This document shows positions 1 to 46,906 of a DNA stretch of 46,906 nucleotides, piece by piece. The position numbers were made by a program, and so were the translations under genes. The notes below the pieces were generated by a model that saw only the letters and a program-made list of their open reading frames with translations, searched no databases and was not told where the DNA came from. The stretch comes from an uncultured Desulfobacteraceae bacterium (GTDB lineage: Bacteria; Desulfobacterota; Desulfobacteria; Desulfobacterales; Desulfatirhabdiaceae). The stretch spans positions 1 through 46,906 of the forward strand of contig CAJBLH010000262.1 in NCBI GenBank assembly GCA_903953895.1, in the 5' to 3' direction. The stretch's first letter is position 1. Each line of letters starts with the position of its first letter.

Positions 1-85
1 AACTAATTGTATTTAATTTGAATATTTAATGATTTTAGTCCGCACAGAGTACTTGATTAATCTTTAATATATCCAGCATATTATA

Positions 86-192
86 CTATAGACTTTCAGA
101 AAATTCATTTCGCAAGGCAGCAGGGAGGAGACTATACTGTAGTATGTCTCCGACCGATAACGCCGCGAAATTATTTTTCTGAAAGTCTATAG
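86..192. repeat. 107-bp palindromic MITE-like element, copy A
   Basis: The outer ends are perfect 18-bp inverted repeats, CTATAGACTTTCAGAAAA at 86-103 and its complement at 175-192. Inside are a second complementary pair (ATTTCGC near 107-113 with GCGAAAT at 165-171) and a central hairpin (GGAGAC near 125-132 with GTCTCC near 146-151). The reverse complement of this copy matches copy B (12833-12939) over its full 107 bp with only a few changes. It encodes nothing. Its right end overlaps the stop codon of the next gene. A non-autonomous mobile element is the likeliest identity; no transposase is in the window. Confidence 0.85.
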
Positions 193-1215
193 AAAAAAGT
201 ACCCGAACAGCAAGCCCAATATGGCGATAAAAAGAATGATCAGCAGAAACCCGGTCTGCATCGGCTTTTTTTCATCGGATTTCGGCAGATCTCCCAGGAT
301 GAACGCATCCGGAGATGTGACGCAGACACCGCGACGCACATCAACGATCCGGCTGCCATGTACCACCAGATGCGAGAGCTCCGTGTGCGGACCGGTGGCG
401 GTTCCGGGCAGCAGCACCGACGCTTCGATCAGATCCGTATCGTTGATCAGGCAGAAGGGGCCGATAACGGCATTCGGCCCGATCGTACCGCTGCCGTCGA
501 TACGGCTGTGATGACCGATCAGCACCGGGGCAATGAGCTTTATCTGCGGGGAAATCGTGACATGGTCGTCGATCCAGATGCCGTCCTCCCGCCGGGAAGC
601 CGATATGCGCATGCCGGGCCAGGATTCATCCAGAATGAAACGTTGAGCGGCCAGGTATTCATCAAGGGTTGTCAGCAGGCGACTTCGTATGCCGCTGCGG
701 AGCGGCTTTTTTTGGCTGTTTCTCAGAAAATCGAGCAGCCGGTAATAATCGGTATTTCCCTCGGATTGTTCGGCTGCCTGCAGGATGTCGGCGTCCGCCA
801 CAAAGAGTGCTGGCTCCCCTGTGTTTCCGGAAACAATCGGCAATGATCCGGTTGATGCGTCAGCCTTGATTTCGGCAAAATCACCTGATAGCATCAAGTT
901 GGCGGGCACACAGCAGATCGGCCCCGTGATTCCGATAAACGCAGCGGTCAACTGAACGGACAGCGGAAGATTTTCATCGGCGGCCAGCACCTGAATCTCG
1001 GCGCCCCAGCGTTCGCCGGTACCGAAATATCGTTCGACCGCTGCCGGGTCATCTTCCACCAGCAGGCATATGTCGCGGATACCTGCAGAAACGAAATATT
1101 CCACCAGATGTTCGGCCAGCGGCTTTCCGGCGACCGGAATCAGGAAATCAGGTGTCAGATATCGGAGTGCGCGCAATCCTGATGCCTGTTGATATGGAAT
1201 AATGGCAGCTTTCAT
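187..1215 (-). CDS. Nucleotidyltransferase-like protein with left-handed beta-helix and C-terminal membrane anchor; probably not catalytic
   Basis: 342 aa with the layout of sugar-1-phosphate nucleotidyltransferases (GlmU/RmlA type). An N-terminal Rossmann-like half is followed by hexapeptide repeats (about 225-300) and a hydrophobic helix at the extreme C terminus (about 322-342). The N terminus keeps the family outline (IPVAGKPL), but the glycine-rich GxGTRL nucleotide-binding loop is replaced by ASGLRALRYL, and the lysine of the usual PKP motif is replaced (TPDF). Catalysis therefore looks doubtful, and a membrane-tethered scaffold or sugar-nucleotide sensor is possible. It is the last gene of the minus-strand polysaccharide block, 4 bp after the WecG-STAS gene. 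The last codon and the TAG stop lie inside the palindromic element at 86-192, so the native C terminus may have been altered by its insertion. Confidence 0.75.
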   Translation of the reverse strand: MKAAIIPYQQASGLRALRYLTPDFLIPVAGKPLAEHLVEYFVSAGIRDICLLVEDDPAAVERYFGTGERWGAEIQVLAADENLPLSVQLTAAFIGITGPICCVPANLMLSGDFAEIKADASTGSLPIVSGNTGEPALFVADADILQAAEQSEGNTDYYRLLDFLRNSQKKPLRSGIRSRLLTTLDEYLAAQRFILDESWPGMRISASRREDGIWIDDHVTISPQIKLIAPVLIGHHSRIDGSGTIGPNAVIGPFCLINDTDLIEASVLLPGTATGPHTELSHLVVHGSRIVDVRRGVCVTSPDAFILGDLPKSDEKKPMQTGFLLIILFIAILGLLFGYFFL

Positions 1216-1219
1216 GATG

Positions 1220-2752
1220 TCACCGGTTCAAAACCATTGGATCATCCGTGATGGTAAAAAGGTGTTCCAGACGGGTCAGACGCAGCAATTGCCGCACCTG
1301 ATCCGTGGGCGCGCAGAGGATGCAGGAGTTGCCATGAGCCATGACGTTCCGCTGAATCCTGATGAACAGCACCAGACCGGAACTGTCCATAAAATTGAGC
1401 ATATGCAAATCGATTATGCAGTTGCGACCCGAAACAGCCTCACTTATCGCCGATAGATCAAGGCTTTTCAGGGAAAAGGCATCGAGACGTCCGGTGATCG
1501 TGACGATGGCCGTACCGTCTTTTTTGTATGTAACCAGTTTGGATCGACGCAAATTCAAGGAATCCAGATACTGCCTGGCTAACTGGATGTCCTCAAAAAT
1601 TTTGTCTCCGAGCAGATCATTCAGGCGGCTCAAGGCAAATGTCCGACGGACATCGTCATTCATGCCGGCCACCACCAGTATTTTATTGAGTTTCAGCGCC
1701 ATGCGCCACATTTCGACAATGAAACCAAGGCCTGCAGAATCCACGAAAGCCACTGGCGTGAAATCAAGGATCAGTGCCGGTTTATCCTGCCACTGCGATT
1801 CGGTATTACCGCGAAGATTTCGCACGGCCAGAGCATCAAGGCGCATCGGAAGCGTCATCGTAAGGTTCTCTGATTCAGAAGATACCTGCTGCGGGTCTGG
1901 CGGCGGCGCCTGATTTTCGGGCCACTGACGGGCGATACGCTTTCGCTGCCGGCGGTAATCCATCACTGCCGGCCAGAGCTGTACGCCAAACGTCTTAAAT
2001 GCCTTAAGATAGCGCCGCCAGAGCCGTAACGGTTCGACAGCCAGGCGCCAGAGCCATTCCAGCCCGATTCCGTGCAGAAATTGAGGCGCTCGACTGACAT
2101 CCCCGGCAATGAATGCGAAGGTCCCCCCGACGCCGATAGACACCGGAACTTTGAGGCGGGTGACGTTTCGCCGGAACCAGAGTTCCTGCTTGGGGTTGCC
2201 AAAGGCGATCAGCAGAATATCCGGGGCTGCGGCATTTACCACCGAAACGATTTCGGCATCTGTTTCTTCAAAAAATTCAAGGTGATCCCCCTCGGTATAA
2301 ACCATGGGGGAAAGAATGCCGGCGATCTTGAGATTCGGGTTACGCTGCTTCAAAATATCAGCGGCCCGCTCGGCGGTATTGGCCTGTCCGCCCAGAAAAA
2401 AGAGCGAAAATCCTTCCTTTGCCGCCCGTGTCGCCAGGGCAGGCACTATGTCAGCGCCGGTGACGCGTTCCGGCAGCGGATTATCCAGCAGCCGCGACAG
2501 CCAGACAATCGGCATGCCGTCCGCAGTCACCAGATCGGCCCGCCGCAGGATATCCAGCAGCTCGGAATGGCGGATCTGGCTTAACTGTTTGCCGAGCGTT
2601 TGTACGATGAAATCTACATTGACGGTGGCCACCTGCTTGGGTAGCCCGTCCTGCCGGTATTCGGCCACCATGTTCACAATTTTGTCGATGGCCTGGGACA
2701 ATGTCAGGCTGTCGATGGGTATCCCCAAAATGACTACAGAGTCTCGCTGCAT
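1220..2752 (-). CDS. WecG/TagA/CpsF glycosyltransferase fused to two STAS domains
   Basis: 510 aa from the ATG at 2752, which follows the upstream TGA by one base and has a purine-rich GGAAAGGGGG site. A TTG 21 bp upstream is less likely. Residues about 5-245 are a GT26 domain: TADGMP (76-81), GNPKQELW (185-192), GVGGTFAFIAG (207-217) and GLEWLWRL..EP. This family adds a UDP-linked sugar, typically N-acetylmannosaminuronic acid or N-acetylmannosamine, to undecaprenyl-diphosphate glycans at the inner membrane. After a proline-rich linker come two STAS domains (about 295-395 and 404-505). Each keeps the Asp-Ser pair used for phosphorylation in SpoIIAA/RsbV (DSAGLG, Ser339; DSSGL, Ser457). WecG proteins normally stop near 250 aa, so the STAS half is an addition. 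The RsbW-like kinase, free STAS protein and SpoIIE-type phosphatase at 20.9-23.1 kb are the obvious candidate regulators; that link is inferred. Confidence 0.9.
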   Translation of the reverse strand: MQRDSVVILGIPIDSLTLSQAIDKIVNMVAEYRQDGLPKQVATVNVDFIVQTLGKQLSQIRHSELLDILRRADLVTADGMPIVWLSRLLDNPLPERVTGADIVPALATRAAKEGFSLFFLGGQANTAERAADILKQRNPNLKIAGILSPMVYTEGDHLEFFEETDAEIVSVVNAAAPDILLIAFGNPKQELWFRRNVTRLKVPVSIGVGGTFAFIAGDVSRAPQFLHGIGLEWLWRLAVEPLRLWRRYLKAFKTFGVQLWPAVMDYRRQRKRIARQWPENQAPPPDPQQVSSESENLTMTLPMRLDALAVRNLRGNTESQWQDKPALILDFTPVAFVDSAGLGFIVEMWRMALKLNKILVVAGMNDDVRRTFALSRLNDLLGDKIFEDIQLARQYLDSLNLRRSKLVTYKKDGTAIVTITGRLDAFSLKSLDLSAISEAVSGRNCIIDLHMLNFMDSSGLVLFIRIQRNVMAHGNSCILCAPTDQVRQLLRLTRLEHLFTITDDPMVLNR

Positions 2753-2753
2753 A

Positions 2754-3476
2754 TCAGTACGCCCCCTTTCCAAACAGTACCGCCGGAATTGTTTTCAATA
2801 GCAGCACGATATCAAGCCAGAAGGAGCGGCTTTCCACATAACGGGAATCCAGCCGCACCTGTCCGGCAAAATCGATATTGCTGCGTCCGCTGACCTGCCA
2901 GATGCAGGTAATACCAGGAACGGCATCCAGACGCCGGCGATCGTCGAGGGTATATTCGGCAACCTCTCTGGGGATGGCGGGTCGCGGCCCCACCAGGGAC
3001 ATGTCCCCCTTGAATACATTCCACAATTGCGGCAGTTCATCGATGGATGTTTTTCGGATAAATGCCCCGACCCGTGTGATCCGCGGGTCTTTTTTGATCT
3101 TGAAGATAACGCCGGCCTGGGATTCATTCTGATCTTTCAGCTCGTTGAACAAGGCTTCGGCATTGGTGACCATCGAACGGAATTTATACATCTTGAACGG
3201 TTTGCCCCAGCGGCCCACACGTGTCTGCGCAAAAAAAGGGGAGCCGGGAGACTCAATCCGGATCACCAGTGCAATCAGCAATAAAAATGGCAGCAGCAGC
3301 AGCAACATTATCCCGGAAACGCCGATATCCAGACCCCGCTTGGCCAGTTCGGCCCCGCCGACCACCGTTTGCCAGGCCATTCTCTTGTGCAGAAAATAGA
3401 GCCGCTGCCAGAAGCTGTCGCGGGCATAGGTTCGGTAAAGGGTTTCAAACAGCTCCTGATCTTTCAATGCGCTCAT
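2754..3476 (-). CDS. Bacterial sugar transferase (undecaprenyl-phosphate glycosyl-1-phosphate transferase)
   Basis: 240 aa, the short monotopic type of polyprenyl-phosphate phosphoglycosyl transferase (PglC-like core). It moves a sugar-1-phosphate from a nucleotide sugar to undecaprenyl phosphate and so starts the repeat unit. One hydrophobic segment (about 52-73) is followed by KMYKFRSM (95-102), the catalytic Asp-Glu pair in DELPQLWNV (146-154), GDMSLVGPRP (157-166) and PGIT-WQVSGR. The extra membrane helices of WcaJ/WbaP are absent; instead there is an N-terminal extension of about 45 residues. The start overlaps the upstream GT2 stop by 4 bp (ATGA). Its position just before the WecG-type enzyme fits first-sugar then second-sugar steps. 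The sugar cannot be deduced. Confidence 0.92.
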   Translation of the reverse strand: MSALKDQELFETLYRTYARDSFWQRLYFLHKRMAWQTVVGGAELAKRGLDIGVSGIMLLLLLPFLLLIALVIRIESPGSPFFAQTRVGRWGKPFKMYKFRSMVTNAEALFNELKDQNESQAGVIFKIKKDPRITRVGAFIRKTSIDELPQLWNVFKGDMSLVGPRPAIPREVAEYTLDDRRRLDAVPGITCIWQVSGRSNIDFAGQVRLDSRYVESRSFWLDIVLLLKTIPAVLFGKGAY

Positions 3477-4465
3477 GATGACCTCCGATTCACTACCGGC
3501 CCCATTCGTGGCGACAGCAAAAAACGCAGCATGCCGAAAAACTGGGGATAAACGACAAACGATGCATGAAGGGCATACGCCAGAGCCATGCCGAAACTTA
3601 TGTGGCAGCGCCGCATGGTGGCCGGAATACGAGCCATGGGCCTAAGAACCACGATACCCGCCGTTATCAGCGCCATGGCCGGGTGACCCAGCAGTCCCCC
3701 GACCCCGATGATCAAAAGCGGCAGCAGGACAGCCGCAGAGATTCTGAAAAATTCGCGCAACCAGAGTTTTTCCGTAGTCCGCAGATAGCGCAGGCAAATT
3801 TGTGCATATGCATGGCCGCTGCGGAAGGCGCGCTTCCAGTACTGGGCAAAGCGTGTCATGTTCAGCTCATGCAGGGTCATGTCGGCGGTCGTCCGCCAGA
3901 TGACCCATCCCTGTTGTCGCAGGCGGCAGCTCAGGTCGGGTTCTTCACCCGCCACCAGAAGGTCGTCGAACCCGCCGATGGCTGTCAGCGGCTGCCGTCT
4001 GGCCAGAAAGTCTCCCCCGAAATAGCGGCACGGCCCCTGCTCATAAAACCACTCCACCGAAGCGATCCGGTGATAGAGATTCAAATCCGGACGCCGTTCG
4101 CTGCGTTTGCCGCAGACCGCCACGATGGTTTCGTTAAAACAGGGCAGGGCGGCTTTCAGCCAGTCGGGGTGCAGGATCGTATCGGCATCCAGAAACTGGA
4201 TGAAAGGCGCAGTCGCCACAAGCATGCCTGCATTTCGGCCTCTGCCGGGGGTCGGGTGCGGGTGGTCGAGGCGGATCACGCGGATGCCGGCCTCCTGACC
4301 GATGTCTGGGCTCCGGTCTCTGGAGCCGCCATCCACATAGATGATATTGAGCAATTCCTGAGGATAATCCGCCGCACGGATCGATGCAATGCAGTCGTTT
4401 AGATAGCGTTCGACATTGATGCCGATGATAACGATATCGATTGAAGGCAGGGAATCAGGCGTCAT
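3473..4465 (-). CDS. Family 2 glycosyltransferase with C-terminal membrane helices
   Basis: 330 aa from the ATG at 4465, which overlaps the end of the upstream gene by 11 bp; an ATG at 4489 is the alternative. The GT-A fold is clear: an N-terminal strand (SIDIVIIGINVERYL), the nucleotide-binding YVDGGSRD, the metal-binding LDADT and an acceptor-side region GEEPDLSCRLRQQGW. Two or three hydrophobic stretches in the last 100 residues (AAVLLPLLIIGVGGLLG and following) suggest membrane anchoring beside the lipid-linked substrate. It probably extends the exopolysaccharide repeat unit. Donor and linkage cannot be read from the sequence. Confidence 0.88.
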   Translation of the reverse strand: MTPDSLPSIDIVIIGINVERYLNDCIASIRAADYPQELLNIIYVDGGSRDRSPDIGQEAGIRVIRLDHPHPTPGRGRNAGMLVATAPFIQFLDADTILHPDWLKAALPCFNETIVAVCGKRSERRPDLNLYHRIASVEWFYEQGPCRYFGGDFLARRQPLTAIGGFDDLLVAGEEPDLSCRLRQQGWVIWRTTADMTLHELNMTRFAQYWKRAFRSGHAYAQICLRYLRTTEKLWLREFFRISAAVLLPLLIIGVGGLLGHPAMALITAGIVVLRPMARIPATMRRCHISFGMALAYALHASFVVYPQFFGMLRFLLSPRMGPVVNRRSS

Positions 4466-6083
4466 GGCGATTTTCCGGTGATGCGTCATGCGGTTTCTTC
4501 GGAAAGACCCGGGCCGGAATGCCGACCGCCGTATGGTCGTCTGGCACATCGATCAGCACCACGGCATTGGCGCCGATATCCACATGGTTGCCGATGGTGA
4601 TTTTTCCCAGCACCTTGGCCCCGGCCCCGATGTTGACGTGATGGCCGATCTGTGGTGCGAAAAATTCGTCGATCCGTTTCAGGCCGACGGTTACACCGTT
4701 TCGAACAATGCAGTCGTCTCCGAACGCGGCAAATCCGCTGATGATGATATCACCGAAATGGTCGATCCGAAAGTTCCTGCCCACCGGCGCCTCACAGGGC
4801 AGTTCGATACCCGTCAGAATCTGGATGATCTTGTAGAAAAACTTGTAGAGAAGCGAGAACGGCTTCCGGATCAGACTACTGCCGATGGTGTAGCGCCAGC
4901 GGCCGAATCGGTAAACCAGCATGGCCCAGAACCCCTGCCGCCCCCAGTCTCGGAAATGGGTGCGGAAATCCCGGCGGATATGGGTGAAAAGATGCCGGTC
5001 ATCGTTGATGATCCGGTTTTCGAGGGCTTCGGGCGGAAGTCCGTCTGTACGCGTGTCGATCGGGGCCTCCAGGCTGGATTCCGGTGGCGGTGTCGGCATG
5101 CCGTTACCGGTCAGTTCTTTGCCGAATCCATCGTTTTTGAGGGTTGCAATGATCAGGGATATCGTCCGGTCGGCATCTCTACATTTAAGTCGGGCGGCCT
5201 CGCCTGGCATGAAGGTGTTTTTGATCCTGACAACGCCGTTCCAGAACAATTCCACGCCGGCGGCGCGCAAAACGGCGCACAGACCGTAGTTGGCACGGTA
5301 GTAGCGAAATTCGCTCTGGATGCGCAGATAAGTTAGTTGTCGGCCGGCCCGGGTGACCCGGCCGGTGGACTCCGAGCTTTGTCCGCCCAGGTGGATACAT
5401 CGGGCATGCGGATAAAAGACCACGGGCCAGCCGACCTTTGCCGCCAGCCGGCAGAACTCGATCTCTTCGAAATACAGAAAATAGCGCTTTTCGTTTAACA
5501 GGCCGATGGTGTCGATAACTTCACGCCGAATCAGAAAAAAGGCTCCCGGCACCCAGCCGACTGTTTTTTTGCTGGAATGGTCCCACCAACTGTAGTCGGG
5601 CCCGCCCAGAAAAGGCCATTTTCGGAATTTATCGGCAATTCCGGAAATGACCAGAAACTTGGTCCAGGCAGAGGGAAGCATCCGCGCCGACGGTTGCATC
5701 CGCTCATCCATCCCCACGAGCTTGACTCCAAGAATGCCCCACTTCGGGTGATCCGCCATGGCCTGGAGGGTGGTGGACAACGTGTCCGGAAAAAGATAGG
5801 CATCAGAGTTGAGCAGCAGCAGAAAGCGGCCTGCAGCTTCCCGCAGGCCGACGTTGTTGCCGCCGGCGAATCCCAGGTTTTTTTCGGACTTCAGCAGCGT
5901 CACCTGCGGAAATTCCGATGCCACCATCTCGGCCGAGTCGTCGGAGGAGGCGTTATCCACGACAATGACTTCCATGTCGAGGCCTTCACCGGATGTCAAC
6001 ACGCGATTCAGGCATTCGCGGGTGACATTCCGGGTGTTGAAACTGACGATAATGACGGAAAGCAGTTTCTCGGCTGGTTTCAT
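4455..6083 (-). CDS. Bifunctional GT2 glycosyltransferase / serine-acetyltransferase-like acyltransferase
   Basis: 542 aa joining two enzymes. Residues about 8-280 are a rhamnosyltransferase-like GT2: SVIIVSFNTRNV, VVDNASSDDS, NLGFAGGNNVGL, LLLNSDAYL and WVPGAFFLIRREV. A linker of about 80 residues follows. Residues about 365-535 then resemble serine acetyltransferases of the left-handed beta-helix class: a helical lead-in, FRIDHFGDIIISGFAAFGDD, VTVGLKR, and hexapeptide repeats ending in VGIPARVFPKK. The C-terminal half probably acetylates a sugar of the glycan rather than making O-acetylserine, given the operon. The gene overlaps the upstream GT2 by 4 bp and the downstream GT2 start by 11 bp. 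No stop or frameshift interrupts the join, so the fusion looks genuine. Confidence 0.88.
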   Translation of the reverse strand: MKPAEKLLSVIIVSFNTRNVTRECLNRVLTSGEGLDMEVIVVDNASSDDSAEMVASEFPQVTLLKSEKNLGFAGGNNVGLREAAGRFLLLLNSDAYLFPDTLSTTLQAMADHPKWGILGVKLVGMDERMQPSARMLPSAWTKFLVISGIADKFRKWPFLGGPDYSWWDHSSKKTVGWVPGAFFLIRREVIDTIGLLNEKRYFLYFEEIEFCRLAAKVGWPVVFYPHARCIHLGGQSSESTGRVTRAGRQLTYLRIQSEFRYYRANYGLCAVLRAAGVELFWNGVVRIKNTFMPGEAARLKCRDADRTISLIIATLKNDGFGKELTGNGMPTPPPESSLEAPIDTRTDGLPPEALENRIINDDRHLFTHIRRDFRTHFRDWGRQGFWAMLVYRFGRWRYTIGSSLIRKPFSLLYKFFYKIIQILTGIELPCEAPVGRNFRIDHFGDIIISGFAAFGDDCIVRNGVTVGLKRIDEFFAPQIGHHVNIGAGAKVLGKITIGNHVDIGANAVVLIDVPDDHTAVGIPARVFPKKPHDASPENRHDA

Positions 6084-6997
6084 GGATAGAGCCCTTTCGG
6101 CGGATCGGGTATCCGTTCCAGCCGTCTGCCCATCTTCAGCTTCTCGAACTGCCAGGCATGCAGCGACGCCCGGAATCCCCGCTCTTCAAAACGCGGCATA
6201 TTTTCCTTCATGGCTTTGAAATATCCGGCAATGATGCCCAGACCGCCGATGATGTAAGGCTTTTCAAGCATCCGGTAAAAACCCATCGGCAGGATATAGA
6301 AGGGATGGGTGCCCATGAAGTACTGGCCCCGGCCCCATCGCATCCGGCCGTGCCATATCCCCTTGTGGGACGAGCCCATCTGGCGTTTGTGAATGATGTC
6401 GAGTTTCGGGTTCCGGATGCTGCGGGTTCGCCACCCTTCGATGCGGGCTTTGTGGTAAGCAATGCCGTCCCAGTGGACCTGACGCACGAAACCATTGATG
6501 GCCTCGAAGCATTCCCGGCGATAGAAATTGACCATGCCGGCCACCATTTCATCACTGGTGCGCTCTTCCACCAGGCCTTCCGTTTCCTCGATGAAATGTT
6601 TACCGCTGGCCGAACCCAGATAGAGGTCTTTCTCGAAATACCCAATCAGGGTGGAGAAATAATCCGGCCCGATCTCGATGTCGCCATCCATTTTGCAGAT
6701 GTAATCGTAGTCGATGGTTTGAATCCGGTCATAGCCAAAATAAAAGGCGTTGACGACCCCCGGGCCCACGGCCCGTACTCCGCGATCCTTGCGTTGAACC
6801 ACCCGGATCCAGGGGTATTGCTGGGATGCTTTCTCGGCAATGGCAAAGGTGTTGTCGGTAGAGCCGTCATCCACCAGTATCCATTCCACCGGTCTGAGTT
6901 TCTGGGAAATGATGGAATCGATGGTTCCCTGGAGATACTGCGCCTCGTCCCGTACCGGGGCCACGATGACAATACGGCGATTGTTTATTGTACTCAA
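6080..6997 (-). CDS. Family 2 glycosyltransferase
   Basis: 305 aa, GT-A fold: VIVAPVRDEAQYL at the N terminus, WILVDDGSTDNT for nucleotide binding, and KMDGDIEI as the metal-binding DxD. A conserved acceptor region (FEAINGF, HWDGIAYHKARIEGW) follows. No strong membrane segment is present, so it is probably peripheral to the inner membrane. It starts within the stop of the GT4 gene at 6994 (4-bp overlap) and its own stop overlaps the next start by 4 bp, which indicates translational coupling in the block. Donor and acceptor sugars are unknown. Confidence 0.9.
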   Translation of the reverse strand: MSTINNRRIVIVAPVRDEAQYLQGTIDSIISQKLRPVEWILVDDGSTDNTFAIAEKASQQYPWIRVVQRKDRGVRAVGPGVVNAFYFGYDRIQTIDYDYICKMDGDIEIGPDYFSTLIGYFEKDLYLGSASGKHFIEETEGLVEERTSDEMVAGMVNFYRRECFEAINGFVRQVHWDGIAYHKARIEGWRTRSIRNPKLDIIHKRQMGSSHKGIWHGRMRWGRGQYFMGTHPFYILPMGFYRMLEKPYIIGGLGIIAGYFKAMKENMPRFEERGFRASLHAWQFEKLKMGRRLERIPDPPKGLYP

Positions 6998-8247
6998 TAT
7001 GACCTCCGTGAAAAAGTAGTCAGGTAATCAGTGATCAGTCGGTTGAATAATTCGGCAATCCGTTCGATGTTGAGCGATTCGGAAAACTCGCCGTCCGTCA
7101 GTGCCCGGCCGCCGGATATGCAGCGTTGCTGCAGTTGGGGGTCATCGAGCATTCGCGCGATCTGGACAGATAGATCATCGGCATCTCCCGGCTTGGCAAG
7201 CAGTCCGGATACGCCGTCTTGAATCAGCTCCGGAATGGCGGAGAGCGTGGTTGAAATTACCGGCACATCTGCAGCCATGGCCTCCATCAAAACGACCGGA
7301 ATGCCATCCATATCCCCGTTCTGGTCCGGTTTGCAGGCCAGAACAAAGATATCGAGGCCGGACAGCCATGCGGGAACCCGGTCGTTTGGGATCGGGCCGC
7401 AAAACCGGATTTTGTTGCTCAGCCCTTCACTGTCGGCACATGCTTGCAGTGCTTCCTGCATCGGGCCGGAGCCGGCAATCTCCAGGGTGAAATCCCTTCC
7501 CTGACGCGCCAGGTTGCCTGCCGCCCGTATCAGCACATCAACCCCTTTTTTTTCAACCAGGCGGCCGAGAGACCCGATTCTTGGAATGGCGCCATGCGGC
7601 CTGTCAGCCGGCGGAAGGTGTCTGGCTACTCCGCAACGGATGATTGATATTTTGTCTGCCGGTGCGCCGAGCCGCTCCAGGAAGAGCCGGTTGAATCGTG
7701 AAATCGTAACGGCGCAAAGAGACCGTTCAACTTTTTCCCGCAGTAGCCATCCCCTTTCAAAAAGATCGTTGGCGTGCGATGTAAAGCTGAAGCCGATGCC
7801 GGCCATTCGGGCGGCATACATGGCAATGTCGGTTGGTACATGGGCAAAATGGGCGTGCAGGTGGCGGCAGTTGTTGTTTTTAAGAATGCGTGCCAGTTGT
7901 GCGGCTGCCAGGAAACGATACGTCAGCCCGGCTGCATTGCGCGTGAATAATCCGGTGTTGAAAATGTCTGCAAGCCATAACCTGAATGCCGATGCCGTGC
8001 GGGCAGGGTGCAAAGTGGTCTGAGTCGCCAGTGCGCTAAGAAACGAGACGATGCCATGCTTGTAGAGATAAACTGTTTCCGTTTCCAGTCTCTTGGCATC
8101 CTGATCCAGGGCTGGAGCAGCCGGCTGATGCACCGAAATCGGCAGAACCTGAAAGCCGCGTTTTTTCAGGGCCAGAATTTCGTGGGTGACGAATGTGGCC
8201 GAAAGAGCCGGAATTTCAGGTGCCAGATAGGCGATGGCTGGTTTCAT
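6994..8247 (-). CDS. Family 4 glycosyltransferase (WcaL/EpsF-like)
   Basis: 417 aa GT-B enzyme. The N-terminal acceptor domain opens with IAYLAPEIPALSATFVTHEI, the style of colanic-acid WcaL-type transferases. The C-terminal donor domain has GSLGRLVEKKGVDVLIRA, the GSGPM loop, FCGPI, and the EX7E-like region around LMEAMAADVPVISTTLSAIPE. It retains the donor configuration and has no transmembrane helices. It overlaps its neighbours by 4 bp on both sides (8244-8247 and 6994-6997). It most likely adds one sugar to the exopolysaccharide repeat unit on the cytoplasmic face. Confidence 0.92.
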   Translation of the reverse strand: MKPAIAYLAPEIPALSATFVTHEILALKKRGFQVLPISVHQPAAPALDQDAKRLETETVYLYKHGIVSFLSALATQTTLHPARTASAFRLWLADIFNTGLFTRNAAGLTYRFLAAAQLARILKNNNCRHLHAHFAHVPTDIAMYAARMAGIGFSFTSHANDLFERGWLLREKVERSLCAVTISRFNRLFLERLGAPADKISIIRCGVARHLPPADRPHGAIPRIGSLGRLVEKKGVDVLIRAAGNLARQGRDFTLEIAGSGPMQEALQACADSEGLSNKIRFCGPIPNDRVPAWLSGLDIFVLACKPDQNGDMDGIPVVLMEAMAADVPVISTTLSAIPELIQDGVSGLLAKPGDADDLSVQIARMLDDPQLQQRCISGGRALTDGEFSESLNIERIAELFNRLITDYLTTFSRRSY

Positions 8248-9416
8248 GAATTCATCCTGGCAGCGCTGGCGATGATTTCCAGATAGCGGGAGACAAAGGC
8301 GCTGGCGGAAAATCGACGCTGATACACAGCATGTTGACGGGTCTGCAAATCGTTTCGTCTTTGGGAATTGCTCAGCAGCGGTGCAATCATTGCGGCAATC
8401 TGCTCTGGAGTGGCATCCTGTGGGATCACCGCTTCGGGTGTGTCCGGAAGGATTTCGCTTAAGGCCTCATACGCCAGCGCCATGACCGGAAGATTGCAGG
8501 CCATGGCCTCCACCAGGGTCATCCCGAAACTTTCCTCCAGCGATGTGTGCAGGTACAGATCGGCATTTGCCATCAACTTGAAGACAGCATCGCGTTCCAG
8601 CTTACCGTAGAAAGTGAAAAAATCATCCACCTGAAGCCTGGCGATTATTGTTGCGATCAGTATCCGTTCATCGGAATTCTCGGTTCCGACCAAAAGAAAG
8701 CGGCAGGGAAATCCGATCTCTTTCAGTGCTGATGCAAGAGACGGCAGCACGCGCTGATTTTTGCGTTGTTCCAGCGTGCCGACATTGATGATTGATGGAA
8801 TCCCTTCGGATTGCTGCTTCGGTATCGATAAGCCAGCAGGTTGAGATACGCCTGGATAAGCCAGTTGAATCCTGTTCTGCGGCGCGTCGGGCAAAATGTC
8901 GTGCAGCAGCTTTTCATTGCGACGCGAAACCGGTACAAGCAGGATACGGGGGTTGTTCAGCACCTTCTCCATTTTCCGGCGCAACCAGTTGATGGCAATG
9001 CCGTGTTTGGGCAAAAGCCCTGCATCAGAGAACTCATCCCAAGGCTTTGTCCAGAAATGACAGACCAGAAGGATCGGGCAGTCTCCGGCAACAGTGGACA
9101 GCGCGGCGTCAGCAGTAAGTACGTCATGAGCGATCACGGCATCGATATCACCGGCCTGGGAGGCAATGCGTCTGCTGATATTTTTGAGCGTTAACATGAG
9201 TTGGAGCAGGAAACCACCGGGGGATTTCGTGGCCTGCCAAAATCGTCGGGTTATGCGAAGAACAGAGCTTCGGTCGGGTAGTGCGGCATTTTTTGGCGTT
9301 ATCATCCGCACCGGGTATCCGGAGGCTTCAAGAAGATTGCGCAATTCATGGGCGACGGTGACCACTCCGTTTCTGTCGCGTTCCATATCCAGCAGCGTTG
9401 TCATCAATATTTTCAT
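8244..9416 (-). CDS. Family 4 glycosyltransferase
   Basis: 390 aa GT-B retaining glycosyltransferase. It starts MKILMTTLLDMERDRNGVVTVA (first strand and glycine-containing loop), has a HDVLTADAAL segment, the hinge and donor domain start INVGTLEQRKNQ, then LVGTENS, FYGKLERDAVF and the signature EESFGMTLVEAMACNLPV. The second Glu of that signature contacts the nucleotide sugar in this family. Both ends share 4-bp overlaps with adjacent genes. It is probably a repeat-unit assembly enzyme; the sugar is not assignable. Confidence 0.92.
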   Translation of the reverse strand: MKILMTTLLDMERDRNGVVTVAHELRNLLEASGYPVRMITPKNAALPDRSSVLRITRRFWQATKSPGGFLLQLMLTLKNISRRIASQAGDIDAVIAHDVLTADAALSTVAGDCPILLVCHFWTKPWDEFSDAGLLPKHGIAINWLRRKMEKVLNNPRILLVPVSRRNEKLLHDILPDAPQNRIQLAYPGVSQPAGLSIPKQQSEGIPSIINVGTLEQRKNQRVLPSLASALKEIGFPCRFLLVGTENSDERILIATIIARLQVDDFFTFYGKLERDAVFKLMANADLYLHTSLEESFGMTLVEAMACNLPVMALAYEALSEILPDTPEAVIPQDATPEQIAAMIAPLLSNSQRRNDLQTRQHAVYQRRFSASAFVSRYLEIIASAARMNS

Positions 9417-10309
9417 GGGGCTGTCGCATTTCCCGGTTTGTGGTTGTCCGGCCGGACCATCCGTACTTTTTTTGCATAGGACCGATCGAAGGTAATGGAC
9501 AGATCATCGTTTAACAGCAGACCGCCGGCTGTTTTTCCCTGACCGTACAGACCCCAGTGCGCCTCACACAGGCCGACCCCATCAGGCCCCCAGTTTTTTT
9601 TCGCCTCCGCCGCCAGCCGGTCGTTCTGAAACAGCATGATGCCTGTATCATCGACCTTGACCGAAATGGTTACCCATGTTTTCATGGGAAATGGAATGGA
9701 CGAAAAACGGGTAAAATTCCCTTTCCCGAATTCGGGTACATGAAACAGCACCAGACAATCCTGACCATTCTCGTGGCCGAGGTTGACACCGAAGAGGTCT
9801 TTCCAGTCCAATTTATTGGAATAGGTGGCAAAGCTGATCCAGCCCCGTTGTGCAGAATGCGGCGGCAGGTCGGCCCACACGCTGAATGTGGAGGTGTAGC
9901 CGCCGCGATAACATTCCGGGAGCATAAAAACCGGGTATAGCCGATGGCTGTCTGCCGGCGGCGGAGATGGAGAGGTGATTTCACTTCTGAGGACAAAACC
10001 GTGTCCTGATCCGGTCGGGTCTGACACAATGGCGAGGGTGCCGCTGGGAACCCCCTCCATCCGCCACCAACTGTATTCTTCCAGATTTCCGGTTTCATGC
10101 ATCGCCTGCCAGAAGGGGGCGGCCGGCACGGAAGCAGCAGGCGCACCAACTGTGCGATCTTGCACGGAGTCGATCTCCCGGGCGGAAAAATCCTGCAGCA
10201 TCTCGCCGGCGGTATAGATTCCGGCCGCCGAGATGAGCAGGATCGACAGTAATTTAAAAATGAATTTAGGCGTTATCCGCACGATGATTCTTCGCTGAAT
10301 TAAAGACAT
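9413..10309 (-). CDS. Membrane-anchored or exported protein of unknown function, possibly with a lectin-like fold
   Basis: 298 aa from the ATG at 10309; a TTG at 10351 would add 14 residues. An N-terminal basic stretch followed by FIFKLLSILLISAAGIYTAG suggests a signal anchor, with the rest in the periplasm. The body is rich in Trp, Gly and beta-strand-like segments (YSWWRMEGVPSGTLAIV, YTSTFSVWADLPPHSAQRGWISFATYSN, KTWVTISVKVD, MLFQNDRLAAEAKK), an order that resembles concanavalin-like carbohydrate-binding modules. That fold call is tentative. As the first gene of the minus-strand glycosyltransferase block, coupled by a 4-bp overlap to the GT4, it may bind or modify the finished polymer. No catalytic motif was recognised. 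Confidence 0.7.
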   Translation of the reverse strand: MSLIQRRIIVRITPKFIFKLLSILLISAAGIYTAGEMLQDFSAREIDSVQDRTVGAPAASVPAAPFWQAMHETGNLEEYSWWRMEGVPSGTLAIVSDPTGSGHGFVLRSEITSPSPPPADSHRLYPVFMLPECYRGGYTSTFSVWADLPPHSAQRGWISFATYSNKLDWKDLFGVNLGHENGQDCLVLFHVPEFGKGNFTRFSSIPFPMKTWVTISVKVDDTGIMLFQNDRLAAEAKKNWGPDGVGLCEAHWGLYGQGKTAGGLLLNDDLSITFDRSYAKKVRMVRPDNHKPGNATAP

Positions 10310-10324
10310 TCTATAGTCGTTGCT

Positions 10325-10351
10325 TTTATAACAGTAACTTTTTGAAGTCAA
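10325..10351 (-). promoter_or_regulatory. Candidate sigma-70 promoter for the minus-strand glycosyltransferase block
   Basis: Read on the minus strand, TTGACT (10351-10346) is followed after 15 bp by TATAAA (10330-10325), about 15 bp upstream of the ATG at 10309. The hexamers are good but the spacer is short, the leader would be very short, and no clear ribosome-binding site precedes the ATG. It sits in the divergent gap facing the flippase gene. Confidence 0.35.
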
Positions 10352-10478
10352 TCATTTGTATCCCGTCACATCGCCCCCCCCGGTTGGGATCGGTGATCCT
10401 GCCGGGACCGGCAGAAAAATCTGGTGTCAAACATCTGTTGACAGATTATCGTTTGGGGTGATAATTCGTATCGATACA

Positions 10479-11837
10479 ATGATCCGGAATATAAACAAAT
10501 CGCTGAAAAAACGTGTCTTGCACGCCGGCGCCTGGACGTTGATCGGATACGGTGTCAGTCAGGCGCTCCGGCTGGGCAGCAATCTGATCATGACCCGCCT
10601 GCTGGTTCCGGAAATGTTCGGGGTCATGGCAATCGCCAATATCATCCTCTACGGGCTGGCGCTGTTTTCCGATTTTGGGCTGGGCCAAAGCATCATCCAG
10701 AGCCGTCGCGGGGAAGAGCCCATTTTTCTGAATACCGCCTGGGTCGTCCAGATTCTGCGGGGCGCTGTTCTGTGTGTCGTTGCCTTGTTGATCGCCCTGG
10801 GGCTTTATATTGCCGACACATACCATCTTCTGCCGCCCGACAGCGTCTATGCCCATCCTTCTTTGCCAGCCATTGTTCTTGCATTGGCGTTTTCGCCGCT
10901 GATTTCAGGATTCGAGTCCAACAAACTGGCCCTGGCCCGACGCAAAATCGAACTGGGGGTTGTCACCCAGGTCGAACTGGTCAGCCAGTTTGCAGCCCTT
11001 TGCAGCATGCTTGGCTGGGCCATGATCGACCGATCGATCTGGGCGCTGGTGACAGGCGCGCTGGTTTCGGTGGGGGTGCGGGTGATCCTCAGCCATGTGA
11101 TGTTAAGTGGTCCAAAAAACGGGCTGGCCTGGGATCGCGAATGCTTTCGGGAAATTATCGGCTACGGAAAGTGGGTATTCCTTTCTTCGATCCTCGGTTT
11201 CCTGCTGGCCAGCGGCGACCGGCTGATGCTGGGGGGGCTGGTTGACGCCAAAATACTTGGCCTCTATTCCATCGCCTACATGATGGTATCATCCATCCAG
11301 CAGGTGATGGGGAAGTTGATCGACAACATCTCGTTTCCGTTATTGAGTGAAGTGATCCGCAACAAACCGGAGGATGTACGCAGCAAATATTACAAACTGC
11401 GAATGCCGGTCGATATCGTTCTGCTCCTCTTGACCGGAATCCTGTTCTTTTCCGGCCATGTGATCATCGATCTTCTCTATGACGGCCGCTATACAACGGC
11501 GGGCCCGATGCTCGAGATACTGTCTCTGGCGCTGTTCGAGAACCGTTTCGGAGTTACCGGTCAGTACTATATGGCCCGTGGTGTTCCGCGGGTGCTGATC
11601 CCTTTGATCGGCAGCAGAATACCGCCCCTGTATATCCTGTTGCCGATTGCATTCAAATACTACGGATTCGACGGCGCGCTGTGGGTGATTGCAACCAATG
11701 CATTTTTCAGCATCCCCGTTACCTATTACTATAAAAAAATAAACGGCATCCTCGATATCAAGCGTGAACTCATGGTTCTGCCGGCGCTTCCGGCAGGGGC
11801 GCTGATCGGCAAAGGGATCGCCATGCTGCTGGGTTGA
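10479..11837 (+). CDS. Wzx-type lipid-linked oligosaccharide flippase
   Basis: 452 aa from the ATG at 10479; the reading frame is open further upstream but that part lies in the intergenic region. It is a polytopic membrane protein of the MOP/polysaccharide-transport family with many hydrophobic segments. Family landmarks are the N-terminal GAWTLIGYGVSQALRLGSNLIMTRLL, FSDFGLGQSIIQ, and SGDRLMLGGLVDAKILGLYSIAY in the middle. It flips undecaprenyl-diphosphate-linked repeat units to the periplasm, where the Wzy-like protein (16322-17677) can polymerise them. It is on the plus strand, divergent from the glycosyltransferase block and followed 60 bp later by a GT2 gene, so this small pair is transcribed separately. 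Confidence 0.92.
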   Translation: MIRNINKSLKKRVLHAGAWTLIGYGVSQALRLGSNLIMTRLLVPEMFGVMAIANIILYGLALFSDFGLGQSIIQSRRGEEPIFLNTAWVVQILRGAVLCVVALLIALGLYIADTYHLLPPDSVYAHPSLPAIVLALAFSPLISGFESNKLALARRKIELGVVTQVELVSQFAALCSMLGWAMIDRSIWALVTGALVSVGVRVILSHVMLSGPKNGLAWDRECFREIIGYGKWVFLSSILGFLLASGDRLMLGGLVDAKILGLYSIAYMMVSSIQQVMGKLIDNISFPLLSEVIRNKPEDVRSKYYKLRMPVDIVLLLLTGILFFSGHVIIDLLYDGRYTTAGPMLEILSLALFENRFGVTGQYYMARGVPRVLIPLIGSRIPPLYILLPIAFKYYGFDGALWVIATNAFFSIPVTYYYKKINGILDIKRELMVLPALPAGALIGKGIAMLLG

Positions 11838-11847
11838 TCGCTTTGTC

Positions 11848-11876
11848 CTATAGACCTTCAGAAAATTCATTTCGCA
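11848..11876. repeat. Truncated end of the palindromic element (copy C)
   Basis: These 29 bp match one end of copy A (86-114) with one change, and the complement of copy B's right end (12911-12939) at 28 of 29 positions. Similarity stops at 11876, and the ribosome-binding site AGGAGA of the next gene follows at once. With copy B it encloses the GT2 gene between inverted ends. Confidence 0.85.
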
Positions 11877-11897
11877 TTCCGACATGAGGAGAAAGCA

Positions 11898-12830
11898 GTG
11901 TCCAACTTGAAGGGTATATTGCATCCTACTGCCAGTGTAGTCATTCCTGTTTATAATACATCGAAGTATCTTGAAAAAGCGGTTGATTCCGTTCTGAAAC
12001 AGACTTTTACCGATTTTGAGATACTGCTGCTCGATGACGGCAGCACCGACGGATCATCCGCGATTCTGGACCGGTACCCGCTGACGGATAGCCGATGCAG
12101 GGTTTATCACTGGCCTAACAGAGGGATTATCGCAACACGAAATGAGGGCAACCGGCTGGCAAAGGCAGATATTCTTTTTCTGATGGATTCCGATGATATC
12201 TGCACGCCCGATCGTTTTGCAAAGCAGATGGCGTATCTGCTTGAAAACCCGGACTGTGTTGCCGTTGGCTCTCGAATGCTGCTGATCGATTCGGAAGATA
12301 TGCCCATCACCGTAATGGGAAGCAGCTTCAGTCATGATGAAATCGATTCGACCAATATTTCCGGGATCGATGCCGCTTTTTTCCAGCCGACGGTGGCCGT
12401 CCGAAAATCTGCGATGGAGCAGGTGGGTGGTTACCGTGCAGAATATCCCAGCGCCGAAGATTTCGATTTGTTTCTGCGTCTGGCCGAGATCGGCAATCTG
12501 GCCAATCTGCCGGATGTGCTGCTGAAATACCGGCAACACCTCTCCAGTATCGGTTACCGGCAGGGGAACCAGCAGGCCGATTCCGCCAGGCGCGCCATCC
12601 AGGATGCCTGCCGCCGCAGAGGGCTCGACTGCCCGGTTCCGGAAGCCCGCAGAGAACCGGCGCCGGATCAACGCAATGAACCGGCGGGTGCCTACACCAA
12701 ATGGGCATGGTGGGCGTTGAAGGCGGGCTATCTGCCGACAGCCCGGAAATACACCTGGATGGCCATGATGAAGCGTCCCTTCAGCATGGAAGTATGGAGG
12801 CTCTGTGCGTGTGTGTTGAGAGGGCGCTGA
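11898..12830 (+). CDS. Family 2 glycosyltransferase (plus-strand, between element ends)
   Basis: 310 aa from the GTG at 11898, with a good AGGAGA site 8 bp upstream. GT-A fold with SVVIPVYNTSKYLEKAVDSVL, LLLDDGSTDGSS, the metal site LMDSDDIC, and a late acceptor motif PSAEDFDLFLRLAEIG. The last about 50 residues have moderate hydrophobicity but no clear membrane helix. It probably adds a sugar to the repeat unit. The gene lies between copy C (22 bp upstream) and copy B (2 bp after the stop) of the palindromic element, and runs opposite to the neighbouring glycosyltransferase block. This placement suggests it may have arrived as a passenger of the element. Confidence 0.9.
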   Translation: MSNLKGILHPTASVVIPVYNTSKYLEKAVDSVLKQTFTDFEILLLDDGSTDGSSAILDRYPLTDSRCRVYHWPNRGIIATRNEGNRLAKADILFLMDSDDICTPDRFAKQMAYLLENPDCVAVGSRMLLIDSEDMPITVMGSSFSHDEIDSTNISGIDAAFFQPTVAVRKSAMEQVGGYRAEYPSAEDFDLFLRLAEIGNLANLPDVLLKYRQHLSSIGYRQGNQQADSARRAIQDACRRRGLDCPVPEARREPAPDQRNEPAGAYTKWAWWALKAGYLPTARKYTWMAMMKRPFSMEVWRLCACVLRGR

Positions 12831-12832
12831 TT

Positions 12833-12939
12833 CTATAGACCTTCAGAAAAATAATTTCGCGGCGTTATCGGTCGGAGATATACTACAGTATGATCTCCTC
12901 CCTGCTGCCTTGCGAAATGAATTTTCTGAAGGTCTATAA
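12833..12939. repeat. 107-bp palindromic MITE-like element, copy B (inverted relative to copy A)
   Basis: Ends CTATAGACCTTCAGAAAA (12833-12850) and its complement (12922-12939, one mismatch at the last base). It aligns end to end with the reverse complement of copy A. The differences fall mainly as pairs that keep base pairing: T to C in the left arm with A to G in the right arm, and C to T with G to A in the central hairpin (GGAGAT/ATCTCC here, GGAGAC/GTCTCC in A). It sits 2 bp after the GT2 stop and could form a strong hairpin at the end of that transcript. Confidence 0.88.
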
Positions 12940-12982
12940 TAAACGCCTTGCAACCCTTGCCGGGTTTGCCAACACAATTTTT

Positions 12983-13017
12983 CCCCCCTCCCGACCTCCC
13001 CCCGCCGGGGGGAGGAG
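12983..13017. repeat. GC-rich dispersed palindromic repeat (REP-like)
   Basis: A 35-bp C-rich then G-rich sequence with a 9-bp perfect stem (CCTCCCCCC at 12995-13003 with GGGGGGAGG at 13007-13015) and a 3-base loop. Its reverse complement recurs at 23373-23407 with two substitutions. It lies between the convergent GT2 and beta-helix genes. Confidence 0.8.
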
Positions 13018-13037
13018 GAGGATTGCACGATAAGGGC

Positions 13038-14516
13038 CTACTGCTGCACCGAGTGAAGATCGAAACCGGAGATGGACTGCCAGTCGGCCAGAGAGCCGGC
13101 TGCAGCCTCCCATTTACCGGCAGCGGTGAATGGAAAACGGCAGAAATTGTAGTCGATGAGCGTGTAGGACGTTACGGGAAGTGGATAGCTGAAGCAGCTC
13201 CAGTCGATGCTTCCGCCAGAGTATGCAATCACGTTTCCACTACTGGTGTGTCCGGCGCCTTCGCCGCCAAGGACAATTGCCGTCCGGTTTGTTGGGCTGG
13301 ATAACCGGATGAAGTTGTTGCGAACGGTAACGCGGTTCATAACGGTATCTTCAGCCCCCCGGTTCCGATCCGGAACGGCGATGGCCGTGGTCGTAAAACT
13401 GTTTTCCTGGAGAATCTGGTTTCCTTCGATCAAACAGTCGGTACAGGCGTTCACCCCAATCCCGATGTTTCCCATATTTTTGATAATATTTCCCCGGATT
13501 ACCAGTCCAGGAAACCCTTCCGGACTCTCGTAGGCCGTATCCACGGCGATTCCCCAGCAGGCCTGACTCGCCATGCCCACTTCTTCGTACACGACGTTCC
13601 GCTCGATCATCAGGCTCTGATGTTTGCCGTGAACAATCAGCGAAACACCCTGACAGGTGTTGCCGACCACGGACGACCGGGACAGGATATTGCCGCTGAT
13701 CCGCCCGCCCTTGCTTTCCACGGCCCCATCCCAGTAAAGATTATGATAATAGGCAATATCGCGGTATCCGTTGTTTTCGAAAATATTGTTCTGGATAACG
13801 CAATCATCGCAGCTTCCCTCGAATCCCTGACTGGCATTGTCGAGAATCTGGGAGTTTTTCAGGGTTATCCGCTCATTTCGGGCGTTGCTCCCCGGATTGG
13901 GCAGGTTGCTCCCCTGAATGAGTACGCCGATATCAAAACGGCTGATAATCAGATTGCTCAGAATCACATCATCGATGTCATTGAAGAAAAAGAACCCGGT
14001 GCCCGTGCCGTCGGTACCCCGGACATCAAGATTTGAGATGACATACCCTTCCTCATGATCGGCGTTGCCGCTGTCTGTGAAGGAAAATGCCGTCCCAGCA
14101 GCCGGGCAGGTGACAATGGCTCGATCCGTACAGCTCGTTTCCCAGTCGGGGGCGTAGTCGGTCACGGTGCATGGGTTTTCTGCCGTACAGCGAGGGTTTT
14201 CCCAATCATGTCCGATTAGGGTAAAAGCACCTCCCCGGCATAAAGCGATCGTGTCTCCGGCCGACAGTCCGGCGAACGCCAGGCGTGCCTTTTCAATCGT
14301 TTTCCAGGGGGTTGCCGGAGACGTTCCAGTGGCGTCGTCATTGCCGGCAATGCATGCCGCATTGGCGCCAGGGCCGCAGTCGCAGGCAAAGTACGTGGTG
14401 CCGGCGGTGTTGTCGAGGGTGTGGCCGTAACTCACTGAGGGTATCATCACAACCATGCTGATAAAAAAAATCACATCCGATATGGCAGGATATGAATTAT
14501 TCAAAATTCCTTTCAA
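13038..14516 (-). CDS. Secreted right-handed parallel beta-helix protein
   Basis: 492 aa from a TTG at 14516, chosen because a strong GGAGGT lies 8 bp upstream. An N-terminal signal peptide (hydrophobic DVIFFISMVVMIP, likely cut after SYG near residue 31) points to export. The mature part is a beta-helix of the pectate-lyase/NosD fold, built from short strand repeats with regular Asn and Ile positions (VISNLDVRG, VILSNLIISR, ITLKNSQILDN, CVIQNNIFENNGY, RISGNILSR, LVIRGNIIKNMG, CLIEGNQIL, VTVRNNFIRL). Such proteins in polysaccharide loci are often lyases, epimerases or polymer-binding surface proteins. No catalytic set was identified, so activity is open. It is the last gene of the export block. 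Confidence 0.82.
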   Translation of the reverse strand: MKGILNNSYPAISDVIFFISMVVMIPSVSYGHTLDNTAGTTYFACDCGPGANAACIAGNDDATGTSPATPWKTIEKARLAFAGLSAGDTIALCRGGAFTLIGHDWENPRCTAENPCTVTDYAPDWETSCTDRAIVTCPAAGTAFSFTDSGNADHEEGYVISNLDVRGTDGTGTGFFFFNDIDDVILSNLIISRFDIGVLIQGSNLPNPGSNARNERITLKNSQILDNASQGFEGSCDDCVIQNNIFENNGYRDIAYYHNLYWDGAVESKGGRISGNILSRSSVVGNTCQGVSLIVHGKHQSLMIERNVVYEEVGMASQACWGIAVDTAYESPEGFPGLVIRGNIIKNMGNIGIGVNACTDCLIEGNQILQENSFTTTAIAVPDRNRGAEDTVMNRVTVRNNFIRLSSPTNRTAIVLGGEGAGHTSSGNVIAYSGGSIDWSCFSYPLPVTSYTLIDYNFCRFPFTAAGKWEAAAGSLADWQSISGFDLHSVQQ

Positions 14517-14558
14517 TTTCAGTCACCTCCAGGATAACTCCACTGCTGTTGATTTTAT

Positions 14559-14593
14559 GTTCACCGCAAAGGCGCAGAGGGCGCAAAGAAAAT
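14559..14593. repeat. Dispersed TTCACCGCAAAGGCGC-type repeat
   Basis: An A/G-rich segment beginning TTCACCGCAAAGGCGC in the gap before the beta-helix gene. A related sequence in the opposite orientation is at about 28180-28208. No coding content; probably a genome-wide interspersed repeat. Confidence 0.5.
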
Positions 14594-14636
14594 TAAATGA
14601 AAACCGGCGTTGTCTTGACCAATTCTGGCGTGATCC

Positions 14637-15218
14637 CTACCGCTCCCGGATGATTTTTGCCGGAATACCCGCGGCAATGGTGTTGGGTGGAACATCCTTG
14701 GTTACAATGCTGTTGGCGCCAATGACGGCGCCATCACCGATAGTCACCCCCGGAAGAATACAGGCGCCCCTGCCGATCCAGACATCGGCGCCGATGCAGA
14801 TCGGCTTGGCATCGTGGGGCTGGCTGCGAATCTGTTCGCCGGCGACAATGCCGTGGTTGGCGTCGCGGATTGAAACGAATTCTCCTATCAGGGTAAAATC
14901 GCCGATGGAAACCTCCTTGTAAGCGCAGATTGTGGCGCCACGGTTGATCCGCACCTCTTGGCCTATCCGGACGAGCCCTTGCTCATGCGTAATGAACTCC
15001 GCCAGATCACCGATGCGCGACTTTTCACCGATTTTTACATTCCCGGTTCCGATGACCGATACACAGCCATCAAACTGCACCGTGGGGTCGAGCCCGCGAA
15101 TCTTTGCCGCCACCCGTCCCGAGTTCCAGATACGCCCCCAGTAATAGCCGAAAGGCCGCATCAACCGAAACGGCAGTGAAACCAACTGGCATGCTATCAA
15201 AAGAAATAGGTTTTTCAT
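14637..15218 (-). CDS. Hexapeptide-repeat (left-handed beta-helix) O-acetyltransferase
   Basis: 193 aa from the ATG at 15218 (a TTG 6 bp upstream is the alternative; no clear ribosome-binding site for either). A hydrophobic N terminus (FLLIACQLVSLPF) may associate with the membrane. Hexapeptide repeats run from about residue 50 to the end (VQFDGCVSVIG, VKIGEKSRIGD, VRINRGATICA, VSIGDFTLIGEFVSIRDANHGI, ICIGADVWIGRGACILPGVTIGDGAVIGANSIVTKDVP), closing with AAGIPAKIIRER. This is the layout of maltose/galactoside-type and WcaF/WcaB-type acetyltransferases, which use acetyl-CoA; the catalytic His is probably the one in DANHGI. It likely acetylates the exopolysaccharide or a precursor. Confidence 0.88.
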   Translation of the reverse strand: MKNLFLLIACQLVSLPFRLMRPFGYYWGRIWNSGRVAAKIRGLDPTVQFDGCVSVIGTGNVKIGEKSRIGDLAEFITHEQGLVRIGQEVRINRGATICAYKEVSIGDFTLIGEFVSIRDANHGIVAGEQIRSQPHDAKPICIGADVWIGRGACILPGVTIGDGAVIGANSIVTKDVPPNTIAAGIPAKIIRER

Positions 15219-15237
15219 AGGCAATTAAGAAAAAAAA

Positions 15238-15262
15238 TTACGAATTATGAATTACGAATGAG
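15238..15262. repeat. Short AT-rich near-tandem repeat
   Basis: The sequence ATTACGAATTATGAATTACG contains repeats of a GAATTA/CGAATTATGAATTA motif in the 85-bp gap between the GT4 and acetyltransferase genes. It encodes nothing and looks like a small dispersed repeat. Confidence 0.4.
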
Positions 15263-15303
15263 GGTGCAGAGTTGCTTTACCTGTCTTCTGCCCTCTGCCT
15301 TTC

Positions 15304-16350
15304 TTATTTCAAGATACTTTCCAGCATGTCTGTAGAGCGCTCCCATGAAAAGTCGTCTGCCCGGCGCAGGGCCGCAATACTCATGCGCGTCTGCAGCAGC
15401 GGGTCGGAGAGTATCTGAGAAATCCGGTCGGCAAGGGCTTGAGGGTCGCCGACATCGACGATGTAGCCTTCCACGCCGTCGGTGATGATGTCCCGAATTC
15501 CCTGGTTATCGGAAGAGACGATCGGGCATCCCAGAGAAATCGCCTCGAGTGCGGGCAGGCAGAACCCCTCGGTGCTAGAGGCCGTCATCCATACTTTCGT
15601 GTCTATATAGGTGCGGCGGATGTATGCCTGAGAGGGTACACGCTGAATCCGGACTTCGTGAAATGGAAAATCCGGATACTGTTCACGATTCGGGTGTTCG
15701 GAACCGAACATGACAAGCTTGATGCCGGGGTGCTGTTTTCTGAGGAGAGTCAGGGCATTCAGGGCCACATCCGTGCGCTTGAGCGGCACCGAGGAATACA
15801 GCAGCCCCACATCCAGGGGCCGACGGATGCCTTCGCCATCAAAAGTGGAGAGGAAAAAATCACGACCATTGGGAATAACCGGAATATCATTTTCTCCAGA
15901 AAGCTCTTCCACCAATGCTTTCAACCAACTGGAAATCACGATTTTTTTGAAAGGAAGGCGAAAGGTGGCATCCACATCGTCCCCGTCTCTGGCAAAGACT
16001 TTTTCATATCCCTGGATGAGGTAAAACTTGCGTCCGCAACGGTCCAGCAGCTCCGCCGCCAGTTGGGCGGTCTGGAAAGCGGTGGCGATGATGCAGTCTC
16101 CGTCTGGTATATGCTTTTGGGTAATGGCCGGCACTTCCAGGAGAGAGCCGCGAAAGGCGTCCAGGTGATCCTTTTCGTTAAGAATGATCCGCCTGGCTCT
16201 GCGGCGCAATCTTTCCCGGAAGGCAAGACCGCGCTTCGGGTAAACGACTGTGACCCGATGGCCTCGCCGGGTGAGTGCATTGCCGTAGCAGGTAACCACC
16301 CGCAATCCACCGGCGATGCCTTTAAATGGTACGAGAAAAGTGATATCCAT
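15304..16350 (-). CDS. Family 4 glycosyltransferase
   Basis: 348 aa from the ATG at 16350, preceded by GGAGAGAG. GT-B fold: the N-terminal FLVPFKGIAGGLRVVTCYGNAL holds the glycine-rich acceptor loop. The donor domain contains VGLLYSSVPLKRTDVALNAL, LVMFGSEHPNR and the signature SSTEGFCLPALEAISLGCPIV with EGYIVDVGDP near the end. It overlaps the end of the polymerase gene by 29 bp, so the two are translationally linked. Probable repeat-unit assembly enzyme on the cytoplasmic face; its sugar is not assignable. Confidence 0.92.
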   Translation of the reverse strand: MDITFLVPFKGIAGGLRVVTCYGNALTRRGHRVTVVYPKRGLAFRERLRRRARRIILNEKDHLDAFRGSLLEVPAITQKHIPDGDCIIATAFQTAQLAAELLDRCGRKFYLIQGYEKVFARDGDDVDATFRLPFKKIVISSWLKALVEELSGENDIPVIPNGRDFFLSTFDGEGIRRPLDVGLLYSSVPLKRTDVALNALTLLRKQHPGIKLVMFGSEHPNREQYPDFPFHEVRIQRVPSQAYIRRTYIDTKVWMTASSTEGFCLPALEAISLGCPIVSSDNQGIRDIITDGVEGYIVDVGDPQALADRISQILSDPLLQTRMSIAALRRADDFSWERSTDMLESILK

Positions 16351-17677
16351 AGTCGCTCTCTCCTAAATTTCGGGGATATTTGACCTGGCTTGGCTCCCAT
16401 GGGCCATACTGGGCCAGTCCCTCACTGATGCCGAGAATGATGTAAAAAAACTGCACGGTCTGTGTGCCGGAAAATACAGTTGCCTGGGTAAAAAGTGCTG
16501 TCAGAATGCTGGCCAGCATACACCACGCCAGACGGATTTCCTTGCGGGTCGGGTCACCGCGAATGGCAAAGAAGAACAGCCGAGCCAGAACCCAGCAGAT
16601 GCTGGCAAGGTAGGCATAGAGTGCGGCCTTCCCTGATACCAGCACCATCCACAGGTATTCGTTGTCCACCGAATCCTGCCCTTTGACGACCGGAACAGTG
16701 AATCGGCCCCAGCCCAGCAGCGGCTTTTCGTTAATCACTTCCTTGTAATTGTCCATCAGTTCATTACGATAGGCGGCGTTTCGCTGGTCTTCGGTGACGG
16801 CGCTGGCGCGGTCCACGTTGATGTAGGCAATCGCCTTGGGGATGATGAAAATACCAGCCATGATCCCCAGGCACGACAGCACCATGGTGGCCATCCCCTT
16901 GTACTTGGACCATCCGTACCAGATGAGAATCAACCCCAGGAAAATACCGATGATCGGCGCCCGCGAGATAGACGTGATCCCGCCGACGATGCAGAGCAGC
17001 GTGATCCGGAACCCATATTTACGTGTTTTGAAATAATCGTTCTTCCAGAGCCAGACGGCCAGCGGCACGAACATGGTGTAATAATAGCCCGCACAAATCG
17101 GGTGGCCGAACGGTCCGGAAGCCCGTTTCCATCCGCCGCGTTTCATGCCGCCTCCCCACGCAACCGATTTGGGCCAGAACTTTCGGATCGGATCGTCGAA
17201 GACGTTGATCCAGAGGCGCAATTCGATCGTCTGAAAGATCGCTACCACAGCGCCCGTCAGGATCATGACCCGGAACATCTTGATCCGGCTTTCTGGATCC
17301 ATGAACCAGGCCCGGATCATGATGAACGGAAGCAGGCGGATGGTAATATCGTTGTAAAAAACCTTCTGAGCTTCTTTGTAGGTGCTGTTGTGCCATTGTC
17401 CGGTGAATACGATCAGTAGATGTGTCAGAATCAGAATATCCGCCGTCGAAAAGCGATACCCTTCGGCATGATCGTTCACGATCCAGGCAATGGCGATGGG
17501 AAGCAGCACCGCACTCCAGAAACTCAATTCGGGAATGCCGGGTATAATTTTGGTATCGTAATAGACAGGCATGACGGTCAGGATCGGCAGAAAGAAAACG
17601 ACAAAAAGCTCCTTCGGATCTTTCTGGGTCAGCAGGCCCACGGTAAACAGCAGGAACAGGAGAATGATCTTGTCCAT
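16322..17677 (-). CDS. Wzy-like O-antigen/exopolysaccharide polymerase
   Basis: 451 aa with about ten hydrophobic segments, typical of the O-antigen ligase/polymerase superfamily. A short N-terminal helix pair is followed by alternating helices and one large periplasmic loop (about 285-345) containing ENEKPLLGWGRF-like residues (NEKPLLGWGRFTVPVV), the place where family members carry conserved Arg/His residues for glycan transfer. It should polymerise flipped repeat units in the periplasm. Its position between the Wzc-like and GT4 genes supports polymerase over ligase, since no lipopolysaccharide core genes are here. It ends inside the next gene (29-bp overlap). Confidence 0.85.
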   Translation of the reverse strand: MDKIILLFLLFTVGLLTQKDPKELFVVFFLPILTVMPVYYDTKIIPGIPELSFWSAVLLPIAIAWIVNDHAEGYRFSTADILILTHLLIVFTGQWHNSTYKEAQKVFYNDITIRLLPFIMIRAWFMDPESRIKMFRVMILTGAVVAIFQTIELRLWINVFDDPIRKFWPKSVAWGGGMKRGGWKRASGPFGHPICAGYYYTMFVPLAVWLWKNDYFKTRKYGFRITLLCIVGGITSISRAPIIGIFLGLILIWYGWSKYKGMATMVLSCLGIMAGIFIIPKAIAYINVDRASAVTEDQRNAAYRNELMDNYKEVINEKPLLGWGRFTVPVVKGQDSVDNEYLWMVLVSGKAALYAYLASICWVLARLFFFAIRGDPTRKEIRLAWCMLASILTALFTQATVFSGTQTVQFFYIILGISEGLAQYGPWEPSQVKYPRNLGESDYGYHFSRTI

Positions 17678-17684
17678 CCGGATA

Positions 17685-19919
17685 TTATCCTTTCCTGAAC
17701 AAGCGTTTTATTAGCTCTATTCCCATTCCGAACCATCGCATTTTTTTTTCTTTTCCTTTATCGAACAGGCGCTTTTTTTTCTCCCGTCCCAGCGTGTAAA
17801 ACGCTTGAAGGTTATTACGGAGATAACCGCCTCGGATGAAACCGACCCGATTCAGGATGACCGAGATGACTTTGACACCGCAGTTGTCTAAAATGGTGAT
17901 GGAACGCATCAGTTCGCCCCAGAGCGAATGCCGCGCCAGGGCTGTCAATACGGCCACATCGGCGATGCTGGCAATGGCCTGGGTATCGGCCGACAGCAGA
18001 ATCGGGGGCAGATCGATCACGATCATGTCGAAAGATGTTTTCAGCTCATCGAGAAGTATTTTCAAATCCTCGCTGGAATGGGCACGTCCCTGCTGTACAT
18101 CCGTGGCGCTGGGGTAGAAGACGAAGGGAAATTCGTCTGATGAACTGTCGTGAAAACCTTGGAGGATCTGGTCGCCGAAGACGGTTTGCATGATGGATTT
18201 CAACGGTTCACGGCTGCCTGCGGGGATGCGGTTGTTCAGGTCGATGTACAGACGGCGGTTTCTGGGTACGGTACTCATGGCCAGGATATTCATGGCCAGC
18301 ATGGTGACCCCGCAGCCATCCCCGAGTCCGGTGAAGGCAAAAACTTTCGAGTTGTGTTCCAGTCGTTCCCGGTCTATTTTGATGACGATTTCAGCCAGTT
18401 GCTGGGTCATGAAGGCGCGGGGGTGACGATGATGCAGACTATACAGATCTTCGTGCGGGATGTTTTCCTCACTGCCCCGCAGTAAAAATCCGGTCAGCGG
18501 AAACCCGAGCAGTTTCTCCATATCCTGGGGACGCTTGATGCGGCTGTCGAGCAGGTCCCGGCCGATAACCACACCCACTCCGGCCATCAGGGATACGATA
18601 AAGCATACGGGGACCAGTTTGCCACGCGGGTCCACGTTCGGACCTTCCGGTTTCTGGGCCCATGCCGTGACCTCGATGCGCCCTGGGGAAGCAAACTCCA
18701 TCTGGATCTGATCGGTACGCGCATTGATCCGGGTCAGGGTTTCCATCAGGCGCTGGTTTTCCTGGCGCCGGGTCTGAACCCGCAAGGTGGCGGTATTGTA
18801 ATCCAGAATCTCTTTCTGGGCCCGGTCGATTTCGATCTTAACATTTTTTTCGGCGTCTTTTGCGGTCTGGTACTCGACCCTGGCGTTTTCAAGCGCCAAC
18901 TGGTTTTCATCCAGGAGTTTGCCGCGAACGATATGTTCCTGGTCTTTCTGTTTTTCTTCCAGCAGGCGCGCCGCCTGGTCTTCCATTTCCTTCTGACGAC
19001 GCTTCAGCAGGGCCAGTGTCGGGTTATCTTCGGCCAGCCCCACCATCTTTTCTCGGGCTTCCTGAATGCGGCCGTTGATCTGGTCGATCAGGCCACCGTG
19101 TCCGGTGTCCGTGCGCTCGGCAACCAGGCCGGGGAACGGCATCCGCTTCAATGCCTCGGCTTTTGTTTCAAGCGCTTTCATCCGACTCTCGGCCAGGATG
19201 CGGTCGGTGACCAGCTTGTTGAAAACTTTTCTCAAATCGGCCAGGGTTTCGAAATAGATGTAAAGATTTTTCTCTTCAGTGATCGCCGTTCCGGATTTGT
19301 GGGAAATTTCCTCCAGGAGCTGGTATCCATCATCGAGTTCCTGTTGCACTTTCTGCTTTTCCCGGTTCAGCACATCCAGTTTGTATGTATTCTGATTGCG
19401 GGTGTAGGACTCGGAGGAATCGATATATCCTTTGATGACACAGTTGATTATGTCGGCCAGGCCATGGCTGGTCATGTTCTCCATGGTGAGAGAGATGAGC
19501 TGGGTGTCGCGGATCTGCACCACCTGGATGCGGCCGCTGAGGCGTTTGACAGCGGACATCATGGATTCACCGGGCAACTGCCATTTGAAGCCCTGCGATT
19601 CATAGTCGGTGATGGCCCATTCCAGCACGGAATAACTGGTGATGATCCTGACTTGGGTTCGCATCCAGTCTTCAAAGGAGCGGATAAAATTGCTGTCCTC
19701 CGTGCCATAGAGGATTTTGGGCAAGTACGGATTGATGTTGATCATCCCTTCGGACCCGAATTTCGGCTTTTTCTTGAGAATCACGACGGGAACCGTGATC
19801 AGTGTGCCGATCAGCGTGATGGCGATCAGGATATGCAGGTACTCGATGATGGCGCCGATCGGATTGAACGGTTTCCTGAAAGCACGCTTTGGTTGCGGGG
19901 CCGGCTGGGGGGTGGTCAT
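17685..19919 (-). CDS. Wzc-like polysaccharide co-polymerase with degenerate tyrosine-kinase domain
   Basis: 744 aa from the ATG at 19919, with a GGAAAA site; a TTG 12 bp upstream is less likely. An N-terminal Wzz-type region has a first membrane helix at about 27-47. A long coiled-coil periplasmic part (about 130-410) follows, then a second membrane helix (PVCFIVSLMAGVGVVIG) and a cytoplasmic BY-kinase-like domain. The P-loop reads TGLGDGCGVTML, so the Walker A lysine is missing. The A' motif (LYIDLNNRIP) lacks the usual DxDxR form, while a Walker-B-like VIDLPPILLSAD remains. The usual C-terminal tyrosine cluster is replaced by a Lys/Arg-rich tail. Chain-length control is probably retained while autophosphorylation is probably lost. 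Confidence 0.88.
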   Translation of the reverse strand: MTTPQPAPQPKRAFRKPFNPIGAIIEYLHILIAITLIGTLITVPVVILKKKPKFGSEGMININPYLPKILYGTEDSNFIRSFEDWMRTQVRIITSYSVLEWAITDYESQGFKWQLPGESMMSAVKRLSGRIQVVQIRDTQLISLTMENMTSHGLADIINCVIKGYIDSSESYTRNQNTYKLDVLNREKQKVQQELDDGYQLLEEISHKSGTAITEEKNLYIYFETLADLRKVFNKLVTDRILAESRMKALETKAEALKRMPFPGLVAERTDTGHGGLIDQINGRIQEAREKMVGLAEDNPTLALLKRRQKEMEDQAARLLEEKQKDQEHIVRGKLLDENQLALENARVEYQTAKDAEKNVKIEIDRAQKEILDYNTATLRVQTRRQENQRLMETLTRINARTDQIQMEFASPGRIEVTAWAQKPEGPNVDPRGKLVPVCFIVSLMAGVGVVIGRDLLDSRIKRPQDMEKLLGFPLTGFLLRGSEENIPHEDLYSLHHRHPRAFMTQQLAEIVIKIDRERLEHNSKVFAFTGLGDGCGVTMLAMNILAMSTVPRNRRLYIDLNNRIPAGSREPLKSIMQTVFGDQILQGFHDSSSDEFPFVFYPSATDVQQGRAHSSEDLKILLDELKTSFDMIVIDLPPILLSADTQAIASIADVAVLTALARHSLWGELMRSITILDNCGVKVISVILNRVGFIRGGYLRNNLQAFYTLGREKKKRLFDKGKEKKMRWFGMGIELIKRLFRKG

Positions 19920-19920
19920 G

Positions 19921-20934
19921 TTATTTTCCAAGAGCGTAGCCGGTTATGAAGAACTGGGTAAAGGGGTTGATCATCCGCAGGTAGTAGTTGTAATTGGCGA
20001 GCCCGTTGCGCGGAACCAGGATGATGTCGTTTTTGGACAGCAGGATGTTGCCAGAAAAGTCGGCTTTATTGATCATATCATCCAGACTGACCCGGATCGG
20101 CTGACTGGGATCTTTGCCCCGGTTTCGAATCAGCAGAATGTTGCTGGTCACCGCGTTTTCGGTTGGTCCGCCGGCTTTGGCGATGGCATCCAGAATCGTC
20201 TTGACGCCGGCGATATCAAAGGCCCCGGGCTTGCCGACTTCTCCGAGAACAAAGATGTTGCCCTCGTCGATATCGGGAATATAGATAATGTCGTCACCGG
20301 CCAGATCCAGATTGCGTCCGGAAGATCCGCCGTGCAGCATTTCATCCAGCGAGACCCAGATCATCTGATCTTTGCCTCGGATAATCGCGCATTGGTAGGG
20401 GGGGCGTACCTGCCCGCTGCCCGAAAAGGCCCCGGCCCGGGACATGGCTTCCAGAAGATTTGGCCGACCGCGGAACTTGATCGGACCCGGTGACGTCACT
20501 CGGCCCAGGACATACACCTGGTTGTTTTCAAACGTTTTGATGCGAAGCGTCAATGCCGGAGCGTCGAAATAGCGCCGGAGCGTCTCCTTGATGATCGTTT
20601 CGGCTTCGGTACGGGTTTTTCCCTTTACTTTCACCTCGCCCGCCGGGTAGATCGTCATGCTTCCATCGGGGCTGACCGTCTGCTCGCCTATAATCTCCGG
20701 CAGTGTCGGCGCAACAATCTCCACCACATCGCCGGCCCCCAGCAGGTATTCACGGTTCATCCCTGCTTCAAACGCCTGCAACACTTCAAGTGGTGCAAGG
20801 GTCGGATCCGTTAAATCGATTGAAGACTTCATGCCTTCCACCGGCAGGGGAACCGAAGACGGGATGCTGGCGCAGGCGACCTGCAGCAGACAGAGAAAAT
20901 ACAAAAATGCAGGACGGATGCCTGCCATGCTCAT
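19921..20934 (-). CDS. Wza-type outer-membrane polysaccharide export lipoprotein
   Basis: 337 aa. The signal peptide ends in a lipobox (LLQVAC, Cys21), so it is a lipoprotein. The Poly_export domain follows (YLLGAGDVVEIVAPTLPEIIGEQTVSPDGSMTIY read as separate strands), then two SLBB-like domains (VYVLGRVTSPGPI; NIFVLGEVGKPGAF). It should form the outer-membrane channel that works with the Wzc-like protein encoded next. The start overlaps the upstream ATPase stop by 4 bp (ATGA) with an AAGGA site, so the export channel is translationally coupled to the partner-switch kinase gene. Confidence 0.93.
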   Translation of the reverse strand: MSMAGIRPAFLYFLCLLQVACASIPSSVPLPVEGMKSSIDLTDPTLAPLEVLQAFEAGMNREYLLGAGDVVEIVAPTLPEIIGEQTVSPDGSMTIYPAGEVKVKGKTRTEAETIIKETLRRYFDAPALTLRIKTFENNQVYVLGRVTSPGPIKFRGRPNLLEAMSRAGAFSGSGQVRPPYQCAIIRGKDQMIWVSLDEMLHGGSSGRNLDLAGDDIIYIPDIDEGNIFVLGEVGKPGAFDIAGVKTILDAIAKAGGPTENAVTSNILLIRNRGKDPSQPIRVSLDDMINKADFSGNILLSKNDIILVPRNGLANYNYYLRMINPFTQFFITGYALGK

Positions 20935-21344
20935 CCATTTCCTTGGTTCAAATGTTTGATCATCATCAGGCGTTTGCCTCCGGGAAAGTTCTCGACGCGG
21001 ATGTCATCCATCAATTGCTGCATGATATAAAGTCCATAGCCGCCTTCGGCCCCGCATTGAAAATCAGGTTCCGGTATCTCTTCGATATGTAACGCCTCTC
21101 CGTGATCTGTTACGGTGATGACAACCTGCTGCTGGTCCCAGGAAAATTCAAGACCCACGACTTTGCCGCACCCGCAATGCCGGATCGCGTTGGTCAAAGC
21201 TTCGCTTACGGCAAGGGAGATGTTGTAACCAAGCTTGGCCGGTGGTGAATCTCCGAGTATTTCCCGGATGACATCATCGGTGAATTGGGCGGCAGCAGTC
21301 AGGGATTCGAGTTCGGCCGGCAGTTCGATGGTTCTGCTTTTCAT
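20931..21344 (-). CDS. RsbW-like anti-sigma/switch serine kinase (HATPase_c_2)
   Basis: 137 aa from the ATG at 21344, with AGGA 7 bp upstream; an upstream in-frame start would overlap the STAS gene. A GHKL ATPase of the RsbW/SpoIIAB type: N-box SEALTNAIRH (Glu48, Asn52), G1 box VTDHGEAL (Asp80, Gly82) and G2 box EGGYGLYIM. Family members phosphorylate the serine of STAS partners and hold or release a target protein. No sigma-factor gene is nearby, so the target may be a STAS protein rather than a sigma factor. It lies between the STAS gene (4-bp gap) and wza-like gene (4-bp overlap). Confidence 0.92.
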   Translation of the reverse strand: MKSRTIELPAELESLTAAAQFTDDVIREILGDSPPAKLGYNISLAVSEALTNAIRHCGCGKVVGLEFSWDQQQVVITVTDHGEALHIEEIPEPDFQCGAEGGYGLYIMQQLMDDIRVENFPGGKRLMMIKHLNQGNG

Positions 21345-21348
21345 GATG

Positions 21349-21681
21349 TTATCCTGCGGCGATGGCAGCGGCGGTGGTGTCGTAAATATCAAAAATCCGG
21401 TGCAGACGGGTCAGTTCGAAAATGGTATGCACCTCCGGCAACAGAGCGGCAATACGCATGTCTCCCCCCTCATGTGTCATTTGGCGCAAAATGCCCACCA
21501 GTGCGCCCATGCCGGAGCTGTCGATAAAAGATACTTGCGCCATGTTCAGAACAATGCGCTTTTGTTGCATTTCCAGCAGTTGAGAAATGATTTTTTTGAA
21601 CTCGCGGGCGCCGATGGCATCGAATCGGCCCTCCATGGAGACAACCGTAAAAATGCCGTCCTGATGATATGTGATGGACAT
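21349..21681 (-). CDS. STAS-domain anti-sigma-factor antagonist (RsbV/SpoIIAA-like)
   Basis: 110 aa single-domain STAS protein. The loop VSFIDSSGMGALVG places Asp54-Ser55 exactly where SpoIIAA and RsbV are phosphorylated. A strong GGGAGG ribosome-binding site lies about 10 bp upstream of the ATG at 21681. It is the first gene of the export block and is followed after 4 bp by its probable kinase. Its local sequence resembles the second STAS domain of the WecG fusion (DSSG), so both could be substrates of the same kinase; that is inference. Confidence 0.93.
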   Translation of the reverse strand: MSITYHQDGIFTVVSMEGRFDAIGAREFKKIISQLLEMQQKRIVLNMAQVSFIDSSGMGALVGILRQMTHEGGDMRIAALLPEVHTIFELTRLHRIFDIYDTTAAAIAAG

Positions 21682-21721
21682 CGTTTACAACCTCCCGTAC
21701 GTTTAGCATGAAAATAATGAT

Positions 21722-21750
21722 CAACCACGAAATACACGAAACACACAAAA
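21722..21750. repeat. Dispersed CACGAAATACACGAAACAC-type repeat
   Basis: The A-rich sequence CCACGAAATACACGAAACAC lies between the STAS gene and the phosphatase terminator. A shorter relative in the opposite orientation (GTGTTTCGTGGTTT) is at about 40356-40370. Non-coding; probably an interspersed repeat. Confidence 0.4.
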
Positions 21751-21761
21751 AAGTCAGTGTT

Positions 21762-21788
21762 AAAAAAAATCCCCTTTAAAAAAAGGGG
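21762..21788 (-). terminator. Rho-independent terminator after the REC-SpoIIE gene
   Basis: Read on the minus strand, CCCCTTTTTTTAAAGGGG is followed by ATTTTTTTT: a GC-started stem with a T-run, about 30 bp past the phosphatase stop. This suggests the phosphatase gene is transcribed apart from the STAS-led block that follows. Confidence 0.75.
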
Positions 21789-21816
21789 TCAGATGGATTC
21801 GTTTGAAATAGGGTCT

Positions 21817-23070
21817 TCATGTGGAGACTTGCGTTCGCTCGATGGCAAGAAGTGAAATATCATCTTCAAAGGAATCGCATCCACGGTATCCGGTAATCTG
21901 GTGTTGGAGTTGCTCCATCAGCTCATTCAGGGGCAGCCCGCGACCGGCTTGAATTGCTTCCTGAAGTGCCGAGTCACCGAACATGGCGTTGTTTTCATTA
22001 CGACATTCGGTAATGCCGTCCGAATACAGAAAAAGACGGCCGCCGGGTTCAAAACTGAACGTTACATCCACATAATCGGCATCCGAAACGAGTCCGATGG
22101 GAAAACCACCGCCTTCAATCGTCTGGATGGCGCCATCCGGTGTTTGATAAATCGGGGGCGGGTGGCCTGCCTGCGTGATCGTAACATTGCCGTTTTGTAG
22201 ATCAAAAGACCCGTACACCATCGTAAAATACTGCATATGCTCGTCGTAACTCATGAATCGCTTGTTCAACGACAGCGCGACATCGGCGGGTGAACTCAGG
22301 GAAATCATCGGATTTTTTCTGCGCTCGAAGGCTTCGTTTCGTATCTTCGGCGGCGGCCTGAACAACTGCATGGCGGCATGGGGAGACAGCACCCGGCTCA
22401 AGGTCGTGGAAAGCAATGCAGCCGGTATGCCGTGGCCGCTGACATCTATCAGGTAGAAGTTTATAAGGTTCGAATCAATCTGAAAGATATTGAAAATATC
22501 GCCGGCGATAAACGTGGAAGGAAGAAAGAGCCATTCGAAGTTCAAGCCCGGCAGGGAGACGCCTCTGTCGGGCAGCAGGGTTCGTTGAATCTGGGCTGCA
22601 GCTTCCAGGTCCATTTTAATGGATTCATACATGTCGTTCAGTTGCCTGTTTTTTTCATCGAGCTCACTGTTGACATGAATCAGTTGTTTTTGAAGATTGA
22701 TCATTCTTGTTGCGGCCTGCAGACGGACTTTCAGTTCTCCGGCGTCAAACGGCTTGGATATGAAATCATCGGCTCCGGCCTCCATGCCGAGAACGATGTC
22801 TTTCTTGTCATTCTTGCCGGTCAGCAGAATGACATAGATATAGCGGGAAAAATCAGAGCTGCGAACTCTGCGGCAGAGTTCCAGCCCCTCGAGGCCCGGC
22901 ATCAGCCAGTCGGTGAGAACAATGTCGGGCTGTTCTGTCTGAATCATGTTCCACCCGACTTCACCATCTGAAGCGAGCATTACCTGGAACCCCCATTTGT
23001 TCAAAAGGCGGGATAAAATATCGAGAATAACCCGTTGGTCGTCTATGCAAAGTACTCTGATCATTTTCAT
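21817..23070 (-). CDS. Response regulator with SpoIIE/RsbU-type PP2C phosphatase output
   Basis: 417 aa from the ATG at 23070, which has AAGGA 7 bp upstream; an ATG at 23091 lacks one. The receiver domain (1-120) has Asp10-Asp11, the phosphoacceptor Asp54 (LTDW), Thr84 and Lys106 (SKPF). A coiled-coil linker (about 125-165) ends in AAQIQRTLLP, the helix typical of SpoIIE phosphatases. The PP2C domain keeps the metal-binding acidic residues: AGDIFN (Asp191), DVSGHG (Asp209), SDGITE (Asp351) and EDDIS (403-404). The expected role is to dephosphorylate STAS partners when the receiver is activated. The RsbW and STAS genes lie directly downstream. Confidence 0.94.
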   Translation of the reverse strand: MKMIRVLCIDDQRVILDILSRLLNKWGFQVMLASDGEVGWNMIQTEQPDIVLTDWLMPGLEGLELCRRVRSSDFSRYIYVILLTGKNDKKDIVLGMEAGADDFISKPFDAGELKVRLQAATRMINLQKQLIHVNSELDEKNRQLNDMYESIKMDLEAAAQIQRTLLPDRGVSLPGLNFEWLFLPSTFIAGDIFNIFQIDSNLINFYLIDVSGHGIPAALLSTTLSRVLSPHAAMQLFRPPPKIRNEAFERRKNPMISLSSPADVALSLNKRFMSYDEHMQYFTMVYGSFDLQNGNVTITQAGHPPPIYQTPDGAIQTIEGGGFPIGLVSDADYVDVTFSFEPGGRLFLYSDGITECRNENNAMFGDSALQEAIQAGRGLPLNELMEQLQHQITGYRGCDSFEDDISLLAIERTQVST

Positions 23071-23346
23071 CAACTGATCCTTAACGGTCATTTTTATTGA
23101 TCTGAATGGTCGATAAAATTTGAGACTCTGAATACACTGCCAACGGTCATAATCAGCATTTTTGAACCCCCCAACCTTCCCCCGATGGGAGAGGGAGTTT
23201 ATGGAAAATTCAGATTATGCCCGTTCACAGTATGCATGAAATTATCTTCATTTATCAGAAAGTTAGGAAATATCACTTCTATTGGGCTGCATCAACAACT
23301 TATTTCGGCCTTGATCATCGTTTCGGCCATATCGCAATACCTCAGA

Positions 23347-23407
23347 CCCTCCCTTTTTGGGGGAGGGAGTTACTCCTCCCCCCAGCGGGGGGAGGTTGGG
23401 AGGGGGG
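23347..23407. repeat. Two adjacent GC-rich palindromes (REP-like)
   Basis: CCCTCCC (23347-23353) pairs with GGGAGGG (23361-23367). Immediately after, CCTCCCCCC (23375-23383) pairs with GGGGGGAGG (23387-23395). The segment 23373-23407 is the reverse complement of 12983-13017 with two changes, which shows that this is a dispersed family. Confidence 0.8.
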
Positions 23408-23522
23408 CCGGGCGATACGATGATCGCGGCGCAAAATATCGATTGTTGTTATTTTTGAAAGATATTATATGTGGACGGAATAATTTTTGAGTGATCATAC
23501 TCTGCCTTTTCCATTAACCTTA

Positions 23523-23547
23523 ACCCCTCTCGCAAGCGGGAGAGGGT
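23523..23547. repeat. GC-rich palindrome with ACCCCTCTC/GAGAGGGT arms
   Basis: ACCCCTCTC and GGGAGAGGGT flank GCAAGC, forming a hairpin about 85 bp upstream of the kinase start. It is related in style to the neighbouring C/G-rich repeats but not the same sequence. Confidence 0.55.
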
Positions 23548-23630
23548 ACTTAAAAAATTCGGATGGCGACCGTTCACCGAAGATTGATGTTGCATTGAAA
23601 GGCCCGGCCTGTGTTCCTGAAGGAGGTTTT

Positions 23631-26600
23631 GTGAACCAGAGATTTGAAACGTTAACCGCCTACGCCTCAGGGGTTGACCGTCCAAGAGTTTGGTCGGCGT
23701 GGGTGCTTTGGCTGTTTTCCATGACCCTGACCCTGTTTGCCACCTTTTACATGAAAACCCATGTGGAATCGCTGGAAAGGCGGGAATTTATTTTCGCCTC
23801 CGATCAAATTCAAAAAGTGATCGATCAACGGCTTAAAGATCACGAATTCATTCTCAATTCCGGAGCGGCTTTTTTGAATGCAGCCGATCAGATGGACAGC
23901 GCAAAATGGCGGAATTTCATCCAGAATCTCAATCTGGAGACGCATTATCCCGGCATTCAGGGTGTCGGTTTTGCGCTCCGGATTTCACCCAAGGAAATAG
24001 ACCGGCATGTTCAGGAAATCCGCAGCCAAGGCTTTCCGCATTATCGTGTCTGGCCCGGAGGCGACCGGGATACCTATTCGGCGATTATCTATCTGGAGCC
24101 TTTTTCGGGGCGGAATCTGCGCGCTTTTGGCTACGATATGTACTCTGAACCGATCCGCCGGGCCGCCATGGAACGGGCACGGGATCAGAATGATGCAGCA
24201 CTTTCGGGAAAAGTCTTCCTGGTTCAGGAGACGGAAAAGGATATTCAGGCGGGCACCTTGATGTATGTTCCCATCTACCGTAAAGGTATGCCGATCAAAA
24301 CGGTTCAGGAACGGCGCGAAGCCCTTTATGGTTGGGTTTATAGCCCCTATCGGATGACCGATCTCATGCGGGGTGTTCTGGGGATATGGGACACGCCGGA
24401 AAGATCGCGGGTGCGCTTGCAGGTTTATGACGGCACGTTCGCGTTTCCAGAGCAGATGCTCTACGACAGTCAGCCCGAACGGAACAATAACGAATCCGCT
24501 CCGCAGCTTGTCGAATCCGTGCAGGTCAATTTCAATGGCTGTCCGTGGACCCTGAAATTCACTCAGCCGGTCAGCCTGATTTTTGAAAACGCTTATCTGA
24601 ATGCCTGGCTGACGTTCGGTAATGGCGTTTTGATCAGTTTTCTGCTGTTCGGGCTCGTGCGCTCCCTGATCAGCAGCCGCTTTAAAGCCATCCAGACAGC
24701 CAGACAGTTGAACATGGGGCTCAGCAAAAGCAATCGACTCCTGCAAACGCTGACCACTGCCCAGAACAGATATTTCATCGATCCCAACCCACGCGAACTG
24801 TTCGAAGAATTTCTGAATGAACTGCTTGAAATCACCCAGTGCGAATACGGGTTCATTTCCGAGATTCGGAAAGACCCGGAGCATCAGCCCTATCTTAAAA
24901 CGTTTGCCGTTACCAATATTGCCTGGAATGATGTCACGCGCGCCTATTATGAAAAATATGCGGAAGAAGGACTTGAATTCCACAACCTGGAAACGCTTTT
25001 TGGCGCCGTCCTGACGACGGAGAAGCCGGTCATTTCAAATGATCCCAAAAATGATCCGCGAAGAGGCGGTCTTCCGGAAGGCCATCCCGAAATGCGTTCT
25101 TTTCTGGGGCTGCCTTTCCATGCCGCTGACGAGTTTGTCGGCATGATCGGCATCGCCAACAGGCCGGGCGGGTTCGATCAAGGGGTGGTGGATTTTTTAA
25201 AGCCTTTTCTGGCAACCTGTGCGGGTATTGTTCAGTCGTACAAAAACGACAGACGCCGCAAAGCCGTCGAGGAATATCTGGTTGAAAGTGAACAGAGAAT
25301 CCGGTCGATTGTTGAAAACGTCATCGATGCGATCATCACCATCGACAGCCGAGGGATTGTTCAGACGTTCAACCCGGCGGCGGAGCGAATCTTTGGATAT
25401 ACAGCCGATGACGTGATCGGCAAAAACCTGCAAAACATCGTTACGGAAGAACACAAAAACCGGCATGACGCGTATATTGAAAATTATTTAAAAACCGGAA
25501 ACAGAAAGATCATTGGAACAACCCGGGAAATCATGGGTGAAAGAAAAGACAAGACACATTTTCCCATGGAGCTTTCCATCAGCGAAATGCGGATCGGAAA
25601 CGAAATCGGCTTTATCGGAATCCTCAGAGACATTTCCGAAAGAAAACGGATCGAGTCGGAATTGATCGCCGCCCGTCAGGAAGCCGAAAAAGCCAATCAC
25701 GCCAAAAGCGATTTTCTGGCGGTCATGAGCCATGAAATTCGAACCCCCATGAATGGCATTCTGGGCATGACGCATCTGGTTCTCGACACCGATCTGACGC
25801 CGGAGCAGCGCGAGAATTTATCCATGGTGAATTATTCCGCAGAGTCCTTGCTGTCTTTGATCAATGATATTCTCGATTATTCCAAAATCGAGGCTGGCAA
25901 GCTGGATCTGGATTGCAGTGATTTCCGGATCAGGCAGCACATCGAAGAAACGATGCGGTTTCTGTCTGTTAAAGCCAACGAAAAGAAGGTGAATCTAATT
26001 CATGAGGTGGCTGCAGATGTTCCCGAAGTCGTATCAGGGGATTTGGGGCGAATTCGTCAGATTGTCGTAAATCTGGTTGGAAACGCCATCAAATTCACGG
26101 AAGCAGGTGAAGTATCGCTGAATGTCCGTGTCGAATCTCAATCCAATGACGAAGTCGAACTGCAATTTGCAGTTCGGGATACCGGAATCGGCATCTCTGC
26201 GGAAAAGCAGGAAATGATATTCAGCCCGTTTATTCAGGCGGATTCATCCACAACGCGCCAGTATGGCGGTACGGGTCTGGGGCTGTCGATCACTGCGCAA
26301 CTGGTTGCGTTGATGAACGGCAAAATTTGGGTCGAGAGCGAACAAGGAAAAGGCAGCACCTTTTATTTTACCTGCAAACTGGGTGTTCGCAAAAATGATT
26401 CCGGAATCGACGTCCTGAAAGACTTGCCGGTTGCAGGAAAAGATGTTCCTGCGCTCAAGCCTTTACGCATACTTCTGGCAGAGGACAATCCAGTCAATCA
26501 GAAACTGGCCACGTTGATGCTGAAGAAAGCCGGCCACATTGTCATTGTTGCCCGCAATGGCCTGGAGACGGTGGAAAAATTCAGATCTGAAGCATTCAAT

Positions 26601-26843
26601 CTCATCCTGATGGATGTCCAGATGCCTGAAATGGATGGTCTCGAAGCGACGCGAGTCATCCGGGAATCCGAGCGGGATACCGGCAGGCGGATACCCATCA
26701 TCGCTATGACGGCCGGCGCCTTTAAAAAGGATGAGGAAGAATGCCTCCGAGCGGGCATGGATGCGTATATTTCCAAACCCATATCCAGATCGATTCTGTT
26801 TAACACCATACAAAGATTGATTTTAAACACCCCCAGAGAATAG
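23631..26843 (+). CDS. CHASE-GAF-PAS hybrid sensor histidine kinase with receiver domain
   Basis: 1070 aa from the GTG at 23631, chosen for the AGGAGG directly upstream; a TTG at 23487 would add a stretch that overlaps a palindromic repeat. Order of domains: membrane helix (about 17-38), periplasmic CHASE domain (about 70-285, with [17 protein letters not shown]), second helix (about 320-345), GAF (about 380-530), PAS (about 550-650), HisKA with His701 ([11 protein letters not shown]), HATPase ([25 protein letters not shown]) and a C-terminal receiver with phosphoacceptor Asp995 ([11 protein letters not shown]) and a KPI lysine. CHASE domains sense small extracellular molecules. No HPt domain is fused, so phosphate should pass to a separate HPt protein or regulator. 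The gene stands alone; VanZ-like gene downstream is on the other strand. Confidence 0.93.
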
Positions 26844-26893
26844 GTCTCTCAAAATGATAGACGCCTGTCTCCGTGTGAATCAAAATGATAGAC
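26844..26893. promoter_or_regulatory. Pair of palindromic operator-like sites, 31 bp apart
   Basis: GTCTCTCAAAATGATAGAC (26844-26862) and GTGAATCAAAATGATAGAC (26875-26893) share their last 14 bases. The first is an imperfect palindrome (GTCT-TCA / TGA-AGAC). Start-to-start spacing is 31 bp, about three helical turns. A second pair with the same core and spacing lies at 27388-27437. The sites sit between the kinase stop and the VanZ-like stop. Confidence 0.6.
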
Positions 26894-26908
26894 CGAAGAA
26901 TACTGATG

Positions 26909-27355
26909 TTATGGATTATTTCCGTACCTGCGGCGGGTTATGTTTTCAATCACCATGTCAGCGACAAAAAATATGGCAATGCCCGATGCATGCAGAATAA
27001 TATCCAACAGCGATGCATGGCGTGTGGGCATAACTATTTGTATCGATTCAATGAATAATGATATTCCGAGGGTAACCCAAGCCACCCAGATTCTGGGATT
27101 TTTGATGGCCGGTCGATACAGTGATGTGGAAAACATGATCCGTAACAGGAATGCCAGCAGAATAAAGGACAGAACGTGAAAGATATCATCGCCCCGGATT
27201 CCGAATGTTCTGTATAGAATACCCAGTTTGCCGGCCTTGATGAATGACAGGTAACACACCGTCAATACACAGATCAGGGCAGCGGATGTTGTGGTAATGG
27301 AGGCTATCATCCTGCCATATATAAATCCAACTGCATATATTTTCAACAACTGCAT
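26909..27355 (-). CDS. VanZ-like integral membrane protein
   Basis: 148 aa from the ATG at 27355, with an AGGGAAG site. Four hydrophobic segments are present. The order FHVLSFILLAFLLR, then ISLFIESIQIVMPTRHASLLDIILHASGIAI, matches the VanZ-like family (H in the second helix; E..Q...P.R..S..D...N/H..G). Family members are small membrane proteins; VanZ itself gives low-level teicoplanin resistance by an unknown mechanism, and most relatives have no assigned role. The gene is flanked on both sides by the paired palindromic sites. Confidence 0.8.
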   Translation of the reverse strand: MQLLKIYAVGFIYGRMIASITTTSAALICVLTVCYLSFIKAGKLGILYRTFGIRGDDIFHVLSFILLAFLLRIMFSTSLYRPAIKNPRIWVAWVTLGISLFIESIQIVMPTRHASLLDIILHASGIAIFFVADMVIENITRRRYGNNP

Positions 27356-27387
27356 CAACTTCCCTCAGTCTCCTTAGAAACTTCCGT

Positions 27388-27437
27388 GTCGCTCAAATTG
27401 AGAGACTGTTTCGTGACTGTCGCTCAAATTGAGAGAC
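27388..27437. promoter_or_regulatory. Pair of palindromic activator-like sites upstream of the sigma-54 promoter
   Basis: The 19-bp sequence GTCGCTCAAATTGAGAGAC occurs twice, at 27388-27406 and 27419-27437, start-to-start 31 bp. Each is nearly palindromic (CTCAA-A-TTGAG core with GTC/GAC ends). They lie about 180-230 bp upstream of a consensus sigma-54 promoter, the normal place for enhancer-binding-protein sites, and 33 bp upstream of the divergent VanZ-like start. Confidence 0.75.
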
Positions 27438-27615
27438 TCACCGCCTGAATCGTTTTTTTTCTGTGCCCGTTTATCCGGAATTAAGAGTGATTATCGGATG
27501 CTTAATGGTTCTGCCATTTAAAGCATTTTCCCGGCTCATATCAAGCAATAGCGAGGCAGACGCATGTCGGTTGCGGAGCATGGCGCTGTAGTAATCCATG
27601 GTTTATTTAGAACAT

Positions 27616-27630
27616 TGGCACCGTTTTTGC
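27616..27630 (+). promoter_or_regulatory. Sigma-54 (RpoN) promoter
   Basis: TGGCACCGTTTTTGCT fits the TGGCAC-N5-TTGC consensus exactly, with GG and GC at the required spacing. The start site would fall near 27642, about 50 bp before the chosen ATG at 27693. The paired sites at 27388-27437 are the probable activator-binding positions. Confidence 0.82.
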
Positions 27631-27692
27631 TAACAGATTTATCTAAAAACCGAAATAAGGTGTTTGACTGTTCTATGAAAAGGAAATCTCTC

Positions 27693-28133
27693 ATGCTGGA
27701 AAGAAGTTATGGTAATCAACTGACTGCGCAAAAACCGTCTTCCCCCTGCCGCACTGAAAAAATCATGGATGCCCCTGAGTTCCTGCAAACCATTATTCTG
27801 GGAAAAAAGTGTGAAGTCGATGCCCTGACCCCGTTTATTCCTCAGGAACTCAATCCGGTCTGTGTACTCGAAACCACTCTGGAAATTGATCAACTGTCGG
27901 ATGATATATCTCCCCGGCTGATTGTTACCCACGATTCCTTTCGCGGCGGGATCAATCTCCGCGTGCTGCAGAAAATCAAAAAGAAGCTGAATGCCGCCCC
28001 CATGATTTGTCTGGTCAATACCATCAGCAGACGTAGAGAAATCGAGCTTCGTTCCGCCGGACTGGTGTTTCTCGGCAGTCCCCGGATATTTTTAAGCCAT
28101 GCCAGAGAAATTGTTTGTAACATGCTTAAATGA
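27693..28133 (+). CDS. Small protein with receiver-like C-terminal half, sigma-54 driven
   Basis: 146 aa from the ATG at 27693, which has AAGGA 8 bp upstream. The open frame extends to 27564, but that part lies upstream of the sigma-54 promoter. No close family is recognised. The second half (SPRLIVTHDSFRGGINLRVLQKIKKKLNAAPMICLV read in parts, then RRREIELRSAGLVFLGSPRIFLSHAREIV) follows the strand/helix order of a response-regulator receiver. The phosphoacceptor Asp is not in its usual context and the usual KP lysine is replaced (GSP), so it may be a pseudo-receiver. It lies between sensor kinases; a regulatory adaptor role is plausible but unproven. Confidence 0.65.
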   Translation: MLERSYGNQLTAQKPSSPCRTEKIMDAPEFLQTIILGKKCEVDALTPFIPQELNPVCVLETTLEIDQLSDDISPRLIVTHDSFRGGINLRVLQKIKKKLNAAPMICLVNTISRRREIELRSAGLVFLGSPRIFLSHAREIVCNMLK

Positions 28134-28489
28134 TGTTATATTCACCGTAAAGAGAATGTCATGCAAGAACCTGCTTTACCTTTGCGTTCTTTGCGCCTTT
28201 ACGGTGAAGAAATTTCATGCTGCCAATATCGTTTGACCCATCCACAATCCTTGCTGTTTCTGCCTGCTCGGCGCCGATAGAGACAACCGCATCAACAAGA
28301 TTGTCAAATTCTGCATCACACTTCTTTTCTTGCCGCGATTCAACAGATCACTTGATTTTAATGCAACAATTGTAATACGATTAACAAGTTAAACCTGAAA
28401 CCTGCAATCCCTACACGCTATGGCGAGCCATGGGTTTTTTCTCCCAAATCAGGTACTGAGGGCGCGCTTCTTCTAAACAGGACGTTTGG
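28134..28489. other. Intergenic region with a long inverted repeat
   Basis: 356 bp before the heme-sensor kinase gene. An inverted repeat, TTCACCGTAAAG at 28141-28152 with CTTTACGGTGAA at 28197-28208, directly follows the small receiver-like gene and could end its transcript, though no T-run follows. Its right arm resembles the dispersed repeat at 14559-14593. TTGATT and TAATAC near 28352-28378 are a weak promoter candidate with short spacing. No gene was seen. Confidence 0.5.
28141..28208. repeat. Inverted repeat (TTCACCGTAAAG arms)
   Basis: Perfect 12-bp arms at 28141-28152 and 28197-28208 enclose 44 bp. The right part (CTTTGCGTTCTTTGCGCC-like) is the opposite-strand relative of the repeat at 14559-14593. 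Confidence 0.6.
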
Positions 28490-31180
28490 ATGAATAACTG
28501 GCTTTTTAAAACACATCTGAAAAGAGAAAACTTGATGCTCATTGCCGGGGCAGGGTGGACTCTCGTGATCGCCCTCTCCCTTTTCTGGAACTGGCATTAT
28601 ATCGGTAAATCCACGGTGATTCTGGCCACATCGGATGCCCGTTCATCTTTTCAAAAAGACCTCGTCTACCGGAGATGGGCCGCCCTGCAAGGTGGGGTCT
28701 ATGTGGCGCCCACAGAGATGACCCCTCCGAATCCTTATCTGGCCCATCTGCCGGACCGGGATGTCGCCACCACCGATGGAAAATCGCTGACCTTGGTCAA
28801 TCCTGCATATATGACACGCCAGGTATATGAATTGGGGCGGGAACAGTACGGGCTGCGGGGGCACCTGACCAGCCTCAACCCCATCCGTTCGGAAAATGCA
28901 CCGGACACATGGGAAACTGAATCGCTTCAGGCCTTTACTGCCGGTGCAACGGAAACGACTTCCGTGGAAATGATAGACGGTCAACCGTTTCTCAGGCTGA
29001 TGCGCCCTTTTGTAACCGAAGCCGGTTGCCTCAAGTGTCACGAAGTGCAGGGTTATAAGGTAGGCGATCTGCGAGGAGGGATCAGCGTTTCGGTGCCATT
29101 GACGACGTATAACGCCGTTATCGCAAAACAGCGTACGTTGATCATTTTGGCTCACACACTGATCTGGTCCTTGGGCCTTCTTGGGTTGTGGACCGGAAAC
29201 AGGCTGCTGCGCAAACAGATACGGTTGCTGGAGGTGGAGAAAGAAGACTCCTCCCGGATGCTTCTCGATCTGAATCTGCACCGTTCGGAGATGCAGATTC
29301 AGAAAACGGAAACGAACCGGATGCTTCATGATCTGAGCGTGCATCATGTCGAGATAGAGATGCAGAACGAGGAGCTGCGCCGGGCGCAGGAAGAGCTGGA
29401 AGATTCCCGGTCACGCTATTTCGATCTCTATGATCTGGCGCCGGTAGGCTATATCACCATCAGTGAAAAAGGGTTCATCCGTGAGGCCAACCTGACCGCC
29501 GCCGTTCTGCTGGGTGTTGCCAGAGGCGCTATGGTCAAACAGCCGATCCTGAAGTTCATCTACAAGGAAGATCAAGGCGTCTACTACTTCCACAGCAAGA
29601 AGCTTTATCAACCCGGCGGGTGGCAGGCGTTTGAACTGCGGATGGTTCGAGCGGACGGCCCGCCTTTCTGGGCCGGGATTGACGCGACCGCAGTTCAGGA
29701 AAAGAACGGCGACCTGGTCTGCCGCATTGTCCTGAGAGATCTCACCGACCGCAAAACAGCCGAAAGCGAGCGGATCGCCCGCAGGGCTGCGGAAGAGGCC
29801 AGTGCTGCAAAGAGTATGTTTCTGGCGAACATGAGCCATGAGATCCGCACGCCCATGAATGCCGTGTTGGGGTTTGCCCATGTTCTTGGAGCTGATGCCT
29901 CCCTGTCGCCGAGGCAGGCCGAGCATGTCCGGATCATCATCCGCAGCGGTGAGCATCTGCTCCGGCTGATCAACGACGTTCTGGATATGTCAAGAATCGA
30001 TGCCGGGAAGGCCAAACTCAACTTGGAAGACTTTCGGCTGTTCGAGCTGGTGAAGGAGATGGAGACGCTTTTCCGGGATGGCGCAGCGGCCAAGGGATTG
30101 GGCTTTGTCCTGGATGGCCACAATCACCTGCCGGATGTGCATGGCGACCTGGGCAAGCTGCGCCAGATTTTGATCAATCTTCTGGGCAACGCCATCAAAT
30201 TCACGCAGACCGGTCAGATCGTCCTTCGGGTGAGCAGCAAAGCCTTGCCGGGGCCGGCGGATGCGCAGATGTTGCGTCTGGTGGTCGAGGTGGAGGATAC
30301 CGGTCCGGGTATTTCCGAGGAAAATCCGGACCGTGTGTTCGATCTTTTTTTCCAGACAACCGATGGGGTTCCGGCCGGTGGCACCGGCCTGGGGCTGAGT
30401 ATCAGCCGCAAGAATGCACAGATGATGGGCGGTAGTCTCACGGTTACAAGCCGGGTGGGAGCGGGAACATGTTTTCGGCTCGATGTTCCCCTGCAAAAGG
30501 TCACGGGCAAAATCCAGGGTTGTAAACTGTCGCAGCGGGTGGTCGGCCTGGAACCGGGCACAGGCCCATGGCGCATTCTGGTCGTGGATGACATGCCGGA
30601 CAACCTGGCGCTGATTACGGCGATGCTCCGACCTGTGGGTTTCGAAGTTCGGGAGGCCGGCAACGGCGCCGAAGCGCTGGAGATATTTCAAGACTGGTCG
30701 CCGCATGCCGTGCTGTTAGACATGCGCATGCCGGTTATGGACGGTTACGAAGCGGCCCGGCGCATCAAGGCCACCGAGGCAGGCAAGGGCGTGCAGGTTG
30801 TAGCCATAACGGCCGGGGCCTTTCAGGATTCCCGGAATGAGGCCATGATTGCCGGTGTAGACGCCTATCTGGCCAAACCGTTCCATGCATACGAGTTGTT
30901 CGATATCCTAGGCCATGGCTTGGGTCTGCGTTATGTTTTCGCTCAGAAACCTGGGGTGGCGGCAAGCGTTCGTTCCTCCAGCCCTGCCGCTGTGTCTGTA
31001 ACACTGCTCCAGTCAACGGTCCGCGCCATCCATAAGGCCGTGACCGAGGGCGATGTGGTACTTCTCATGCAGTTGATCGATACGGCCGATGCGGAAGACC
31101 CCCAGGCAGCCCGAACGCTGCGGAATATGGCTGAAAACTTCGATTACAGCGGAATCGTGGCATGGCTGAACCGTATATAG
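28490..31180 (+). CDS. Hybrid sensor kinase with DUF3365 heme c-type sensor domain
   Basis: 896 aa; the ATG follows AGGACG. Domains: membrane helix (about 16-34), periplasmic DUF3365/Tll0287-like sensor (about 45-205) with a CLKCH heme c motif (Cys180, Cys183, His184), second helix (about 216-236), a coiled region, PAS (about 305-420), HisKA with His450 ([11 protein letters not shown]), HATPase ([25 protein letters not shown]), and a receiver with Asp744 (LLDMRMPVMDG). A 60-residue C-terminal helical tail (about 835-896) recurs in the kinase at 35586. A covalently bound heme would allow redox or gas sensing in the periplasm; that function is inferred from the motif. This is the first gene of a signalling run continuing to 40121. 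Confidence 0.93.
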   Translation: MNNWLFKTHLKRENLMLIAGAGWTLVIALSLFWNWHYIGKSTVILATSDARSSFQKDLVYRRWAALQGGVYVAPTEMTPPNPYLAHLPDRDVATTDGKSLTLVNPAYMTRQVYELGREQYGLRGHLTSLNPIRSENAPDTWETESLQAFTAGATETTSVEMIDGQPFLRLMRPFVTEAGCLKCHEVQGYKVGDLRGGISVSVPLTTYNAVIAKQRTLIILAHTLIWSLGLLGLWTGNRLLRKQIRLLEVEKEDSSRMLLDLNLHRSEMQIQKTETNRMLHDLSVHHVEIEMQNEELRRAQEELEDSRSRYFDLYDLAPVGYITISEKGFIREANLTAAVLLGVARGAMVKQPILKFIYKEDQGVYYFHSKKLYQPGGWQAFELRMVRADGPPFWAGIDATAVQEKNGDLVCRIVLRDLTDRKTAESERIARRAAEEASAAKSMFLANMSHEIRTPMNAVLGFAHVLGADASLSPRQAEHVRIIIRSGEHLLRLINDVLDMSRIDAGKAKLNLEDFRLFELVKEMETLFRDGAAAKGLGFVLDGHNHLPDVHGDLGKLRQILINLLGNAIKFTQTGQIVLRVSSKALPGPADAQMLRLVVEVEDTGPGISEENPDRVFDLFFQTTDGVPAGGTGLGLSISRKNAQMMGGSLTVTSRVGAGTCFRLDVPLQKVTGKIQGCKLSQRVVGLEPGTGPWRILVVDDMPDNLALITAMLRPVGFEVREAGNGAEALEIFQDWSPHAVLLDMRMPVMDGYEAARRIKATEAGKGVQVVAITAGAFQDSRNEAMIAGVDAYLAKPFHAYELFDILGHGLGLRYVFAQKPGVAASVRSSSPAAVSVTLLQSTVRAIHKAVTEGDVVLLMQLIDTADAEDPQAARTLRNMAENFDYSGIVAWLNRI

Positions 31181-31307
31181 GACAGCGGATAAGAGATGAC
31201 ACAGACATGAACCTAATTGCAACGACACGGCTTTGATCTAAATGTATCTGGCCGAACGGAACGAATATGGCCGGATAGACGCATAGCCGGCGAACAGGGA
31301 GAACCAA

Positions 31308-32459
31308 ATGACTGATCAAAACGGCCATACAACAATCATGATCGTTGATGACAACCCCTCCAATTTGAGACTGCTGCTGGAGCTGCTGCATTCTAAGGGT
31401 TATCGGGTGGTGGCGTTTACCGGCGGCGCCCAGGCTTTGGCGGCAGCGGCCGAAAATCCTCCGGACTTGATTCTGCTGGATATCTGGATGCCGCAAATGG
31501 ACGGATTCGAAGTCTGTCGGCGGCTCAAGGCGGATGAAGCTCTGCAGGACATTCCGGTGCTGTTCGTCAGCGCCCTGACCGAAACCGAAGATAAGGTGAA
31601 GGCTTTTGCCGCGGGCGGTGCGGATTATGTCACCAAGCCGTTTCAACCAGAAGAGGTTTATGCCCGGGTCCAGACCCATTTAAAAAACCGCTCTCTGCAG
31701 TGCCGGCTGCTTGAGCAAAATGACGAGCTGGAACAACTTGTGGCGGAGCGGACCCGTGAACTGGCCGAAGCGAACCATCAGTTATCGGAGGCGATTCGGC
31801 TCAAGGACGATTTCCTTCGGATGATTTCCCATGAAATTCGCACCCCGGCCAATGGCGTGCTGGGCATGGGCATGCTGATGGCCGATATGTGTCCAGATAC
31901 CGAAGACAGTGCGCTCTACAACCAGGTGTTCGCGGAAAGCAGCACACGTCTGCTCAATCTCATCGAAGACGCCACCCTGCTTGCAGACACGTATCACTTG
32001 ACCCGGATGCGTCAGGAGTCAACATCCTTTTCGCTGATTCTGGGAGAGGTAATGGCTTCTCTACCGGAGATCCACGTTGCGTTGCATATCGAGGCGGTAC
32101 AGGAACCGTTTTTTCTTCGGGGCAACCCGGCTTTGCTGAAACAGGCCATGATGTCGATCGTCCGACTTGCTTCTTTTTTTTGCCGGGACAGTCATGTCGT
32201 ACCGCTGAGCGGCTCTGTTCAGGACGGCCGTCTTTGCCTGGATTTCCCTATGGACAATCTGATGCTCACCAGCGAGCAGGCTGCCGACTTTTTCAGGATC
32301 GAATCCACTGTCAGAACCTCATCCCTGGCGGAACAGATGGGTTTGGCCCCGGTGGTGGCGGAGAAGATCGTTTCGGCTTTCGGCGGCGACATGCGGTTTG
32401 TCAGGAAGGATGGGAATTGTGGGGTGATGGTGGTGAGGTTGGTGGGGGAATTACGATGA
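31308..32459 (+). CDS. Receiver-HisKA protein with degenerate ATPase domain
   Basis: 383 aa; ATG at 31308 after GGGAGA. The N-terminal receiver (1-120) is intact: Asp12-Asp13, phosphoacceptor Asp58 (LLDIWMPQMDG) and the KPF lysine. A short coiled coil leads to a HisKA motif with His175 (ISHEIRTPANG). The following ATPase region has lost the kinase boxes: where NxxxNAxxF is expected it reads MMSIVRLASFF, no DxGxG is visible, and MGLAPVVAEKIV stands in place of GTGLGLSI. It may serve as a phosphotransfer or docking protein rather than a kinase. Its receiver is closely similar to that of the protein at 38103. It lies between the heme-sensor kinase and the CheB-CheR gene, 19 bp before the latter. 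Confidence 0.88.
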   Translation: MTDQNGHTTIMIVDDNPSNLRLLLELLHSKGYRVVAFTGGAQALAAAAENPPDLILLDIWMPQMDGFEVCRRLKADEALQDIPVLFVSALTETEDKVKAFAAGGADYVTKPFQPEEVYARVQTHLKNRSLQCRLLEQNDELEQLVAERTRELAEANHQLSEAIRLKDDFLRMISHEIRTPANGVLGMGMLMADMCPDTEDSALYNQVFAESSTRLLNLIEDATLLADTYHLTRMRQESTSFSLILGEVMASLPEIHVALHIEAVQEPFFLRGNPALLKQAMMSIVRLASFFCRDSHVVPLSGSVQDGRLCLDFPMDNLMLTSEQAADFFRIESTVRTSSLAEQMGLAPVVAEKIVSAFGGDMRFVRKDGNCGVMVVRLVGELR

Positions 32460-32478
32460 ACTTGTAAGGAGATACGAC

Positions 32479-35400
32479 ATGGCTGAAGTAGAAAAATCCC
32501 TAACAGAGCAGGTAGTTCGGTTACAGCAGGAAGCGTCGCAGAATGCGCCCCAAACTGGGGATGGGGCCGAACCTGATGCTGATGTTCTTCCGAATGACGT
32601 TTTGCAAGAGTCGCCGGTGCGTTCGGAGTCGGCTTTTCCCATTGTTGGCATCGGCGCTTCAGCCGGGGGGCTGGCGGCCTTTGAAGCTTTTTTTTCCGCT
32701 ATGCCCGCCAATTCCGATCCGGGCATGGCCTTTGTTCTGGTGCAGCATCTGGCTCCGGACCACAAGAGTATTCTGTCCGATCTGATCCGGCGCTATACCC
32801 GCATGCAGGTTTTTGAGGTCGAAGACGGCGTGGTGGTACAGCGTAACTGCGCGTATATCATCCCGCCGGGCCGTGACATGGCTTTCTTGAATGGCACGCT
32901 CCAGCTTCTGGAACCGGTCGCCCCCCGTGGCCAGCGCCTGCCGATCGACTTCTTTTTCCGATCCCTGGCTCAGGACCAGCGGGAGCGCGCCATCGGCATC
33001 GTGCTTTCCGGCACCGGCTCCGACGGCACGCTGGGTGTGCGGGCCATCAAGGGCGAGGGCGGCATGGTCATGGTACAGAACCCTGCCTCCACCGAATACG
33101 ACGGCATGCCCCGCAGCGCTATCGCCACGGGCCTGGTCGACTACGAGCTGCCACCGGCCGAGATGCCGGCTCAGCTCATGGCCTATGTGACCCATGCCTT
33201 CGGCTACCCGCCTCGAACGGCATCGAGTACGGCGCCCAAGGTCGAGAATGCGCTTAAAAAGATATTCATTCTGCTGCGCTCCCAGACCGGCCACGATTTT
33301 TCCCAGTACAAGCCAAACACCATTTATCGCCGGATCGAACGGCGTATGGCCGTACAGCAGATCGAAACGATGGATGGATATGTCAAGTATCTTCAGCAGA
33401 CAACTCAGGAGGTGGAATCGCTGTTTCGGGACCTGCTGATTGGCGTCACCAAATTCTTCCGTGATCCGGAGGCGTTCAAGATACTCGAAAAACAGGTTAT
33501 CCCCAAGATATTTGCCGATAAGCCGCCGGGCTCCCTGATCCGCATTTGGACGCCGGGTTGCTCTACGGGAGAGGAGGCCTATTCCCTGGCCATTCTCATG
33601 ATGGAGCGCACGGAAGTCATGAAGCAGAGTTTCAAGGTGCAGGTCTTTGCCACCGACATTGACAATCAGGCGATCTCCACGGCCCGCAGCGGCGTCTATC
33701 CGACCAGCATCGCAACAGACATTTCGCCGGACCGGATGTCGCGTTTTTTTTCCATCGATCCTGATGGTGGCACATGCCGCATCCTTAAAAGCATCCGAGA
33801 CATGCTGGTCTTCTCTGAGCAAGACATCATCAAGGATCCGCCCTTTTCCAAGCTCGACCTGATCAGTTGCCGGAATCTGCTGATCTATATGAACGGCGAC
33901 TTGCAGAAGAAACTGATTCCCCTGTTTCATTACTCACTGCTCCCGGGAGGATTTCTCTTTTTGGGCACCTCCGAGACCGTGGGAGATTTCACCGCCATGT
34001 TTTCTGTGATGGATCGCAAATCAAAGCTGTATCAGCGCAGGGAAGATTATTTCGGCGGGCAGCATACGGTTCTGGCCCGCTTTCTCCCACCCTCGCCAGC
34101 CATTGATGCGGTACGGTCCCTAAAGCCGGGCTTGCCGGGGAAACTGCCGCTTCGCGAGTTGGCCGAGCAGGCGCTTCTGCAGCATCTGGCTCCGGTCGGC
34201 GTGCTGGTCAACGGCAAGGGCGATATCCTTTACCTGCATGGCCGTACAGGCCAGTACCTGGAACCGGCTCCGGGTGAGGCCAGCATCAACAATATCCTGA
34301 TGATGGCCCGCGAAGGGCTGCGGCACGAGTTGACCACCGCACTTCATAAGGCTGCCGGGGGCAAGAATATCATTCGATGTGCGGACCTGCGGGTGAAAAC
34401 CAACGGAGAATTCACCACGGTCAATCTGACCATCCGTGCGGTGCCAACCGGACGCGCCGCCACAGTCAATGAGCCATACCTGCATATCGTCATCCTGGAA
34501 CCGGCGACTTCCGTCCATCCCAGGCAGGCGCTGCAGCCATCTCCGTCCGACACGGGTCTGGAGGATCGCCCCATAACAGATGCAGACTCACACATCGCAG
34601 CACTCAAACAGGAATTGCGTGTTAAGGAAGAATATCTTCAAACATCCAATGAGGAGCTGGAGACCTCCAATGAAGAGCTGAAATCTTCAAACGAGGAGAT
34701 GCAGTCGGTCAACGAAGAACTGCAGTCCACCAACGAGGAGTTGGAAACTTCCAAAGAAGAGCTGCAATCGATCAACGAAGAACTGGCCACGGTCAACTCC
34801 GAACTGCAAACCAAGGTGGCGGATCTGTCGCGAGCCAACAACGACATGAACAACCTGCTGGCCGGCACCGGCATCGGCACGGTTTTTGTGGATCACGGGC
34901 TGCGCATCCTGCGCTTTACCCCTGCCGCCAACATTTTCATCAACCTGATTCAGAGTGATATCGGGCGTCCCGTGGGTCACATCGTTTCCAACCTGATCGG
35001 ATATAACGGTTTGGTCGGGGACACGCAGGCGGTGCTGAACACGCTGATTCCCAAAGAGGTGGAAGTGCAGACAATGGAGGGAAAGTGGTACAAGATGCAT
35101 ATCCAGCCCTACCGCACGCTTGAAAACATGATCGAGGGTGCGGTGATTACATTTTTCGACGTCACGGAGAAGAAGCGGACCTGGGAGATGCTGAAAAAAG
35201 CCCATGAGCTGATCCGTCAGGCCCTGATCGTGCGCGATGCAAAAGTCGCCGCTATCGTTCAGGGTCTGGACGGCCACATCCTGTCCTGGAGCCCGGAAGC
35301 CGCCGGCATGTACGGGTGGAGTGAGTCCGAGGCCCTGTCGATGACCATCCGCGAAAGGGTTCCGGTGGAAATACGAGCAGAAATATTGACAACCCTGCTG

Positions 35401-35589
35401 CGGCTTGGCCGGGGTGAAATTAAGGAGCCGTATCCGACCAAGCGGATCACCAAGGAAGGCGCTGTCTTGGATGTCTGGCTGACGTCTACGCCGTTGATGA
35501 ACGAAGTCGGGCAGATGACTGCAATTGCAACTATGGAGCGGACAACAGAACCCGAAACAGGTGAAGAAGCGAGGACGGTCGTAAAATGA
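32479..35589 (+). CDS. CheB-CheR-PAS fusion protein
   Basis: 1036 aa; ATG at 32479 after AAGGAG. Residues about 53-235 are a CheB methylesterase domain with Ser61 (GASAGG), His90 (VQHLAPDH) and Asp182 (GTGSDGT), with no receiver domain. Residues about 250-520 are CheR methyltransferase: GVTKFFRDP, the SAM-binding WTPGCSTGEEAYS, FATDID and SCRNLLIYM. A PAS-like part follows. A heptad coiled coil (about 709-780) of repeated (S/T)NEEL units comes next, then two PAS domains to the C terminus. Such fusions are usually part of non-chemotaxis sensory systems. No kinase domain is fused; the overlapping downstream gene (4-bp ATGA) encodes a kinase that may act with it. No chemoreceptor or CheA gene is in the window. 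Confidence 0.94.
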   Translation: MAEVEKSLTEQVVRLQQEASQNAPQTGDGAEPDADVLPNDVLQESPVRSESAFPIVGIGASAGGLAAFEAFFSAMPANSDPGMAFVLVQHLAPDHKSILSDLIRRYTRMQVFEVEDGVVVQRNCAYIIPPGRDMAFLNGTLQLLEPVAPRGQRLPIDFFFRSLAQDQRERAIGIVLSGTGSDGTLGVRAIKGEGGMVMVQNPASTEYDGMPRSAIATGLVDYELPPAEMPAQLMAYVTHAFGYPPRTASSTAPKVENALKKIFILLRSQTGHDFSQYKPNTIYRRIERRMAVQQIETMDGYVKYLQQTTQEVESLFRDLLIGVTKFFRDPEAFKILEKQVIPKIFADKPPGSLIRIWTPGCSTGEEAYSLAILMMERTEVMKQSFKVQVFATDIDNQAISTARSGVYPTSIATDISPDRMSRFFSIDPDGGTCRILKSIRDMLVFSEQDIIKDPPFSKLDLISCRNLLIYMNGDLQKKLIPLFHYSLLPGGFLFLGTSETVGDFTAMFSVMDRKSKLYQRREDYFGGQHTVLARFLPPSPAIDAVRSLKPGLPGKLPLRELAEQALLQHLAPVGVLVNGKGDILYLHGRTGQYLEPAPGEASINNILMMAREGLRHELTTALHKAAGGKNIIRCADLRVKTNGEFTTVNLTIRAVPTGRAATVNEPYLHIVILEPATSVHPRQALQPSPSDTGLEDRPITDADSHIAALKQELRVKEEYLQTSNEELETSNEELKSSNEEMQSVNEELQSTNEELETSKEELQSINEELATVNSELQTKVADLSRANNDMNNLLAGTGIGTVFVDHGLRILRFTPAANIFINLIQSDIGRPVGHIVSNLIGYNGLVGDTQAVLNTLIPKEVEVQTMEGKWYKMHIQPYRTLENMIEGAVITFFDVTEKKRTWEMLKKAHELIRQALIVRDAKVAAIVQGLDGHILSWSPEAAGMYGWSESEALSMTIRERVPVEIRAEILTTLLRLGRGEIKEPYPTKRITKEGAVLDVWLTSTPLMNEVGQMTAIATMERTTEPETGEEARTVVK

Positions 35590-38069
35590 ACGTCAAGGAT
35601 GCGGGAGCTGATTCATGCTGGTCGGTTAGAAAAAAGTGGATGCTGGTGCTTTTTATGGGGGTGTTGGCGCTGCTGATTGCAGGAGTGGGCGGTGTGGCGT
35701 GGGCCCAACAAGCCGCCGCGGAGGTTGGAGAGCGCCCTGTTTTGTTCCTGGGCAATCAATCCCTGCCGCCGATGATCTACTCGAAAAAAGGTGCGCCGAC
35801 TGGCATTGTGATCGATCTTGCCGAGGCGATGGCCAAACGGATGCGTCATCCCGTACAAATCCGGGTCATGGACTGGAGCCAGGCCCAGCAATCCGTTCTG
35901 GAAGGCCGGGCGGACGCACTCCTTCAGATCAACGCCAATCCGGATCGCCTGAAAATATTTGATTTCTCGAAGCCGCTGCTGCTGTCGGAATTTACGATAT
36001 TTACAGCCACTGAACGCATGGATATCCTGCATCAACGCGACCTGAGGGGATTGAAGGTCGGTGTCGAGGAAAAGGGGCTGCCGATTCTTTTGATGAAAGA
36101 AGATCCTGAAATTATTGTGGAAGTCATCCCGGATTTTGTACGGGGTTTCGCCATGCTGACATCGGGAAAAATCGATGCTGTTGTTGCGGATCGGTGGGTG
36201 GGCGGTTATGTGCTGGCGGAGAACAACATCCGGGGTGTAAAATTGATCGAGGAGCCCATCAGCAGAAGCGAGTCGGCGATCGCCGTCATAAAAGGGAATT
36301 CGAATCTGCTCGATGAGATCAACTCGGCGCTGGCCGGCATTCGGCAGGACGGCACATACGACCGGATCATCGAGCATTGGCGCTCCAAGGAAGTCGTGTT
36401 TCAAACACGCGAGCAGGTACGCAGATATTGGTGGTTGTTGGCAACCATCGTGATGGCGTTGATGGTGACATTGACCGGAGTCTTTGTGCTGACAAGAGAA
36501 ATCCGCAGACGCAAACTGTCGGAGCAAAATCTGCTTCTGAATCAGATCGAGATGGAAAAGCGCAACGATGAAACGCTTCGGATACTTCATGATCTGGAAG
36601 TGAGTCAGACCGAAATCGAGATACAAAACGAGGAACTTCGCCGGACCCAGGCGGATCTGGACATTGCCCGCATACGATATTTCGATCTGTATGATCTGGC
36701 GCCGGTGGGCTACTGCACCCTAAGCGATATGGGGCTGATCCTTGAGTCCAATCTAACCGCAGCCACCCTGCTGGATGTGTCCCGGAGCGCACTCGACAAG
36801 CAGCCGATCTCCCGGTTCATCCTCACGGAAGATCAAGACATCTATTACTTCCATTGCAAGACGCTTTTTGAAGCTGGTGAGCCGCAATCGTTTGATTTAC
36901 GGATGGTGAAACAGGATGGTGCGCCGTTCTGGGTGCGGATGATCGTAACTGTTGCCCAGGATGCACCCGGTGATGGTTTCTGCCGTGTCGTTCTCAGTGA
37001 CATCACCGATCGTAAAACAGCCAAACAAGATCGGATTGCCCGCAGAGCTGCGGAGGAAGCCAACAGAGCCAAGAGTTCGTTCCTGGCGAACATGAGCCAT
37101 GAGATCCGGACGCCCATGAATGCCGTGCTGGGGTTTGCCCATGTGCTGGGAAGCGATTCTTCCCTGTCATCGCGGCAAGCCGAACTCGTCCGGGTCATAA
37201 CTCGCAGCGGGGAACACCTGCTGCGGCTTATCAGCGATATCCTCGACATGTCCAAAATCGAGGCCGGACAGGCTGGCCTCAGCCCGGAAGATTTTTCTCT
37301 GACCGACTTGGTGAAGGAGCTGGAGAGCCTGTTCCGACCCGAAGCAGCATCCAAGGGGCTGAATTTGTTACTGGAAGCAGATTTGAATCTTTTGCCGGAC
37401 CTGCATGCTGATTTTGGCAAGCTGCGCCAGATTTTGATCAATCTTCTGGGAAACGCCATCAAATTTACGCAGGCCGGCCAGGTCGTTCTCCGGGTGCGCT
37501 GCGAAACACCAACAGGGCGCGAGGATGCAAAGATGCAGCGTCTGGTGATCGAGGTGGAAGATACCGGGCAGGGCATTGCCGGACCGGATATGGTGTACCT
37601 GTTCGACCCTTTTTATCAGACAGCCGAGGGCGTCCATGCCGGCGGAACCGGGCTGGGGCTGAGCATCAGCCGCAGCAATGCATTGCTGATGGGCGGCGAT
37701 ATCACGGTCAGGAGCCGGGTGGGAGCTGGAACATGCTTTCGGCTCGACGTCCCCCTGCAAAAAGCTCTGGGTGAAATCCGTCGCAAGGAAACATTTCAGC
37801 AAATGACCGACCTGGCGGCGGAGGCGGCTCTTCACCCCACTGGACTGGCGGCATTTCCTGTAACGCAGACCCAGTTGTCACCTGAAATGCTGCGAAGCAT
37901 CCGCAAGACCGTGGCCGAGGGAGATGTGGTTCTGATGATGAATTTGATTGACTCGGCCGAACAGGAAGACACCCAGGCCGCCCAGAGTTTGCGGGAAATG
38001 GCCGTTAACTTCGATTACAGAAAAATCGAAGAATGGTTGGAGCGTGTACAGACAACTCGAAGTAGATAA
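35586..38069 (+). CDS. Sensor histidine kinase with periplasmic amino-acid-binding-like (SBP_bac_3) domain
   Basis: 827 aa, starting within the CheB-CheR stop. A signal anchor (about 18-40) precedes a periplasmic SBP_bac_3 domain (about 48-275; TGIVIDLAEAMAKRM, LQINANPDRLKIFDFSKP, AVVADRWVGGY). A membrane helix (about 282-303), coiled region, PAS (about 355-475), HisKA with His505 ([11 protein letters not shown]) and HATPase ([25 protein letters not shown]) follow. From the coiled region on it is a clear paralogue of the kinase at 28490, but the receiver is missing: a linker of about 40 residues joins the ATPase to the same 60-residue C-terminal tail. The likely ligand is a small polar solute such as an amino acid. 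It probably hands phosphate to the receiver of the next protein, 33 bp downstream. Confidence 0.93.
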   Translation: MNVKDAGADSCWSVRKKWMLVLFMGVLALLIAGVGGVAWAQQAAAEVGERPVLFLGNQSLPPMIYSKKGAPTGIVIDLAEAMAKRMRHPVQIRVMDWSQAQQSVLEGRADALLQINANPDRLKIFDFSKPLLLSEFTIFTATERMDILHQRDLRGLKVGVEEKGLPILLMKEDPEIIVEVIPDFVRGFAMLTSGKIDAVVADRWVGGYVLAENNIRGVKLIEEPISRSESAIAVIKGNSNLLDEINSALAGIRQDGTYDRIIEHWRSKEVVFQTREQVRRYWWLLATIVMALMVTLTGVFVLTREIRRRKLSEQNLLLNQIEMEKRNDETLRILHDLEVSQTEIEIQNEELRRTQADLDIARIRYFDLYDLAPVGYCTLSDMGLILESNLTAATLLDVSRSALDKQPISRFILTEDQDIYYFHCKTLFEAGEPQSFDLRMVKQDGAPFWVRMIVTVAQDAPGDGFCRVVLSDITDRKTAKQDRIARRAAEEANRAKSSFLANMSHEIRTPMNAVLGFAHVLGSDSSLSSRQAELVRVITRSGEHLLRLISDILDMSKIEAGQAGLSPEDFSLTDLVKELESLFRPEAASKGLNLLLEADLNLLPDLHADFGKLRQILINLLGNAIKFTQAGQVVLRVRCETPTGREDAKMQRLVIEVEDTGQGIAGPDMVYLFDPFYQTAEGVHAGGTGLGLSISRSNALLMGGDITVRSRVGAGTCFRLDVPLQKALGEIRRKETFQQMTDLAAEAALHPTGLAAFPVTQTQLSPEMLRSIRKTVAEGDVVLMMNLIDSAEQEDTQAAQSLREMAVNFDYRKIEEWLERVQTTRSR

Positions 38070-38102
38070 TCCACCAGGATTCGGTGAAGGTGAAAAACCC
38101 AA

Positions 38103-40121
38103 ATGAATGAAAAAGACAAACAAACAACGATCATGATCGTGGACGATAACCCCATCAACCTGAAATTGCTGCTGGAGCTGCTGAGCGAAAAAGGCTATCG
38201 GGTGGTGGCTTTTCCCGGCGGTGTCCAGGCACTGGCGGCTGCGGTCGAAAACCCGCCGGACCTGATTCTGCTCGACATCCGGATGCCGGAAATGGACGGA
38301 TTCGAGGTCTGCCGCAGGCTCAAGGCCAATGCAGAGCTACAGGAGATCCCGGTGCTGTTCATATCGGCCCTGGTCGAAGCCGAGGACAAGGTAGAGGCTT
38401 TTGCCGTGGGCGGTGCGGACTATATCGCCAAGCCGTTCCAGCCCGAGGAACTCCATGCCCGGGTGCAGATTCATTTAAAAAATCGCTCCTTGCAGCGCCA
38501 ACTGCTCCGGCACAATATGGAGCTGCAACAGCTTGTGGCGGAACAAACCCGTGAGCTGGTCGATGCCCATCAGCGATTGCACCTTGCCCTGCGTGCCGCA
38601 AAAGCCGGCACCTGGGAATGGGATCTGCAGACCCAGAAGAATTACTGGTCTGAAGAGCTGTGGAATCTTTTCCGCATCAAGCCAAACAGTTGCGAACCTT
38701 CTTACGATACGTGGATTGAGTCGATCCATTGGGATGACCGCGAAAAGACGGCTAAAATCGTTCGGGAGGCATCCCAAAAGGGGGTGCGATTCAGTATCGA
38801 ATGGCGGGTGGCCGGTTGTATCGATTCGGAGTGCTGGCTGATGTCCTATGGTCAGCCCTTGTTCGATGCCGGGGGAAGGATAGAACGCTACATCGGCATC
38901 GTCCTGGACATCACCGAGCGCAAGCAGGCTGAAGAAGAAACACTCAGAATGCATGCAGAACTCCAGCAAAAACAGAAAACGGAGGCCATCGGATCGCTTG
39001 CCGGCGGCATCGCCCATGATCTGAACAATATACTGTTTCCAGTCTGCGGGCTTTCGGAGTTGCTCCTTGAAGACTTTCCAGCCAACAGTACCGCGTATGA
39101 AATGATGCAGCAGATTCATCGGTCCGTGCTACGTGGCAGTAATCTGGTTAAGCAGATACTGGCTTTCAGCCGGCGGTCCAATCCAGAGAAAATGCCCATC
39201 CGGATTCAGCCGGTTCTAAAAGAGGTACTGAATCTGGTGCGATCCACACAGTCTCGAAATATCGAAATGACATCCCGGATCAGTCCAGACTGTGGGATGG
39301 TGGCGGCAGATCCCACTCAGATGCATCAGGTGATGATAAATCTGATTACCAACGCCTGTCATGCGGTTGAGGAAATCGGGGGGACCATCCATGTCGAGCT
39401 GAAAAAAACAGACATCAGCTCGGTTGCCGAAAAAGCGGCATTGCCTTTTAATACATTGCCGGTTGGCCGATACGCCTGCATCTGTGTGACTGACACTGGG
39501 ATCGGCATCGACAAAACCGTGATCGACAAAGTATTCACCCCGTATTTCACCACCAAGCCGCAGGGAAAAGGAACGGGGCTTGGGCTGTCCGTGGTGCTTG
39601 GCATCGTCAAGGAACACGGCGGGGATATCCGGGTTACCAGCGAGATCGGGAAGGGGACGACGTTCAGTGTCTATCTGCCCCTTCTTGAAGACCTCGGGGA
39701 AAGTCCGCCCGACATTGTTGTCCGGCAGTATCCAACCGGCAGCGAACGTATTCTGGTGGTCGATGACGAAGGCCCGATCCTGCACATGGAGCAGTTGATG
39801 CTCGAAAAACTCGGCTATCGGACAACTGCATTTACGAGCAGTCTGGAAGCGCTGGCGGCTTTTAAAGCCGATCCCAACGGTTTTGATCTGGTGATCAGCG
39901 ATCGGGGCATGCCGAACATGACCGGAGAGCAACTGGCCAAGGAATTGATGGCGATTCGGCCGGGAATGCCGATCATTCTCTGTACGGGTTTTGGCAATGA
40001 AACCGATGAACTGCACGCTATGGGCATGGGTATCAAGGGCTTTCTCATAAAGCCCGTGGCAAAAGCGGATCTGGCTGCAACGGTCAGAAATGTGCTGGAT
40101 AAGGATGGTGTCGGACAGTGA
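38103..40121 (+). CDS. Receiver-PAS-histidine kinase-receiver protein
   Basis: 672 aa. An N-terminal receiver (Asp58, LLDIRMPEMDG) is followed by a coiled coil, PAS (about 160-280; WEWDLQTQKNYWSEEL), a HisKA of the NtrB-like type with His305 (GGIAHDLNNIL), HATPase (NLITNACHAVEE, DTGIGID, FFTTK-like YFTTKPQGKGTGLGLS) and a C-terminal receiver with Asp600 (ISDRGMPNM) and a KPV lysine. The first receiver and linker are nearly the same as in the protein at 31308, but the kinase half is of another subfamily and has intact ATP-binding boxes. It closes the duplicated signalling run. It could take phosphate from the SBP-domain kinase and relay it through its own kinase and second receiver. Confidence 0.93.
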   Translation: MNEKDKQTTIMIVDDNPINLKLLLELLSEKGYRVVAFPGGVQALAAAVENPPDLILLDIRMPEMDGFEVCRRLKANAELQEIPVLFISALVEAEDKVEAFAVGGADYIAKPFQPEELHARVQIHLKNRSLQRQLLRHNMELQQLVAEQTRELVDAHQRLHLALRAAKAGTWEWDLQTQKNYWSEELWNLFRIKPNSCEPSYDTWIESIHWDDREKTAKIVREASQKGVRFSIEWRVAGCIDSECWLMSYGQPLFDAGGRIERYIGIVLDITERKQAEEETLRMHAELQQKQKTEAIGSLAGGIAHDLNNILFPVCGLSELLLEDFPANSTAYEMMQQIHRSVLRGSNLVKQILAFSRRSNPEKMPIRIQPVLKEVLNLVRSTQSRNIEMTSRISPDCGMVAADPTQMHQVMINLITNACHAVEEIGGTIHVELKKTDISSVAEKAALPFNTLPVGRYACICVTDTGIGIDKTVIDKVFTPYFTTKPQGKGTGLGLSVVLGIVKEHGGDIRVTSEIGKGTTFSVYLPLLEDLGESPPDIVVRQYPTGSERILVVDDEGPILHMEQLMLEKLGYRTTAFTSSLEALAAFKADPNGFDLVISDRGMPNMTGEQLAKELMAIRPGMPIILCTGFGNETDELHAMGMGIKGFLIKPVAKADLAATVRNVLDKDGVGQ

Positions 40122-40181
40122 ATTGCATGGTGGTAATCAGAGACGTTCCTGCCAGAGAGCATCGATGCCGCGATGATTGAG

Positions 40182-40201
40182 TCTCAAAACGAATTTTGAG
40201 A
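40182..40201. repeat. Perfect inverted repeat TCTCAAAA/TTTTGAGA
   Basis: TCTCAAAACGAATTTTGAGA has 8-bp perfect arms around CGAA, 60 bp after the kinase stop. No T-run follows, so a terminator is uncertain. The TCTCAAAA arm recalls the operator-like sites at 26844 and 27388, but without the GAC ends. Confidence 0.55.
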
Positions 40202-40223
40202 TAATCGCCGAGTAAAATAAGCA

Positions 40224-40252
40224 TTGACATAAGATTCGATTTTGGTTTAGAA
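40224..40252 (+). promoter_or_regulatory. Candidate sigma-70 promoter for the binding-protein gene
   Basis: TTGACA (40224-40229) is separated by 17 bp from TTAGAA (40247-40252). The -35 is consensus and the spacing ideal, but the -10 is weak. The gene starts 188 bp downstream, leaving a long leader. Confidence 0.4.
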
Positions 40253-40439
40253 AAACGAAGCTGTAACTGAATGAAAATACAAAAAAAACAAGTTGATCAC
40301 CGCTAAGAATGAAAATGACTTCTCACATAAAAACAGGTGTGGTCTTTCTTTTTCATGTGTTTCGTGGTTTAAGACTTATTTTCATGAAGATGACAATATC
40401 TGTCCGTTCATACGATAATCCCATAACGAGGATAACAAA

Positions 40440-41570
40440 ATGGCAGGGGGTTTTTGGGCCAAGAAGTGCTTTTCAGTGGTGGTCGCCGTTGCTTTAATGC
40501 AAATTATTCTATCCAGTCATATAGTTGCAGCAGAAGAAATCAAGATTGGCATCATGGTCCCCATCACCGGTCCGGAAGCGGCTTTTGGTAAAGACATGGA
40601 AAACGCCATCCTGCTGGCGGTTTCTGAAATCAATGCCGGTGGCGGAATCCTGGGCAAAGATGTAACGACTTCAACCAGCGATGAAGCCTGTGATCCAAAG
40701 CAGGCAACCGTCGCCGCCGACAATCTGGTTGCCGAAGGCGTGGTGGCCGTGGTTGGCGGATACTGCTCTCCGGCCACCGCACCCACATTGAAGATTTTCG
40801 CCGATGCCGGTGTTCCCTTCGTCATTGCGGCGGCCAATTCCAGCAAACTGACCGGCGCCAATCCGGGAAACGGTTTTCAGATCAACAGCTCGGGAATCGA
40901 TCAGGCGATGACGGCGGTCCATCTTTTCAAGGAAAAGCGAATCCGGAAACTGGCCATCATTCATCAGGGTGATGGCTATTCCGCGGATTTATCCGCCCTG
41001 ACCGAGAAAAAATGGAAACAGATGGGCCATGAAGTGGTTGCCGTTGAAGTGGCTGCCAAAGGAGAGCAGAGCTACGCGGCGCTCGTGAACCGCCTGAGGC
41101 ATAAATCACCGGATGCCGTTTTCTGGACAGCCTATTGTGCGGATGGCGCACTCGTCATCAAACAGCTTCGTCAGGGCGGATTCAGCAAGTTGATCGCCGT
41201 TGGTGACGGCTCCAATTCTCCCAAGCTGATGGAACTTGCTGGCAAAGCCGCTGAAGGCGTTTATTGCTTCTCGAATCCCATGGTTGAATATCTGCCGGGT
41301 TCCAGAACATTTATCGAGAGTTACCGGAAAAAATTCAATCTGGAGCCCGGTCCTTACTCTGCCCTGGCATATGACGGCATGAACCTTCTGGCGGACGCCA
41401 TTACCCGAGCGGGCGCCGCAGACAAGGCCGCCATTGCCAAAGCCCTGAAAGAAACCAGGGAATTCAAGGGAATCGCCGGCCCCATTTCCTTTAAACCCGA
41501 TAACACGCTGGCCAGAAGCAATTTTGTCGTGCTGATTGCCAAAGGAAATACCTGGGCGCTTTATAAGTAA
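40440..41570 (+). CDS. Branched-chain amino-acid-type ABC transporter substrate-binding protein (LivJ-like)
   Basis: 376 aa from the ATG at 40440 (GAGGATAAC upstream). A signal peptide (FSVVVAVALMQIILSSHIVAA, read in parts; cut near residue 31) precedes a type I periplasmic binding protein: EIKIGIMVPITGPEAAFGKD, LAVSEINAGGGILGKDV, DPKQATVAADNLV, AVVGGYCSPATAP, and FTAYCADGALVIKQLRQ-like ligand-pocket regions (here FWTAYCADGALV). Relatives bind branched-chain or other amino acids and feed the LivHMGF transporter. No permease or ATPase genes are adjacent, and a terminator follows directly, so it is monocistronic. It may serve a distant transporter or act as a ligand-presenting protein for one of the nearby sensors. 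Confidence 0.92.
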   Translation: MAGGFWAKKCFSVVVAVALMQIILSSHIVAAEEIKIGIMVPITGPEAAFGKDMENAILLAVSEINAGGGILGKDVTTSTSDEACDPKQATVAADNLVAEGVVAVVGGYCSPATAPTLKIFADAGVPFVIAAANSSKLTGANPGNGFQINSSGIDQAMTAVHLFKEKRIRKLAIIHQGDGYSADLSALTEKKWKQMGHEVVAVEVAAKGEQSYAALVNRLRHKSPDAVFWTAYCADGALVIKQLRQGGFSKLIAVGDGSNSPKLMELAGKAAEGVYCFSNPMVEYLPGSRTFIESYRKKFNLEPGPYSALAYDGMNLLADAITRAGAADKAAIAKALKETREFKGIAGPISFKPDNTLARSNFVVLIAKGNTWALYK

Positions 41571-41589
41571 ATTATTTTGACCGCTAACC

Positions 41590-41638
41590 GGCATACGGAG
41601 CAGCCCTGCTGAAAATGGTGATGCCGTATGCCTTTTTT
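41590..41638 (+). terminator. Rho-independent terminator after the binding-protein gene
   Basis: GGCATACGG (41590-41598) pairs perfectly with CCGTATGCC (41624-41632), followed by TTTTTT. The loop is 25 bases. It starts about 20 bp after the stop codon. Confidence 0.85.
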
Positions 41639-41710
41639 ATTCAAACAGCGGGTTCTTTTTGCGTCATATCCCGAAAAAGTGATTGAATACGAAAACGACT
41701 GGAGGGGAAG

Positions 41711-42922
41711 ATGCCTGTATTCGTATGGACTGGAAAAGACAAAGCCGGAAAGATTCAGAAAGGGGAGATGGAGGCGCTCAGCCAGCAGGCGGTAAAATCC
41801 AATCTGTCAAAACTTCGCATCACACCGACACGTGTCAAGGAAAAACCCAAGGATATTTTTGAAAATGTTTCATTTCTGCAGCCCAAGGTTGTCGAAAAAG
41901 ATGTGATCCTGTTTGCCAGACAGTTTTCCACCATGATCGATGCCGGGCTTCCCATCGTGCAATGTCTGGAAATTTTGCTGAGTCAGCAGGAAAACAAGAC
42001 GTTCAAGAAGATGCTCAAAGATATCAAGGAATCGGTTGAAAGTGGTACCACGCTGGCGGAAGCGCTTAAAAAATTTCCCAAGCAGTTTGACGATCTCTTC
42101 GTGAACATGATCGCCGCCGGAGAAGCCGGTGGTATTCTGGATACCATTTTAAGGCGTCTGTCCGGATATATGGAAAAGGCCGCCAAACTAAAAGCCAAGG
42201 TCAAGGGCGCCATGACATATCCGCTTGTCACTCTGGTGATTGCCTTTATCGTACTGGCTGTTATTCTGGTTTTTGTCATTCCGGTTTTCCAGCAAATGTT
42301 CGCCGATTTCGGCAAGGAACTGCCTCTGCCCACCCAGATTGTTGTGGCCATGAGTGAATTCGTCAAGAGCAAGATACTCTACATCCTGGGCGGCATCGTC
42401 ATTTTTATTTTCGCCTTCAAACGGTTTTACAATACGCCCAAAGGCCGGATTCTGATGGACAGGTTTGCGCTGTCGGTTCCGGTTGTGGGACTTCTGATTC
42501 GAAAGGTTGCGGTGGCCAAGTTCACCCGTACCATGGGAACCATGCTTTCCAGCGGCGTCGCCATCCTGGATGCGCTGGATATCACGGCCAAGACATCCGG
42601 CAACAAGACCATCGAAGGCGCCCTGTACAATGTGCGTTCCTCGATCGCAGAGGGGCAGACCATGGCTGAGCCGCTGTCGGAAAGCAGTGTGTTTCCGTCG
42701 ATGGTCTGTCAGATGATCTCTGTTGGGGAATCCACCGGCGCGCTGGATGCCATGTTGGGCAAAATTGCGGATTTTTATGATGAGGAAGTGGATCAGGCCG
42801 TTGAAAATCTCACTTCCCTGATCGAGCCCTTCATGCTGGTGTTTCTGGGCGTAACCATCGGGGGGCTGGTCGTTGCCATGTACCTGCCGATATTCAAACT
42901 GGCCGGGGCCATTTCCGGCTGA
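41711..42922 (+). CDS. pilC: Type IV pilus inner-membrane platform protein PilC
   Basis: 403 aa; ATG at 41711 preceded by GGAGGGGAAG. The architecture is that of PilC/GspF: N-terminal VFVWTGKDKAGKIQKGEMEA, then two repeated T2SSF domains (about 65-190 and 270-390). Each holds the FARQFSTMIDAGLPI / FTRTMGTMLSSGVAI and GEAGG / GESTG landmarks. Three membrane helices are at about 170-195, 220-240 and 370-395. The pilus-style N terminus and the adjacent PilS-like gene favour PilC over the type II secretion GspF. It would connect the PilB/PilT motor to the growing pilus; no motor, pilin or secretin gene is in the window. Confidence 0.93.
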   Translation: MPVFVWTGKDKAGKIQKGEMEALSQQAVKSNLSKLRITPTRVKEKPKDIFENVSFLQPKVVEKDVILFARQFSTMIDAGLPIVQCLEILLSQQENKTFKKMLKDIKESVESGTTLAEALKKFPKQFDDLFVNMIAAGEAGGILDTILRRLSGYMEKAAKLKAKVKGAMTYPLVTLVIAFIVLAVILVFVIPVFQQMFADFGKELPLPTQIVVAMSEFVKSKILYILGGIVIFIFAFKRFYNTPKGRILMDRFALSVPVVGLLIRKVAVAKFTRTMGTMLSSGVAILDALDITAKTSGNKTIEGALYNVRSSIAEGQTMAEPLSESSVFPSMVCQMISVGESTGALDAMLGKIADFYDEEVDQAVENLTSLIEPFMLVFLGVTIGGLVVAMYLPIFKLAGAISG

Positions 42923-42945
42923 TCCGGCGGCCCAACGCAACATAC

Positions 42946-44241
42946 ATGGAAACCCTTGTTCACACTGACAATGATCTGCTGAAAAAAATCAAATGGTTGA
43001 TGTTTTTCAGAGCCATTTTTACCGTGTTGCTGCTGATATCGACGATCATTGTACAGTACCGACAACAAATCAGTTTTCAGAATCCTCAACTGCTGTTGGT
43101 GTATGGCATCAATGCCGTGGTGCTGGTTCTCTCGATTGGATATGCCGTCATCCTTCGGTATGACATGTATATTCAACCCCTCGCCAATCTTCAGGTTATT
43201 GTCGATACAGCCGTCGTGTCTTTGGTTGTGTTTTCAACTGGCTGTTATTCAAGCATATATTCTTTTTTGTATCTTCTGGTCATCGTCTGTTCAAGTATGC
43301 TGCTTTCCCGCAAAGGCAGCATGTTCATCGCTGCGTTATCGAGTATTCAGTACGGCCTGATGGTCGAGCTTGAATATTACCACATTCTCAAACCCTTTGT
43401 TCCCAACCCGTCCCAGTTGATGAGCGATGATCTGACGTTGGTAACCTATAAGATCGTCATTACCATGATCGCCTGCTTTGCCGTGGCATGGCTCAGCAGT
43501 TTTCTGGCCGAGCAGACCAGAATTTCCCGGCAGGAGCTGCGGGCCATGGAAACGCATGTCCGGCGTGTTGAACAAATGGCTTATATGGGGGAGATGGCTG
43601 CGGGGCTGGCGCATGAAATCAGAAATCCGCTGGCATCCTTGACCGGGTCCATACAAATATTGAAAGAAGAATGTCGGTTGCTGCCGGATCAGGAAAAACT
43701 GATGCGAATTGTCTTGCGGGAGGCGGACCGGCTGGGCTCCCTGGTAAGCGATTTCTTGTTGTTTGCAAGACCGCCGTCAGGAAATATTTCAGAAATTCTG
43801 GTGGAAGATGTCGTGTTGGAGACGCTGGCGCTGTTTGAAAATGATGCCAGCCGCTCCCGGAGGGTTTCGATAACCACAGATCTGATTCCCGATGTCAGGA
43901 TCGCCATGGATCCGATTCATTTCCGACAGATTCTCTGGAATATTCTGCTGAACGCCGCTGAAGCCATTCAGGATGGGGGCAATATTCATATCCGCATGAA
44001 GAACCTGCAAAACGGGCTGGTGGAGGTTCAAATCACGGATACAGGGCAGGGGATTTCTCCTGAGCACATCCAGTTGATTTTCAATCCTTTTTTTACGACC
44101 AAAGCCGGCGGCACCGGGCTTGGACTTTCCATTGTCCATCGCCTTCTCGAATCGTATGGGGGGCGTCTGGATGTGGAAAGCCGAATCGACCAGGGAACGA
44201 TGATGACCCTGAAATTGAAGAAAAAAGTGGCCAAGGGATAG
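42946..44241 (+). CDS. PilS-like membrane sensor histidine kinase
   Basis: 431 aa; ATG at 42946, 23 bp after pilC, with a poor ribosome-binding site. Six hydrophobic segments fill residues about 15-185, as in PilS. A short linker leads to HisKA with His223 (GLAHEIRNPLASLTGSIQIL, split across the motif) and HATPase boxes ([33 protein letters not shown]). In Pseudomonas, PilS senses pilin in the membrane and with PilR controls pilA through sigma-54. The pilC-pilS order is common, but the expected pilR is absent here; the next gene is a glycosyltransferase 4 bp downstream. Its partner regulator must be encoded elsewhere. Confidence 0.9.
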   Translation: METLVHTDNDLLKKIKWLMFFRAIFTVLLLISTIIVQYRQQISFQNPQLLLVYGINAVVLVLSIGYAVILRYDMYIQPLANLQVIVDTAVVSLVVFSTGCYSSIYSFLYLLVIVCSSMLLSRKGSMFIAALSSIQYGLMVELEYYHILKPFVPNPSQLMSDDLTLVTYKIVITMIACFAVAWLSSFLAEQTRISRQELRAMETHVRRVEQMAYMGEMAAGLAHEIRNPLASLTGSIQILKEECRLLPDQEKLMRIVLREADRLGSLVSDFLLFARPPSGNISEILVEDVVLETLALFENDASRSRRVSITTDLIPDVRIAMDPIHFRQILWNILLNAAEAIQDGGNIHIRMKNLQNGLVEVQITDTGQGISPEHIQLIFNPFFTTKAGGTGLGLSIVHRLLESYGGRLDVESRIDQGTMMTLKLKKKVAKG

Positions 44242-44245
44242 AAGT

Positions 44246-45802
44246 ATGAAGAGAATAGCTTCCTCTTTTGGAAAAAAGGGGTCTGAGTATCGCTATCTGC
44301 AGATAGCCTGGCTGTGGACCATCGGATTCACGATATTCCGGCTGATTTATTCCGGAACATTCCTCCTGATTCCGGATGAGACCAATTACTGGCAGTGGAG
44401 CCGTTACCTGGACTGGGGCTACCATGATCAGGCGCCGCTGATCGGCTGGGCCATCCGGCTCTCCACCTGGATTTTCGGCCAGACCGAGCTGGCTGTCCGC
44501 CTGCCGTCGGTATTGTCCGTCGGCATTGCCTCCGGGTATCTGGTTGCAATGGCAAGCCGGTGGATGGGCCCCCGCATTGCACTGTCTACGGCCATTTTGA
44601 CCCAGTCCATTCTTGAATTCAATGTCGGTGGTCTGCTGGCGACCCCGGACGGAATTCAGGCTGCGGCCTGGGCAGGGGCGGCTTATCATGTGGCCCGGGC
44701 TTATGAATCGGATACCTGGACCCAGTGGTTACTGGGTGGCGTATGGTTCGGGATCGGGATGCTCGGCAAGTTCACTATGGTGGTATTTTTACCGGGCGCT
44801 TTGCTATATGGTCTGCTTTCCCCGATTCACCGACGTCGTCTGGCGGGCATTCGCCCCTATGTGGGGGTACTTGCTGGATGCCTGATGTTTTTTCCGGTCA
44901 TTGTCTGGAACGCCCGGCATAACTGGAATTCCGTCAGGCATGTGGCCTTTATCGGTGGCGCCAACGAGCCATTTGCCCTGCATTTGAATTTTCTGGGGGA
45001 TTTTGTGGGATCTCAGGCAGCGCTGCTGTCTCCGATCGTATTTATCCTGGCGATCTGGGCCTGGGTGCGGGTCATCAAAAAAGACTATCCGCCCGGAAAC
45101 TGGCTTTACCCGTATCTGTTTTGGATATCGTTTCCCATGATCGCCGGCTTTCTCCTGCTGAGCCTTCGCAGCCGGATTTATGGAAACTGGCCCGGCGCCG
45201 GCTATCTGACCACGGCCGTACTGACGGCGGCCTATTTTGGCGCTCAGGGCAGTGGTCGTATCGGTCGGCGGATGTGGAACTGGGGGATCGGGCTCGCTTA
45301 CGGGATGACGGTGCTGGTTTTGATACATGCTGTCTGGCCGATTCTGCCAATTCCGGTGGATCTCGACCGAGCCGCCGGGGAGATTGCCGGTTGGGATCAA
45401 CTGGGAAAAGCCGCCGGAAAACTGTCTGCGCAGATGCCGAATCCTCATCGCACCTTTATTTTCGGTCTCAGCTATCAGGTGGCCAGCGAACTGGCGTTTT
45501 ACACGCCGGGCCAGCCCCGAACCGTTTCGATCAACCGCTGGGAGCGGCCCAATGTCTATGACTACTGGTGGACGGATGCAGACATTATGGGATGGGACGG
45601 CATCGGCGTCACCTACGATTCCCAGAGCCAGACCCGGCTGAACCAGGTGTTCGAGCAGGTGGATCAGCCGGTGGAACTAACTGTTTTTCGAAAGAAATCG
45701 GATGCAAAACCGGTTAAAACCTTTTATCTGTACCGGTGTTACGGGTTCAAGGGCGGACTTCGGTGGATTCCGGAGGATGCTTCCGATATCCGGAGCATAT
45801 AA
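44246..45802 (+). CDS. GT39/ArnT-like membrane glycosyltransferase
   Basis: 518 aa, polytopic, with about ten hydrophobic segments. The first periplasmic loop carries the family signature LIPDETNYWQWSRYLDWGYHD followed by QAPLIGWAIRLST and GQTELAVRLPSVL, as in PMT_2/ArnT proteins (Asp-Glu in the loop, GYxDxxPL, G-E-RLP). These enzymes use polyprenyl-phosphate-linked sugars in the periplasm to modify lipid A, glycans or proteins. The start lies 4 bp after the PilS-like gene, so they are probably co-transcribed, which makes pilin or surface-glycan glycosylation a reasonable guess. The C-terminal 130 residues are soluble. Confidence 0.88.
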   Translation: MKRIASSFGKKGSEYRYLQIAWLWTIGFTIFRLIYSGTFLLIPDETNYWQWSRYLDWGYHDQAPLIGWAIRLSTWIFGQTELAVRLPSVLSVGIASGYLVAMASRWMGPRIALSTAILTQSILEFNVGGLLATPDGIQAAAWAGAAYHVARAYESDTWTQWLLGGVWFGIGMLGKFTMVVFLPGALLYGLLSPIHRRRLAGIRPYVGVLAGCLMFFPVIVWNARHNWNSVRHVAFIGGANEPFALHLNFLGDFVGSQAALLSPIVFILAIWAWVRVIKKDYPPGNWLYPYLFWISFPMIAGFLLLSLRSRIYGNWPGAGYLTTAVLTAAYFGAQGSGRIGRRMWNWGIGLAYGMTVLVLIHAVWPILPIPVDLDRAAGEIAGWDQLGKAAGKLSAQMPNPHRTFIFGLSYQVASELAFYTPGQPRTVSINRWERPNVYDYWWTDADIMGWDGIGVTYDSQSQTRLNQVFEQVDQPVELTVFRKKSDAKPVKTFYLYRCYGFKGGLRWIPEDASDIRSI

Positions 45803-46003
45803 GCGGCTTCGGGTTTAAGCGGGGGTAGATTCTGACAGCGGATCCGAAATGAGCCTGCCCACACGCATGTTCACATACCCCTTTATCCGGTCGATGACAC
45901 CACCCAATCTGAACAATCCCGTCATGAAATCAATTTGATCGAGACATACGTCAAAAAAGAAGCGACAAAAATATTTGATGGGACAAGTTGCCTGGGAGGA
46001 AAA

Positions 46004-46906
46004 ATGAAAAAGCGGATACTGTACGGCGTGGCCAATTACGAAGAAATTGTGGCCGAGAATGGGTATTTTGTAGATAAAACCCAGTATATTTCTCTGCTTG
46101 AGACCATCAAGAACCCGGTGTTTCTTCGTCCCCGGCGCTTTGGCAAATCCCTGTGGTGCCGGATTCTGGAATGCTATTACAGTATTCAGCTCAAAGACCG
46201 ATTCGAGGAATTATTTGCCGACACCTGGATCGGAAAAAATCCAACACCGTTAAGAAATGCTTTTATGGTGCTGCACCTGGATTTTTCCGTTGTCGAAATG
46301 GTAAATGATCCTGAGATGATAAAGAAAAACTTCAACCAGGTGTGTAACGGGAAAATGGACGGGCTGGTTGGGCTTTGCAATGACTGGTTTCAGGGGAAAT
46401 CGATCATCGATTTTGAAAAAAGCGCCACATTAAACCTGGAGATTCTGTTGCGTCAGATCAATCAACATCGTCTTCCCCCGCTTTATGTCATTATCGATGA
46501 ATACGACAACTTTGCCAATCAACTCATCACTGGCCGAAAGGATGATCTGTACCGGAAGATTACTGCAGATGGCGGGTTTTTGAAGACTTTTTTTAAAACC
46601 CTTAAAGAAGGCCGAAAAACCGGAGCCATCGCCAATGTGTTTATTACGGGCGTTCTGCCCATCACCATGGATGAGCTGGCATCGGCGTTCAACATCGCCA
46701 GATTCATTACCCTGGAACAAAAGTTCGAGAACATGCTGGGTTTCACCCAGTCCGAGCTGGATGGGCTGCTGAACGAGATATTCAAAGACTATGACCTGGA
46801 TTCCGGGTTGCGTCATCAGGTGAACGCGCTCATGCGCACCCATTACAACGGGTATCATTTTGTGTCTCATGATGGAGAAGCCATCTACAATTCGACCCTG
46901 GTCAGT
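46004..46906 (+). CDS. AAA-ATPase-like / PD-(D/E)XK-associated protein (partial, 3' end beyond window)
   Basis: 301 codons are visible from the ATG at 46004 (GGGAGGA upstream), open to the window end. The N terminus (YGVANYEEIVAENGYFVDKT) and the P-loop variant RPRRFGKSL (42-50) define the AAA-ATPase-like family PF09820. A Walker B (YVIIDEYDNF, about 160-169) follows, then a conserved FITGVLPITMDELASAFNIA segment. Full-length relatives are about 500-550 aa and end in a PD-(D/E)XK nuclease-like DUF1703 domain, which would lie past the window. These genes are often multicopy in environmental bacteria and their role is not settled. It is 200 bp after the GT39 gene and appears to be its own unit. 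Confidence 0.88.
   Translation, partial: MKKRILYGVANYEEIVAENGYFVDKTQYISLLETIKNPVFLRPRRFGKSLWCRILECYYSIQLKDRFEELFADTWIGKNPTPLRNAFMVLHLDFSVVEMVNDPEMIKKNFNQVCNGKMDGLVGLCNDWFQGKSIIDFEKSATLNLEILLRQINQHRLPPLYVIIDEYDNFANQLITGRKDDLYRKITADGGFLKTFFKTLKEGRKTGAIANVFITGVLPITMDELASAFNIARFITLEQKFENMLGFTQSELDGLLNEIFKDYDLDSGLRHQVNALMRTHYNGYHFVSHDGEAIYNSTLVS

Follow-up and report, generated by a model that had tools for sequence, protein, structure and literature searches.

Gene organization of the locus

The DNA analysed here, referred to below as the window, is a stretch of 46,906 nucleotides from an uncultured Desulfobacteraceae bacterium. Its minus strand carries, between positions 1220 and 2752, an open reading frame (ORF) for a protein of 510 amino acids (ATG at 2752, stop at 1220), in which a glycosyltransferase is fused to two STAS domains. 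A TTG start further upstream would give an ORF reaching 2773. The features of the locus, with the basis of each assignment in brackets, are:

187..1215, minus strand: nucleotidyltransferase/hexapeptide-like protein, directly after the fusion (ORFs, Pfam)
1220..2752, minus strand: WecG/TagA-family (GT26) glycosyltransferase with two C-terminal STAS domains, 510 amino acids (Pfam, NCBIfam, PDB phmmer, AlphaFold2 model, fold comparison)
2009..2752, minus strand: GT26 catalytic domain and TagA-type C-terminal appendage, residues 1-248 (TagA alignment, fold match)
1622..1855, minus strand: STAS1, residues 300-377, with acceptor-type Ser339 (Pfam, alignment, fold match)
1247..1534, minus strand: STAS2, residues 407-502, with acceptor-type Ser457 (Pfam, alignment, fold match)
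2754..3476, minus strand: PF02397 initiating sugar transferase, predicted to act one step earlier, its gene ending at the start of the fusion (ORFs, Pfam, NCBIfam)
3473..20934, mixed strands: rest of the polysaccharide locus, glycosyltransferases and export genes (Pfam, NCBIfam)
10356-11837, within the polysaccharide locus: Wzx-like flippase
16322-17677, within the polysaccharide locus: Wzy/ligase-like protein
17685-19931, within the polysaccharide locus: Wzc-like protein
19921-20934, within the polysaccharide locus: SLBB export protein
20931..21392, minus strand: RsbW/SpoIIAB-type serine kinase, HATPase_c_2 (ORFs, Pfam, NCBIfam, motifs)
21349..21681, minus strand: lone STAS protein, RsbV/SypA-like, with the motif DSSGM, overlapping the kinase ORF (ORFs, Pfam, NCBIfam)
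21817..23091, minus strand: REC-SpoIIE (PP2C-type) phosphatase (Pfam, motifs)
23487..26843, plus strand: CHASE-GAF-PAS hybrid histidine kinase with a REC domain (Pfam)

A match to the nucleotidyltransferase/hexapeptide-like protein also follows the fusion in the loci L009, L011-L016 and L018. Right of 26843, the window encodes further histidine kinases and receiver proteins, a periplasmic binding protein, a T2SS F protein, a PilS-like kinase and a PMT_2 protein. A sigma factor was sought among 30 window proteins scanned with Pfam and none was found.

The kinase and the phosphatase that an earlier note on this DNA had placed at 20931-21344 and 21817-23070 are real genes, with ORFs that extend to 21392 and 23091, respectively; the lone STAS gene at 21349-21681 was missing from that note. 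Kinase, STAS protein and PP2C-type phosphatase, the gene set of a partner-switching system, are encoded together between 20931 and 23091. With a lone STAS protein, a serine kinase and a SpoIIE-type phosphatase at a polysaccharide locus, the window also has, in terms of genes alone, the content of a SypA/SypE-type system.

Domain architecture and reality of the fusion

The earlier note had read the ORF as an intact WecG/TagA/CpsF domain followed in one frame by a proline-rich linker and two STAS domains, with Asp-Ser pairs at Ser339 and Ser457, and this description is borne out in full. Pfam places PF03808 (Glyco_tran_WecG) at residues 72-248 (whole-protein E-value 2.6e-58; 197 bits against a cut-off of 27.4), and its two STAS models match two stretches each, the best being residues 300-377 for STAS_2 and 407-502 for STAS. 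The NCBIfam model TIGR00377, 'anti-sigma factor antagonist', likewise matches two stretches, with 87.1 bits at a cut-off of 53.45. The linker at residues 273-300 contains five prolines among its 28 residues, and the acceptor-type motifs are DSAGL (Ser339) and DSSGL (Ser457), both with the serine at the position that is phosphorylated in SpoIIAA and RsbV.

That the fusion is an assembly error or a chance join of two genes has next to no probability. Nothing was found in favour of this explanation (the assembly has 315 contigs, of which the window is one), and it is ruled out by 32 further full-length two-STAS homologues, including proteins of Pseudomaricurvus alkylphenolicus, Candidatus Litorirhabdus singularis and NOR5-3, the records of which are not titled as MAGs. 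A genome of the same genus (locus L010) carries the fusion at 75% identity to the window protein. The 33 distinct full-length proteins comprise the window protein, 25 proteins from a contig scan with the window protein, which gave 31 loci, 25 of them with a full-length two-STAS protein, and seven new ones from a 395-genome sample of the window's phylum. In the latter, 66 genomes have a match at E 1e-30 and nine, the window genome included, the full two-STAS form; three of the nine belong to one genus and two to another, and one (G311) has the fusion at the same coordinates as L017. Because these 33 full-length proteins align, and because the STAS-bearing forms group in one clade of the GT26 tree, we regard the fusion as genuine.

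The glycosyltransferase half

In a phmmer search against the PDB, the GT26 half of the fusion aligns with TagA (7MPK) at an E-value of 4.1e-37. Read off this alignment, T43, D78, R236, R243 and R246 of the fusion correspond to T37, D65, R214, R221 and R224 of TagA, residues that are treated in PMC6493773; the catalytic Asp and Thr and the appendage Arg residues of TagA are all present. In an AlphaFold2 model of the fusion, which was built from 26 sequences (mean pLDDT 86, pTM 0.85), the GT26 part matches TagA 5wfg (Z 26.8, 194 residues, 1.5 A). D78 is kept in 32 two-STAS proteins of the alignment, all but that of L076. Judged by its domain and by the TagA catalytic residues in its sequence, the fusion is a GT26 glycosyltransferase. 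TagA of Thermoanaerobacter italicus (PDB 5WB4/5WFG/7MPK) resembles it in fold, catalytic residues and an appendage with three arginines (PMC6493773), whereas the solved TagA chains (195-244 amino acids) lack STAS domains. The sections of PMC6493773 that deal with the appendage describe it as required for catalysis and membrane binding and propose that it folds on the membrane, completing the active site.

The STAS half and its two serines

Fold comparison of the model gave a match of STAS1 to SpoIIAA (1th8_B; Z 16.6, 113 residues, 2.3 A) and of STAS2 to RsbV (6m36_H; Z 14.4, 100 residues, 2.2 A). Ser339 starts helix 339-354 and Ser457 starts helix 457-471, so that both domains combine a STAS fold, as predicted by the model, with an Asp-Ser acceptor at the N-terminus of a helix.

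The two serines differ markedly in conservation. A Ser/Thr residue is found at the Ser457 position of STAS2 in 32 of the 33 aligned two-STAS proteins and at the Ser339 position of STAS1 in 20, being absent from the latter in 13; an acceptor is present in STAS2 alone in 12/33 proteins and in STAS1 alone in none (0/33). When the 209 columns of the STAS half are ranked by entropy, position 457 is 4th and position 339 is 49th (33 proteins, related forms included). By eye, the fusions from the phylum of G052 show the same tendency, with an Asp-Ser motif in the C-terminal STAS domain and none in the first, and of three fusions from the phylum of G064 one has Ser and two have Asn at the corresponding place. 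The earlier proposal of two phosphorylatable-type serines holds for the window protein, which has both, but not as an equal pair: equal roles for Ser339 and Ser457 are ruled out by their conservation (20/33 vs 32/33).

These patterns also bear on the possibility that the STAS pair serves constitutively for docking, binding the initiating transferase, the lone STAS protein or export proteins, with no phospho-switch at all. We consider this unlikely. It would fit the absence of the Ser339 acceptor from 13/33 proteins and a Victivallales fusion (L024) that has lost both STAS acceptors, and it would fit the Halieaceae-type and Victivallales fusion genomes in which no kinase is among the matches listed nearby. 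The Halieaceae-type fusions retain the STAS2 Ser/Thr though no local kinase was found, and conservation of Ser457 therefore need not mean phosphorylation. On the other hand, few residues of the STAS half are as conserved as Ser457, and the fusions are linked to RsbW and SpoIIE genes; both observations speak against docking alone.

Distribution and descent of the fusion

By their records, the loci of the contig scan come from Desulfobacteraceae, Geobacteraceae, other 'Deltaproteobacteria', Gammaproteobacteria (including Haliea, NOR5-3, Litorirhabdus, Thiohalomonas, Contendobacter and Pseudomaricurvus) and Victivallales; a Marinimicrobia locus has a shorter match and a Parachlamydiales locus an unfused one. 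At E 1e-60, matches, fused or not, occur in 37 of 194 genomes from the phylum of G052 (Victivallales), 4 of 151 from that of G064 (Parachlamydiales) and 3 of 398 from that of G048 (a gammaproteobacterium). We take the phylum of G052 to be the Verrucomicrobiota of GTDB. The fusion is not a general trait of the phylum of G048, as in the sample of 398 genomes a whole-length match was seen in G048 alone. Among 35 further loci from these three phyla, 21 encode a GT26 domain with at least one STAS domain by profile, three of the 21 being from the phylum of G064.

A quick maximum-likelihood tree with SH-aLRT support was built from 115 GT26 domains; it has long branches at L076, L163 and L164. Four domains cut by contig ends (L015, L036, L038 and L039) and a repeat of L022 (L086) were omitted before tree building, and the full-length L013 was left out by our choice. 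A clade of 71 of the 115 rows (SH-aLRT 96) holds all 53 STAS-fused forms together with four one-STAS and 14 unfused forms, and the 39 unfused GT26 rows that serve as controls below fall outside it. The one-STAS label is weak, with profile matches of 26-28 bits for L035, L075 and L079 and a label taken from the alignment tail for L078, which has no match; a Pfam search for a STAS domain in L035 found none.

Seven of the 14 unfused clade members (L037, L144, L145, L149, L150, L171 and L177) lie no more than 10 kb away from a STAS or RsbW gene, compared with none of the 39 controls (Fisher p 2.2e-5, kinship ignored). In the tree, L149 and L150 are near-identical, as are L171 and L177, and about five of the seven cases are therefore independent. 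The nearness of unfused clade members to STAS/RsbW genes is suggestive only, and nearly all of these members come from other phyla than the controls. In L037, a single 695-amino-acid protein with REC, SpoIIE, RsbW-type and STAS domains is encoded 0.6 kb from the unfused GT26 gene.

Linkage to kinase and phosphatase genes

Kinase linkage was assessed in the 32 genomes with full-length fusions (the 33rd protein, that of L009, lies outside this set), a kinase being a PF13581 match on the same contig, with matches listed down to an E-value of about 5e-5. At least 17 of the 32 genomes have such a kinase no more than 26 kb from the fusion (G000, G038, G040, G042, G046, G048, G049, G050, G053, G054, G197, G245, G268, G269, G291, G312 and G425). 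For ten genomes, no kinase near the fusion is among the matches listed; these are the eight Halieaceae-type genomes G055-G062, three of which have the fusion on a contig of just 22-30 kb, as well as G045 and G052 with contigs of 53 and 43 kb. The contigs of G039, G041, G044, G047 and G051 are too short or cut to judge linkage, and the result for G311 was taken from G045, which has its fusion at the same coordinates.

Within the sample of the window's phylum, a kinase is found near the fusion in at least eight of nine cases, and none was found within 30 kb of any of the 39 plain GT26 loci (Fisher p 2.4e-8, a value that ignores kinship, with control and fusion loci unmatched by phylogeny and several fusion genomes belonging to one genus). 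The sample has 59 unfused GT26 rows, of which 39 serve as these controls and 16 lie outside the comparison; one control locus has a SpoIIE gene. For the remaining four rows (in L077, L080 and L081), the long ORFs include no kinase, SpoIIE or STAS gene. A kinase profile of our own, applied to 10-kb flanks, found a kinase at 7 of 34 fusion loci and at 0 of 39 controls (p 0.003, kinship ignored); it was built from kinases beside fusions, and the PF13581 search is the independent count. At L009, a SpoIIE gene and a lone STAS gene lie within 10 kb of the fusion, and no kinase was found there. Co-occurrence with RsbW/SpoIIE genes is thus commoner for GT26-STAS fusions than for plain GT26 genes, which is the outcome of a check that the earlier note had proposed.

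In the window itself, the lone STAS protein, the ORF of which overlaps the kinase ORF, is a more obvious candidate substrate of the kinase than the fusion. One might argue, by analogy to SypA/SypE, that the lone STAS protein is the sole target of the window kinase and phosphatase and that the fused STAS domains use a distant kinase or none. This appears somewhat unlikely to us. Besides the ORF overlap, it draws on the block of SpoIIE, lone STAS, kinase and SLBB genes, which recurs in L182, L183 and L184, where some 20-25 kb separate kinase and fusion, and on G000, in which at least 16 PF13581 matches are among those listed. It is at odds with L020, L021, L025, L026 and L076, in which no lone STAS gene was seen beside the kinase.

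Compact operons and a second STAS fusion

In four gammaproteobacterial loci (L020, L021, L025 and L026), the fusion gene is followed on the same strand and with short gaps by genes for a REC-SpoIIE phosphatase and an RsbW-type kinase, so that the partner-switching gene set is present with the fusion as its STAS component. In L023, the contig ends inside the REC-SpoIIE gene that follows the fusion, and the contigs of L021 and L025, of about 4 kb each, show little beyond the operon. No lone STAS gene lies between the fusion, REC-SpoIIE and RsbW genes of L020, L021, L025 and L026, and the fusion, the sole STAS gene of these operons, is the obvious candidate substrate there; other STAS genes are found elsewhere in these genomes. 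The kinases keep an N-box-like Glu/Asn stretch and the phosphatases keep Asp-containing motifs. In L073, L074 and L076, REC, SpoIIE and RsbW domains are combined in a single protein encoded no more than 2 kb from the GT26 gene (Pfam for L073 and L076), and these proteins, in our view, resemble SypE. No polysaccharide gene besides the fusion was found among 14 proteins scanned in a 21-kb stretch of L020.

The idea that the switch target is built into the biosynthetic enzyme, as the earlier note had suggested, gains from the kinase linkage, from these compact operons, from the conservation of Ser457 and from a second STAS fusion, to the initiating transferase, in five related genomes, but it loses from the lone STAS ORF overlapping the window kinase and from the ten genomes for which no kinase was found near the fusion.

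L026 encodes a second fusion on the opposite strand to the operon, a 332-amino-acid protein with a STAS domain at residues 52-115 and PF02397 at residues 139-325. The same layout was found by profile and phmmer in G048, G049, G051 and G053, and thus in 5/5 genomes of the compact-operon group. In this group, the predicted first-step and second-step enzymes therefore both carry STAS domains. A STAS domain on the initiating transferase as well is what an assembly scaffold would predict, and to this extent it speaks for constitutive docking. In L022, the nearest sister of the group in the tree, the PF02397 protein has no STAS match. STAS-PF02397 is not a general trait of the phylum of G048: 23 of 398 genomes match at E 1e-40, and only the match of G048, which starts at residue 6, reaches the STAS part, the absence of STAS from the other 22 being deduced from match coordinates that begin at residue 103 or later.

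Proposed mechanism

We propose, with belief and doubt in about equal measure, that the fusion is a GT26 second-sugar transferase with a tandem STAS half, in which STAS2 acts as a phospho-switch through Ser457 and STAS1 as a docking or structural domain, the switch working via membrane engagement. The PF02397 transferase would start the undecaprenyl-linked unit, and the fusion, encoded by the adjacent gene, would add the second sugar. In lineages with an RsbW-type kinase and a REC-SpoIIE phosphatase, Ser457 of STAS2 would be reversibly phosphorylated, which would change the binding partner of the STAS half. Since the STAS half follows the TagA-type appendage, which is linked to the membrane and the active site, the switch most likely acts on membrane engagement, which would be permitted or blocked as the kinase, or some other partner, binds according to the phosphorylation state. 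STAS1 would mostly serve as a docking or structural domain. The lone STAS protein of the window probably competes for, or shares, the window kinase, and may be an antagonist or a parallel substrate. The sugar step, the phosphorylation of Ser457, its direction and its effect on catalysis are all inferred; the architecture, the catalytic residues, the predicted fold, the conservation and the gene linkage are observations. In Vibrio fischeri, the active form is the unphosphorylated STAS protein (PMC10120452).

Information could also flow in the reverse direction, with the GT26 part sensing a lipid-linked intermediate and the STAS half reporting to a kinase that controls another output. Such an arrangement is brought to mind by L076, which has two STAS domains with both acceptors and a GT26 part from which the TADG and NPKQE motifs are missing. 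A BacA-type undecaprenyl-pyrophosphate phosphatase is encoded by an ORF that overlaps the L076 one, with the REC-SpoIIE-RsbW gene 1 kb away, and this hints at a use for a GT26 part that is not catalytic, such as lipid-carrier binding. Reversed flow is very unlikely: D78 is kept in the other 32 two-STAS proteins, and a conserved output gene was not found. In L020, an ECF sigma gene lies 1.1 kb past the kinase, and a sigma-factor output may be possible there.

Comparison with known partner-switching systems

Partner switching is known mainly as a form of sigma factor control. The fusion and its locus share with the RsbV/RsbW and SpoIIAA/SpoIIAB systems the STAS fold, the position of the serine, the RsbW-type kinase and the SpoIIE-type phosphatase, but here it is an enzyme that bears the STAS domains, and no sigma factor was found among the scanned window proteins. 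A growing number of systems, SypA included, have single-domain STAS proteins with other, often unassigned, activities (PMC11112999, PMC10120452). In SypA/SypE of V. fischeri, a STAS protein and a serine kinase/phosphatase control a polysaccharide locus below the level of transcription (PMC10120452); SypA is a lone STAS protein of 105 amino acids to which the relevant sections of PMC10120452 and PMC4517449 assign no target, whereas in the fusion the STAS domains are part of the enzyme. The HmpUVW proteins of Nostoc punctiforme are partner-switching components of a hormogonium motility and polysaccharide locus (PMC8256260) and, unlike the fusion, separate proteins, with no enzyme fusion mentioned in the part of that article concerned with them. 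Together with SypA/SypE, Anabaena all4160 is the closest precedent; in it, a STAS domain is also joined to a glycosyltransferase; by its description in PMC8256260, on which this comparison is based, the STAS domain is N-terminal there, and C-terminal in the fusion.

The earlier note knew of no described WecG-STAS-STAS enzyme, and among the papers listed by literature searches none describing a GT26-STAS fusion was seen; all4160, with its STAS domain N-terminal to a glycosyltransferase, is, by the account in PMC8256260, already in print, and the layout may already stand in domain-architecture databases.

As the GT26-STAS join recurs in several phyla, often near switch genes, control of polysaccharide synthesis may act on the enzyme itself instead of via gene expression. 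If so, both polysaccharide synthesis and the use of undecaprenyl phosphate would be subject to a fast brake that acts after translation. The presence of STAS domains on a biosynthetic enzyme and on the enzyme of the preceding step points to undecaprenyl-linked sugar transferases as a candidate class of targets, and the STAS-enzyme fusions make the question of the target open to test with purified proteins. More tentatively, one might speculate that across several phyla a GT26 subfamily has its second transferase gated by STAS2 phosphorylation, that in some gammaproteobacteria STAS-PF02397 gates the first one, with one kinase/phosphatase pair controlling both, and that the target of V. fischeri SypA is a membrane sugar transferase of the syp locus and not a transcription regulator.

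With regard to the signals that might enter such a system, the CHASE-GAF-PAS hybrid kinase of the window may feed the REC domain of the REC-SpoIIE phosphatase. Upstream of the L020 operon, a HAMP-PAS-PAS hybrid kinase with an Hpt domain and a phosphonate-type binding protein are encoded.

Variants of the glycosyltransferase-STAS fusion and neighbouring genes

The PF02397 initiating sugar transferase, the predicted enzyme of the step before GT26, also carries a fused STAS domain in each of the five genomes that make up the compact-operon group. In these gammaproteobacteria the GT26 fusion is followed by a REC-SpoIIE gene and, in four of the five, by an RsbW-type kinase gene. Here and below, L-numbers denote loci from other genomes, with coordinates within each locus.

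STAS-PF02397 fusions
L026:10343-11338, minus strand
L178:5043-6035
L179:4752-5780
L180:4952-5974
L181:1736-2719

Two variants of the GT26-STAS-STAS fusion were seen. The copy at L076:9178-13435 (minus strand) has lost its catalytic motifs, overlaps a BacA/UppP-type ORF and lies close to a REC-SpoIIE-RsbW gene, and the 688-aa protein at L022:9998-12061 carries an extra C-terminal NUDIX domain. REC, SpoIIE phosphatase, RsbW-type kinase and STAS domains are all combined in a single 695-aa protein of a Parachlamydiales MAG (L037:7214-9298, minus strand), with an unfused GT26 gene nearby. Double glycosyltransferases were found among the loci sampled from the phylum of the Victivallales genome.

GT4-GT26 fusions
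L144:9044-11560
L145:9401-11242
L154:9776-12163

In the polysaccharide locus of the window, a single frame (4455-6083) encodes a GT2 glycosyltransferase and, C-terminal to it, a hexapeptide-repeat stretch. The 748-aa Wzc-like protein (17685-19931) gave no match in a Pfam scan and matched the NCBIfam chain-length and tyrosine-autokinase families below cut-off only.

At Halieaceae-type loci, gammaproteobacterial loci with no RsbW-type kinase near the fusion among the matches listed, a haem-NO-binding (HNOB) protein gene lies close to the fusion in L033 (13329-13964). In L027, the stretch near the fusion at 13870-17975 encodes a hybrid kinase containing Hpt and a response regulator that has a sigma-54 activator domain.
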